A program made the position numbers and the translations under genes. The notes below the pieces were generated by a model. It was given only the letters and a program-made list of their open reading frames with translations. It was not told where the DNA came from and ran no database searches. Shown piece by piece: positions 1 to 64,000 of a DNA stretch of 64,000 nt. Position 1 is the first letter of the stretch, and each line of letters begins with the position of its first letter. The DNA comes from Patiria pectinifera (taxonomy: Eukaryota > Echinodermata > Asteroidea > Valvatida > Asterinidae): the NCBI GenBank assembly GCA_029964075.1, contig CM057140.1, forward strand, positions 9,566,643 through 9,630,642, read 5' to 3'.

Positions 1-35
1 ATGTTCCCACAGTCAGGATTTTGGTATATAGCCTT

Positions 36-545
36 TATGTACAAAACATTTTTCAAAACCTGAATATGGTTTCATGTACAAAGTAATGTAACTGGGCTCA
101 AAGGCAGATCGGAGGGGGGGGGGGGGGGGGCAACGGGGACCCGCCCCCCCCCCCCCAAAAAAAACACCCTTTCTTAAATGACATTTCAATAAAGGCAGGC
201 ACTGCGTACACCACCATCTTTTCCTCAAAAAAAATTAGTATAGGTTAAAGTGGTCAGAAATTGCCTCAGATCGCACCACGGAGCGTCTAGAATCAAAAAC
301 ATTTTGGGGCCCTTATAATGCGGGCCCCAAACCCCTCATGGTAATATACAAAATATTTTTGAAACCTGAATGGTGATTCATGTACAAAGTAATGTAGATT
401 GGCTCAAGGGCAGATCTGTTGCAAAAAAGGCAGGCACTGCATACACCACCATCTTTTCCTCAAAAGAAATTGCCTCAGTTCACCACAGAGCATCTACAAT
501 CCAAAAAGTTTTCGGGCCCTTATTAAAGCAGGCCCCAAACCCCTC
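36..545. repeat. Two-copy direct repeat with G/C-tract insertion
   Basis: The stretch from about 36 to 340 is repeated imperfectly from about 344 to 545. Both copies carry a 'gaaacctgaat' start, a 'cactgcrtacaccaccatc' piece and a 'gggccc...ccccaaacccctc' end. The first copy is interrupted by a run of 17 G (114-130) facing a run of 13 C (144-156), which could fold as a GC hairpin. Similar 'gattcatgtacaa.gta' sequence recurs in the spacers of the other units (near 18.1, 34.2 and 49.2 kb), so this is the start of the G1 spacer. No gene is seen. Confidence 0.6.
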
Positions 546-1185
546 GCATTAATATTTTGAACCCACTTTTGGGGGACCAAAATTGTTTTTTGGCAGTCCA
601 AAAAACATTGTGCTCTGGATCTGCCCTTGGCTTGGCTGCTAATATGACACACAGAAAATTGTATAAAACACAGAAACCTGTAAATAGTTAAAAGAGATTA
701 TAATCTTGTTTTTCTTTTTTTTTTCCTTTTCTTTTTTCCTTTTTCCTTGTTTTTCTTTTTTTTTTCCTTTTCAAAATGATTTAAACAGCTGGGAAAGAAC
801 GAAATATCCAGACGCCACTTCAGTGGTTGTGCACAAAGTCTATGGAGAGTCAAGAGTATTTTCAAAGTATTTTCTGGCAAAATTGTCCTAAATGTTTTGT
901 AGTCCCAGATTCATGTCTTTTTAACATATTTGCAATGACTTGCATTTGCATGACTGACTGTAGTGAGATCATATGATGAAAAATTAAGTGGCGTCAAGAT
1001 GCAACATTCTTTCCAAAGGCTGTACGATGCATGTTGAAAGTGGGTTCCTGTTTGGTTTGCATGTAATTATTGGGTTCAGTGCATTTTATGCAAGACTAAA
1101 ATCCTTAAAATTGCTTTTTTTTATGCACAGCGTTATCCTTTTAAAATGATACCCCGAGCAGGGGTTTGCAAGTCAAGTCCTGTTA
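546..1185. other. Intergenic spacer with C/T tract
   Basis: No gene recognised. At 704-772 there is a nearly pure pyrimidine tract of T runs with interspersed C. The short open frames over it are low complexity and not credible. Sequence around 640-690 ('cctgtaaatagtta') matches the other unit spacers near 11.46, 18.15 and 49.25 kb. Confidence 0.5.
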
Positions 1186-1557
1186 GGCCAAAAAAAAAAA
1201 GTCTCCGGTTTCTGGTATGCGCGCGCGTCGCCGTAGCCATGCGCATCGGCAAAATGAAAAGTTTTCTTTTCAATAAAAGATGATGTCTCAAAACCACCAA
1301 ACTCACTGGTTTGACTGGAATCCTGCTGCTGCACAATTTGTGTTTTTAGATTGGGTTATGATCGAGAATATATAAGCTTTATGTGGCCTCTCCGCACTCC
1401 CATATATTTGCACTGAGTTTAGTCGGGCACCATTTGCAGTCATCAGCCGACATTTGAAGCAAAAAAGACAGGTAAAAAAAAAAAAAAAAGCCGCGTCGCC
1501 GCACCACTTTTTGGGGAAGCTCCATACCAGAAACCGGAGACTTTTTTTGGGGGGGCC
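1186..1557 (+). mobile_element. MITE, PIF/Harbinger-like, copy 1
   Basis: A 372-bp element starts GGCC plus an A run, then 'gtctccggtttctggtatg', and ends with the inverse of that sequence and GGCC. It is flanked by TTA on both sides (1183-1185 and 1558-1560). A three-base TWA duplication with GG-starting inverted repeats fits the PIF/Harbinger superfamily. Other copies lie at 33386, 37447 and 50390. It has no coding capacity. Confidence 0.8.
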
Positions 1558-2702
1558 TTAAGTTATGATGTTAAATTTTAGGGCAAAGTAAATTTGTTAG
1601 GATTAAGGCCAATGTCATAATTTGAATGTGAATTTGAAATGCTTTATTAGAATTCGTCAGCCAAAAGCTGAATTGCGCTCAAGAAAAATCATAAAAATCA
1701 CACATACTTAAAAAAGAACATTAGCAATGACATTAAAAAGCAATAATAGGAGAGCATTTTTTGTTTTAAAAGACTAATAACATCCAACGTAAAATGAAAT
1801 AATGAGCAATTACTTCTATTGGAGATAATATTGACTTTAACTAGAGTAGTGTTTAATATAGGGAAACATTAAACATTAAAAAAAGAGGTTATTTTCAAGA
1901 AGAAACAAGTTCTGCACCAGGTGGATTTACAGGCGGATTCACTAGGTTTGCAGTACTATTTGACCACACGCTCACATCATGAAATTAAATACTTCCCTTT
2001 CACTTTGAAATGAGATATGACTTTCACTAAGAACTTAAGAGAAACAATAACAAATCTTAGTTGATCATCGGTATCATGAAGTCATGCGGCCTGGTGAGAA
2101 CTTATTCTATAGAATTACTTAAAGTATTACTGAAGAATTTTTATTTTGCAGCTTAAATTTGTGGTGTACTTTAACATTAAAAGTGTATACTTATTGCTTT
2201 CTGAAGAAGAAAATTGTGTGTTCATTTCAAGGCATGGAAACACTCTGGCAAACTTCCCTCTCAATTACAGTTTGGAGGAGAAGACCTTTGTGTATAAGCG
2301 TACACAATAAAAGGTTTGCAATTTCACAAATTGCTACATGTCTGTTAGTTGTAACTGGTTGTAATCTGGAAATATTCTCAAGAGAATTCATTAAAAATTG
2401 AAGCTTATAACATAATTCTGAGGTGTTTTTTTATTAAAGTGACGAGTTCAAGTCCTTCATGTGTAAATAACTTTACTTAACGTCCCCAACTTCATCAACA
2501 TCCACCCCCCCCCTTGCAGGCCTGGTTTGACTCAATATTGATGGAGTATGATGGACTTGGGCCTGGAGACCTTAGAACAAAGCATGCATTGGAAGCAGTG
2601 TGATCGATGTATTTTGGCAGACTTGGTCCAGCACATGAAAGTAGGGAGTTAGGGTTTTTAAAGCAGTTAAAGTTGTCCTACTGCAGGTGCTGCAAGAGCC
2701 TT
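1558..2702. other. G1 upstream spacer
   Basis: No gene seen. The block at 2030-2420 is a diverged duplicate of the G5 spacer at about 35.66-36.06 kb (shared 'gcctggt..cagcttattct' and 'catggaaacac' pieces), so the G1 and G5 units were copied together with their upstream DNA. Confidence 0.5.
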
Positions 2703-3235
2703 TAGTCAAGGCACGCGTGTCTACCCGGACGCGTGGTGCCCCAGATTCTGGCACGAAAAAAGACCAGTGCAAGTGGCAAAGCCACAAGTGCCTTTACCAT
2801 CACGTGGAGCTAATCATTCTTTCATTTTTTCAAGTAATATGAATCATGCATGTATGCAGATATATGAACCAATCACCACAAAGAAGCCGGTTTTTTTTAG
2901 ATGATGCCACATTCGCGCAAGCGGGCGCGTGCAGGTGCGTGCGTGCGTGTGCAGGTACATGCGTGCGTGTGCGTGTGCAGGCGTGTGCGGGCACGCGCGC
3001 CGCAGGCGTTCTAACAAACAAGACGCGCACGCATTTTAGTGAATATTCACAACATGTAATGCATTAAGCATAACAATTTCTCTTCCAAATCGGTAGATAA
3101 ATGTAAAGAAAAACATAAGCGTTCTTGACGAGATATAAATAAAGGCCCTCGTGGTTTCGCCACTCGCACTGGTCTTGTTTCGTGCCAGCATCCGGGGCCC
3201 CACACTTCTGGGTAGAGCCACGCGGGCCTTGACTA
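2703..3235. mobile_element. Non-coding element with ~95-bp terminal inverted repeats
   Basis: The left end (TAGTCAAGGCACGCGTG, through to about 2795) is matched in inverse at 3140-3235 with scattered mismatches, so the element could fold into a long hairpin. Its interior holds an alternating purine-pyrimidine tract of GT/GC/CA steps at about 2916-3004. Outside the element the flanks resume sequence shared with the G5 unit. Superfamily not determined. Confidence 0.7.
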
Positions 3236-3410
3236 ATGGCTAGTGCAGCAAGTGAAATATCACATGATGCCACAATACTTCAGTGTGTACACCACTGCCT
3301 TCATCGGCTCCATTGTTCTCTCATACAACGTATTTTATGACACTATGGATCAATGAACATCGATCACAAGCGATCCTTGCAAGGTAGCCAAGTTTATAAA
3401 TAGAACTGTC
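3236..3410 (+). promoter_or_regulatory. Candidate G1 promoter
   Basis: Contains 'atcacatgat' near 3257 and a TATA element TATAAATAG at 3395-3403. The same order of motifs, with 'ctacgtgtatttctcat' downstream, lies ahead of G5 (37818-37944). Conservation between two array copies supports a real core promoter; the transcription start should lie some 25-30 bp after the TATA. Activity is inferred. Confidence 0.5.
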
Positions 3411-3424
3411 CTACGTACGCCCTA

Positions 3425-3655
3425 CGTGTATTTCTCATGTGGGGATTTCCTCAAGCGTACGGTTATGAGCAACACACAAGGATCTAATGTATGTTTTCGG
3501 CCCTGCCAGGATTTATTCTCCAGACGAGGCAGATATTTCTGTGGTTAAGCCGTATGTTGTTGTACTTGTGCATCTGTTCTACAGAAACTTGACATATAAA
3601 TTGTTTGTCTTCAGCAACCCTTCCTTACATCACAAAGGAATATTTCTGCTACCAG
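3425..3655 (+). other. G1 non-coding first exon (5' UTR)
   Basis: Sequence ending 'tttctgctaccag' is followed at 3656 by a consensus donor, GTAAGT. The same exon end and donor occur upstream of G5 (ending 38184). The left edge is approximate. The next splice site in frame with the family is the acceptor at 7850-7851. A short open frame over this exon (3487-3783) runs through the donor and is not considered coding. Confidence 0.5.
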
Positions 3656-4722
3656 GTAAGTTACATACGCATGCATTGCTCAGACATGTCCATGGTCTGT
3701 ACAGCAAGGGGCAATGTACATGTAGCTCATTTCCACTGCAAGGGAGGGGGAGAGGAGGAGAGGACATGAAATTCGGTTCTTAAAATAAGGGGCTAGAAAA
3801 TTTTTCCAAATGTGAACAAAAATAAACAAAACACAAAACTAAACTAGAGATTTGCGTTTTGTTGAGTTACAAACACATGATTGGGCAGAAAATTTAATTG
3901 GACACTGCCCAGTTAAGTTGCAAATGTTTTTTTTTTGTTCGAACAGAAAACGGATCACGAAATTCAGCCTTTACAGTAATACCATTTGTTTTAATTTGAA
4001 AAATAAAATGGATCTCTAGTGGTATGATAAATATCAGTATAGATTTTATATACACGTAGTTTCCGGTTTGATGACGTCACCAGTTTACATTGTTAATGTG
4101 CAAAATGAATTTTGATCTACATGTAGTTCAAAGAGGAAACATGTTCATCATGAGGTGAAAAGAACTTCTGAAAATATGGAAATTATACTGGAAATATTTA
4201 AGTGTATGTATTAATAACGCCATAACTTCCGTTTTGATGATGTCATAGCACTTGGAAGCCCCATGTCAACACTGTACCGGATATTATAATTTGTGCTAGC
4301 TTGGAACATGTTAGTCGTTACAAACGGGTCAAATGATTTGAATTAACAAAATTTAAAAAAATATAATTACTTATCATTATCAAATTCTGCCTACAATAAC
4401 TTCCGGTCTGATGACAACATGATTCTGAAACCTTCTAAAGTCATTTGTAGTTTTCTAAAGAACATATAGGGGCAGTGGTGTAGCCACCGGGGAGGCGGGG
4501 GGGGGGGGGGGCGACCGCCCCCCCCCATGAAACCTTGTCACCCCCCAGTCGCCCCCCACTGAGATTTTGAGTTTCTAAAAAAATTATCATTGATCTAAAT
4601 CTAAATAGTCGCGAATGATCCACATGATGACCACTGAGAAACGACCCTTCAACCGGCGACCGCGGACCAGTAAGCTGACAACCAGCGTGACATAGCGCAT
4701 AATGATAATCTCAAATGCGTAT
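3656..4722. other. G1 intron 1, left part
   Basis: About 1.1 kb without any gene between the 5' UTR donor and the retroelement. A small remnant with CAGTGG...CCACTG ends and G/C runs lies at 4473-4561 and looks hAT-derived. In G5 the corresponding intron is only about 680 bp, so most of this stretch together with the LTR element is extra DNA in G1. Confidence 0.5.
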
Positions 4723-5436
4723 TGTGACGGAATAGGAATTAAGTCACCAACTGTATGTTTTAAATATACTAGCACACTGTGAGTCACCCACACTTTGCAT
4801 ATAAGGAATCCTTGTTTCTGATTGGTCAATTGAGTTTATGCACAGTTGTATGGCAAAGAGAAGTTGTGCACTAGCTTATGGGGCTCAAAGTCTATAAAAG
4901 GAGCTGCAGGGCTAGGATTTAGAGTTGATTGCTTGATTCTCAGATGATTAGACTAATTGCTAAGGCTCTTGATTATGTGGAATGACATGACGGATGATGA
5001 TGATTAAAGGCTTGACCACCGTACTTGATTACTGTTTCTGTTCACCAATCACTAGTCTGTCTTAGGGTATAGGGTCTACTTAGGACTACGTCCAGGGCAA
5101 AGTCCCAAGGGAGATAAGTTGCTCCACCCACATTCCGACTCCGCCGACTCCGCCCACATTCCGACTCCGCCTATTCCGCCCCATTCCTACTCCACCCACA
5201 TTCCGACTCCGCTGACTCCGCCTACATTCCGACTCCGCCTATTCCACCCCATTCCTACTCCACTTCCATTCCCCTGCTCCATTGCCCTGACTACCAGTCT
5301 ACTGGCTGATCCGATCAACCAAGATGAGGGGATAGCCTGGTGCTGTGGCCCACCACTGCAGGGATAGGACACCATCGGGACGGCACGCTACCAACCAAAC
5401 CAGCCTGACGCAGGAGAGCTGGCACCCCACGTCACA
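4723..5436 (+). mobile_element. 5' LTR of a retrotransposon in G1 intron 1
   Basis: The 714-bp segment starts TGTGACG and ends CGTCACA, a perfect terminal inverted repeat of the LTR type. It has a TATA element (TATAAAAG, 4893-4900) and a pyrimidine-rich minisatellite of 'attccgactccgcc' units at about 5125-5275. It is followed by a primer-binding-site-like 'ttggtggcagcggtggg' from 5437. Related LTRs without internal sequence occur at 19442-20087 and, partially, at 12355-12600. Confidence 0.75.
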
Positions 5437-5510
5437 TTGGTGGCAGCGGTGGGATCCACCAGGAGAGAAACTTCAGTGGAATTCAGCAGCTGAAGGAAGA
5501 AGACAACGGA

Positions 5511-6803
5511 ATGGAACAAAGAGAGCAAGCAGTGCTTACACCGGGGAGACACCGAGTGGAAGAAGTCGACTCGGGAGTGGAGTTCCGGTATCAAGGCAGT
5601 GACTTATTTCCAGCGGCTGTGGGAAGTGCGGCGACGGGCGGAGCAAGCAGCATCCTTCAACCGGTCCAGGAAGCATCGCAGCTCCAGTTCTCTCCGATGA
5701 CATCCACCGTGAACCCAGGGCTGTTTCTAGGGAGATCGACAGGATGGACAACGGTTGGAGAAGAGTGGGCAAGGCAACCGATGGCGAGCATCAACCCTGC
5801 ACATCTTGAGGGGTCTCAACAGAGAACTCCACAACGTGGATGGATGGGAGAGCTGGGGGAACCAGCCGGAGGATCGCCGATGTTGAACCCACTGAGCACC
5901 TCTACTCCAGTGAGCAACTTACAGATATCAGGAGCCAGAGTAGAGCAAGCACCAAGGCTACCAGTGACGATCGGGAAGATCGAAAACTGGTGCCAGGGGG
6001 GAGCAGGAGCAAGGGAATATTCCACCAGAAGTGTGAATATTGGAACTTCCGCACCACCAGGAATCACTACCGTCAGTGGAGCATGGCAAGCACCACCGGG
6101 GTACGGCCCGTACGTGCCACAAGTCTTCAGCACTATGACGGCAGGACTGCGGACATCCCCGGGGTATGCAGCAGCAGCAAGGCAGTCTACAAGCGGAGCA
6201 AGCATAAGCACGGCTTCTGCTCAAGGGAGACCGTTTGAGGTGCCCGAAGCGGGAGCCGGAAGCGAGTACAGGCTGGTTTCAAGTGAACGGTCAAGCACGT
6301 GGAGTCCAGTTTTTGCTACCAAGATGGAGTCGAGTCAACCACAGCTACCGCCGAAGGTTTCCTCACCGATGAAGGTGGAGGGACTGGAGAAAGGGTTGGC
6401 GGGAGCAACAATTGGGAGCAAGAAACCAGAGGGGCCAACAGCGGAACAAGAGAAAAAGACAGGTGCAGGGGATGAGAAGATCCACCGAGCACAACGGAAG
6501 CCGAGTTTTGTTCCAGACAGATTTTCAGGGGACACTCCCTGGAGGGATTACAAGGCTCATTTTGAGTCTTGTGCCACGATCAACGCGTGGACCTCTGCAG
6601 AGAAAGCATTTTTCCTGGCAGCAAGCCTGAAGGGGCGGCCCTGGAGACAGAATCATTCATCAACTCCGAGAGACAGAGGCAGGGGGGCCAAGGTGGTCGC
6701 CAACCTCCAAGGACACATCGGTACGTCGAGACGGTCTCTCGAGAGGAGTTCAACCGGCATACACAGGGCATGTTGGAACAACTCAATGCATTGGAGGCAA
6801 TGA
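5511..6803 (+). pseudogene. gag-like open frame of truncated LTR retrotransposon
   Basis: An open frame of 430 codons begins 75 bp after the LTR end. The N-terminal two thirds are Gly/Ser/Thr/Pro-rich. Residues around 330-370 carry a gag-like block ('RFSGDTPWRDYKAHFES') of the kind found in Ty3/gypsy capsid domains. After about 6640 this frame reads nonsense while the overlapping frame takes up recognisable gag sequence, so there is a frameshift or internal deletion. No 3' LTR is present. A dead element is the best reading. Confidence 0.65.
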
Positions 6804-7569
6804 TAGCTGGCCTAGCAGAGGCAATGCACAGCAAGACCGCAGCTCCGAGGAGTAACGAAGGAGGAGTAAACGATGCTGGGATTCAGAGAGATGGAGGAGG
6901 AAGACAACCATGGGACATCGAAACCTGTCACAATTGCGGGGGCTTGGGACATTTCAAAAGAAATTGTCCAACTCCTATGAGCCGAGGATGGGCTACTGGA
7001 AACCCCAGGGGACTAACACAGCTAGTCGTGGGGAAGCCGTCTCTACCAGAGCAGAGCCAAGTAACCGACACGGCGACGACAAAGGCTACTCTCAAGGAGT
7101 CCAGTGGAGAAAATGAAAGAGGGGCATGGACGTTGACAAGAACTCCAAGGCGGACACTGCGGGAATTGAGGGACGCACAGCTGGCGGATTCTTCAATTGG
7201 GCCGATGATGCGGGCGATGGAGAATGGTGAGGAGCCAGTATGGGAAGCCATGTCGGAGGAATCAGCAGCTATGAAGACATACTGGGCTCAGAGGCAGCTA
7301 CGGATCCGGAATGGTGTGTTGTCACGTCAATGGAAGTTGGAGAATGGAAAACGCGGCAGATGGCAGATGGTCCTACGGCCCACATTTCAAGAGAAAGTTC
7401 TCAAGGAACTACACGACAGTAAAGTGTCACGTCACCCCGGTGTCTACAAATCACTGCAGATAGTGCGCCGACGCTACTACTGGTCGGGCATGACGAAGGA
7501 TGTACGGACAACAGCAACGAGGTGTGAGAGCTGTGGCCATGCGAAGTCCCATGGAAGAAAGGCTCAATT
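6569..7569 (+). pseudogene. Zinc knuckle joined to integrase N-terminus; pol core deleted
   Basis: This frame contains a CCHC zinc knuckle (C-x2-C-x4-H-x4-C, 6926-6967) typical of nucleocapsid. Further on it has the HHCC-type zinc-binding region of a gypsy-class integrase (H...H then 'CESCGHAKSHG', about 7400-7555). Protease, reverse transcriptase and RNase H, which should lie between, are absent, as are the integrase catalytic core and 3' LTR. G1-unit sequence resumes at about 7570 ('atgaaacattt', matching 38.25 kb in G5). This is a deletion derivative that cannot be autonomous. Confidence 0.75.
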
Positions 7570-7853
7570 ATGAAACATTTAGGCCTACTGTAACATTTTC
7601 AAATTATTTGCAGGCCCACAATAATTCAGGCATATCTTTCTTGACACCATCTTGTTGGTGCAAATACAACACCACCATCCCCACCCGTCTGCAAAAACAA
7701 ATACATTTTCAGATGTTAGAAAACATCCAAAATGAAAAATTTGAATGAAACTTACAACATTATGAGACAACAATCAGATACATGTTGAAGACCATGGGTA
7801 CCAGAATACAGAAACTCATTTTTTTCTTCTTCTCATTTCATGTCAATGCAGCA

Positions 7854-10800
7854 ATGGATGTTCAGCCTGGACACTGCTGGCGTTGTGAGAGGGTCCTCCC
7901 TCAACATTCAGTGCCTTGCGAGTTTTGTAAGATGGCGAAGTACTGCAGCACGCCATGCCGAAACAGAGACAAAGTCAGACATGGAAGTGTGGAGTGCCAA
8001 CTTTATGGGCTCAAAACATGTGCCGCATGCGGGAGGAGGGCTCCAAATATCAGTGAGGTAGGATACAGACAGAGTTTCGTTCTAAGTATGAAATATAATC
8101 GATGTACGTGGTAACCTTGCAAACAATGAGCACTGAGCCTTGTACAGTAAACTCTGGCCAAGTCGACATGGTACAACTTGCCAAATCACTCAAGTCGGCC
8201 GTCTGACGAAAGTGCCAATTGTCTCTAATGCATTTTTATTGAATTTTTAGTTCTAAGTCGGCTTTTATACGTCGCCATTTTGCTCAAGTCATTGTGTTAC
8301 TCTCGGTCCCCTTTCCACAAAAAGCATGACAAAATCCTTTGTTTAAGTTGGCATTTAAAAATCAAGCAATGGCATCGACTTCCTGCATGCACTAGTGCTG
8401 TTGGCAACATGTACCACTGCATTCGCAATCTAAAATGGGTTTCCCCAATACTGCATCGTGAGCACATCAGTACCAAGTACCCCTCTAGTCCTGCGCTCTG
8501 TCTATTTTTGTGGGATGTCTTATTGGACGATCCAGTCAATACGCACATTCAATTCGTAACTGTACACGTAATGTATGTGTACAGACTGTACGTTCAATAC
8601 CCCACGCATGCATTTAATTCATAACTGCGCATGTATGTATTATGTATTCGTAGTCTTCAGTACATTAGCTGCAATGCTACATTGTAATTTTTTTGTATGG
8701 ATCGACAAACAGTACCCCAGCCAATGATGATAAAAATCAGAAATAAATTTGCTGGAAACATGGAGGAATAAAAACAACTCAAGCAATAACGAGATAAATT
8801 AGGGTAAATCAAAGCCTATTAGTGCAATGAATCACATGTGAATAGGCCATTCATGCAATTCGGCAAAATGACACCTTACAGCAGATGTCAGCAATCGCGT
8901 AAGTCGTCACAAATTTCCGGGTCTCAAGAGTGCCGACTGTACTTGGGCAGCGTTTACTGCAGTTCATCAATCACAGGTCAATCACAAATCAAATTACAAG
9001 GTATGGCCAGTTCAGACGGGATGCACTTGACTAAAACTCTGATGAGAGATAGCATTAATCTCCTCCCGCATGATTCCAAATGAAAAGGATTGGAATTCTA
9101 GGAACTGGTTCAGGAAAATGGGATCTAGATGGTCTGATTATTATCTCGCCAGTTTAGTGCATTTTGTCACAAGTTGAGCTAAACAACAATTATTATTTTA
9201 TAGATTTTTTGTGCAAAGAGCAATTTAAGCAAGGGTTCACAAACTTAGATCTGAAATTTGTGGCTTTTGAAATACATGTATTTTAACTCAAATCTGGCAA
9301 AGAATTGTTAAGATGTTTTTTTCTCTCTTTTCTCAGTGTGCAGGTTGCAACAATGCGTGGTACTGCAACAAGAAGTGTCAACTGGGTAACTGGCCAGCCC
9401 ATAAAGCGTCATGCATTCGAGTAAAGCATACAATAAAGCAATTGTCTGTCGAGTTTGCGGGGAAAAATTCAAGATTGGCATGTAACGCATGGTTTGCAGG
9501 CACACCTTACTATGTTGGGAACACTCTAGCTGAAGACTTTCTTAAACTTGCCAGTAATGAGTTGTCCAATGAGATGGCCGATGAACAGTTGACCAGGGAC
9601 TTCCATGTCTTATCCGCTGGTTGCGGAGACTTGCGCAATACAGTGATGACAGCTGCTTCTTTGCCTGATAAGTACCGGGGAAAACTTCACATAACTCTGA
9701 ACGATTTTGACCCTTTTGTCATGGCAAGGAATGTGCTGTTTCTCTTCATGTTGGTCCGCTTTGCAGACACTGACTACATTGCTTCCAGTTTGACAACCAT
9801 CTGGTACTCACTCCATATTTCCAAGAGAGAGTACGACTTGATCAAGACAAGCTTGGATGAACTCATTCAGATGAGTGCTCAGCAACTCCACGACGCCACC
9901 AAAGGGCTGGTGAGTGTCCTGGATGAAGATCTTAGGTATCTGTGTCAGGTTTGGAAAGGATGGCAATCATTGGAATGTCTACGAGAAAAAAGATCCTCCA
10001 TTAATCTCAGAAAGCAGAGAAAGGCATTGTTTGAGGCTCAAGATGTGAAAACAGGTGTGAAACTATATGTTAATCGCCTGCCTGATGAGAACAAACAGTT
10101 CATGAAGGAGTGGTTTGACCACGCACTGTTTGTCCCAACTGAAAGTCCCCAAAACACACAACTGCCGTATGAAAATCCCACACTAACTGGAAGAGGCCAC
10201 AAAACATCTGCTTCACCAGATATAACGCCACCGGAAGATGTCGCATTTGTGTACTGTGTTGATGTAGCAACATTTCCTTACATTGTGTGGGACTGTTTGA
10301 GAGTAAAGGAGAACAACCCTGGAGCCCACCCCTCTCCGATGGTAATGTACCACAAGTACGTGACCAACCTCCTCCAGAAAGTCAAGAGTCTCATCCTTCA
10401 AGGAAGGCTCCTTATCCAGGTCTCCTTGGCTAACTGTCTGGACTTTCCTAATCACCATCAAACCTGGAGCATGCCCAACTATGACCGAATCTTCACCTCC
10501 AACCTTGCTGACTATGATGGAGTCGCTAAACTCCTACAGACATTCAAACAACTTCTTAATGCCAGCAACAGCGACTCAACGATTGTCACTCATCATTGGA
10601 ATTGGATGGAAGATGTACCAGGAGCAAATATTGAAACTTTTGCTTTTACAAGTGTGTTTCAGAGATGTAAAGAGTTGTGTATTATAGACACAGGTTCATA
10701 TACCGACGGCTACAACAACGTACGAGAGTATTATAACAATACCTCTCACTTTCTCCAGTATCTCCGAGCACATATCATGGCAGGGGGGCTTGGCATACCA

Positions 10801-10980
10801 TCACTCAAGGACGTACCATCATTTGAGAGTGTCAAGAAATATCACGGCCTCCAAATGCGTGACTTCCGGAAGGGACAGAACAAACTGGTTCCATTCCAGT
10901 ATAGGCTGAATGCAAGACTTCTTAACATGATGTGTGGATATAACAGAGCTGTGGAGTGGTGTCTGCCTGAAGGTAGTTAA
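7854..10980 (+). CDS. G1: two-MYND-finger, DUF4470-like protein, intact
   Basis: Coding exons are 7854-8057 and 9337-10980; acceptors AG at 7850-7851 and 9335-9336, donor GT at 8058, phase 0. The predicted 615-aa protein begins MDVQPGHCWRC. Finger 1 has C8, C11, C22, C25, C31, C35, H43, C48. Finger 2 starts at C56/C59 and finishes in the next exon with 'CAGCNNAWYC', so the intron splits it. Then come 'LSAGCGDLRNT', 'LNDFDP' and the conserved core of the DUF4470 region, and near residue 440 'YDRIFTSNLADYDG'. MYND fingers usually bind proteins, and DUF4470 occurs in DNAAF3; the function here is unknown. Closest copy is G5. AATAAA lies at 11019-11024. The 1.28-kb intron 2 (8058-9336) holds no other gene. 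Confidence 0.9.
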
Positions 10981-11213
10981 CAATAAGGGTCAGGACAAGC
11001 TAAGCAACCGCTAAGGCAAATAAATTCACTGCAAGCTGAATGAATCTCAAGTGGAAAGGATATATAAAATGTATATTACTGACAGAAATTACAGTGAAAT
11101 CTTGATCAGTCAAACCTCAAGGGAACAGGTTCAAATTTGACTTAAGTAGAGTTTTGAGTTAAGCAGGGTTATAAATCATTGTTTTACTACTGAAGGCAAT
11201 GGATTCTTTGTTT
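10981..11213. other. G1 3' UTR and downstream spacer
   Basis: Begins with 'caataagggtcagga', shared with the 3' flanks of the pseudogenes ending at 17612 and 48976. It carries the AATAAA signal at 11019-11024. Nothing else is recognised. Confidence 0.5.
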
Positions 11214-11304
11214 GACTTGCTCAGTTGGTAGAGCACCTGAATGGTAATCCAGAGGTCGCAGGTTCAAACCCTGCTCCAGTCAATTTCTTTGTTCAACCTT
11301 AAGC
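11214..11304 (+). repeat. tRNA-derived repeat (tRNA-Thr-like), forward copy
   Basis: A D-arm/A-box region ('ttgctcagttgg') and an intact B box ('ggttcaaaccc', from 11261) surround an anticodon-like 'GGT'. The acceptor stem does not pair (the 5' side is short by several bases) and the anticodon stem has mismatches, so this is not a functional tRNA. The tail 'ttctttgttcaacctta' accompanies the tRNA part in copies at 17.8 and 42.0 kb, which lie in reverse orientation; that fits a SINE. Confidence 0.6.
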
Positions 11305-11928
11305 ACTAGAATGGGGCAAAGTAATATGGAAACCAACTGCCCAAAAACGCAAAGATTTTTTTTATTTCAATTAACAAACTTTTTCTGAAAACTATTTTTA
11401 TTAAAATTTATTTAAAGTAGCTGGGTTGCATAACAAACACAAATTGTATAAAACATAAGAATCTGTAAATAGTTACAAGTGATTAACATGTTGTCGGATA
11501 TTTCTTTTCACAATGATGTAAAGGCTGTGTGAGGCAAAATGCATGTTAAAGGTGTGCTCCTCTTTGGTTTGCATGTAATATTGAATGTACTGCATTCTTT
11601 GCAGTTTAATAACATCCTTTCAATTTTTATAGATAGAATCACCATTTCAAAATGAGACAATGTGCAAGTTTTGCAACTTTATAGTGAAAACTAAATTTGT
11701 TAAAATAAATAGCGAATGTCATGATAAACAACATCCATCTTCACTTGGCAAATGAGTGCCTCTCATATAAAGAAACTAACAGATTTTAATAGCTTGTTAT
11801 TAGTATCATAAAGTTCACGTAGTTTAGGGGCAGACCTATACACTGTAATGGTTTAAACACAACAGGATTAATTTTACTAGATTACCATGTGATATCTGCT
11901 GATTGTTACTGCTTCAACCGATAATGCT
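11305..11928. other. Spacer between G1 and G2
   Basis: No gene. Sequence is a diverged duplicate of the spacers at about 17.95-18.45, 19.1-19.3, 34.05-34.25 and 49.15-49.45 kb, with shared 'cctgtaaatagttacaagtgatta' style pieces. This marks the repeated unit of the array. Confidence 0.5.
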
Positions 11929-12350
11929 GGGGGGGGGGGGGCGGATTCCGCCCCCCCTAAGATCTCCGCCATCGAGTGACGAAAAATTTTGAAACTCGGC
12001 ACATGCATAGAGCAACTCTTCCTAAACATACCCAAGAAATTTCATGACTATAGGTCAAAGGGTTTAGGAATTATGGCTAATTAATTATTCATATGTACGA
12101 ATGGCAATTTGGCTCTGTGTACACGACGTATATGCGAAAATTCAGTTTTCACGGCGCATAGCGCCGGAAAATTTTTCGCTACGCGGCAACCCGTGGTCCG
12201 ATTTTTATGTTTTTGGTATCAAAAGATGCGCAAAGCTCGAGGCTAAAAAGTCATAACAGCTCGGGTCGCGAAAAAATTTTTTTAGAGGCTATCACGGAAA
12301 ATGTTGAGGGGGGGGGGGCCGATTCCGCCCCCCCCCCCCCCGGCCCCTTT
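11929..12350. repeat. Repeat bounded by poly-G/poly-C hairpins
   Basis: The left edge has a G run, 'cggattccg' and a C run (11929-11957). The right edge has a G run, 'ccgattccg' and a long C run (12307-12342). About 350 bp of A/T- and CG-containing non-coding sequence lies between. Each edge can fold into a GC-rich hairpin. The block interrupts unit-spacer sequence on the left and abuts an LTR fragment on the right. Superfamily unknown. Confidence 0.5.
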
Positions 12351-12354
12351 AGGG

Positions 12355-12600
12355 TTAAGAGAAGGATCTGCCACTCCACATTCCTATTCCAATTCCCTTC
12401 CATGTTCCTATTCCACATTCCACTTTGTATTCCACTGGCCCTACTTACACCGGTCTGTTGTTCCTGTCCACCAAGGAAGGAGGGGCGCTCGACCGGTGCT
12501 GTGGCCCAGCACTGCAGGGATACAACACCATCGAGGTTGCAGGCTGGTACCAAACAAACCAATCATGGGGGAGAACTCGTATGCCACTTTACAAGGAGAA
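12355..12600 (+). mobile_element. LTR fragment related to 4723-5436
   Basis: Shares with the 19442 and 4723 LTRs the 'attcc' minisatellite, the 'gctgtggcc.a.cactgcaggg' block, 'acaccatcg' and 'accaa.c.aaacca'. The left half of the LTR is missing, and the right end is degraded ('gccactttaca' instead of CACGTCACA). Short open frames over it are spurious. Confidence 0.65.
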
Positions 12601-13330
12601 CCTTTCTCCATGATACCAATGTGTACACATGTGGATAAAAATCAAAAGCCTAAGATACTTGTGATGTCATACAGGAATTTTTTCCTATGACTTTTTTTTT
12701 ACGTATTTAACATTGGCCTGATAATGTCTGTTGATGGCAAATAGTTTACAAGGATAATTCCCTTTCAGAAGAAATATTAAATTTCTTTGAAACAAACTAA
12801 TTATTCGAAAAACCTTAAATGCACATGTTGAACCAGTACATGTATGCAATGCAGGATAATGCACAACCACAGGCCTTTAATGAAATCAAACCACTTACAA
12901 TAACATGTACTTCTTTTCTTTTTGGTTTAGAAGATATACTCAATGCAATTTACATCAGAGTCTCTAACCTCTACATGAATGTTAAAAATGATCCTAATGT
13001 AATGTCCATTATAAGGATCATCTATAAGGATCATCTATTTGTAGGCTCCAACGACTGAATTATTTTTTCAAATTGCTGTATATTTCATCACAAGAATTAT
13101 CTGAAAGGATATGTATATAAATAATATCGAGTGTAAAAAGTGTTGCCATGTTGTTCAGAGAATTATTTAGACACATTCTTTAGGCCATGTCTGAACCATT
13201 TGCATAGAGCTATTGTAGGTCTTTTTGTAGAATTGTCACGCGAGTCAAGCTGGAATGGTTGACAACAAAGCCTGATATCGGTATTTCTCATGAGGGACAT
13301 TCCCTCTTTTTCCCTGGATATGAGAAATAA
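12601..13330. other. G2 upstream spacer
   Basis: No gene. Continues colinear with 20.23-20.98, 42.2-43.07 and 49.65-50.2 kb ('gataccaatgtgt', 'acttgtgatgtcat', 'ggctccaacgactcaattatttt', 'caaattgctgta'). Four related copies therefore precede G2, G3, G6 and G7. Confidence 0.55.
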
Positions 13331-13370
13331 GCATCACGTGATCGTCACTTAAAATACACCATATAAGTAG
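13331..13370 (+). promoter_or_regulatory. G2 core promoter: E-box plus TATA
   Basis: The motif 'gcatcacgtgatcgtcac' (CACGTG E-box, 13335-13340) lies about 20 bp before a TATA-like 'atataagtag' (13361-13370). The arrangement is kept at G3 (20991-21030), partly at G6 (43074-43110) and in altered form at G7 (52716-52755). Conservation in four copies against diverged surroundings supports function. Confidence 0.65.
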
Positions 13371-13389
13371 CGGACTGAAGGAAAGTTAT

Positions 13390-13482
13390 TCATTACTGCA
13401 ACACCATAAACCGGTACCAACTCTGCTTGCTAACAGGTTGTACGTAACTATAGCTGTTCAACTGTAGATCACTAATATTTGG
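13390..13482 (+). other. G2 non-coding first exon
   Basis: Starts about 30 bp after the TATA and ends at a donor, GTGAGTAT (13483). The last bases 'caactgta..tcac.aatatttgg' and this donor are conserved at G3, G6 and G7. The left edge is inferred from TATA spacing. Confidence 0.5.
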
Positions 13483-13746
13483 GTGAGTATTAAGCAATGT
13501 AAACCACAAAAAACTGTAAACCACAAATTTGGCTGAGTATTAAGCAATGATTGAGAAAAAAAGAAAATCATATTTTTTTTCAGGGAAGGTGCAAGGAATT
13601 CAGTTTGTGCACAGCAAGGGATCATAATTTTTACTAGCAGGAATTAAAGGCTGTTGGTGTGCAATCAGGTATTTTCTGTTGGGATAGCCTCACTGGTTTC
13701 ATTCTTTGCAATGCTCTGATAAGTTCTGATAACACTGTTATGATTC

Positions 13747-13919
13747 AATATTAGGTTTTTGCCCTTCACCGACGTATAAACACTGTTAGCTCAGTGTGTT
13801 ACCTCCCGAGTGAAAGTTGGAAAAAAATCACTCCGGTGGCCGGTGGGACTCGAACCCACGACCTCCTGATCTCTAGGGCAGATGTCTTACCACCCGACCA
13901 TGAGCTTGCGGGATCGGTT
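13747..13919 (-). mobile_element. tRNA-like element in G2 intron 1
   Basis: Begins with 'aggtttttgcccttcaccga', the left end of the inverted-repeat element complete at 32676-32863. In reverse it carries a tRNA-like body with B box GGTTCGAGTCC. The right inverted repeat is missing here. The same element sits at the same place in G3 intron 1 (21308-21472) but not in G6 or G7. Confidence 0.6.
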
Positions 13920-14103
13920 GGCTGCTTCGTTATTATTGCTATATGTTTTGTTTGTTGGAGTGGTATTTTTTCTTAAGGTGTTCACTTATTTCTTTTCCAT
14001 TTTGTCCCTGTAGTTATGGGGTAGGGGAAGTGGAAACCATGAAATCACTTTAAAATGAATGTACGTAGACAATGATTTTAAATATTCTGTTTCAGCGCTC
14101 ATC

Positions 14104-16697
14104 ATGGATGTACAGCGTGGACATTGCTGGAGATGTGAGAAAGTTCTTCCACAGCTGACTGTGCCTTGCAGCCGCTGCAATGTGGCTGTCTACTGCAGCA
14201 CATCCTGCTTGGGCAACGACACGGCCAGGCACAGCTCTGTTGAGTGCCAGATGTTTGGGCCACGACAGTGCGGCAATTGTGGAAAAACTGCTACTAATAT
14301 GAAGGAGGTATAATGCGTGTGAACTTATGAATACTTGTCATAAACATAGGCCTAAGCATTTGTGCTTGAAACAACACTGAATCTGCCCAACTCTATGCTT
14401 GGCTATAACTTACCCTCGGTACTAATCAAGCTCCACTGAAGAAACTTAATGGCAACTACTGATTACAACCTATAGTAGTTAAAATGTATTGTCAGTGCAT
14501 TAAATAAACTCAATCTTTTTCTCCTGACGAAGAAAAAACAATTTTCAATTTTAGGCAACCGCATCCCTCAAAAAAAAAACTTTTTAATTTTTCATGTATA
14601 ATGTTTTAGACACACTATATATCCACCTTGCAAGAAGACTGGTTTCTGGTCCCTATTTTTTTCCGGGGTTGAAGGGGGGGGGGGGTTGAACTTGTAAATA
14701 TCACAGACAGTATAACCTCAACCCTTTGCATCTGTTGAGCCAATATACTGAGTCGACATGGCATAACTGGAGATGGCATTAGCTTAATGAAAGCGACATA
14801 GTTGAATTCTACAAAAAAAGGCAATTTATTCCACAGTCCATGAGTTAATTTTTTAAAAATCGCAAAAACCTGCAGTTGGATTTTAGTAGGGAGGCATGGT
14901 TGGGGTTAAACTGATAACAACATGTACATCTGCAGGGACAACCTGACCTGAAATGAAAATGGTTGTGTATCTGAACGACAAAATATATCAAGAGAAGTAT
15001 AGGCAAAAAGTAATCATGCCTTTTCTTTTTTTCAGTGTGCGAGTTGCAGTAATGCATGGTACTGCAGCAAGGAATGCCAACTAAACGACTGGAAATCCCA
15101 CAAGCCATCATGCAGGGCAGCTGAAGATTCAATAAAAAAGTTGGCAGAGATGCTTCAGAAACGCTCTTCAGCATTAATGATATATGCCGAGTTTCCCTAT
15201 TACATGAGTAACACTTTTGCCAATGACTTCCTTCGACTAGAGGACAATGAATTGACATCTGGAGTAAAGGAAGGTAATTTGGCAAAAGATTACAACATTT
15301 TGTCTGTTGGTTGTGGAAACCTACGCAATACAGTTTTGACGGTTGCTTCCTTGCCTGATGAGTACCAGGGGAAACTTCACATCACCCTCAATGACTACGA
15401 CCCTTTTGTCATGGCAAGGAATGTGCTGTTTCTCTTCATGTTGGTCCGCTTTGCAGACACTGACTACATTGCTTCCAGTTTGACAACCATCTGGTACTCA
15501 CTCCATATTTCCAAGAGAGAGTACGACTTGATCAAGACAAGCTTGGATGAACTCATTCAGATGAGTGCTAAGCAACTCCATGATGCTACCAAAGGACTGG
15601 TGAGGCTCCTGGATGAAGATCTTAGGTATCTGTGTCAGGTTTGGCAAAGATGGCAATCGCTGGAATGTCAAAGAGACAAGAGCACCTCAATCAATCTCAG
15701 ACAACAAAGGAAGAAGCTATTTCAGGGGGAACAAGTGGCAAAAGATTTATCTTTCTATTTCAAAGATTTATCTGGAACTCAGAAGAAGAAGATGCAAGAG
15801 TGGTTCGACCATGCACTTTTTTTTCCAACTGAAAGAAAAGAAAAGGATATGCCATTTGACAACCCTACGCTAACTGGACGTGAGCCTCGAGTTAGGCCCA
15901 TGGCACCTGAAGTGTTCAAGTTTGTTTACAGTGTAAATGCAGATTCACACCCCTACCGAGAGTGGGACTGTTTGAGAGTAAGAGAGCACACTCCTGGATC
16001 CCACTCCTCTCCGATGGTGATGTACCACAAGTACGTGACAAACCTCCTCCAGAAAGTCAAGGGTCTCATCCTGCAAGGAAGGCTCCTTATCCATGTCTCC
16101 TTGGCCTACTGTCTGAACTTTCCTAATCATCATCAAACCTGGAACATGCCCAACTATGACCGAATCTTCACCGCCAACATTATTGTTGACTATGTTGGTA
16201 TTCCCAGGCTTCTCCACACATTTAAGCCCCTTCTCAATACTACTAACAGCTCCTCAGTGATTGTCACTGAGTACATGAACTGGATCAGATTAATACCAGA
16301 AGCTGATACAGGTTTCTTATTCTCTGACAGGTGTCAGGCCCCATACCGATATTTGCAACTCTTCCAAAAAAGTCTCGCTGCATTCCGTGCAGATACAAAA
16401 AAGAATGAGTCCACTTGCCCTGGCAACCAACTAGAGTAATATGACAACACCTTCTACTTTCTCCAATATCTCCGAGCAGATATCATGGGAGGGGGACGTG
16501 GGATTCCAGCACTCCAAGCCGTTCCCACGTTCGCGAGTATGAAGAAGTACCACGGTATGGAAATGCGTGACTTTAGGAAGGGACTGAACAAGCTGGTACC
16601 ATTCATGTATCGTAGGAATGCTAGGGATCTTACTTGGCTGAATGGTAGTGACCGAGCTGTAGAGTGGTGCCTGCCTAAAAGTGATGCTTCAACCTAG
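14104..16697 (+). pseudogene. G2: two-MYND-finger, DUF4470-like gene with premature stop
   Basis: Exons are 14104-14307 (full exon from 14096) and 15036-16697, phase 0, with good GT and AG sites. Both MYND fingers have all metal ligands, the second again split by the intron. The DUF4470 region has 'LSVGCGNLRNT' and the conserved core. An in-frame TAA at 16437-16439 replaces the Tyr codon found in G3 ('LVEYYDN'). The frame is open again from 16440 to the normal stop at 16695-16697, about 85 codons. It could be a young pseudogene, a C-terminally truncated protein, or a sequencing error. The 5' leader, promoter and splice sites look intact. Confidence 0.8.
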
Positions 16698-17012
16698 ATG
16701 TCTTTGTGCAACTGCCACGTGGCTTTCTGAATCCACCAAAACCCAACAATGTGCAGTAGACCAATTGCATGACTATATTATTGAACAGAACTGGGATATC
16801 AAACATTCCATGTCACAGTAACTAGAATGTGAAATCTCGAATCTGAAATAGTATTGAATTGCCAGCTATTGGGTGTAGATTCCTTTAATTTCAAGCCCAT
16901 TCCCTTAGTGGTGACGGGTGTCTCCCATCTGCAACTTATGCATAAATCACATCAAACTCAAACACGTAGGTACCATTGAAAATGTATGCAGCACATATCA
17001 TGTAAAGCTATG
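16698..17012. other. G2 3' flank
   Basis: Similar to the 3' flanks of G3 (from 23712) and G7 (from 62299), including 'ccaattgcatgactgg'-like and 'tggg.tatc.aacatt.catgtcac' pieces. No gene. Confidence 0.5.
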
Positions 17013-17612
17013 CATTGCTTCCAGTTTGACAACCATCTGGTACTCATTTCATATTTCCAAGAACGAGTTATGTAGGACTTGATCAAGACAAGCTTGGATC
17101 AACTCATTCAAACAGATGAGTCTTCAGGAACTCCATGACATCCCAAAAGGACTGCTGAAGCTCCTGGCTTAAACATCTACATCAGGTTTGGGAACATGCC
17201 CAACTATGACCAAATCTTCACCTCCAACCTTGCTGACTATGATGGATAAATGTTAAACTCCTACTGACATAATCATTGAAACCACTTCTTAATGCTACCA
17301 ACAGCTTCTCAGCAATTCTCACTAATAGCCTACTTTTTGACAAGTTTGTTTGCACCAGGAACAAACATTGAATCTTTTTTTTTACTAGTGTGTTTCAGAG
17401 ATGTCAAAATTGGTGTATTTTAGACACTGTACATATATATTGATGGCTTCAATACTTAAAGAGAGTACACGTTACACAGTACCTCTCACTTTCTCCAGCA
17501 TCTTCAGAACAAACTGGTTTCATTCCAGTATAGACTGAATGCAAGAATTCTTAACATGATTAATGGGTATGACAGAGCTGTGGAGTGGTATCTGCCTCTA
17601 AATAGTGCTTAA
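17013..17612 (+). pseudogene. Decayed gene fragment downstream of G2
   Basis: Starts inside the conserved core of the family ('cattgcttccagtttgacaa') and runs, with several internal deletions and stops, to a C-terminus ending 'agtgcttaa'. The early part resembles any copy. The later part ('acattgaatc', 'tgtgtttcagagatgt', 'gacagagctgtggagtgg') is closest to G1/G5. No upstream exon is present. A processed origin is unlikely, because flanking non-coding DNA is shared with the fragments after G3 and G7. Confidence 0.75.
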
Positions 17613-17805
17613 CAATAAGGGTCAGGACACGCTACACAACTGCCATTTAACTGAATGCACTGCAAGCTGAATGAATCTCAAGTGGGAAGAATTTATAGCA
17701 TGTCTATTACTGACATAAACTAGTTGAGATTTTACAAGTGTTGCTTGCAAGTGGCTTTCAGTGAATTGTTTCGTTTTCATTTAAGGTTGTACAAAGAAAC
17801 TGCAT

Positions 17806-17879
17806 GGGGAATAGGGTTTGAACCTGCAACCTCCAGATTACCATTCCGGTGCTTTACCAACTGAGCTATCCAGCCCTAT
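17806..17879 (-). repeat. tRNA-derived repeat (tRNA-Thr-like), reverse copy
   Basis: The reverse complement shows A-box- and B-box-like segments and 'ggtaatc' in the anticodon region, as at 11214 and 42012. Stem mismatches argue against a functional tRNA. Confidence 0.55.
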
Positions 17880-18562
17880 GTTGGCAGCTCCCCATTTTAG
17901 TCAATGTCTTTTTGTTTCAATCTAGAAGCTCCATGAAATACGGTAGGACCTACTTCAGCTCAGCCAATAATGCTCAAGCACTAGAATAAGGCAAAGCAAT
18001 GACAATGCAAGGAACAAACTGCCCAAAAAGGCAAACGCACTTTTTACACACTTTTTCTGCAAAATACATAAATTTTTTAAACCAGAATGTGGATTCATGT
18101 ACAATGTAGCTTGGTTGCTCATGACAAACACAAATTTTGTAAAACACAAGAACCTGTAAATAGATACAAGTGATTAACCTTTTCCAGATGATGTTGTCGG
18201 ATGTTTCTTTTCAGTAAAGGCTGTGTGAGGCAAAATGCATGTTAAAAGTGGGCTGACGGGCTCCCGTTTGGTTTGCATGTAATATTGGATGTACCGCATT
18301 CTTTGCAAGAACAAAATCCTATCGATTTTTACGGACAGAATTATCATTTCGAAATGAGACAATGTGCAGGTTTAGCAACATTAGAGGAAACTAAATTTGT
18401 TAGGATAAATAGCGAATGTCATGATAAACAACATCCGTCTTCAGTTGACAAATGCAGTCCTTCTGATTTGAAAATCATAGGCGTGTGGAAAAAGGCACAC
18501 TTGGATTTTTCTAGGCATGTGTTTTTCTAGATGTGTGGGTTTCTAGGTGTGTGATCTGTGGT
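17880..18562. other. Spacer between G2 and G3, first part
   Basis: No gene. Colinear with the 11.3-11.75 kb spacer ('gcactagaat..ggcaaag', 'aactgcccaaaaa', 'gaatgtcatgataaacaacatcc'). The last few dozen bases before 18563 are unrelated to the other spacers. Confidence 0.5.
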
Positions 18563-19028
18563 CAGCGGCGGCGGAACGGGTTTGAAACCGGGGCATCACC
18601 AAAAGGGGCACTTGCACACCCGTGCTGAAATGTCGACACGTTTTTTTCACCGGACTTTTGGCCCTCCGTAAAATCAAAAAGTGTGGGGGGGGGGGGGGCC
18701 TGGTACCATCTTTCAACGCAGGGGCGCTCTCCAAAACCAATGATTATATGCTAAATATGCATTATGTGCCCATTTTCAGGGCGTATTGTATGGCTTTTGG
18801 AACTTGGTTTTCATATTCCTAGTTTATATCAAAAATATCTATACCAGTACATGTATTGGGAAATGGTTACTTTTAAGAAATAGTAAGGTACTTTAAGGGC
18901 ATTTTTGTTTCATTTCGAGGGGGCACTTTATTGCTCGAGGGGGCACATTTATAGCCGCAAAAGGGGCACTTGGGAAAATTGGGGGGGGGGGGCAAATGCC
19001 CCCAGCCCCCCCGGTTCCGCCGCCCCTG
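18563..19028. mobile_element. hAT-like MITE
   Basis: A 466-bp element with ends CAGCGGCGGCGGAAC and, inverted, CAGGGGCGGCGGAAC. It is flanked by an exact 8-bp duplication TCTGTGGT (18555-18562 and 19029-19036). CAG-starting ends with 8-bp duplications are diagnostic of hAT. The interior is non-coding, with G runs near both ends. Confidence 0.85.
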
Positions 19029-19441
19029 TCTGTGGTCCAGGGAAATTCAGGCGTGCAATTATTCACACTTCTCCGTAAAGTTTTAAGATGTGCACTATGG
19101 TGTGGGGGTGTGATCGCACGCCTCAAATCATCAGGACTGCAAACGAGTGCCTCTCATGTAAAGAAACTAAGAGATTTTAATTGCTCATTATTACTTTCAT
19201 AGAGTTTTATGTAATTTACGGGCAGACCTATAAACTGTAATGGTTTTAAAACACAAAAGGGTTAATTTTACTAGATTACCATGTGACATATGCTGATTGT
19301 TACTGCTTGTATCCTGAAAATGTACTGCTGGTGAAGGTGGAAATTCTTTCAACTAGGGGTATGGGGCCTCCACAAGAAAATTCATGAATATATGAAAGTA
19401 ACTCTGTGGAAAGTGTACATGTTGTAAATGGTAATGCGTAT
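19029..19441. other. Spacer between G2 and G3, second part
   Basis: Unit-spacer sequence matching 11.75-11.93 and 49.4-49.6 kb ('ctcat.taaagaaacta', 'ttttactagattaccatgtga'). No gene. Confidence 0.5.
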
Positions 19442-20087
19442 TGTGATGAAACACGAACTAAAGGCCTATGTGGGATACCGAATCCCCAACTGTATGTTAA
19501 AATAACATAGAACATGTCAGTCACCCACACTTTGCATACTGGGGAATCCTGGTATCTGATTGGTCAATTGAGTTATAAGCACTGATGTATGGCAAAGAGA
19601 TATTGTACATAGCCAATGGGGGCTCATAAACTATTAAAGCAGCAATATAGGACTATGATTGTTTGATTCTCCAGTGATTAGGTTTAATTGTATGGCTCAT
19701 GGTTATGATGATATGGCATAGCAGATTATGATGAGTGATTAAAGGTATGACCATTGTTCTTGATTACTGTATTTGATCCCTGATTGTTAGTCCATTATGT
19801 TCACTTCCCAGTGTTAAATAAAAAAGATGAAACAATTCAATAACAAAGTCCTTGAATCATTTGGGTTGCCCCATCCTTAAGGGAAGGATCCACTCTCTAT
19901 ATTCCGATTCCACATTCCGATTCAACATGGCCAACTTCCACCGGTCTACTGTTCCTGTCCACACAGGAAGGGCGAGTGCTTTGTGCTGTGGCCCTCCACT
20001 GCAGGGATACAACACCATCGAGGCTGCACGCGGTACACTAGTACCAACCAAACCAATTGTAGGGGAGAACTCGTACGCCACGTCACA
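19442..20087 (+). mobile_element. Solo LTR related to 4723-5436
   Basis: Starts TGTGATG and ends CGTCACA. Internal landmarks are those of the G1 LTR: 'attggtcaattgagtt', 'gattaaagg.atgacca', the 'attccgattcc' block and 'cactgcagggat'. No primer-binding site or coding sequence follows, so it is a solo LTR. No clear target duplication is visible, perhaps through age. Confidence 0.7.
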
Positions 20088-20990
20088 ACATTTGTAATTT
20101 ATCATTTTCTTTAAAGGGAATATACATCATTTGCTTTTGCTGTAATTTTCAGAAATGGATGGAATTGGAGGTTTTGGAGGTTTAGTTTTATTTTTTGATG
20201 TTTGCAAATGTTGTATTTTCCCTTTAATAAGGACAACGTTCCTTTGTGATACCAATGTGTGCATGTGAAGATACAAAATTAAAAGTAAAGGAACTTGTGA
20301 TGTCATCTACAGGATTTTTTTCTTATGAATTTTTTTACTTCATTAACATTGGCCCGATAACGTCTTTTGAATGCAAATTTTAAAGAGGACAATTCCCTGT
20401 CGGAAGAAATATTGAATTTCTTTGGAAAAAAAAAAATGAAAAAAACCTATGATAATGCACATGTTGCACCAATATGTAATGCTGGATAATGTACAAACAC
20501 AGTGCCTTGGTGATACCATCAAACCACCTACGCTTACTCCTTTCATGTTTTGTTTAGAAGATATTCAATGCAATTTACATCATAGTCTCTCACCTCTATG
20601 TTAGAAATTATCCTAATGTAATGTCTAAGTGCTAACATGGCATCATGCGATCAAATGATTTTGTTACATGTGTAAATAACAAACATCTATTTGTCGGCTC
20701 CAACGACTCAATTATTTTCCAAATTGCTGTACACGTATATTTCATCACAAGAATTATCAGAAAGGATACATGTGTATGTAAATTATATTGAGTGTAAAAA
20801 GTGTTGCCATGTTGTTCAGAGAATTCTTCAGACACATTCTTTAGGCCATGTCTGAATCGTGTGCCTAGAGCTATTGTAGGTCTTTTTGCAGAATTGTCAC
20901 GCGAGTCACACTGGAATGGCTGACAACAAAGCCTGATATTGGTATTTCTCATGAGGGACATTCCCTTTTTTCCCTGGCTATGAGAAATAA
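20088..20990. other. G3 upstream spacer
   Basis: No gene. Colinear with 12.6-13.33 kb ahead of G2, including 'gaattcttcagacacattctttaggccatgtctgaat' style blocks in both. Confidence 0.5.
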
Positions 20991-21030
20991 GCATCACGTG
21001 ATCGTCACTAAAAATACACCATATAAGTAG
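20991..21030 (+). promoter_or_regulatory. G3 core promoter: E-box plus TATA
   Basis: 'gcatcacgtgatcgtcac' (from 20991) followed by 'atataagtag' at 21021-21030, identical in layout to G2. Confidence 0.65.
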
Positions 21031-21049
21031 CGGACTGAAGGCAAGTTAT

Positions 21050-21126
21050 TCATAACTGCAACACTATACAGCAACTCTGCTTGCTAACAGGCTGTAGCTT
21101 TTCAACTGTAAACCACAAATATTTTG
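21050..21126 (+). other. G3 non-coding first exon
   Basis: Ends at a donor, GTGAGTATT (21127). The left edge is estimated from TATA spacing. Compared with G2 the exon is a few bases shorter. Confidence 0.5.
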
Positions 21127-21307
21127 GTGAGTATTACATGTAAAGCAATGATTGAGAAAAGTAATTCAGTTTGTGCGGCTTGGGATCATACTTTTTTCCA
21201 GCAGGAGTTAAAGGCTGTTGATGTGCAATCAGGTATTTTCTGTCGGGATAGGGTTTCATTCTTGCAATGCAATGCTCTGATAAGTTCTGATAATAGTGTT
21301 ATGATTC

Positions 21308-21472
21308 AATATTAGGTTTTTGCCCTTCACCGACGTATAAACACTGTTAGCTCAGTGTGTTACCTCCCGAGTGTAAGTTGGAAAAAAGTCACTTGGGTGG
21401 GACTCGAACCCACGACCTCCTGCTTTCTAGTGCAGATGTCTTACCACCCGACCATGAGCTTGCGGGATCGGT
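21308..21472 (-). mobile_element. tRNA-like element in G3 intron 1
   Basis: Same element, orientation and insertion point as at 13747-13919 in G2, so it was inserted before G2 and G3 separated. The B box GGTTCGAGTCC is intact in reverse. Confidence 0.6.
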
Positions 21473-21657
21473 TGGCTGCTTCGTTATTATTGCTATATGT
21501 TTTGTTTGTTGGAGTGGTATTTCGTCTTAAGGTGTTCAACTATTTCTTTTCTATTTTGTCCCTGTAGTTATGGGGTAGGGGAAATGGAAACCATGAAATT
21601 ACTTAAAAATGAATGTACGTAGACAATGATTCTAAATGTTCTGTTTCAGAGATCATT

Positions 21658-23711
21658 ATGGATGTACAGCGTGGACATTGCTGGAGATGTGAAAAAGTTC
21701 TTCCACAGCTGACTGTGCCTTGCAGCCGCTGCAATATGGCTATCTACTGCAGCCCACTATGCCTTGGCAGTGACACGGCCAGACACAGCTCTGTTGAGTG
21801 CCAGATGTTTGGGCCACGACGGTGCGGCAATTGTAGAAAAACTGCTCCTAATATGAAGGAGGTATGATGCGTGTAAACGTATGAATACTTTTCATAAATT
21901 CAAACCCACAAGCATTTGTGCTAGGAACACTAAATCTGCCCTAACTTATGCTTGGCTATAACGTACCCTAGGTACATTATAACCAAGGATATGCAAACAG
22001 TTGTGAGTCCAAATGATAAAATATGTTTGAGAAGTAGCCAAGAAATAAACATGCCTTTTCTCTTTTTCAGTGTGCCAGTTGCAGTAATGCATGGTATTGC
22101 AGCAAGGAATGCCAACTGACTGACTGGAAATCCCACAAGCCATCATGTAAGGAAGCTGAAGATTCAATGAAAAAGGTGGCAGAGACCTGTAATCAGAGAT
22201 GGTGTGCAACATACACTGTGAGCCGTGACTTTCCCTATTACATTGATAACATTTTTGCCGAAGACTTCCTTCAACTTGAGGGCAATGAATTGACATCTGG
22301 GGTGAAGGAAGAAAAGTTGGCGAGAGATTACCATATTTTGTCTGCTGGTTGTGGAAACCTGCGCGACACTGTGTTGACGGCTGCTTCCTTGCCTGATGAG
22401 TACCAGGGAAATCTGCATATAACCCTTAACGATTTTGACCCTGGTGTCATGGCAAGGAATGTGCTGTTTCTCTTCATGTTGGTCCGCTTCGCAGACACTG
22501 ACTACATTGCTTCCAGTTTGACAACCATCTGGTACTCACTCCATATTTCCAAGAGAGAGTACGACTTGATCAAGACAAGCTTGGATGAACTCATTCAGAT
22601 GAGTGCTCAGCAACTCCATGACGCCACCAAAGGACTGGTGAGTGTCCTGGATGAAGACCTGAGCTATCTGCACGTGGTTTGGGGAAAGTGGCGATCATTA
22701 GAATGTCAACGACACAAGAGCACCTCAATCAATCTCAGACAACAAAGGAAGAAGGCAAAAATGGCACAAACTGTATCTTCCTATTTGGAAGAGTTATCTG
22801 GCACTGAGAAGAAGAAGATGGTAGAGTGGTTCGACCATGCAATGTTTTTTCCAACTGAAAGAAAACAAAAGGATATGCCATTTGACAACCCAACGCTAAC
22901 TGGACGTGAACCTCTATTGACGCGTATGTTCAAAGCACCAGAAGAGTCCCAGTTTGTTTACAGTGTAAATGCAGAAGCATTTCCCTACCAAGAGTGGGAC
23001 TGTTTGAGGGTAAGAGAGAACACTCCTGGATCCCACTCCTCTCCGATGGTGATGTACCACAAGTACGTGACAAACCTCCTCCAGAAAGTCAAGAGTCTCA
23101 TCCTTCAAGGAAGACTCCTTATCCATGTCTCCTTGGCTAACTGTCTGGACTTCCCTTACCATCACCAAACCTTGCACATGCCCAACTATGACCGAATCTT
23201 CACCTCCAACCTTGCTGACTATGTTGGCAGTGCTAGGCTTCTCCATACATTCAAGCCCCTTCTGAATACTACTAACAGCTTCTCAGTGATTGTCACTGAG
23301 TATAATGATTGGGCCAGATTAATTCCGAAAGCTCACGCAGATACCATGTTCAGGCTTCCGGGCATGTACCAACTGGTAAACAAATGTGCTATTACATTCC
23401 GCACAGACAACCCAAAAAGCAGGTCCATCTGGAACTACAAGTTAGTAGAGTATTATGATAACACCCCCTACTTTGTCCAGTATCTCCGAGCAGATATCAT
23501 GGCAGGGGGACGTGGGATTCCAGCACTCCAAGCCGTTCCCACGTTCACGAGTGTGAAGAAGTACCACGGTATGGAAATGCGTGACTTTAGAAGGGGGCTG
23601 AACAAGCTGGTACCATTCATGTATCGTAAGAATGCTAGGGATCTTACTTGGTTGAATGGTAGTGACCGAGCTGTAGAGTGGTGTTTGCCTAAAAGTGATG
23701 CTTCAACCTAG
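21658..23711 (+). CDS. G3: two-MYND-finger, DUF4470-like protein, intact
   Basis: Exons are 21658-21861 (full exon from 21650) and 22071-23711, phase 0, giving 614 aa. Finger 1 ligands are C8, C11, C22, C25, C31, C35, H43, C48; finger 2 ligands are C56, C59 then C69, C72, C78, C82, H90, C94 across the intron. 'DYHILSAGCGNLRDT' is at about 154-168, 'LNDFDPG' at about 187-193, the conserved core to about 258, and 'YDRIFTSNLADYVG' at about 441-454. The Gly-rich strand-loop followed by an acidic strand resembles motifs I and II of SAM-binding Rossmann folds; this is inference. Intron 2 is only 209 bp, the shortest in the array. C-terminal half groups with G2 and G7. Confidence 0.9.
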
Positions 23712-23954
23712 ATGCCTTTGTGCAATTGCCACGTGACTTTCTGCATCCACCAGAACTCAATAATGTGTAAACCAATTGCATGACTGGTCTTGAACAGAAT
23801 TGGGATATCGAACATTGCATGTCACAATAACTAGAATGTGAAATCTCACTTTGAAATGTAGTACTAAATTTCCAGCTATTGGATCTCGGTACCTAACTTG
23901 AGCTCATTCCCTTGACTTGTGGGGGAGGGGAGGAGGTCCCATCTCAAACTTATG
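23712..23954. other. G3 3' flank
   Basis: Nearly identical to the G7 3' flank from 62299 ('ctttctgcatccaccagaactcaataatgtg'). No gene. Confidence 0.6.
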
Positions 23955-24990
23955 CATTGCTTCCAGTTTGACAACCATCTACATAGTACTCACTCCATAT
24001 TTCCAAGAGAGAGTACCGTCCGACTTGATCAAGACAAGCTTGGATGAACCATAGAGCAAGGACCCAAGGAGTTCGTACTCCAAGACTTCAAAAGTAAATG
24101 ATGGTCGCCGCGCTCAAAAGCTACAATAGAAAGCACCTGGCACCAGCTTGCTCAGTTGCTCACTACGCTAATCTCGACACAATAGAGATCTGCGCTCACT
24201 GATGCCAAAAAAAGGAGTTTGCATGGCTTCGTAGACAGTACCATGGTAAATACGCATGCGCAGTTGTCATACATCGCTAAAAATGAATGATTTTGAAGTG
24301 TTTGTTCGCAGTTTGATGATACTGTATATAAATGTGGTCAACATCACTGGAACAATCATTTCATGAAGAACAAAATGCTCTGTACATTTAGTGTGAAAAC
24401 TTGTGAAAATTTCCAAAAAAACACATTTCATCAATGATATATTGCCAATTAAAATGTCTGAAAATACATGAAAACTTATCTGAAAGAAATCCAATTTATC
24501 TCCAAATTACAGGGACAGATAACGCTTTTAAGCACCAACAACTGCACATTGCTAACTTGAGTTCATAACTCACATCTAACAACTGCGCAGTTGTAAAAAC
24601 CTATCTTGTCGTAAAATATATTTTTCAAAAAAGAGCAGCGACGTGACATGACTTATTATGCAGCATATAGGGAGGTTGTTGGTTACCAACAAAAAAGGCG
24701 GCGACGATCATCGTGTTCAAAGGCCGCTGGCATTCACGCTTTGAATGGTCGAGGCTTGCGGTCACAGTGCTGTAGCTATAGACATTCCCGAGGGATTGGT
24801 ATGTTAATGGTCAAAATGTAAATCACCCAAGAGTTCTGACTCCTTGGGTCCTTGCTCTATGGATGAACTCATTCATACAGATAAGTAATCAGCAACTCTA
24901 TAATGTCACAAAAGGACTGGCAAAGTTCTTCGATAAAGATCTGAGGTACATGTGTATCTATATCAGCTTTAGGAACATGCCTAACTACAG
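23955..24990 (+). pseudogene. Decayed gene fragment after G3, split by a transposon
   Basis: Core-block sequence from 'cattgcttccagtttgacaac' to 'cttggatgaac' (23955-24049), then an 812-bp insertion, then 'gatgaactcattca' to about 24990 with a decayed continuation. The same fragment without the insertion lies at 62617-62840 after G7. Extra bases break the reading frame. Confidence 0.8.
24050..24861 (+). mobile_element. 812-bp inverted-repeat element, copy 1 (7-bp target duplication)
   Basis: The left end CATAGAGCAAGGACCCAAGG is exactly mirrored at the right end. It is flanked by GATGAAC at 24043-24049 and 24862-24868. The paralogous site at about 62705-62720 is empty and has a single GATGAAC, confirming the insertion. 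The interior is non-coding. A second copy in the opposite orientation is at 34357-35170. P-superfamily elements make 7-8 bp duplications and have CA-starting ends, so that is one candidate; the assignment is open. Confidence 0.85.
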
Positions 24991-26160
24991 ACCTACCAAG
25001 TCTCATGCATCCGGCGTGTGTCACACGCCTCAGAGTCAATTTACACGCTCACATGCAGGACAATCGTAATCACACGCCTAAATTGTTCTAAAAATATATT
25101 TTGGGGGTTGTTTTTGGGCCAGAATACAGAAACAATTTTTTGTGTGTTTGGGTTAACTGCATGTTGGCGGCTTCGGTTCTGCACGAAGATCGGTATATCG
25201 CCATGCAAATTGTTAGAGACAACCTCTTCCCTAGGGCCAGCCTTAATAATGCCGGTAATTTATAGTAGCATTTTCCTGATTCCATTAAACATGATGTGTA
25301 AATGTGGGTAGTCTTGGTAAAGATGAAAATTGGTTTGTAAATATCACTTTAATCATATAATCCGTGGTTTTATTGTTTGTCTTGTCAAGAGCTAGAGTCA
25401 CTCTCACTGTCAATTTTCAACAGATGTGCTCAAATCCTGATCAGTAACTCTTTAATTACCAATCGGCACATGCAATTCCTGACTGGTGTACGCAATTTAG
25501 TCTGGCACTCAGTGGGATTGTCACATAATCACCCTCATGCATAAGATTGCCAACAACAGGGCTCGAAACTATCCAGTACACTCATAATACTTGAAATGCA
25601 GCGTGAAATAATATCTGTCCTCCTTAGACCACGCAACATTGCAGGGAAGCAATCTTTTGTTTTTGTTGTGGCAAATGTTTGTGGAAGGACTTGAACAAAT
25701 GATCCGACAGTTATAAGAAATGGACAATCAGAGACGCAGGTTTTTAAGGGCTATGTCTGGATGTTGTATCTTACTACTCTTGGTGTTCAGGGCAGATCCA
25801 GAGAGGTACATGTAACTGCCGGGGTCGGGAGGGGGTGGGGTGTGTGCTGGGCGAGGATGCTGTTGGGGTATCGAGGGTGTGCTGGGGAGGGGACGAAAAG
25901 GGCTCTCTCAAGTGAAAAATGAACTTATTTGAAAACATTTAGTTACTCCTGGAGGGGGGGGGGTGCGCACTGCCTGGATCCATCACTGGTGTTATATTGC
26001 TATGTTTTTATGCTACATATTAACATTCACTGTAATTTTCCTAACATATTTTATCTGTACATATTCAATTAACTAAGTACATGCGATATACAATTATAAT
26101 ATTTCTCATCATAAGGCCGATTTGATCTTCTTGACTTCTTTCTCAAGTTTGCATTTAACT
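24991..26160. other. Spacer between G3 and G4, duplicated downstream of G7
   Basis: No gene. 25007-25080 and 25250-25960 match 62830-62930 and 63336-64000 ('ggtaatttatagtagcattt', 'gcaacattgcagggaagcaa'). The G7-side copy has roughly 250 bp more between the two blocks, including a family C-terminus piece. Confidence 0.6.
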
Positions 26161-27770
26161 CCTTGATGGTCTTTATGACTGTTTTAAATTGTTATTATAG
26201 ATGTTCTCTTCTTTAATGTTTTTATTTTATTTGTAACGGGGCGTTTTTGATTGTCTTAAAATGTTACAAAAATTAGACTATGTGGGTGGTTTGAGCATTA
26301 TTTTTTTTCCTCATGTTATCCAGAGCCCCTATGGAGACAAATCGGTTAAAAAACTAATGGGGCTACCCTGGTAAAATAATACAAAAGAAATAAAATAATT
26401 ATTAAATAAGTAAACAACTTCATATAGGGATTATTCATTTCTTGATAATTTTGTATTGATTCAGATTCTTCTTCTTCTTTTTTGTTTTTACTACATATCA
26501 TATTTACTACATCATATTTTAAAGGGAAACAAGTATTTAGGTGGAAGATACGCTCAATGTCCAAACAAATTTTAATTGCTGTGACACCAGGAACAAATAC
26601 ACAAGGAACTTTTCAAATTTTGAAATTTGGAAATGTATATATCCCTATAAATGTAACATGTAACTTGACCAACAACATGAGTATATATCCTTGATGGTTT
26701 TTATGACCGTTTTAAATTGTTATTAGATGTTCTTATATTAAACCTTTTTATTTTATTTGTAAGGGGCATTTTGATTGTCTTAAAATGTTACAAATATTAC
26801 ACTGTGTGGGTGGTTTGAGCATTAATTTTTTAATTTTGTTCATGTACTCCAGAGCCCCTAGGGAGAAAAATCGTTTGAAAAACTGATATTACATGAGTAA
26901 ATAACTTCATATTTGGATTATTCATTTCTTGATATTTTTGTATTGATTCAGTTTCTTCTTTTTTCCCCCCTCCATATATATCATATTTACTACACCATAT
27001 TTTGAAGGGAAACAAGTCTTTGGGTGGAAGATACGCTCAATGTCCAAACAAGATTTGAATTGTTTACACAAATACACATGGAATTTTTTGAATTTGGAAA
27101 TTTGGAAATGTATACATATCCATAATATCCTTATACAGGAACATGTGACATGCAATTTACAGTTGTGTGGTTGTGGTTTTTATGACTGTTTTAAATTGTT
27201 ATCAGATGTTCTTATATTGAAACATTTTTATTATTTTATTTGTAAGGAGCATTTTGATTGTCTTAAAATGAAACAAAAATTAGACTATGTGGGTGGTTTG
27301 AGCGTTAATTTTTTATGTACTCCAGAGCCCCCAGGGAGAAAAATTGGTTGAAATAAAATAATTATTAAATGTGTGAATAACTTCATATTTGGTTTATACA
27401 TTTCTTGATTTTCATATGGTTTCATACATATCATATTCACTACATGTATATCATAGTTTGCAGGGAAACGAGAGTTTGGGTGGAAGATACGCTTAACAAC
27501 ACCATATGGGGAAACTGCACACACATATTTCTGACTTTGTTTCTGGTGGTGTGCCAACCCAATGTAAAAGACTGTCTGTTTATGGGTACTGTACCCATCC
27601 TGACAGATTCCAACAAAACATGTCCTTGGGGTTTTGATGGGTTGAGGTCTGTTAGGATAAATGTCCAAACAAGATTTGAATTGTTGTTACACAAATTTGG
27701 AAATTTGGAAATGTACCGGTATATCCCTATACATGTAATTTACAGTCATGTGGTTGTAATGACCAACAAC
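26161..27770 (+). repeat. Three tandem ~0.5-kb A/T-rich repeats
   Basis: Units start at about 26161, 26691 and 27171, each with 'tttatgac.gttttaaattgtta' then 'cattttgattgtcttaaaatg', 'tgtgggtggtttgag', 'ccagagccc', 'cttcatat.tgg' and 'gtggaagatacgct'. The third unit has an extra non-repeat stretch near 27500-27650. Open frames here are repeat-derived and not believable as genes. Confidence 0.75.
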
Positions 27771-29233
27771 ATGAGGATTTCTACTTGCTATTTTAATAGT
27801 TGATAGACACTGAACAAACAACAGGGCTCTGGTTCATGGTTTCTATGGTGAGAGACAAAAGCATGGTTTCCATTGCGAGAGACTCACCAATACACAGACA
27901 TATTGACAAAGTCTGCCATGGATTTCTCAAGTGGGGAATTTTTCATGTGTGCAATAACGATCATCCAATCAGAGTCCAGTGTTAGGAAGCTACGAAACAC
28001 AGACAGTTATCGGAACTCGGCAATAACAGGTTACTCGCCAAATGTTGACGCATTGTATGTTGCTGGTGGTTGGTTCTCAGCTCAATTCTGCTGATCAATT
28101 ACGTTTGGTAAGCAATAATTTCATCTAGAAGCTTCAGGAACAATAAGAAAGATTGTGAACGACGGATCACAAATACCAGACAACACCTTGGCAGTGCATA
28201 TGTGATATATATTCATCAGTTCTGTGTGATAAGAAAAGCATCACGCTTCAACTTAGGTAAGTAGGGGAGTATGAAAAACTGCAGTTTTATGCATACCAGT
28301 ATAATGTGCATGATCAATTGGTGTCATTCTTAAGCTGTAAAGTGTATCGGAAGGCTGTGATACTGATCCATGTTCTGATGAATTAACAGAAGTTGTAGAA
28401 AGTGCCTAATTTATTGTTTCACTGTTGCACAAATGCATCAGAATAGATTGGCAGTCTCTTGTATTTTATATGATTGTAGGGGGAATGTGGGGGGGGGGAA
28501 TTAATTTGTCTTGTTGGAACTTGTGATTGACTTAAGAAAACATTTGATGACTAGATTATGATGCCACTCGTGCAAAGGCACTACATACAAGCATGCAATT
28601 CAGTTGTTAATGGCCAAGCACACTCCACACCATTCCCATACAGCCCAGAGTCCACAGTGATGACATCTTTAATTTGGAAAAAAAATGTACTGTCCATAAT
28701 ATTTTTGAGTTTAATCTCAAGAAACAGCACATTACCCTTCTTTCTAGCAATATCAAAGTTATTCACTTCTGAATGAGACATTGCATGAAAAAAATTCACC
28801 CAAGTTTAGTTATGAAATAATTACTATTTTGATTTGTGGCCCAACAATAATGATAGTGTATCTGTTGTGGATTAAGGGTCACAGGTCTGTAGAATAGCCG
28901 TTTGCAGTATTGCAAGCATCAATGACATGCGTGCAGATTCGGCGATTATTTATGCAAAACAGGACTGCGTCTTGACCTCCAAATTGTGTCCATTCAGCGG
29001 GCCCCTTGTATTGGGTCTGCATTAGCCCAGTGCTGTAATACAAAAAACAAGGCAGCCGATTGACCAATCAAAGGTTAGGCCAAATTTCTGTTCAAAAATG
29101 ACATCACGATTTCTAAACTCAACTCGAATTGGCTGGCGTGCGGGGTCGCATAAAATTTGCATGCTGAAATCAAACTTTATTTGTAGAGCTTGCCGGGTCT
29201 GTTGAGCAACAGATAATACTCCAAAAACATTAA
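27771..29233. other. G4 upstream region
   Basis: About 1.4 kb without a recognisable gene. Two consensus-like donors ('gtttg|gtaagca' at 28108 and 'cttag|gtaagta' at 28257) could end G4 non-coding exons, and 'ccaatcagag' near 27964 could be a CCAAT box, but no paralogous comparison supports them. The E-box/TATA modules of the other genes are not found here. Confidence 0.3.
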
Positions 29234-29407
29234 AGCCCGGTTCATACTTCATGCGAATGCGAAGCGAATTTGACGTCATGAAACAGTCGCTGCGAAATTC
29301 GCCCGAGTTGAAATGTGTTCAACTTTTGCGAATTCAAAGCGCAAATACTAGCCATAACTTCACAGATTCGTGTTCGCTTTTCCTTTCGCATGAAGTATGA
29401 ACCGGGC
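29234..29407. mobile_element. 174-bp MITE with TTAA flanks
   Basis: Inverted ends 'gcccggttcatacttcatgcg', flanked by TTAA (29230-29233 and 29408-29411). A related shorter copy interrupts the pseudogene at 48.16 kb. TTAA duplications suggest piggyBac-type mobilisation, though a TA target cannot be excluded. Confidence 0.75.
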
Positions 29408-29584
29408 TTAAGGGTGCAAAAGCAGCCCAAAATATGCATATAACAGGAAATACTATATTACAATAAAAAGAACCGTAAAAATATATGCTGAGAAAGTATT
29501 TTTAAAAAATGGTTGAAGAGCACTGAAATTAGGAGCTTTAAAAAAACACTATTTTTTAAAAACATCTTTCACAAAGATATCGTC

Positions 29585-32170
29585 ATGGATGTACAGCCTG
29601 GACACTGTTGGCGTTGTGAAAAAGCTCTCCCACAGCACACTGTGCCTTGTAGCCGATGCCCAGTTGCTATCTACTGTACCACATCATGCCGGGACAGAGA
29701 CAAAGTCAGACATTCTTCTATCGAGTGCCAGCTATATGGGCCGAAAAGGTGCAGCAAATGCGGCACAATGGCAGACAGAGTGAGCGAGGTACGCCTGCTG
29801 ATACTGATCACAGTAAACCAGAGGATCTCTCATGCACTTATAATGGGAAACACTTCCAGAATAAAAACCAAAACAAAATGTATGACAACTAGTACCTGCA
29901 ATTTGGCCAATAAGTATTTGAACGCTCAGCAGCAGTTCATTCATAGGTCAATTTAAGTAAGACTTGAGGCTTTTATGGTGGGGATACTAAATAATGAGGG
30001 TTTGCGGAAACAACATGTGCGAATAATTTCTCAACTATACAGAGACTCGGCCAATCTAATATACATGTACTTCATTCCAATGAGAATGTGAAGTGGGTTT
30101 GGAGTCACGATATACCGGCACTTGTACAAGGAATTTTTTTAAGAGTCAAAGGGGGCTGAGCTTAGGCTTTCCCAAAGCCTTAACCCTATTCTTCCCCATT
30201 CCATCAAAAATCTCTTCCCCCCCCCCCCCTTTTTTTTTTTTTTTTTTTTGGCAGACAAGCCATGAGTACCAAGTCCATCAAAATCCACCCAGAGCAGTGG
30301 TAGATTTGTGGTGGATTGCGGCAGATTTGGTCCTGAAGCATTAAGTGAAGCAGAGCCAGAGATGGATTTTGGCAGACTTGGTACGGTTCTTTACAGCAGG
30401 GAGTTAGGTTTTAATAGGGTACCTTATTTTATGTTCTTGCACATCACCTTTACATGTGTCTCTTCACACAAAAATGCAGCAATTATTTGTTAAATTATTT
30501 TTTATTATTAATTTTACAGTGTTCGCAATGCAACAATGCGTGGTACTGTAAGAAATACTGCCAACGACTGGACTGGGCTGCTCACAAAACATCATGCAAT
30601 GATGTTAGAGAGATCATCAGATTAGTGGCAAAAAAACTGACTGTGAAGAACTCGTTATCAAAGAAGAGAAAAGCAGATTTTCCTTACTACATTGGAAATG
30701 TCATCGCAAGAGACTACCTAAAACTCAATGAAAATGAATTATCAACCAGAGGGGAAGAGGAGCTCCTGATGAGAGATTTCCATGTCTTATCTGCTGGTTG
30801 TGGAGACTTGCGCAATACGGTATTGATGGCTGCTTCCTTGCCTGATGAATACCAGGGAAAACTTCATGTTACTCTTAACGATTTTGACCCTTTTGTCATG
30901 GCAAGGAATGTGCTGTTTCTCTTCATGCTGATCCGCTTCGCAGACACTGACTACATTGCTTCCAGTCTGACAACCATCTGGTACTCACTCCATATTTCCA
31001 AGCGAGAGTACGACTTGATCAAGACCAACTTGGATGAACTCATTCAGATGAGTGCTCAGCCACGATGCCACCAAAGGACTGGTGAGGCTCCTAGATGAAG
31101 ATCTTAGGTATCTGCGTCAGGTTTGGGAAAAATGGCAAACATTGGAATGCCAACGAGACCAAAAAACCTCAGTCAATCTCGAGCAACAACGGAATGCACT
31201 CTTTGGGACAGACAAAATGAGGGAGCGAGTGTCTCTTTATCTGGAAGGGTTATCCAAGAATGAGGAAGAAAAGATGAGAGAGTGGTTTGACCATGCTTTG
31301 TTTCTACCATCTGAATCACAAAAATCCACTCTGCCTTTTGACAATCCCACTCTCACTGGAAGAGATTCTGATTGTTGGTCTGATGATTTCACACCGATAC
31401 TGCCAAAAGATTTCCAGTTTGTTTACTGCATCAACACAGATGCAATTCCGTTTACAGTTTGGGATTGCTTGAGAGTTAGAGAGTGCAGTTCTGGATCCTA
31501 CTCGTCTCCGATGGAAATGTATCACAGTTACGTGACAAACCTTCTCCAAAAAGTCAGAAGGCTGATTGTCCAAGAAAGGCTGTTTATCCATGTGTTCTTG
31601 GACAACTGTCTCGTCTTTCCTGAGCGGCACCAATCCCTACAGATGGCCAACTATGATCGCATTATCACCTCAAATCTGGCTGACATTGTTGGGTTTGCTA
31701 GGCTTCTCCAGACATTCAAGCCTCTTCTTAATGCCAGTAACAGATTCTCAGTGATTATCACTGAGACTATGAACTGGTTCAAATTCATACCAGGAGCCGA
31801 CACTAATTCCATGTTGTGTCCACGCCAACGGATTCAGGAGTGCAACGATGCATATTCTATCGACTGCAACAGATTGAGGTTCCCTGGCAACAACAATAGG
31901 AGGGACTTTTTCAACAACACTCCTCAGTTTCTGCAATACCTCCGTGCAGACATCATGGCGGGTGGCCTTGGAATACTGCCACTCAAAGCCGTTCCATCTC
32001 TTGCCACCGTAAAGACATATGATGGCATGCAGATGCGGAATTTCCGCAATGAACTCAATAGATTTGTCCCCTTCAAAGATCGTGTAAATGCACGAGATCT
32101 TTCCATGATGAATGGGCTTGACAGAGCTGTAGAGTGGTATCTCCCAAAAAGTGAAAACAGTTCAAGTTAG
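29585..32170 (+). pseudogene. G4: two-MYND-finger, DUF4470-like gene with 5-bp deletion
   Basis: Exons are 29585-29788 and 30520-32170, phase 0; the acceptor before the ATG is weak. The N-terminus MDVQPGHCWRCEKALPQ is intermediate between the G1/G5 and G2/G3/G6/G7 types. Both fingers keep their ligands. At 31060/31061 the run 'ctcagc|cacgatgcc' lacks five bases present in every other copy ('ctcagcaactccacgatgcc'), which shifts the frame. The shifted frame is open to the usual end at 32168-32170. Everything else is conserved, so the lesion is recent or a sequence error. The C-terminal half ('TSVNLEQQRNALF', 'LTGRDSDCW') matches only G6. AATAAA at 32331-32336. Confidence 0.8.
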
Positions 32171-32675
32171 GGAGCCCATATACCAATGCTTCATCCTTTG
32201 TGCCTTTCTTAAAGGCAAAAAGTGAGACGTAGTTATGCCACTAAGGCTTCCAAGAACATGTAAACTATTCATGAAGTGCCATACCACAATCTTTTGTAAA
32301 TGAAAGTCACCATTAAATTTTGGACATGAAAATAAATTGACTCCCTCTCCATGGGAAATTGGGGAAATTCTAATAGAATAAAACAACCACAGTCAATTTG
32401 TCTGGTACATTAAAAGTGAAATATTTGACCTCACCAGGTTACAGGCACCCTACAGATTTTAACCTGGGTGATTTTTCTTCTGTCATTATGGCACTCATAT
32501 GGGTTAAAGAATACTTTGAAAGTTGGCAAGTTGTAAAATAAATAATAAAGTAAAGATAACTTTATTGCATATTTTCAAATGGGGGAAATCTAATCCCGAA
32601 CCTTTAAAGGATTTATCTCTCAACACCGCCCCCCCCCCCAATGACTGGCTCAGATTTTATGATTACAAGTATATT
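32171..32675. other. G4 3' flank
   Basis: Its first 60 bp match the G6 3' flank ('gcttcat.ctttgtgcctttctt'), supporting G4/G6 kinship at the 3' side. AATAAA at 32331-32336 and a C run at about 32630. No gene. Confidence 0.5.
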
Positions 32676-32863
32676 CAAATTGGGTTTTTGCCCTTCACCG
32701 GCGTTAAAACACTGTATACTCAGTGTGTTACCTCCCGAGTGAAAGTTGGAAAAAAAATCACTCGGGTGGGACTCGAACCCACGACCTCCTACTTTCTAGT
32801 GCAGATGTCTTACCACTCGACCACCGAGCTAACAGAATCGGTGAAGGGCAAAAACCTAATTTG
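32676..32863 (-). mobile_element. 188-bp inverted-repeat element with a tRNA-like core
   Basis: The outer 25 bases (CAAATTGGGTTTTTGCC...) recur in inverse at the right end with one mismatch. Between them, on the minus strand, lies a tRNA-like body with an A-box-like 'tagctcggtgg' and a canonical B box GGTTCGAGTCC. tRNA stems do not pair well, so it is not a tRNA gene. Related left-end copies lack the right inverted repeat at 13747 and 21308. Confidence 0.7.
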
Positions 32864-33089
32864 ATTTATGATCACTCCGACGCAAAATGGCATCATGGCA
32901 TAAGCCTGTTTTGGACTCAATGCATAACTACATGTACAACCTAAATGGCGACATCAAAACCATAAAACATGTCCAGTTCTAACAGACACTTAAGGTGCTA
33001 CTGTGAGTGTGAACTGGATTGAGATGGTACCATCAGCTGACAATATAAGTCAGTTCGGTACTATCTTGATGAAGTAGTCCATTGTCAAA

Positions 33090-33243
33090 GGTCATTCGGG
33101 ATAAAATCGCTGACGTGATGATACGCAATGTTACGCGATGTTACCCAGATGCCTATTCTGCTTGTAATTAACACGGGAGCACCATGCGCCCGTCTCCGTG
33201 CACGTGCAGCGCCCTCATGAACGTTCGATTATCCCGAATGACC
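33090..33243. mobile_element. Small inverted-repeat element, 154 bp
   Basis: Ends GGTCATTCGGGATAA and its inverse, TTATCCCGAATGACC minus one base. The interior is CG-rich. No target duplication is visible and no coding. Confidence 0.6.
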
Positions 33244-33385
33244 CGTGACCCATATCATTGTGAACATGCGCAGTTGAAAATTGAACTGGGTAATTAGATC
33301 TGCGATGCTTACACTGAGTTTCTGCACTGTAATGGGTCTTTAAATTTAAAGATTCATTTGAAAAAAAGGTGAAAATGTGCAGTTA

Positions 33386-33733
33386 GGCCAACAACAAAAA
33401 GTCTCCGGTTTCTGGTATGGAGCTTGCCCAAAAAGTGGTGCGGCGATGCAGCTTTTTTTTTTTTTACCTGATTTTTTTTGCTTCAAATGTCGGCTGATGA
33501 CTGCAGATGGTGCCCGACTAAACTTAGTGCAAATATATGGGAGTCCAGAGAGGCCACATAAAGCTTATTCTCGACCATAACCCATCGAAAAACACGTTAA
33601 AATTGTGCAGCAGCAGGATTCCAGTCAAACCAGTGAGTTTGGCAGTTTTGAGACATCATCTTTCATTGAAAAAAAAACATTTTCATTTTGCGCGCGCACG
33701 CATACCAGAAACCGGAGACTTTTTTTTTTGGCC
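33386..33733 (-). mobile_element. MITE, PIF/Harbinger-like, copy 2
   Basis: Same family as 1186-1557 but in the opposite orientation. Flanked by TTA (33383-33385 and 33734-33736). Confidence 0.8.
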
Positions 33734-34304
33734 TTATGAAACTTTAAATAATTAAAACAGTACAATAACTGTTTCTAATTTTTGTTTTTCGCTTCATTGT
33801 ATTTTTAAGTTATGTTTAAGCTGTGCATCTTAGTAAAGAACAGGGGCCTGACGCTGCAGGGCACAACAATTTTTTAATACGTGGCACAGGGAATATTTAC
33901 AAGACCCAAGTCAAGGTGTCATGTGATGTACCGTACACAAAATTTTGTTTGCAAGTGGTTCTCAGCTGAATGTTTCTTAGCATATAAAAAAGCTTAACAA
34001 TGGTACTTAGCAGCTCAATGAAATTAAACCTAATTCTGTTCAGCAATTAATGCTTTTAGCAGTAGAACAAGGTAAAGCAATGACATGGCAATGAACAGCC
34101 TTGAGACATTTGTGCTTATAAACTTTTTATGCGTAAAATGTATTTAAAACATGAATGCAGATTCATGAAGTGCATGTAGCTTAGTTGCCTTAGTGTGCTT
34201 ATCATAAACACCAACTGTATTTAAAAACAAAAAACCTGTAAGTCTACCTTAAGTTTTCCCATTGAAGTTTTGTCAGAAACTTCTCTTCACAATGAGGTAC
34301 AAGC
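33734..34304. other. Spacer between G4 and G5, first part
   Basis: No gene. 33950-34250 is a diverged unit spacer ('caagtggtt.tcagctgaat', 'gcagattcatg', 'aacctgtaag'). Confidence 0.45.
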
Positions 34305-35402
34305 CAGTGGCCTAGCGAGAAATTTTCCGGGGGTTGGGGGGGGGGGGTTGGTTTACCATAGAGCAAGGACCCAAGGAGTCAGAACTCTTGGGCGATTTAC
34401 ATTTTGACCATTAACATACCAATCCCTCGGGAATGTCTATAGCTACAGCACTGTGACCGCAAGCCTCGACCATTCAAAGCGTGAATGCCAGCGGCCTTTG
34501 AACACGATGATCATCGCCGCCTTTTTAGTTGGTAACCAACAACCTCCCTATATGCTGCATAATAAGTCATGTCACGTCGCTGCTCTTTTTTGAAAAATAT
34601 ATTTTACGACAAGATAGGTTTTTACAACTGCGCAGTTGTTAGATGTGAGTTATGAACTTAAGTTAGCAATGTGCAGTTGTCGGTGCTTAAAAGCGTTATC
34701 TGTCCCTGTAATTTGGAGATAAATTGGATTTCTTTCAGATAAGTTTTCATGTATTTTCAGACATTTTAATTGGCAATTTATCATTGATGAAATGTGTTTT
34801 TTTTTTTTAAATTTCACAAGTTTTCACACTAAAGGTACAGAGCATTTTGTTCTTCATGAAATGATTGTTTTAGTGATGTTGACCACATTGTTAGCCAGTA
34901 TTAGCCAACCCCGAACAAACACTTCAAAATCATTCATTTTTAGCGATGTATGACAACTTCGCATGCGTATTTACCATGGTACTGTCTACGAAGCCATGCA
35001 AACTCCTTTTCTGGCTTTAGTGAGCGCGGATCTCTATTGTGTCGAGATTAGCGTAGTGAGCAACTGAGCAAGCTGGCGCCAGGTGCTTTCTATTGTAGCT
35101 TTCGAGCGCGGCGACCATCATTTTACTTTTGAAGTCTTGGAGTACGAACTCCTTGGGTCCTTGCTCTATGGGTTTACCAAGGGTTTTTTTTGGAAGGATG
35201 CCTGAAGTAGGTTACGGGGACGAAGCTAGGGTTTGAGAAACAGCCCGAGATTGCTGATGGTTCAGGCCAGGTCTGCATACCATGCGCCATATGCAAGCAA
35301 ACCATGTGCAGGGAGTGCATTCAGCACATTGATCAGAAGCGTGACTACCCTTCCCTCCCCCTCCTGTTTTTCTGTAGCCCCACCCTTGTCACTATGCCAC
35401 TG
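34305..35402. mobile_element. hAT-like element carrying a nested insertion
   Basis: Ends CAGTGGCCTAGCGA and, inverted, CAGTGGCATAGTGA. The flanking octamers GTACAAGC and CTAAAAGC agree at six of eight positions, as in an aged 8-bp duplication. The second copy of the 7-bp-duplication element (34357-35170) is inserted inside; about 285 bp of the host element remain. No transposase is seen. Confidence 0.6.
34357..35170 (-). mobile_element. 814-bp inverted-repeat element, copy 2 (7-bp target duplication)
   Basis: Same element as 24050-24861 in the opposite orientation, with the same CATAGAGCAAGG ends. It is flanked by GGTTTAC at 34350-34356 and 35171-35177, again seven bases. The two copies form a pair of long inverted repeats about 9.5 kb apart flanking G4. 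Confidence 0.85.
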
Positions 35403-36230
35403 CTAAAAGCTGTATCAGGCATAATCCACATTAATAGATTGCTCTTGTTGGTTGTTTCCAATTCACGTGTGATATTGGATGCACTGCATTTTATGCAACA
35501 GTGAAATCCTTTTGATTTTCATGGACAGAATCATCATTTTAATATGAGAAGCTGTGCAGTAAATTTGTTATAATAAAGGTCAATGACACAATAAAAAATG
35601 TCAACGCCATGAAATTTCCTTCTCTTCGTTTTGAAATGAAATATGAGTGACTCTCACTCAGTACTCAAAGAGTAACCACAACTTGAACAAATCTAGTTGG
35701 TCATCAGTATCCTGAAGTCTCATCGTGTGGCCTGGTAACAGCTTATTCTGTTTAATTTAATAGTGAGAATTTTTGTAATTGCAGCTTCAAATGTAATGTT
35801 TGCAGCTTAAATGTGTTATATGGATTCCTTAAAGTAGAAAATGTGTGTAGTCATTTCAAGTCATGGAAACACCAGCGTAAACTTCTCTCTCAATCAAAGT
35901 TGTGAGGAGCACGTCTACGTGTTCACATTAAATGTTTGCAAATAAAAACACAATGTTACTAACCCAATTGCCACATAATGTCTGTACATGGTAACTGGTT
36001 TGAACAGGAACCTTTTCCACTGGCGAAAGCACTTTTTAAAAGTTTTATATTGTAATTCTGAGGCAATTTTATGATGTATGTATTTTAAAATTTAATCCGT
36101 TGAATTCATGCACTACATGTAACTTTAATGTACCGGTAAGATCAATGCAGTAAAAACCCTCTCTGATTTTACTGTCCTACATGTCATGAAGAGAACTAAA
36201 TTTCCCTAATGGTGTGTTATCTTAGTATTT
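35403..36230. other. G5 upstream spacer
   Basis: Diverged duplicate of the G1 spacer at about 1.9-2.45 kb ('tcatggaaacacc', 'gtggcctggtaacagcttattct'). No gene. Confidence 0.5.
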
Positions 36231-36233
36231 AAC

Positions 36234-36405
36234 TGCACGTGAAAATCACATGATGCCAGGATACTTCAGTTTGTACACAAAGTGATACTTCAGCTCCATA
36301 AACAGACCTATTTTATGAACACTCGATCGATAAACAGCAATAAATTATAGAACTGCCCTATGTGTATTTCTTTTTTGGGAATTTCCTCAAATATACAGCA
36401 GTGAC
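36234..36405 (+). promoter_or_regulatory. Distal duplicate of the G5 promoter module
   Basis: The stretch 'aactgcacgtgaaaatcacatgat...' through 'agcaataaattatagaactg' to 'agcagtgactta' parallels 37818-38010. The TATA-like part is changed to 'caataaattatag', so it may be weakened. Two such modules 1.6 kb apart precede G5. Confidence 0.5.
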
Positions 36406-37351
36406 TTAAATCCTTCCCACCAGCCCCCTTGGCGACGGGCCTGCCGGGTACCCAATTGAAGAAAAAAACCCAAGGGTACCAGGGTGACTGTTTTAGCCGA
36501 TTTTCAGCTACCTTTGACATTTTTTTTGTTAAAAATTGAGTTTGACAGAAAATTTGACAGAACGGATTTTTTGGGCAGATTTCTGGAAGAATTCTGCAAA
36601 CATGGATATTTGACAGAAAAACATAGCAAATTTGAAGAATAATGGTACATTTGTTTAAAAAAAGCTTCAATCTTTTCAAACAAACCCTTGCATAATGGGA
36701 CAGGTTGGCTGGTCTAGGTGCTGAGGTTCACTGGGAGCTGGACTTTGTCGTCACGCAACCGCGTTTAGCCTGAAATTTACACAATTTCGTAACATCTTTA
36801 CCTTACTATAGATTGTTAATAAAGTAATTTGAACCTTAATAAAGGCAATACTATACAACATCTACATGTGATTTTCAGTGTTTATAGTGTATTTTGAGTA
36901 CTCCTGGGGAATTTGGCAGATTTTTGATGAATCTGACAGATTTCTGAATTGCATTTAGCAGAATTTGGCCATGACCTTACGGTCACCCTGAAGGGCACCC
37001 AGGTACCCATTAAAGAAAACCGGCAAAAAATTCAAATCTCAGAAGTTGTTGTTCAGATTGTTTACAAACATGTGCACGACAATATTGCCACATCAGTGTG
37101 TCAATACAGCAAGGTACAAGTGTGTACAGTGAGCTATTTCGCGAGTGTCATAAAACATTAACTTTGTTTTTGTTTTCCCATGTAGCCTGGTGTTATTTTG
37201 AAAATTCACCACCAATGACATTCAAAAGCTTTCTTTCCCTTGTCTGAGTAGACAATAAGTAATTTGGAAAGTTGGATACGGGTACCCAATCTCAAAATCT
37301 GGAACCGGTCGGGTACGGGTACCAGGTTCCGATGTACAGCTCTACCGGTAC
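36406..37351. repeat. Insertion between the two G5 promoter modules
   Basis: About 0.95 kb absent from the G1 unit, with 'ggtaccc'/'gggtacc' motifs at both sides (36448, 37277, 37311-37322) and repeated 'tttgacagaa' phrases. It looks repeat-derived, but ends and class could not be settled. The open frames in it are not conserved. Confidence 0.35.
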
Positions 37352-37446
37352 CTACATGAAACTTTAATGTAAGATTAAAGCAGTAAAAACCTCTCTCTCA
37401 GTTTATTGTCCTACACGTGAAAAAAAACAGAACTAATTTTCCATAA

Positions 37447-37795
37447 GGCCAAAAAAACTAAGTCTCCGGTTTCTGGTATGGAGCTTGCCCAAAAAGTGGT
37501 GCGACCACGCGGCTTTCTTTTTTTTTACCTGATTTTTTTGCCTCAAATGTCGGCTGATGACTGCAAATGGTGCCTGACTAGACTTAGTGCAAATACATGG
37601 GAGTCCAGAGAGGCCACATAAAGCTTATTCTCGATCATAACCCCATCTAAAAACACGTTAAAATTGTGCAGCAGCAGGATTCCAGTCAAACCAGTGAATT
37701 TGGCGGTTTTGAGACATCATGTTTCATTGAAAAAAAAACTTTTTCATTTTGTCGACGCGCAGGCATACCAGAAACCGGAGACTTTTTTTTTGGCC
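37447..37795 (-). mobile_element. MITE, PIF/Harbinger-like, copy 3
   Basis: GGCC...GGCC with the 'gtctccggtttctgg' inverted repeat, flanked by TAA on both sides (37444-37446 and 37796-37798). The duplicated spacer at about 36210 ('ttccctaatggtgtg') is the empty site with a single TAA. Confidence 0.85.
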
Positions 37796-37817
37796 TAAGG
37801 GTGTTTTATCTCAGTAT

Positions 37818-37944
37818 AATAACTGCACGTGAGAATCACATGATACCAGGATACTTCAGTCAATGTAAAGTGCTACTTGAGCTCCTTATAAAAAGGAACC
37901 GATTTTATGACATTAACACTCGATCGATGAACAGCCATAAATAG
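37818..37944 (+). promoter_or_regulatory. G5 promoter
   Basis: 'gcacgtgagaatcacatgat' near 37823 and a TATA-like 'cataaatag' at 37936-37944, in the order seen at G1. 'cctacgtgtatttctcat' follows in both. Confidence 0.5.
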
Positions 37945-37969
37945 AACTGGCCTACGTGTATTTCTCATT

Positions 37970-38184
37970 TGGAAATACCCTTAAATGTGCAGCAGTGACT
38001 AAAATCCTTCCAGTCCTGCCATGTTTCTTCTTCAGATCAGACGAGGCAGACATTGCTATTATTCAACCTAGTGGTTTTATGTACAAGTACTTCTGAATTT
38101 AAAGACTACAAAACTTGACAAATACATTGTTTGTCTTCAACAACCCTGGCACTTAACATCACAAGGGAATATTTCTGCTACCAG
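37970..38184 (+). other. G5 non-coding first exon
   Basis: Ends 'tttctgctaccag' before a donor, GTAAGT (38185), as in G1. The left edge is approximate. Intron 1 is about 680 bp and holds a hairpin-forming pair 'cctgtggagacgt'/'atgtctccacagg' at 38518-38574. Confidence 0.5.
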
Positions 38185-38865
38185 GTAAGTTTACATGCAT
38201 GATGAATTGTGCATTTATGTGCATCAAACAATAAATCTGCCCATACATGTTCTCATGAAACATTTGCTGTAAAATTTTCAAATTATTTGCAGCCCCACAC
38301 ACATACTGGAATTCGTATCCTTGTGAAGTCATTTCTTTGTTCTTGTGTACTCAAATTTTAGAGTTTGAAAGTGTAGTTACGAAATGCTCCTATTTTACCC
38401 AGAATTAATTTCCTGGACTGATCAGCACACCTTGGAAATTCCTAGTTTTTGAGCAAAATCCATATGTATATATATTTCATGATAACCTTGTGGAGACGTA
38501 TTCAGCTATAGAAATTGCCCTGTGGAGACGTATACAATCTTTTGTTCCCTATTATGCACATGTCTCCACAGGGTACCGTGTGCCAGATCAAAAATGCAGG
38601 CATATCTTTTATCTTTTGGGCAAAATATGAGCTCAAAAGCCTCCTCCCTCCCTCCCCAACAACCCCTGCCCCTTTGCCCACAAAAGGAAATTCCCAGAGT
38701 GAAGAAAATGTTAAAAATGGAAAATTTGAACATACAACTTGAAAACTGCAAACGAGAAAATATTAAGATATGATGAATAACATGGGTAGGGCATATACAT
38801 GTATAAATCTCACTAAATCCACAATACAGAAACTGCTTTTTTTCTCAATTCATGTCGATGCAGCA

Positions 38866-41506
38866 ATGGACGTTCAGCCTGGACATTGCTGGCGTTGTGA
38901 GAGGCTCCTCCCTCAACATTCAGTGCCTTGCGAGTCTTGTAAGATGGCAAAGTACTGCAGCATGCCATGCCGAGACAGAGACAAAGCCAGACACGGAAGT
39001 GTAGAGTGCCAACTTTATGGGCTCAAAACATGTGCCTCATGTGGGAGAACAGCTCCAAATATGAGTGAGGTGAGATACACACCAAGGTTCATAACCATGA
39101 ACCTCAACAGGTTATGAACCTCGACATAAAATTCATACATGTTTGATGTACATGTACATGTACATAACCCTAAAAACAATGAGCATACCGATACATGTAA
39201 GGACTGTATAGTTAATCAAAACACAAGTATGGTCATTTCAGACGAAATGACTTATGACAGACTTGTGGGCACTTGGCTGTAACTCTGATGACCAAAAGCA
39301 ATAATCTCTCTCATGCCACTTGAGTTAAAATGAAAATGCGTGGTTCAGGAAATTGTTCAAGAAAATGGAATCTAGATTGCCTGACTCTTGTCAAAGAACA
39401 CTATGCAAACTTACATTCTGTGCCAGGTTGACCTTGCAGTCAAAATCAACTAAAAGTCTGTTTTCAGCAGTTAGCCTACATAAAGCAGGATTGACTGGCT
39501 GTGACTATTTATGTCACTTGATACAGCTATCCTTTGACTGTAGGCGATTGATAAGCCAGCTGTGCCTACCACTTGCATGTTTTTGTCTGTTGTTTGAATT
39601 TGACTAGTACAGTTGCTGTTGATGACTAGCCTGTGTAAAAGGCATGGCAGGGGAAGAGGATTGATTTTTTGACTGTCTGTGACTGTTCAAATAGCAGGAG
39701 GGTTAATGGGATTACAAACTTAGATCTGAAATGTTTGGCTTTTGAAATGTTTTAAGCCAAATCTGGCAGAAAGAACTCCTCTTCATATATTTTTAAGATG
39801 TCTTTTTTGGTCACTTTTTTTCTCAGTGTGCAGGTTGCAACAATGCGTGGTACTGCAACAAGAAGTGTCAACTGAGTAACTGGCCAGCTCATAAAGCGTC
39901 ATGCATTCGAGTAAAGCATACAATAAAACAGATGTCTGTCGAGTTTGCGGAGGGAAATTCAAAACTGGCATGTAACGCATGGTTTGCCGGCCCACCTTTC
40001 TATGTTGGGAACACTCTAGCTGAAGACTTTCTTAAACTTGCCAATAATGAGTTGTCTAATGAGGGGGCAGCTGAAGAGTTGACCAGGGACTTCCATGTCT
40101 TATCCGCTGGTTGTGGAGACTTGCGCAATACAGTGATGACAGCTGCTTCCTTGCCTGATGAGTACCAGGGAAAACTTCAAATAACTCTCAATGATTTTGA
40201 CCCTTTTGTCATGGCAAGGAATGTGCTGTTTCTCTTCATGTTGGTCCACTTCGCAGACACTGACTACATTGCTTCCAGTTTGACAACCATATGGTACTCA
40301 CTCCATATTTCCAAGAGAGAGTACGACTTGATCAAGACAAGCTTGGATGAACTCATTCAGATGACTGCTCAGCAACTCCATGATGCCACCAAAGGACTGG
40401 TGAGTGTCCTGGATGAAGATCTTAGGTATCTGTGTCAGGTTTGGAAAGGATGGCAATCATTGGAATGTCTACGAGAAAAGAGATCCTCCATTAATCTCAG
40501 AAAACAGAGAAAGACATTGTTTGAGACTAAAGCAGTGAAAACAGGTGTGAATCTGTACATTAATCGCCTGCCTCGTGAGAACAAACAGTTCATGAAGGAG
40601 TGGTTTGACCACGCACTGTTTGTCCCAACTGAAAGTCCCCAAAAAACACAACTGCCCTATGAAAATCCCACACTAACTGGAAGAGAAGGTAAAACATCTG
40701 CATCACCAGATATAACGCCACCGGAAGATGTCCCATTTGTGTACTGTGTTGATGTATCAACATTTCCTTACATGGTGTGGGACTGTTTGAGAGTAAGAGA
40801 GAACACCCCTGGAGCCCACCCCTCTCCGATGGTAATGTACCACAAGTACGTGACAAACCTCCTCCAGAAAGTCAAGAGTCTCATCCTTCAAGGAAGGCTC
40901 CTTATCTTTGTCTCCTTGGCCAACAGTCTGGACTTTCCGAATCACCATGAAACCTGGAGCATGCCCAACTATGACAGAATTTTCACCTCCAACCTTGCTG
41001 ACTATGATGGAGTCGCTAAACTCCTACAGACATTCAAACCACTTCTTAATGTTGCCAACAGCTACTCAACGATTGTCACTAATACTCTGAATTGGGTGGA
41101 GTTAGTCCCAGGAGCAAACATTGAATCTTTTCTTTTTTCTAATGTGTTTCAGAGATGTAAAGATTTGTGTATTTTAGACACCGGTTCATATACTGATGGC
41201 TTTAGCACCGTACGAGAGTATTATAACAATACCTCTCACTTTCTCCAGTATCTCCGAGCACATATCATGGCAGGGGGGCTTGGCATACCATCACTTAAGG
41301 AAGTACCATCATTTGAGAGTGTCAAGAAATATCACGGCCTCCAAATGCGTGACTTCCGGAAGGGACAGAACAAACTGGTTCCATTCCAGTATAGGCTGAA
41401 TGCAAGAATTCTTAATATGATGAATGGGTATGACAGAGCTGTGGAGTGGTATCTGCCTCAAAACAGTAAGGATCAGGACACACTAGGTAACTGCCAAGGC
41501 AAATAA
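38866..41506 (+). CDS. G5: two-MYND-finger, DUF4470-like protein, intact
   Basis: Exons are 38866-39069 and 39827-41506, phase 0, giving 627 aa, the longest of the array owing to a C-terminal extension after the common 'EWYLPQ'. The acceptor AG at 38862-38863 lies just ahead of the ATG. Finger 1 (C8 to C48) and finger 2 (C56 to C94, split by the intron) are complete. 'LSAGCGDLRNT' and 'LNDFDP' precede the core, which has two changes rare elsewhere ('MLVHFAD' and 'MTAQQL'). It is closest to G1 throughout, including promoter and leader, so the pair arose by duplication of a whole unit. The stop overlaps AATAAA at 41502-41507. Function unknown. Confidence 0.9.
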
Positions 41507-41561
41507 ATTCACTGCAAGCTGAATGAATCTCAAGTTGAAAGAATATATATCACATCTATTA

Positions 41562-41914
41562 GGCCACACACAAAAAATTAGTCGGTCTCTGGTTAGCGCG
41601 CGCGTCGATTTTAATCATGCGTGTCGATCTTTTTTTCCCAAAATGTTCCGCGGTAGCTCCAACAGCGCCCTCTATTTCCGCACCTCCTCAATTTTTTTAC
41701 CAAAGAGCACCAAGGAATGGGAAAGTGCACCAAGGCAAATGATCGAAAGCACCAAGGCAAATTATGGAGGACACCAATGTACATGAGGACACCAAAAAAG
41801 CAAAATAGTACCGCCCTTGTCTGTACAATCCAAGCTTGAAGAAAAAAAAAAAAGCGTGGCCGCGTCAATTCCAGAACTTTGGTCTGACCAGAGACCGAAT
41901 ATTTTTTTTTGGCC
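41562..41914. mobile_element. MITE, second GGCC-ended family
   Basis: 353 bp, GGCC ends and inverted 'ggtctctggtyag' repeats, flanked by TTA (41559-41561 and 41915-41917). The ends differ from the 1186 family beyond the first bases, so it is a separate PIF/Harbinger-like family. Confidence 0.75.
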
Positions 41915-42011
41915 TTACTGAGAGAAACTAGATGAGATTTTACACATGTTACTTACAAGTGGCTTTTAGCCAATTGTTTTGTTTTTATTTAAGGCTGAAC
42001 AAAGAAATCGC

Positions 42012-42086
42012 ATGGGAGCAGGGTTTGAACCTGCAACCTCCGGATTACCGTTCGGGTGCTCTATCAACTAAGCTCTCCAGCCCTAC
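42012..42086 (-). repeat. tRNA-derived repeat (tRNA-Thr-like), reverse copy
   Basis: The reverse complement contains 'ggttcaaaccc' (B box) and 'cggtaatcc' in the anticodon region. Located as at 17806, after a gene and before a unit spacer. Confidence 0.55.
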
Positions 42087-43072
42087 ATTGGTGGCTCCCT
42101 ATTTTAGTCAATGTATTTGTTTCTGTTTTTTTACCTAAAAACTCCATGGAATTGGACCTAATTCTGTTCAGCCAATAATGCTCAAGCACTAAAATAGGGC
42201 AAGGCAATTGGCAACATTGGCCTGATGTCTAGATGCAAACATTACAAAGAGGAAGTGCATTGTCAAAAGAAATATTTAATTTCTTAGTTTTAACCATAAT
42301 GCTGGATAATGCACAACCACGGTGCCTGTGGTGAAACTTCATGTATAAAACCACTTACTTCTTTAAGTTCATTTTAGAAGATATTCAACGCAATTTACAT
42401 CATAGTCTTGCACCTCTATGTTAGCAATATCCTAATGTAATGAAATCACACAGTAACACTCAAATGATTATGTTATCAATAAGGAACATCTCGTAGGCTC
42501 CAACGACTCAATTATTTTCAAATTGCTGTATATTTCATCACAAGAAATATCTGAAAGTATGTGTCACATGTAAATTGCATGGAAGTAAAAACTGTTGTCA
42601 TCTTCTTCAGGTAATGCATATATAGGCCATGTCTGAATCATCTGTCTAGAACTCGGTCCCTAATCCCTATGTCTTTGTCAATTGCTACTGATATACTTTT
42701 AGTAGCTCATGATGCCTATTTTGTACATGGCCATAGATTGATTTTTTTATGTTTCCTTGTATGTACTCCAGTCCTATCAATGTAGAACTGAATTTTCCTT
42801 CTATTTTGGCAGAAATATATGTACATCATAAGAACTACACTATTTTTTCCAAAATTTGTGACTAAAGTGAAGCTTAGATTCATTGTACACTATAAATGTT
42901 CACATATTACACTGTAAACCCAATGAAATGTGAACCTCTGAAACCACTACATATTGTATTTGCACTGTTATGCAAATTTACATAGCAGAACCATATGTTG
43001 GACACTGCAAACAAAGCCTGAATGGTATTTCTCACGGGGGAAATTCCATTTTTTTCTGGCTATGAGCAATAA
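42087..43072. other. G6 upstream spacer
   Basis: No gene. Colinear with the G2 and G3 spacers ('ggctccaacgactcaattatttt', 'gctgtatatttcatcacaag'). Confidence 0.5.
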
Positions 43073-43073
43073 G

Positions 43074-43110
43074 CATCACGTGATCGTAACTAAAATACAC
43101 GATATACGTA
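43074..43110 (+). promoter_or_regulatory. G6 core promoter
   Basis: 'catcacgtgatcgtaac' from 43075 and a degenerate TATA 'gatatacgta' at 43101-43110. The E-box is intact; the TATA differs from G2/G3. Confidence 0.55.
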
Positions 43111-43134
43111 GTGGATTGAAGGCGCGCTGTTCGT

Positions 43135-43239
43135 CATTGTTGCAACACTACAGCAACTGATGAAAACGTCTATCATCCCTCTGTTTGAACGCTAACAGGC
43201 CATACACAGCTTTTCAACTGTAAACCAGGAATATTTTGG
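43135..43239 (+). other. G6 non-coding first exon
   Basis: Ends at the conserved donor GTGAGTATT (43240). A 27-bp insertion ('tgaaaacgtc...') relative to G2/G3 lies inside it. The left edge is estimated. Confidence 0.5.
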
Positions 43240-43636
43240 GTGAGTATTAAGTGAAAATTGAAGAAGAAAAAAGAAAATGAGATTTTTATTTTCAGGGAAG
43301 GTACAGAAATCCAGTTTGTCATCAAGGGATCATACTTTTCTCCAGCACTGGGAATTACTTGGCTGTTGGTGTGCTATCAGGTATTTTCTGTCGGGATAGG
43401 GTTTTATTCTTTGCAATCTCATGGAAAGTTCTGATAATAGTACAGTGTTATAATTCACATTTGTTCAGTTTGTTTGAGTGGGTTTTTTTTCATCATGTAG
43501 GCGTTAGACTATTTTGTGGTTTTCTTTTTTTTCTGTACCTGTGGTTATGGGGTATAGGAAGTGAAAAGCATATCTCTTTAAAACTAGACTTGAGGGCTAG
43601 TCCTTGCTGAGGACTGCGTATTGCTGAGGAAGCATC

Positions 43637-44067
43637 TGTAGTGGTTTGCTATATAAATAAGAACGCAACAACTCACCCTATAGTTCGTCTTTTGGACACC
43701 GATGATGAAGTCGAAGGACTCCAGGTAATACGCGAGTGTATAGCAATCCAATGGGGGCGAGCACACGCGGAGTCTGTGGGGGCGAGTTGGTCCGTGAAAG
43801 TGCTTCTCGATTTCGCGAGAAAAAGTCTCCCTCAAACGAGGTGAGTTCGCTCAAGGATCGTCAACTGCACGATCCAAAATAAAGTACAATAAAAACTGGA
43901 TACAACTGTACAAATGCTGATACTTTCAGCTAGTTCCGAGCTGGAATAAATCACGGAGAAAGTTCCGATAACTGTGAATGACTTTCACCACATGATGACA
44001 CGAGAACAACAGATGGCTGACCTAGCACGCTCATGAGCATAAGGTCAAAGTTGAAAAGGGCACCACA
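43637..44067 (-). mobile_element. Solo LTR in G6 intron 1, counterpart of the G7 gypsy element
   Basis: TGTAGTGG to GGCACCACA, flanked by CATC (43633-43636 and 44068-44071). The flanks on both sides are the same as around the full element 53517-58409 in G7, so this is the same insertion event. The left part carries bases diagnostic of the 53517 LTR and the right part bases diagnostic of the 57987 LTR, as expected after LTR-LTR recombination. Confidence 0.9.
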
Positions 44068-44152
44068 CATCCATTATAAGAGTGGGGATAGCTTTCTCTT
44101 GCGTGATCAATGCACGCTTCTTTTTTTTCTGTATTTTTAACTCTATTTTCAT

Positions 44153-44396
44153 TTCGGACTATTGAACCTTCGGACTAATTAACCTTATTCTAAATTTGGA
44201 CTATTAAACAAACCTTTGGAGAAATGAACCTTCGGATTAATGAACCTTCGGACTATTACATCAAATGTTCGGATTACCGAACCTTATTTCATTTTCAGAC
44301 TAACAAACCCCCTCTTAAGGAAATTTTGTGCATTCGGACTGTCGAACCTTTGGACTAAAGAACCTTCGGACAATCAGACCTTTGGACTATCAGGCG
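44153..44396 (+). repeat. Minisatellite of 'ttcggactaatgaacc' type
   Basis: About 15 degenerate units of roughly 15-17 bp in G6 intron 1. The same array is at 58497-58753 in G7. The open frames through it reflect the repeat only. Confidence 0.7.
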
Positions 44397-44771
44397 GTGT
44401 ATACATGTGCATCGAGACCAGTACATGCCAAGTATTCATACCCTCCTGATTCTTAGCCCATCAAAGTGCGCTGTCCAACTTTGGTAGCAAGTCACATAAG
44501 CTGCTAAAACCCCAGTACAGATTATTCAAGTCAGTAATTGGAATTGACGCATGCATATTGGGGCCGAGGATGTACGACGTTCCTGCATGTATCGTAAAGT
44601 CACACGTAACACTGGGATGTCGACAGTATGCCATGTAACATGTAGTGCCAATGCTAGTGGTATGCCAGTGGCAGCGCAGCCAAACTAAACCCGGCCAATT
44701 ACCGACTTGTTGTCAATTCTATTTAAAACAAATGCATGTATGTAAATACATTTTCTGTTACAGCGCTCATC

Positions 44772-47700
44772 ATGGATGTACAGCGTGGACATTGCTGGAG
44801 ATGTGAGAAAGTTCTTCCACAGCTGACTGTGCCTTGCAGCCGCTGCAATATGGCTGTCTACTGCAGCACATCCTGCTTGGGCAAGGACACGGCCAGGCAC
44901 AGCTCTGTTGAGTGCCAGATGTTTGGGCTACGACGGTGCGGCAATTGTGGAAAAACTCCTCCGAATATGAAAGAGGTATGATGCGTGTGAACTTATAAAT
45001 ACTTTTCATAAACTCAAACCCGCGAGCATTTGTGCTACGAACACCACCGAATCTGCCCAAACCTATGCCTGCCTATATAATAACGTACATAGGTAATTTT
45101 CTTGTATTTTATCATAACAAGGGAAATCAAGCTCCACTGAAGAAAGTTAATGACAACTACTGATTACAACTTATGGAAGAAAAGATGTATCGGCAATGCA
45201 TTTAATAAACTCAGTATAAACTCAATTTTTTTGTTCTTACGAAGAAAACCCAATTTTAAATTTTAGGCAACTGCATCCCTCAGAAAAAAAGCTTTTTATT
45301 TTTTATGTAAATATAATGCTCCAATTGGACATAATACAGATCCACCAAGCAAGAAGACTGGTTTCTGGTCCCTATTATTTTTTTCCGGGGGTTGAACTTG
45401 CAAATATCACTGACCAATATGCTGTCACCAATATGCTGACTCGACATGTCACTTACTGGAGATGACATTAGCTTAATGTTAACGACAAAGTTAATTTCTA
45501 CAAAAAAGGCAATTTATTCCACAGTCCATGAGTCCAGTAAAAACAAAATACCAAAAAAATATACTTTGGATTTTAGTGGGGAGGCATGGTTAGGATTAAA
45601 GGGGCACTGCATCCTGAAATCCCCGAAAATTTCATGTTTTTGATCGTTTACTTATCCTGTTTCAAACATCTGGTTGGAAGGAAACCAACCTAATGTCTTA
45701 CCGTTCCCGAGAAAAGACAACAAAAAACCCCAATTGTTTACATAGGATACGACGCAGTATGATACGTGTTTCCTGTCGTTTTCATACAATGTTCAATACA
45801 CGTTGTGTGTGTCTAGTGTTACACACGTACACAGCAGCGCACTCACGAACAGCGGTGACCAATCACCAATGCACAAAATGTCATTTCTTAAACGTCAGCA
45901 AAAGGCGAACCCTTACGGCTGGAATCATAACTAGCACGAACAGCCCGACTTTTTGGGGTAGCAAAAGTGGACCACGAGAGTCATTCTCACACACGAACAT
46001 TACAAGAATACTACAAAAGCATCCAGTTTTTAAAGGATAGTTGGGTGGATGTTTATATCCAACTCTTAAATGTTCTTTCCGACTAACATCATTTCATTTA
46101 AAATGCGCTTTGTAGCCCAATGGGGCGTATTCCAGGATGCAGTGTCCCTTTAAACTGATAAAAAATCCGCATTATACACATCTGCAGGGACAACCTGACC
46201 TGATATGCAAGCGGTTGTGTGTCCGAATGACACAAATACATTTGTGAATTAGGCATGAATTAAACATGCCTTTTCTCTTTTTCAGTGTGCGGGTTGCAGT
46301 AATGCATGGTACTGCAACAAGGAATGCCAACGAACTGACTGGAAATCCCACAAGCCATCATGCAGGGCAGCTGAAGATTCAATGAAAAAGGCAGCAAAGG
46401 CACTTCGCCAGCAACGCTCTGCAGCATACAAGATAAGCGGCAACTTTCCCTATTACATTGGTAACAATTTTGCCAGAGATTTCCTTCAACTTGAGGACAA
46501 TGAATTGACATCTGGAGTGAAGGAAGACAGTTTGGCGAGAGATTACCATATTTTGTCTGCTGGTTGTGGAAATCTACGCAACACAGTTTTGACAGCTGCT
46601 TCCTTGCCTGATGAGTACCACGGAAAACTTCACATCAGCCTCGATGATTTCGACCCTTTTGTCATGGCAAGGAATGTGCTGTTTCTGTTCATGTTGGTCC
46701 GCTTCGCAGACACTCACTACATTGCTTCCAGTTTGACAACCATCTGGTACTCACTCCATATTTACAAGAGAGAGTACGATTTGATCAAGACCAGCTTGGA
46801 TGAACTCACTCAGATGAGTGCTCAGCAACTCCACGACACCACCAAAGGACTGGTGAGTGTCCTGGATAAAGATCTTAGGTGTCTGTGTCAAGTTTGGGAA
46901 AAATGGCAGTCATTGGAATGCCAACGAGACCAAAAGACCTCAGTCAATCTCAAACAACAACGGAATGCACTCTTTGAGACAGACATATTAATGAGGGAGG
47001 GAGTGCCTTTTTATCTGGCAGAGTTATCCAAAAATGAGAAGAAAAGGATGAGAGAGTGGTTTGACCATGCTTTGTTTCTACCATCTGAATCACAAAAATC
47101 CGCTGTGCCTTTTGACAATCCCACTCTCACTGGAAGAGATTCTGATTGTTGGTATGACGATTTCACACCGATAGTCCCAAAAGATCACCAGTTTGTTTAC
47201 TGCATCAACACAGATGCATTTCCGTTTAAAGAGTGGGATTGCTTGAGAGTTAGAGAGTGCAGTACTGGATCCTACTCGTCTCCGATGGAAATGTATCACA
47301 GTTACGTGACAAACCTTCTCCAAAAAGTCAGGAGGCTGATTGTCCAAGAAAGGCTGTTTGTCCATGTGTTCTTGGACAACTGTCTCGTCTTTCCTGAGCG
47401 GCACCAATCCTTACAGATGACCAACTATGATCGCATTATCACCTCAAATCTTGCTGACATAGTTGGGTTTGCTAGGCTTCTCCAGACATTCAAGCCTCTT
47501 CTTAATGCCAGTAACAGATTCTCAGTGATTATCACTGAGACCATGAACTGGTTCAAATTCATACCAGAAGCCGACACCGATTCCATGTTGTGTCCACGCC
47601 AGCGGATTGAAGAGTGCAAAGTGGTATATTCTATTGACTGCAACAGATTGAGGTTTCCTGGCCAAAACAATACGAGAGACTATTTCAACAACACTCCTCA

Positions 47701-47944
47701 GTTTCTGCAATACCTCCGTGCAGACATCATGGCGGGTGGCCATGGAATACTGCCACTCAAAGATGTACCATCTCTTACCACCGTAAAGACATATCATGGC
47801 ATGCAGATGCGGGATTTCCGCAAGGAACTCAATAAATTTGTCCCCTTCAAGTATCGTGTAAATGCACGAGATCTTTCCATGGCAAATGGGTGCGACAGAG
47901 CCGTAGAGTGGTACCTCTCAAAAAGTGAGAAAAATTCAAGTTAG
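44772..47944 (+). CDS. G6: two-MYND-finger, DUF4470-like protein, intact and chimeric
   Basis: Exons are 44772-44975 (full exon from 44764) and 46286-47944, phase 0, giving 620 aa. The first exon, intron 2 and the start of the last exon are almost the same as G7. After the conserved core the protein switches to G4-type sequence ('KTSVNLKQQRNALF', 'LTGRDSDCWYDD', 'YVTNLLQKVRRLIVQERLF'), which continues through the stop and into the 3' flank. Both fingers keep all ligands; 'LSAGCGNLRNT' and 'LDDFDP' (N to D against other copies) are present. Because the reading frame is open throughout, the recombination made a potentially expressed hybrid. Intron 2 contains a 550-bp MITE. Confidence 0.9.
45600..46149. 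mobile_element. 550-bp piggyBac-like MITE in G6 intron 2
   Basis: Ends AGGGGCACTGCATCCTG and, inverted, AGGGACACTGCATCCTG, flanked by TTAA (45596-45599 and 46150-46153). G2 intron 2 at about 14899 ('ggttaaactgataa') is the matching empty site with one TTAA. The same insertion is in G7 (59948-60497). A 115-codon open frame inside is shared by both copies but has no recognisable features. Confidence 0.85.
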
Positions 47945-48019
47945 AGTTCAAGAGAGCCAATAATGCTTCATACTTTGTGCCTTTCTTGAAGGCAGAAAGT
48001 GAGAGGTAATTATTCCAAA

Positions 48020-48976
48020 TCATTTGACAACCCAACACTTACTGGACGCGGTGCAAAGTTTGAAAATGTTTCTGATATAACGGCCCCAGAAGACTGTGAA
48101 TTCATCTTCTGCATCAAAGAGTCATCATTTCCTTTTGCAGAGTGGGACTGCCTAAAGCCCGGTTCATACTTCACGCGAAAGCTTGTGGGAAGCGAAATTC
48201 ATGCTGTCAACAATGTGGATGCGCTTTGAATGTATTGTTGACGTCACAAATTTCGCTTCGCTTTTGCGTGAAGTATGAACCAGGCTTAAAAGTAAGAGAG
48301 CACACTCCTGGATCCCACTCCACCCCGATGGTTATATATGTGCCACCAGTATGTGACAAACCTCCTCCAGAAAGTCAAGAGTCTCATCCTTCAAGGAAGG
48401 CTCCTTATCCATGTCTCCTTGGCCAACAGTCTGGACTTTCCTAATCATCATCAAACCTTGAACATGCCCAACTATGACCGAATCTTCACCCCCAACCTTG
48501 CTGACTATGATGGAGTCGCTAAACTCCTACAGACATTCAAACCTCTTCTTAATGTTACCAACAGCTACTCAACGATTGTCACAAATACTTTGAATTGGGT
48601 CGAGTTAGTCCCAGGAGCAAACATTGAGTCTTTTCTTGGTACTAATATGTTTCAGAGTTGTAAAGATTCATGTACTTTAGACACCGGTTCATATACCGAT
48701 GGCTTTAACACCGTACGAGAGTATTATAACAATACCTCTCACTTTCTCCAGTATCTCCGAGCACATATCATGGCAGGGGGACTAGGCATACCATCACTCA
48801 AGGAAGTGCCATCATTTGAGAGTGTCAAGAAATATCACGGCCTCCAAATGCGTGACTTCCAGAAGGGACAGAACAAACTCGTTCCATTCTAGTATCGAGT
48901 AAATGCAAGAATTCTTAATATGACGAATTGGTATGACAGAGCTGTGGAGTGGTATCTGCCTCAAAGTAGTGCCTAA
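48020..48976 (+). pseudogene. Truncated family gene after G6, G1/G5 type
   Basis: Begins in the middle of the protein ('SFDNPTLTGRG') about 75 bp after the G6 stop and runs to a C-terminus ending 'agtgcctaa' (48974-48976). It is interrupted by a MITE at 48156-48285, has a small change at 'gttatatatgtgccaccag', and an in-frame TAG at 48890-48892 where G1/G5 have Gln. From 48.33 kb it is close to G5 ('NTLNWVELVPGANIESFL'). No MYND exons are attached. Confidence 0.8.
48156..48285. mobile_element. Short MITE, family of 29234-29407
   Basis: Inverted ends 'gcccggttcatacttca', the right flank TTAA and the left flank CTAA (one change). It interrupts the coding sequence of the pseudogene directly after 'gagtgggactgcc'. 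Confidence 0.75.
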
Positions 48977-50389
48977 ACAATAAGGGCAGGCCCGGATCCG
49001 GGGGGGGGGGGGTAAAAAAAAACAGCTCTGTCAAAAAAAAATTTTCATAAAAATTCCTAAAAAAATAATTTGAAACACCCCCCAAGTATGCAGCGGAAAA
49101 AAAACTGTCTACATTTTAGAATTTTTTTTGAATTTTTCTGTTTTCAAACCTTTTCTGTAAAATACTTTTGAAACCTGAATGCGGATTCATGTACATTGTA
49201 GCTTGGCTGCTTATGAAAAACGCAATTTTTTTTTTTAACACAAGAATCTGTAAATAGTTAAAAGCCATTAATCTTTTCCAATTGATTTTGTTAGACAACT
49301 TCTTTTCATAATGATGTAAAGGCTGCACAAGGAATAATACGCATTAAAGTGGGCTCCTGTTGATTCACATGTTGGATGCACTGCATTCTCTGCAGTGTTG
49401 AAAAACACAAAAGTTTGTTATTATTAGATTGACATGTGATGTCTACAGATTGTAACTGCTTCTGTGTAACCCGAAAAAAGTATTCTGCTGGTGATGATAC
49501 AAAGTCCTTGAACAAGGGGTCTGGGGGCTTCTCCAAGTGATTTCATGAAAACATCAAACTTCAAAGCGATTCTGTGAACAGTTTACATGTTTTAAATTGT
49601 AATGTATAGGCCTACATGTATTTGAAATCTATTTTTTTTCCCCAAGGAGTATTTCCCTCCACGATACCAATGTGTACATATATGTAGATAAAAAAATATT
49701 AATAAAAGCTAAGATACTTGTGATGTCATACAGGAATTTCTTCTTATGATTTTTGAATCTCATTACGATTGGCCTGATGATGCCTGTTGAAGCAAACATT
49801 TCAAAGATGAAGTTCATTATTATATTTCTTTTAACTATACTCATTGTTCACCTTAAATGTTTAACCACTATGTAAAAATGGATAAAGCACAACCACAGTG
49901 CCTTTGGAAAACATAAAACTACTTGGGTTTTTTTCAAAGACATGCAATTTACATCATATTCTTCCATCTCTATGTAGGAATTATTGTAACATAATGTCTA
50001 AAGTGGCCCCACGGCATCACGATTATGTTATAAAATAATAACATCTACACATGTATTTGTAGGTTCCAATGACTCAATTATTTTCAAATTGCTGTATATT
50101 TCATCACAAGAATTATCAGAAAGTATGTGTATGTAAATTGTATGGAGAGCAAAAACTTGCCATCTTGCTCAGGCAAAGGCCATGTCTGAATCATCTGTCT
50201 AGAACTATGTCTCTATTTGTCTTTGTCAACCTGTACCGTTACATGTATTTATTAGCTCTGGATTAATGTCGTGTAAACTTGAAACGAAACTGAAACCAAC
50301 CCTGAGGTCGTTTAAGCCATCTTGTGAAAAACCCAAAATAAACCGAAATAATCTGAAGCAGTTCAGAAATTCACGCGGTGCAATATTAT
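48977..50389. other. Spacer between G6 and G7, first part
   Basis: Starts with a hAT-like end 'caggcccggatccgg' plus a G run (48986-49013) whose partner was not found. 49150-50230 is unit spacer, colinear with 18.05-18.4, 19.2-19.4, 12.6-12.9 and 42.3-42.7 kb. No gene. Confidence 0.5.
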
Positions 50390-50757
50390 GGCCAAAAAAA
50401 AAAAGTCTCCGGTTTCTGGTATGCTCGCGCGTCGCGCGCCGTAGCCATGCGTGTCGGCAAAATGAAAAAGTTTTTTTTTTCAATAAAAGATGATGTCTCA
50501 AACATTTTAACGTGTTTTAACTGATGCACAATTTTAACGTGTTTTTAACGTGATGGGGTTATGATCGAGAATAAGCTTTATGTGGCCTCTCTGGACTCTA
50601 ATATATTTGCACTAAGTTTAGTCGGGCACCATTTGCAGTCATCAGCCGACATTTAAAGCAAAAAAAAACAGGTTAAAAAAAAAATTAAAAAGCCGCGTCG
50701 CCGCACCACTATTTGGGCAAGCTCCATACCAGAAACCGGAGACTTTTTTGGGGGGCC
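50390..50757 (+). mobile_element. MITE, PIF/Harbinger-like, copy 4
   Basis: Same family as 1186-1557 and same orientation. Flanked by TAT on both sides (50387-50389 and 50758-50760), a departure from the TWA target of the other copies. Confidence 0.8.
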
Positions 50758-50784
50758 TATTGCAGAGTTACTGTGCCCAGGTAA

Positions 50785-51750
50785 CAAACCTGACTAACAA
50801 ACCCTGATTGGTATAGAGCCTGAAAGTTCACCTCTGGCGGCGTGCTTCCGGAACCCTTGAATAGGGAAATTTATGTGCAAAAATTCTAAAATTTGCAACT
50901 TAATCTAGAACCCATCGGCTGTAGGTAGGTAAATCTTCACTTCGATTTACATTTTCGTTCTCACAAACAAGGAGACCTAGGAACAATAATACTGGATGTG
51001 AAAAGTCAGAAGTAAATTTCGTTTTTACCCATCTCCAACTGATTTCTTGTCATTTTTTCTTGAGGAATACCAAGATAAAATTCCAACATGAATGTTTCTT
51101 GGAGTGATTACGGCTAGAAACAAAGAATGGCACAACAATTAGACCAGCGGGCCTACGTCTTGGCCATTTCCTATCAGCGGTTTAACTTTTTCTTTATTTT
51201 CTCCCCAGGCTTTCCTAGGGAACCAATCAGCGATCGAGAAATATCACCCGACGGTTGTAAACATTTGCGACGAATTGATACCCCCACGTGAGGGCACGAC
51301 CACTGTGGCAAATAGGAACCGCTGTTTTGTTCTAATTGATACAGATGGTCCTATTTACAAAAAATTGCCACGCCCCCAAGACGCTACTGAGAGAACTTAA
51401 AAAATCAATTATGCAAGGGCGCTTCACAACAATGCAACTATTGCTCTTGATCACTGACGTCTTGGGCCAATTAGACTATCCGCCTATGGGCATTTTACGC
51501 ATGGTTGCCCTTTCTCTTGCTATAATTTTTGAATTTTATCTTGTATTCCTCAAGAGAAAATGACAAGAAATCAGTTGGAGATGGGTAAAAACGAAAATTA
51601 CTTCCGACTTTTCACATCCAGTATTATTGTTTCTATTATTGGGTTCTAGATTTAATTGCAAATTTTACAATTTTTGCACATTAACCTGGAAGCGCGCCAT
51701 CAGCGGTGAACTTTCAGGCTCTATACCAATTAGGGTTTGTTAGTCTGTTT
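50785..51750. mobile_element. Foldback element with ~200-300-bp inverted arms
   Basis: The left arm 50791 to about 51085 ('gactaacaaaccctgattgg', 'gagcctgaaagttcacc', 'acccatctccaactgatttctt') is matched in inverse from about 51525 to 51745. About 440 bp of unique sequence lies between. The arms are imperfect. No coding seen; an open frame at 51336-51563 runs from the interior into the right arm. Confidence 0.75.
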
Positions 51751-51870
51751 ACACTGTGCAATACATGCAACGCACTGCTACTATACACACTACATAACAC
51801 TGAAATATGTAGTGGTTCCAGAGGTTCACATTTTATTGGGTTTCTAGCGTAATGTGTGAATATTTTAATA

Positions 51871-52036
51871 AGGGAATAAATGTGTGCTTCGGAGGTTTTT
51901 ATCACTCTGTTTAAGACCACTTAGAGTCTGGGTGCTGATAATTACCCGAGCCGGAGGCGAGGGTAATTATCAGCACCCAGACTCTAAGTGGTCTTAAACA
52001 GAGTGATAAATACCGACGGAGCACATATTTATTCCC
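51871..52036. repeat. Near-perfect palindrome
   Basis: Arms of about 77 bp around a 13-bp centre (51948-51960). The inner 49 bases of each arm are essentially exact ('aagaccacttagagtctggg' and its inverse), the outer part looser. A strong cruciform or hairpin candidate, sitting between the foldback element and the G7 promoter. A further inverse match of 'attcataaatacc' (about 52038) occurs at 52487. Confidence 0.8.
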
Positions 52037-52710
52037 ATTCATAAATACCTTTTCGGTAAGAAAAAATGATATAATTCGTTCAAAACATCCCGATTTTGTT
52101 CAACAAATTCACTTTATGCTTTTTGAAACATCCCTCTTGCAAAATAATGGAGTGTTCAGCTGGCGAGTAAGATGTAAACAACCCTTTTATGGAGATTGAC
52201 GCTACAGATCATGTTCTGCGCGATGATGTCGCAGAACGCACCTGGCGCGCTATGCGTTTGAATTTAGAACTATAAAATTCTGACTCCCTGGTAGTGTTGC
52301 GCATGCCTACGTGAGGATTGTGAACGTTCAACCAATGAAACGATAAGAGGCACTGGATTTTTAGGAGTCCACATTTTATTGTGACACTGGAAAAGTGTTT
52401 AAGACCAGCTAGCCATGTCTTTATCATCCATTTAAGACCGGCCACGTGACGGGCTCTCGACCAATAGGAATGCGTAAACTGTCTTAGGTATTTATGAATG
52501 CACAATGAATTTAAGCTTCACTTTAGTCAAAATGATTAACAAAAATTAGTGTAATTTTGAGGATACTGTGTATGCACCGTCCACTATCAATCACTAACGT
52601 CTTGGGCCAAGACTAATAGACAGGATGCGCGAGGGTTCTGGAAGCTATGACCTTTCACTTTCAGGCTCTATTTCTCATTAGGGAAATTCCCTTTTTCCCC
52701 GGATATGAGC
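52037..52710. other. Repeat-rich DNA upstream of G7
   Basis: Pieces shared with the neighbouring foldback DNA ('taacgtcttgggccaa' near 52588, also at 51458; 'cactttcaggctctat' near 52654). Unit sequence resumes at about 52670 ('tatttctcattagggaaattccc'). No gene. Confidence 0.45.
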
Positions 52711-52715
52711 AATAA

Positions 52716-52755
52716 ACATCATGTGATTGTCACTAAAAAGACACCCTATAAGTAG
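52716..52755 (+). promoter_or_regulatory. G7 core promoter, altered E-box
   Basis: 'aaacatcatgtgattgtcac' replaces the CACGTG motif by CATGTG, followed by a TATA-like 'cctataagtag' at 52745-52755. Spacing is as in G2 and G3. Confidence 0.5.
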
Positions 52756-52779
52756 TGGATTGAAGGGGAGTTCTCCATT

Positions 52780-52869
52780 ATTGCAATACTACAACAGCAA
52801 CCCTGTTTCACAGTTTGTATAAGCCAACAGGCTGTATAGCTTTTCAACTGTAAAACCAGGAATATTTGC
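52780..52869 (+). other. G7 non-coding first exon
   Basis: Ends at the donor GTGAGTATT (52870). Intron 1 then runs about 6.25 kb to the acceptor at 59126 because it contains the complete gypsy element. Confidence 0.5.
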
Positions 52870-53516
52870 GTGAGTATTAAGCAATTATTGAGAAAACAAG
52901 AAAATCAGGGCTTTTTCCAGGGAAGGTACAGAAATCTAGTTTGTGTGGCAAGGGATCATACTTTTTTCTAGCAGGGATTAAAGGCTGCTGATTCTTTGCA
53001 ATCCTCTGAACCAACGTCAACCAAGCGTGGGAATGTGCATGTGATTTGCGGGTCTATCACGCACAGTCTATAATGTGTAGGCCCACTGTAACGTTCTGAG
53101 TCTTCACCGAACCGTACGGTATGATTCTTTTCTGAGAGACGACGATTTTCATGGGACGCGGGTAAGTTCAGGCACAAAAAGCCAGATATTCGGTTGTTGT
53201 CAGTTCGGGTCAGTTTTTCACCAGCACTGGGAATTACTTAGCTGTTGGTGTGCTATCAGGTATTTTCTGTTGGGATAGGGTTTTATTCTTTGCAATCCCG
53301 TGGAAAGTTCTGATAATAGTACAGTGTTATAATTCACATTTGTTCAGTTTGTTTGAGTGGGTTTTTTTTCATCATGTAGGCGTTAGACTATTTTGTGGTT
53401 TTCTTTTTTTTTCTGTACCTGTGGTTATGGGGTATAGGAAGTGAAAAGCATATCTCTTTAAAACTAGACTTGAGGGCTAGTCCTTGCTGAGGACTGCGTA
53501 TTGCTGAGGAAGCATT

Positions 53517-53914
53517 TGTAGTGGTTTGCTACATAAATAAGAACGCAACAACTCACCCTATAGTTCGTCTTTTGGACACCGATGACGAAGTCGAAGGACT
53601 CCAGGTAATACGCGAGTGTATAGCAATCCAATGGGGGCGAGCACACGCGGAGTCTGTGGGGGCGAGTTGGTCCATGAAAGTGCTTCTCGATTTCGCGAGA
53701 AAAAGTCTCCCTCAAACGAGGTGAGTTCGCTCAAGGATCGTCAACTGCACGATCCAAAATAAAGTACAATAAAAACTGGATACAACTGTACAAATGCTGA
53801 TACTTTCAGCTAGTTCCGAGCTGGAATAAATCACGGATAAAGTTCCGATAACTGTGAATGACTTTCACCACGCGACGACACGAGAACAAGGTCAAAGTTG
53901 AAAAGGGCACCACA
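53517..53914 (-). repeat. 3' LTR of gypsy element
   Basis: 398 bp, TGTAGTGG...CACCACA on the plus strand. It differs from the 5' LTR by substitutions, a 'tgtgggggcg' stretch and the loss of about 40 bp near its right end, so the insertion is not recent. Confidence 0.9.
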
Positions 53915-53992
53915 TTAGCCCCCTCCCAGATGGTGAATTGGGTAAAAAGGAATGAACCAGCGATAGAAAACAAATGCGAGGTTCAGCCAATG

Positions 53993-55512
53993 TCAATAAC
54001 TTCCACATAACGCTTGGGCCAACGGACATGACGCCCTGACTTGGTTGACCTGGTGACGGGTGGTGTTTGAGGTGATGCTGGGAGTTGAGGTGTCACTGGA
54101 AGTTGTGAAGGTGGTGCTTGTGGTGGTGAAGAAGTGTTGGCATGTGAGGAACATCCTGTACGGCTTGGTGAGTGCCGGAGGAGTTAGAGGTGGTTGTACT
54201 CTCATCGGAAATTGTAGCTTCTGTGTACGCCACCTTGAGACGATCAATGCTGACTTGCTCACGCTTGTTGGCAATAGACAAGGTGAAATATTTGTCTTTG
54301 CGGCCGAGTACAAGGAAAAGACGCGTGTCCTTGCTGGTGAAAGTTGAGCCATGTGATGTTGTAGTCGATCTACGAATGAGCTGCAATCAAGCAGAGTGGT
54401 ATCTTTGGCAGGGTCAACAAACTGGCCCGGAAGACGCATTGTAGTGCCATAAACCAGTTCAGCAGGAGAGCAACCGATGTCAGACTTGACCATACCACGA
54501 ATGCCCAGCAGTGTGATGGGTAGGTACTCAGTCCATCGAGATGGGTCGAGATGAGACTTCAGAGATGCCTTGAGCTGACGGTGAAAGCGTTCTACCAAAC
54601 CGTTGGACTGTGGGTGATAAGAGGTGGTTCGAATGCGAGTACTCCCAAGAAGTTTGGTGAGGGATGTGAACAGTGCTGACTCGAATTGACGTCCCCTGTC
54701 TGTAGTGATGGATGCTGGCGTTCCGAAAACAGAGATCCATCTGTCTACAAATGCTTTGGCTACTGACTCGGCTGTGATGTCACTGATAGGGATTGCCTCA
54801 GGCCATCGTGTGTATTGATCTATGCAGGTAAGCAGGTATGAGAAACCATTGGATGATGGGATCGGTCCAACCAGGTCAATATGGGCGTGTTGGAAACTGG
54901 CATCAGGCATCTGGAACGTGCCCAACGGTGCTTTAGTATGACAATGAATTTTCGACCTTTGACACGGAGAACATTCACGAGCCCATTTGCGTACATCGCG
55001 CTTGACATCTGACCAGACACAACGAGCTGTGATGAGCTTCTCTGTAGCCTTGGCACCAGGGTGGGATAAACCATGAATGGCATTGAAAACAGGCCGTCTG
55101 TGTCCTGCAGGCACGACTGGGCGTGGGTTCCCAGTGGAAACATCGCAAAGTATAGTGCCATTGGCAGTTGGAAGGGGGAGGTCCTTGAGGACGAGGCTGG
55201 AAGTGGAGTTTTGCAAGCCTGCAATCTCTTCATCCTCCTTCTGGTCTGCTGCAATCTGGCTGCAGCAACTACATTATCGGTGCCCTTGATGTGGCGGATG
55301 TCGGAGGTGTACTGCGATATGTAGTCCAGATGACGGATCTCACAAGGAGAGTGTCGGTCAGGCCTGGAATGCAGAGCATGAGTGAGTGGTTTGTGGTCAG
55401 TGAAGACACAGAACCGACGACCCTCAAGCATGTGTCTGAAGTGTCGTATGGTCAGGTACATTGCGAGGAGCTCTCGACCAAAAGCACTATACCGTGACTC
55501 AGTTGCTGTCAA
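53993..55512 (-). pseudogene. RNase H and integrase region of gypsy element
   Basis: RNase H-like 'TESRYSAFGRELLA' and 'FTDHKPLTHAL' lie at 55512 to about 55370. The integrase frame 55216-53993 has the HHCC finger ('HGLSHPG' ... 'CSPCQRSK') and the D, D, E residues in 'HIDLVGP', 'TTDRGRQF' and '[12 protein letters not shown]'. A frameshift separates the two parts. Confidence 0.8.
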
Positions 55513-55519
55513 CTTCTGG

Positions 55520-56723
55520 GAGAAGAAAGCAATGGGTTGGGACTCTCCCGGATTACCTTGCTGAAGGACCCCGCCAACTGCAGTGTCGTATGCATCAACT
55601 GTGACGCTTAACGGCAGGGTGGTGTCGGGGTGAACGAGCAGCGTAGCACTGGATAGGGCTGCCTTGATGTCTTGGAAGGCCTGTTGGTGACGAGGATCCC
55701 AAGTAAGTGGCTTGCGAGGCTGGTTGTTGTGAGTTGCGAGGAGGTCATTCAGTGGGGCAAGGATGCAGGCACAGTTGGGGATGAATCTCCTGTAGAAGTT
55801 GACTAGACTTGACTAGTTGAAGTGGGTTGTGGGAAGTCCTGGATCGCGGAGACCTTGTCTGCGAGCAGACGAATACCCTGCTTGTCTACACGGTGTCCGA
55901 GGAATTGCAGCTCTGACACTCCAAAGGTGCATTTGCTGGTATTGATCACAATTCCGTAGTGCTGTAACCGGTCGAAGAGCAGACGGAGATGTTCCTCATG
56001 CTGCTCTGGCAACTTGCTGGCAACGAGTATGTCATCCATGTAAACATACACGAATGAGAGTCCGCGGACGACCTTGTCCATGAAACGTTGGAAGGTCTGG
56101 GCAGCTTTTCGTAATCTAAATGGCATGCGAACGAACTCGTAGAGACCGAAAGGGGTAATGATTGCGGTTTTGTGCACATCTGAAGGTTCGACCGGTATCT
56201 GGTGGTATACACGTACCAAGTCGATCTTGCTGAAGACTGAACATCCTGCAAGATTGGATGCAAAAACCTGGAGATGGGCGATGGTTCAGGTGACATGATT
56301 CAGGGCTCTGTAGTCCCCGCATGGGCGCCAGTCGCCTGGTGTCTTCTTGGGGACCATGTGGAGAGGACTGGACCAATTGCTGTCAGAGGGCCGAATAATG
56401 CCAAAGTCCATCATGTTGTTGAACTCCTCCTTTGCTATGGCAGTACGATCTGGAGCTAGACGCCGAGGACGAGCTGTGACTGGTGGTCCTGTGGTAACTA
56501 TGCAATGCGTGATGTCATGCAGCACAGGTGCATCTTTGCCTGTCGGTTGAGTGATCTGTGGAAATTCACGAAGAACTTTGTCGTACCTGGTTGGGTTGGA
56601 TGGCTGGACCAATATGGGGCTGACGGGCATTTCTGGCGCCACTGTTCCAGTAACTGAGAGGCTAGTAGTGGTGTCAATAAGCCTACGTCGCGAAACATCT
56701 ACAAGGAGTTTGTAGTAATGCAA
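55520..56723 (-). pseudogene. Reverse transcriptase region of gypsy element
   Basis: The N-terminal part (56286-56723) has 'SPLHMVPKKTPGDWRPCGDY' and ends at a stop. The palm part (55803-56219) has 'TPFGLYEFVRMPF' and the catalytic 'YVYMDDILVAS' box, with 'FRLRKAAQTF' where FGL-N-A is usual. Stops at both junctions make the enzyme non-functional. Confidence 0.8.
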
Positions 56724-57069
56724 AAAGTCTGCACCCAGTATTGGTGTTGGTGTGTCCGCCAGGAAGAAAATCCAGCGACAAGTGTGTCTGAGTCCGATGT
56801 TGAATGTTACCGACTTTTGTCCATATTAAAGTAGGTATGCTGGTATCATTTGCGGCCTGCAGTGAAAACGTAGACGGGTGTTTCCTTTCGACTGCGTTGG
56901 GTGGAAAAATGCTTACAGCCGCCCCAGTGTCTACTAGGAATTTCCGTTTGTGGAAAGAGTCATTGATGAACAACAAGCGGCCAGGTTGGGTACCAGGTGG
57001 AAGTGCCGCGCCTATCCCCTGGTGGGTTCGTTTCCCTGCTGAGTGGTGTAGGAGCAAGGCTGGACGCAT
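56683..57069 (-). pseudogene. Protease region of gypsy element
   Basis: Contains the aspartic protease motif 'FLVDTGAAVSIFPP'. A frameshift near 56.82 kb separates it from the reverse transcriptase frame. Confidence 0.75.
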
Positions 57070-57879
57070 TTATGGGCCTCAGCACCGAAATGGCGATGGT
57101 ACCAACACAATGTTTGTGTGGTCGCGGTGTCAGAGGGCGTTGATGCTTGGTCACGGCTGGCACTGCGTGGGCGGGTACCACTCTGGCTACGGGAACGGGA
57201 CTGGCGTTTCAGTTGCGCCTGCGTGAAGCTCACTTGCATGGTGAGTTTGGAGATCTGGTCTCGCAGCTCAGCAAGTTCCCCAGACGAGGAGGGAGCCGGT
57301 GTAGTCACAACGTTGACCGGAGGGACATAGACCTCAAGGATGCGATCAGCGAGTGCAGCAAGCTGCTCTAGCGACACTGAGTCCCTGGATGAAGCAAGGA
57401 CAAGCTGTGCGTTGGATGGGAGCCGTTGTAGGAAGAGTTGCTTGAAAATTCCCTCCTCTAGTTTGCGTTCACCGAGTAGTTGACGCATGCGACGCAATAA
57501 CTGCGAGGGTTTCTTGTCACCTAACTCTTCTTCGGTGAGTGGCATCTGCAGCCGTTTTTGCTCAGAAGCTGACGTACGTTTAATCATTTCTTCCTTGAGC
57601 TTTTGATACGGGTTGTCCTTGGGAGGAGTGATCACCAAATCACGGACTTCTTGAATAATCTCAGGTTGCACCACAGCCAAAATGTGGGCAAATTTGGTGT
57701 CTTCACGCTTGATTCCCCGGGTATGGAATTGTGCTTCCGCTTGCACAAACCAAATGAGGGGATCTGCTGGCCAGAAGGGGGGTAGCTTGATGGACAGTGC
57801 TCCAATTTGTGGCTTATCCTCCTCTGGCATGTCTGATTGATCAACAGTTTTGGATGATTCACCCTTTTCCGTGCTCATG
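57012..57879 (-). pseudogene. gag region of gypsy element
   Basis: Open for about 290 codons from an ATG at 57877-57879. It carries a capsid-like block ('PPFWPADPLIWFVQAEAQF') and near the end a C/H-rich 'CWYHRHFGAEAHKC' motif typical of one group of gypsy gag proteins. The C-terminus runs into a frame change near 57.03 kb. Confidence 0.75.
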
Positions 57880-57986
57880 ATGCTGGTGAAAATTGCAAGG
57901 TGGTTCAAAGAAAACCAGTTGTTGGGCTTAAGTTAAAATGTCACCAAATATCGAAGGTGTAGCTCTTTGATGTCAGGGTCACCAAA

Positions 57987-58409
57987 TGTAGTGGTTTGCT
58001 ACATAAATAAGAACGCAACAACTCACTCTATAGTTCGTCTTTTGGACACCGATGACGAAGTCGAAGAACTCCAGGTAATACGCGAGTGTATAGCAATCCA
58101 ATGGGGGCGAGCACACGCGGAGTCCGAGTTGGTCCGCGAAAGTGCTTCTCGATTTCGCGAGAAAAAGTCTGGTGAGTTCGAGGTGAGTTCGCTCAAGGAT
58201 CGTCAACTGCACGATCCAAAATAAAGTACAATAAAAACTGGATACAACTGTACAAATGCTGATACTTTCAGCAAGTTCCGAGCTGGAATAAATCACGGAG
58301 AAAGTTCCGATAACTGTGAATGACTTTCACCACGTGATGACACGAGAACAAAAGATGGCTGACCTAGCACACTCATTAGCATAAGGTCAAAGTTGAAAAG
58401 GGCACCACA
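57987..58409 (-). repeat. 5' LTR of gypsy element
   Basis: 423 bp. Contains the segment 'agatggctgacctagcac' that is missing from the 3' LTR but present in the G6 solo LTR. Confidence 0.9.
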
Positions 58410-58496
58410 CATCCATTATAAGAGTGGGGATAGCTTTCTCTTGCTTGATCAATGCACGCTTCTTCTTTTTTTTTCTGTATTTTTAACTCTATTTTC

Positions 58497-58753
58497 ATTT
58501 CGGACTATTGAACCTTCGGACTAATAAACATTATTCTAAATTTGGACTAACGAACCTTCGGAGAAATGAACCTTCGGATTAATGAACCTTCGGATTAATG
58601 AACCTTCGGACTATTACATCAAATGTTCGGATTACCGAACCTTATTTCATTTTCGGACTAACAAACCCCCTCTTAAGGAAATTTTGTGCATCGGACTGTC
58701 GAACCTTCGGACTAAAGAACCTTCCGACTATCAGACCTTTGGACTATCAGGCG
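58497..58753 (+). repeat. Minisatellite of 'ttcggactaatgaacc' type, G7 copy
   Basis: Duplicate of 44153-44396, with one additional 'ggattaatgaacctt' unit. Confidence 0.7.
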
Positions 58754-59134
58754 GTACATGTACATACATGTGCATCGAGACCAGTACATGCCAAGTATTC
58801 ATACCCTCCTGATTCTTAGCCAATCAAAGTGCGCTGTCCAACTTTGGTAGCAAGTCCCATAAGCTGCTAAAACCCCAGTACAGATTATTCAAGTCAGTAA
58901 TTGGAATTGACGCATGCATATTGGGGCCGAGGATGTACGACGTTCCTGCATGTATCGTAAAGTCACACGTAACACTGGGATGTCGACAGTATGCCATGTA
59001 ACATGTAGTGCCAATGCTAGTGGTATGCCAGTGGCAGCGCAGCCAAACTAAACCCGGCCAATTACCGACTTCTTGTCAATTCTATTTAAAACAAATGCAT
59101 GTATGTAAATACATTTTCTGTTTCAGCGCTCATC

Positions 59135-62100
59135 ATGGATGTACAGCGTGGACATTGCTGGAGATGTGAGAAAGTTCTTCCACAGCTGACTGTGCCTTGC
59201 AGCCGCTGCAATATGGCTGTCTACTGCAGCACACCATGCCTGGGCAAGGACACGGCCAGGCACAGCTCTGTTGAGTGCCAGATGTTTGGGCTACGACGGT
59301 GCGGCAATTGTGGAAAAACTCCTCCAAATATGAAAAAGGTATGATGCGTGTGAACTTATAAATACTTTTCATAAACTCAAACCCGCAAGCTTTTGTGCTA
59401 CGAACACCACCGAATCTGCCCAAACCTATGCCTGCCTATATAATAACGTACATAGGTAATTTTCTTGTATTTTATCATAACAAGGGAAATCAAGCTCCAC
59501 TGAAGAAAGTTAATGACAACTACTGATTACAACTTATGGAAGAAAAGATGTATCGGCAATGCATTTAATAAACTCGGTATCAACCCAATTTTAAATTTTA
59601 GGCAACTGCATCCCTCACAAAAAAGCTTTTTATTTTTTATGTAAATATAATGCTCCAATTGGACATTATACAGATCCACCAAGCAAGAAGACTGGTTTCT
59701 GGTCCCTATTATTTTTTTTCCGGGGGAGGGGGGGGGGTTGAACTTGCAGATATCACTGACCAATATGCTGTCCCCAATATGCTGACTCGACATGTCACTT
59801 ACTGGAGATGACATTAGCTTAATGTTAACGACATAGTTAATTTCTACAAAAAAGGCAATTTATTCCACAGTCCATGAGTCCAGTAAAAACAAAATACCAA
59901 AAAAAAAAAAACTTTGGATTTTAGTGGGGAGGCATGGTTAGAATTAAAGGGGCACTGCATACTGAAATCCCCGAAAATTTCATGTTTTTGATCGTTTACT
60001 TATCCTGTTTCAAACATCTGGTTGGAAGGAAACCAACCTAATGTCTTACCGTTCCCGAGAAAAGACAACAAAAAACCCCAATTGTTTACATAGGATACGA
60101 CGGAGTATGATACGTGTTTCCTGTCGTTTTCATACAATGTTCAATACACGTTGTGTGTGTCTAGTGTTACACACGTACACAGCAGCGTACTCACGAACAG
60201 CGGTGACCAATCACCAATGCACAAAATGTCATTTCTTACACGTCAGCAAAAGGCGAACCCTTACGGCTGGAATCATAACTAGAACGAACAGCCCGACTTT
60301 TTGGGGTAGCAAAAAAGGACCACGAGAGTCATTCTCACACACGAACATTACAAGAATACTACAAAAGCATCCAGTTTTTAAAGGATAGTTGGGTTGATGT
60401 TTATATCCAACTCTTAAATGTTCTTTCCGACTAACATCATTTCATTTAAAATGCGTTTTGTAGCCCAATGGGGTGTATTCCAGGATGCAGTGTCCCTTTA
60501 AACTGATAAAAATCCGCATTATACACATCTGCAGGGACAACCTGACCTGATATATGCAAACGGTTGTGTGTCCGAAACACACAGTACATTTGTGAATCAG
60601 GCATGAATTAAACATGCCTTTTCTCTTTTTCAGTGTGCGGGTTGCAGTAATGCATGGTACTGCAACAAGGTATGCCAACGAACTAACTGGAAATCCCACA
60701 AGCCATCATGCAGGGCAGCTGAAGATTCAATGAAAAAGGCAGCAAAGACACTTTGCCAGCAACGCTCTGAAGCACGCATGATAAGAGGCAAATTTCCCTA
60801 TTACATTGGTAACATTTTTGCCAAAGATTTCCTTCAACTTGAGGACAATGAATTGACATCTGGAGTGAAGGAAGACAGTTTGGCGAGAGATTACCATATT
60901 TTGTCTGCTGGTTGTGGAAATCTACGCAACACAGTTTTGACAGCTGCTTTCTTGCCTGGTGAGTACCAGGGAAAACTTCACATCAGCCTCAATGACTATG
61001 ACCCTTTTGTCATGGCAAGGAATGTGCTGTTTCTCTTCATGTTGGTCCGCTTTGCAGACACTGACTACATTGCTTCCAGTTTGACGACCATCTGGTACTC
61101 ACTCCATATTTCCAAGAGAGAGTACGACTTGATCAAGACAAGCTTGGATGAACTCATTCAGATGAGTGCTCAGCAACTTCATGAGGCCACCAAAGGACTG
61201 GTGAGGCTCCTGGATGAGGACCTCAGTTATCTGCACATGGTTTGGGAAAAGTGGCAATTATTAGAATGTCAACGACACAAAAGCACCTCAATCAATCTCA
61301 GACAACAAAGGAAGACACAATTTCAGAAGGAAGACGTGGCAGAAACGTTATCTGGCTATTTTGAAGAGTTATCTCACTCTGACAAGAAGAAGGTGGAAGA
61401 GTGGTTCGACCATGCAATGTTTTTTCCAATTGAAAGAAATGAAAAGGATATGCCATTTGACAACCCAACGCTAACTGCACGTGAACCTCAATTTACGTCC
61501 AAGGAACCTGAAGAGTCCAAGTTTGTTTACAGTGTACATTCAGATGTATTTCCCTACCAAGAGTGGGACTGCCTCAGAGTAAGAGAGAACACTCCTGGAT
61601 CCCACTCCTCTCCGATGGTGATGTACCACAAGTACGTGACAAACCTCCTCCAGAAAGTCAAGAGTCTCATCCTTCAAGGAAGGCTCCTTATCCATGTCTC
61701 CTTGGCCAACTGTCTGGACTTTCCTAATCACCATCAAACCTTGAACATGCCCAACTATGACCGAATCTTCACCTCCAACCTGGCTGACTTTATCGGCCTT
61801 CCTAGGCTTCTCCACACATTCAAGCCCCTTCTGAATACTACTAACAGCTCCTCAGTGATTGTCACTGAGTACATGAACTGGTTCAGATTAATACCAGAAG
61901 CCAACGTAAATTTCCTATTCTCTGACATGTCTCAGGCCACATTCAAAGATTGGCAAGTTCTGCGCATAAAATGTCTCACTGCATTCCATGCAGATACCAA
62001 AAAACCCAAGCCCATTCACCCCGGAAACCTACTTGAGTATTTTGACAACACCTTCTACTTCCTCCAATATCTCCGGGCAGATATCATGGGAGGGGGACGT

Positions 62101-62298
62101 GGGATTCCAGCACTCCAAGCTGTTCCCACGTTCACGAGTGTGAAGAAGTACCACGGTATGGAAATGCGTGACTTTAGGAAGGGGCTGAACAAGCTGGTAC
62201 CATTCATGTATCGTATAAATGCTAGGGATCTTACTATACTCAATGGTAGTGACCGAACTGTGGAGTGGTGTTTGCCTAAAAGTGATGCTTCAACCTAG
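59135..62298 (+). CDS. G7: two-MYND-finger, DUF4470-like protein, intact
   Basis: Exons are 59135-59338 (full exon from 59127) and 60634-62298, phase 0, giving 622 aa. The first exon ends in AAG rather than GAG, so residue 68 is Lys instead of Glu, beside the splice site. Both MYND fingers are complete; in the second, 'CNKVCQRTNW' replaces 'CNKECQRTDW' of G6. 'LSAGCGNLRNT', 'LNDYDP' and the core follow, then a G2/G3-type C-terminal half ('STSINLRQQRK', 'EKDMPFDNPTL', 'LNMPNYDRIFTSNLADF'). The 5' side is a duplicate of G6 and the 3' flank a duplicate of G3. Intron 2 holds the 550-bp MITE. Confidence 0.9.
59948..60497. mobile_element. 550-bp piggyBac-like MITE in G7 intron 2
   Basis: Same element and site as 45600-46149, flanked by TTAA (59944-59947 and 60498-60501). 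Confidence 0.85.
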
Positions 62299-62616
62299 AT
62301 GTCTTTGTGCAACTGCCACGTGACTTTCTGCATCCACCAGAACTCAATAATGTGTAAACCAATTGCATGACTGGTCTTGAACAGAACTGGGATATCGAAC
62401 ATTCCATGTCACAGTAACTAGAATGTGAAATCCTACTTTGAAATATAGTACTAAATTTCCAGCTATTGGATCTCGCTACCTTTAACTTGAGCCCATTCCC
62501 TTGACTTGTGGGGGGGGGGCAGGGGAGGAGGTCCCATCTCAAAGTTATGCATGAAAACACAACAAATATGTACGTAGCATTGTAAATGTATGCAGCACAT
62601 ATCCTGCTAAACTATG
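62299..62616. other. G7 3' flank
   Basis: Duplicate of 23712-23954 with an extra 'gcatgaaaacacaacaaatatg' stretch that the G2 flank also has. A G run lies at 62510-62519. No gene. Confidence 0.5.
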
Positions 62617-63225
62617 CATTGCTTCCAGTTTGACAACCATCTACATAGTACTCACTCCATATTTCCATGAGAGAGTATACCGTCCGACTTGATCGAGACA
62701 AGCTTGGATGAACTCATTCATACAGATAAGTAATCAGCAACTCTATAATGTCACAAAAGGACTGGCAAAGTTCTTCGATGAAGATCTGAGGTACATGTAT
62801 ATCTACATCAGCTTGAGGAACATGCCTAACTACAGACCTACCAAGTCTCATGCATCCGGCGTGTGTCACACGCCTCAGAGTCAATTTACACGCTCACACG
62901 CAGGACAATCGTAATCACACGCCTAAATTGTTTTAAAAATATATTTTGGGGGTTGTTTTCGGGACCAGAATACAGAAACATAGTTTCGTGTTGGGGTTAA
63001 CTTCATGTTGGCGGCTTCGGTTCTGCACGAAGATCGGTATATCGCCATGCAAATTGTTAGAGACAACCTCGTCCCCAGGGCCAGCGGTAATGAGATTGTG
63101 TTCAGCACTGCACTCCTACAGTAAACCTGCAGGTGTACAGTTTGTGTGCAAGCTGGTGCCATTCCATGATGAATGGGTATGACAGAGCTGTAGAGTGGTA
63201 TCTGCCTCAAAATGCTGTAGTGCTT
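62617..63225 (+). pseudogene. Decayed gene fragment after G7
   Basis: 62617-62840 carries core-block sequence matching 23955-24990 but without the 812-bp insertion. 63145-63225 carries a separate C-terminal scrap ('ggtatgacagagctgtagagtggtatctgcctc'). Between them lies non-coding sequence also found near 25.0-25.2 kb. No open frame spans it. Confidence 0.75.
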
Positions 63226-64000
63226 AAACGAAAGGTTTCGGACACATTTGGCAATTTTCAAAGGCAAACAAATGCAAAGCAATAAGGCTGTGCAGAAAAT
63301 ATAGAATATTTTAACTATTCAATCATCCAGATATACTGGTAATTTATAGTAGCATTTTCCTGATTCCATTATACGTGATGTATAAATGTGGGTAGTCTTG
63401 CTAAGATGAAAATTGGTTTGTAATATCACTTTAATCATATAATGTGTGGTTTAATTGTTTGTCTTGTCAAGAGTCACTCTCACTGTCAATTTTCAACAGA
63501 TGTGCTCAAATCCTGATCAGTAGTTCTTTAATTCCCTGTCAGCACATGCAATTCATGACTGGTGTATGCTATTTAGTCTGGCACTTAGTGGGATTGTCAC
63601 ATAAGCACCTTCATGCATAAGATTGCCAACAACAGGGCTCCAAACTATCCAGTGCACTCATAATGCTTGAAATGCAGTGGGAAATAATGTCTGTCCTCCT
63701 AGACCACGCAACATTGCAGGGAAGCAATCTTTTGTTTTTGTTGTGGCAAATGTTTGTGGAAGGACTTGAACAAGAACAAATGATCTGACAGTTATAAGAA
63801 ATGGACCATCAGAGACGCAGGTTTTTAAGGGCTATGTCTGGGTTTTATATATTACTACTCTTGGTGTTCAGGGCAGATCCAGAGAGGTACATGTAACTGC
63901 CGGGGTCGGGAGGGGATGGGGTGTGTGTTAGGCGGGGATGCTGGGGTGGGGGGGGGGGGTATCGAGGGTGTGCTGGGGAGGGGACGGAAGGGCTCTCTTA
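63226..64000. other. Downstream spacer duplicated from 25.2-25.95 kb
   Basis: From about 63336 to the window end the sequence parallels 25250-25960, including the G-rich 'gggtcgggagggg.tgggg' stretch. No gene. The duplication probably continues beyond the window. Confidence 0.6.

What the first reader, a model, noticed from the sequence alone, without database searches (positions are those of the whole stretch)
43637..44067. Solo LTR in G6 and full gypsy element in G7 are the same insertion; crossover point visible
Flanks of the solo LTR and of the full element are the same on both sides, so the insertion predates the unit duplication. The solo LTR has bases typical of the 53517 LTR up to 43931 and bases typical of the 57987 LTR from 43958 on, including the 'agatggctgacctagc' segment absent from the former. 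This places the LTR-LTR crossover in about 27 bp and documents loss of some 4.5 kb from one paralogue.
Basis: seen in the sequence. Interest (0 to 1): 0.8.

Follow-up and report, generated by a model that had tools for sequence, protein, structure and literature searches.

The report
Solo LTR in recombined gene array
Two neighbouring gene copies carry the same old jumping-gene insertion, whole in one and shrunk to a single end repeat in the other; this is a common kind of DNA loss, and the copied stretch around it also joined two genes into one open chimeric gene.

Summary
A 431-bp solo LTR (43637-44067) and a 4,893-bp Ty3/gypsy-type element (53517-58409, coding strand minus) share both flanks and target-site duplication: one insertion. 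The solo LTR matches the 53517 LTR up to 43931 and the 57987 LTR from 43958, with one exception (43794) in 11 difference events.

Two parts of the interpretation need correction. First, the shared stretch is not a duplicated unit but about 3.5 kb (about 43341-46829) at about 97% identity between units far less alike on either side. At about 46829 the G6 gene switches from G7-like (95% left, 69% right) to G4-like (75% left, 92% right): an open chimeric MYND/DUF4470 gene. The insertion predates this exchange, not the old unit duplication. Second, the 27-bp interval assumes the LTRs already differed before copying. Likelihoods barely separate a hybrid from later private mutations (about 1 log unit); the single-switch order has directional permutation P 0.024 (11 events) or 0.11 (8 single bases). 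Three CpG-polarised sites favour a hybrid but bound the switch only to 43795-43993. No outgroup LTR was found; an assembly join inside the LTR is not excluded.

The parts
43637..44067 (-). Solo LTR of the Ty3/gypsy-type element, 431 bp, in the G6 tract
   Evidence: Ends and alignment to both LTRs of the full element
43633..43636 (.). Left target-site duplication CATC of the solo LTR
44068..44071 (.). Right target-site duplication CATC of the solo LTR
43931..43958 (.). Apparent switch interval: last base typical of the 53517 LTR to first base typical of the 57987 LTR; CpG-polarised sites alone bound it only to 43795-43993
53517..53914 (-). Left LTR of the full element (3' LTR in its coding direction); lacks the 33-bp segment
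57987..58409 (-). Right LTR of the full element (5' LTR in its coding direction)
53915..57986 (-). Interior of the full element; separate open pieces match DUF7041, RVT_1, RT RNase H, Integrase_H2C2 and rve; the RT, RNase H and integrase pieces lie in three different frames
57969..57984 (-). Primer-binding-site-like sequence TGGTGACCCTGACATC next to the right LTR (tRNA match not tested)
53915..53928 (-). Polypurine-tract-like sequence TGGGAGGGGGCTAA next to the left LTR
53513..53516 (.). Left TSD of the full element, CATT
58410..58413 (.). Right TSD of the full element, CATC
43341..46829 (.). G6 copy of the high-identity tract shared with G7 (limits approximate)
   Evidence: Identity profile
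53220..61177 (.). G7 copy of the tract, carrying the full element (limits approximate)
   Evidence: Identity profile
46259..47941 (+). G6 MYND/DUF4470 open frame (561 codons, stop to stop), chimeric: G7-like up to about 46829, G4-like after
44772..44978 (+). MYND-like first coding exon of the G6 gene by inference; its ATG lies 704 bases after the solo LTR; end taken at the last codon before the in-frame stop

Best explanation
A Ty3/gypsy-type element inserted upstream of a MYND/DUF4470 gene in an already old tandem array. At about the same age, or slightly later, a stretch of about 3.5 kb with this insertion was copied from the G7 lineage into the neighbouring G6 unit by ectopic recombination (conversion-like, with homologous sequence beyond both limits, the right limit inside an exon). 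This made a chimeric G6 gene. In the G6 copy, before, during or after this copying, homologous recombination between the two LTRs removed the interior and one LTR (4,462 bp by the difference in length), leaving a probably hybrid solo LTR. Shown: common insertion, shared flanks and TSD, tract limits, chimeric gene, order of differences with one exception. Inferred: direction G7 to G6, type of recombination, order of tract copying and LTR loss, and that the switch marks the crossover.
For: Flanks, ends and TSD. Tract limits. G6 gene: 544 of 571 compared positions identical to G7 left of 46829 and 751 of 1091 right of it; against G4, 412 of 547 left (from 46278) and 1022 of 1109 right. The G7 gene resembles the 22-kb unit throughout (21989-23957 vs 60552-62552, 85.85% over 2007 columns), so G6 is taken as the recombinant. 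LTR-LTR single-base divergence is 8 of 382 columns without the 8-base block, or 16 of 390 with it, against 56 of 2423 in the non-exon flanks; insertion and copying cannot be separated by age. 10 of 11 events fit one switch (directional permutation P 0.024, two-way 0.048). Sites 43795, 43993 and 43996 are CpG in one LTR and TpG in the other LTR and in solo, probably derived states shared with 53517 on the left and with 57987 on the right. Rough expectation of parallel CpG changes is 0.06-0.54 for one to three such changes per lineage, rates set by me. The window is CpG-poor, o/e 0.58. PMC2686159 takes identical TSDs around a solo LTR as the mark of intra-element recombination (passages seen).
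Against: One event (43794) breaks the single switch; with the 8 single-base events only, directional P is 0.11 and two-way 0.23. Polarity-free likelihood of single-base events: hybrid -12.66, no shared history -13.69, with one parameter more for the hybrid; too close to decide. The CpG argument rests on three sites, two of them 3 bases apart, and on CpG being ancestral. The exon part of the tract, 46230-46829, is more diverged (29 of 599) than the rest, which one copying event does not predict. No outgroup LTR was available.
Confidence: 0.72

Rival explanations
1. The solo LTR arose by LTR-LTR recombination, but the apparent switch is not the crossover: the bases that look diagnostic are mutations private to one or other G7 LTR after copying, and the crossover could lie anywhere in the LTR. 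(This refines rather than excludes the main reading; confidences are not exclusive.)
For: LTR-LTR divergence without the block about equals flank divergence, so few differences need predate copying; likelihood with no shared history is only about 1 log unit worse. The 8-base block of the 57987 LTR looks like a local copy of its neighbour, GGTGAGTTCGA at 58171 followed by GGTGAGTTCG, found in that LTR alone, i.e. private.
Against: Clustering of the two classes left and right (directional P 0.024, 11 events) and three CpG-polarised shared states.
Confidence: 0.25
2. Assembly artefact: the G6 site holds a full element too, and the assembler jumped from one LTR to the other inside a stretch where they are identical.
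For: Such a join would give the same hybrid; the LTRs are identical over 94 bases at 43837-43930 and 26 at 43932-43957. No reads were available.
Against: The G7 element was assembled through although its LTRs are alike too; the solo LTR has bases of its own at 43652, 43706 and 43992, and the G6 flanks differ from those of G7.
Confidence: 0.08
3. Solo and full alleles segregated at one locus, and unequal recombination between homologues later placed both side by side.
For: Provirus and solo-LTR alleles of one insertion are known to share the same junctions (PMC6298018, passages seen); nothing in the window orders LTR loss against tract copying.
Against: No positive evidence; needs the LTR loss to be no younger than the copying.
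Confidence: 0.25
4. The solo LTR came from crossover between LTRs of two neighbouring copies of the same duplicated insertion, deleting a whole unit between them, rather than within one element.
For: Because the copies stem from one insertion, TSDs would match in this case as well, so the TSD criterion does not exclude it (inference).
Against: Needs a third copy that is now lost.
Confidence: 0.07

Closest known systems
Solo LTRs from LTR-LTR recombination (HERV proviruses, PMC6298018; maize Diguus element in the P1-wr cluster, PMC2686159; passages seen)
   Same: One LTR left between matching TSDs; interior and other LTR gone; full and solo forms share junctions
   Different: Here full and solo forms are paralogues in one array, not alleles, and the LTRs differ enough to attempt placing the switch
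LTR-LTR breakpoints in Ty1 circles of yeast (PMC4751563, passages seen)
   Same: Switch located, as an interval, from bases that differ between the two LTRs
   Different: There from reads of circular DNA against the LTRs of the element itself; here from one genomic solo LTR against a paralogous element, so polarity matters
Non-allelic gene conversion among human LTRs (PMC4921805, passages seen)
   Same: Stretches copied between diverged paralogues
   Different: Maximum tracts given there are 14-450 bp; the tract here is about 3.5 kb and spans an insertion
Ty3/gypsy (Metaviridae) LTR retrotransposons (recalled)
   Same: LTR ends, TSD, PPT-like tract, RT-RNase H-integrase order
   Different: No departure from the kind was found; the family within it was not determined

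Membership tests
Solo LTR from LTR-LTR recombination | Single complete LTR without interior, between matching TSDs | tested here: met
   CATC-LTR-CATC, 431 bp
Solo LTR from LTR-LTR recombination | Same insertion site as a full element | tested here: met
   Both flanks shared with the full element. An empty site could not be shown: units 1 and 2 gave no match to the sequence next to the LTR
Solo LTR from LTR-LTR recombination | LTR is a hybrid of the two parental LTRs | tested here: inconclusive
   10 of 11 events fit, but models differ by about 1 log unit and there is no outgroup
Ty3/gypsy LTR retrotransposon | pol order RT, RNase H, integrase (criterion recalled) | tested here: met
   Separate pieces on the minus strand: RVT_1 in 55806-56285, RNase H in 54823-55812, integrase in 53996-55273
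Ty3/gypsy LTR retrotransposon | LTRs TG...CA, short TSD, polypurine tract (criteria recalled) | tested here: met
   TG...CA, 4-bp TSD, TGGGAGGGGGCTAA next to the LTR
Ty3/gypsy LTR retrotransposon | PBS complementary to a host tRNA | not tested
   PBS-like sequence seen next to the LTR; no tRNA compared
Ty3/gypsy LTR retrotransposon | Position in an RT tree | not tested
   No tree built
Ectopic gene conversion tract | High-identity stretch bounded on both sides by diverged homologous sequence | tested here: met
   About 97% inside (85 mismatches in 3022 flank positions); outside 65-70% left and 46-83% right per window
Ectopic gene conversion tract | No crossover of the flanks | tested here: inconclusive
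   G7 has about 241 extra bases at its left tract limit and G6 becomes G4-like at the right limit; unequal crossovers are not excluded

The most novel reading that the evidence does not exclude
One event made both the chimeric gene and the solo LTR: while the tract was being copied from G7 into G6, repair synthesis jumped from the first LTR to the second, skipping the interior. Solo LTRs would then be a by-product of gene conversion in arrays rather than of a separate deletion.
Probability: 0.12. Interest if true: 0.5.

Novelty: new member of a known kind. Interest (0 to 1): 0.27.

Why it matters
It is a tidy natural record of how gene arrays change: an insertion marks a tract exchange that also produced an open chimeric gene, and the same insertion shows LTR-mediated loss of about 4.5 kb. 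It also carries a general caution: reading an LTR crossover point from three sequences needs an outgroup when the insertion is scarcely older than the duplication.

Tried and rejected
Unit duplication as the event that copied the insertion: rejected, because identity is high only within about 43341-46829. Finding an unoccupied site in other units: units 1 and 2 gave no match to the sequence next to the LTR on either side, so no empty site could be shown. Finding further LTR copies as outgroup: one exact 30-base pattern in genome contigs (prokaryote genomes) and one exact 22-base pattern in viral contigs gave 0 matches; a search with the RNase H piece in viral contigs gave 2 pattern matches, none confirmed. 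These collections may leave out the window's own genome, and that genome could not be searched. Literature: six searches were answered; no paper of that library held both DUF4470 and MYND. For PMC6298018, PMC4921805, PMC2686159 and PMC4751563 I saw search listings with the start of the abstract and the passages returned, not the whole texts.

Full report
Observation. The three-way alignment shows common flanks on both sides and TSD CATC/CATC around the solo LTR, CATT/CATC around the full element. The left flank differs at 5 of 292 positions, the right at 80 of 2730. These are one insertion.

The element. Its coding strand is minus. Of six separate open pieces, four matched Pfam: in coding order DUF7041 (57015-57932), RVT_1 (55806-56285), RNase H (54823-55812) and integrase (53996-55273); the pieces 56289-56825 and 56686-57069 matched nothing. 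A polypurine-tract-like sequence adjoins the left LTR and a primer-binding-site-like sequence the right LTR. RT, RNase H, integrase is the order of Ty3/gypsy elements (recalled). These three pieces lie in three different frames, so pol is not one open frame. The 57987 LTR is therefore the element's own 5' LTR.

The surroundings. The window holds a tandem array of genes with MYND and DUF4470 domains (of 10 proteins scanned, 6 matched both, 1 MYND only, 3 neither). The G6 and G7 copies differ at 85 of 3022 flank positions (left plus right), about 97% identity, from about 43341 to 46829. Beyond that, in windows of 100 columns, identity is 65-70% in three windows on the left (88% in the 43 bases next to the limit) and 46-83% in nine windows on the right. 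So the copies of the insertion were not made by the old unit duplication but by a later exchange of about 3.5 kb. At the right limit the G6 gene changes partner: 544 of 571 positions match G7 left of 46829 and 751 of 1091 right of it; for G4 (31-32 kb) the figures are 412 of 547 (from 46278) and 1022 of 1109. The open frame, 561 codons from stop to stop, runs through this joint. G7 resembles the unit at 22 kb throughout its gene (85.85% over 2007 columns), so I take G6 as the recombinant; the direction G7 to G6 is inferred from this. At the left limit G7 has about 241 additional bases, 52974-53214.

The crossover. The two full-element LTRs differ from each other, with solo siding with one, in 11 events: six with the 53517 LTR (43677, 43717, 43775-43782, 43795, 43829-43836, 43931) and five with the 57987 LTR (43794, 43958, 43993, 43996, 44008-44040). 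Ten of 11 fit one switch between 43931 and 43958. Among all 462 orders of these events, 2.4% do as well in this direction and 4.8% in either; with the 8 single-base events alone, 11% and 23% of 70.

Why this is weaker than it looks. The G7 LTRs are not the parents of the solo LTR but later descendants of their copies. A mutation in one G7 LTR after the copying makes solo look like the other LTR wherever the crossover was. The LTRs differ at 8 of 382 columns without the 8-base block, or 16 of 390 with it, and the non-exon flanks at 56 of 2423, so most LTR differences may postdate the copying. A Poisson comparison of the single-base events (the two 8-base events and the 33-bp segment as such left out) gives log likelihoods of -12.66 for a 53517-then-57987 hybrid, -13.69 for no shared history, -13.59 for all-53517, -13.69 for all-57987 and -13.69 for the reverse hybrid; with flank data -15.98, -16.62, -16.57, -16.62 and -16.62. 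That does not decide.

What polarity can be had. At 43795 the 57987 LTR has CpG, and solo and the 53517 LTR have TpG; at 43993 and 43996 the 53517 LTR has CpG, and solo and the 57987 LTR have TpG. The window is short of CpG (o/e 0.58) and rich in TpG and CpA (1.29), while the LTRs keep CpG (1.03-1.19), so CpG is the likelier ancestor. Then solo shares derived bases with the 53517 LTR on the left and with the 57987 LTR on the right, which a tree without recombination gives only through parallel changes. A rough expectation of parallel CpG changes is 0.06 to 0.54 for one to three such changes per lineage at 50 positions, rates set by me, against three seen; two of the three lie 3 bases apart and may not be independent, and the reverse polarity is not excluded. 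This favours a hybrid, but bounds the switch only to 43795-43993. The exception at 43794 is itself a CpG loss in the 53517 LTR, readily read as a later private change.

Mechanism. The most likely history is insertion, exchange of the tract between units at about the same age or soon after, and LTR-LTR recombination in the G6 copy. Loss may have come before (as an allele), during or after the exchange; the window does not order these. PMC2686159 (passages) uses identical TSDs to tell intra-element recombination from recombination between separate insertions; here copies of the same insertion would also share TSDs, so that criterion is weaker.

Result against the reading. The exon part of the tract (46230-46829) differs at 29 of 599 positions, more than the intergenic part, and at 46600-46799 the 15-kb unit matches G6 as well as G7 does (94% and 93%). 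A single exchange does not predict this; further short exchanges probably followed.

Comparison. Solo LTRs sharing junctions with full elements (PMC6298018, passages), breakpoints placed by LTR differences in yeast Ty1 (PMC4751563, passages) and non-allelic conversion of LTRs (PMC4921805, passages) are all described. This is a new case of known processes.

Limits. The organism was not identified. The own-genome search did not complete in 6 of 6 tries, so no outgroup LTR and no read evidence were available; an assembly join between LTRs in G6 remains possible though unlikely.

Noticed in passing
46259-47941: Open MYND/DUF4470 frame that is a clear recombinant, G7-like before and G4-like after about 46829.
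   Followed up: yes
40200-40399, 15400-15599, 22438-22637, 61001-61200, 9709-9908: About 200 bp of the MYND/DUF4470 gene is 96-98% identical in the listed comparisons among several units whose neighbouring parts are far less alike; local homogenisation or strong constraint.
   Followed up: partly
24050-24861 and about 34356-35171: Insertion of about 0.8 kb present as two copies in opposite orientation, 96% identical over 817 columns, with inverted ends (CATAGAGCAAGGACCCAAGGA) and about 7-bp target duplications; absent at the matching place near 62.7 kb. Looks like a non-autonomous DNA transposon.
   Followed up: partly
1183-1558, 33359-33736, 37418-37798, 50387-50758: Four copies of a repeat of about 370 bp, two in each orientation. 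In the two copies whose ends were printed (1183 and 50387) the ends are inverted: GGCC, a run of A, GTCTCCGG.
   Followed up: no
51872-52036: Stretch of 165 bp that matches its own reverse complement at about 90% and could fold into one hairpin.
   Followed up: no
52974-53214: About 241 bp found in G7 and not in G6, at the left limit of the exchanged tract, between imperfect copies of TTTTTCACCAGCA.
   Followed up: partly
44153-44393 and 58544-58750: 16-bp tandem repeats just right of the insertion, laid out differently in G6 and G7.
   Followed up: no
58171-58191: In the 57987 LTR alone, 8 bases are replaced so that GGTGAGTTCGA stands next to GGTGAGTTCG, as if copied from the neighbouring sequence.
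   Followed up: partly
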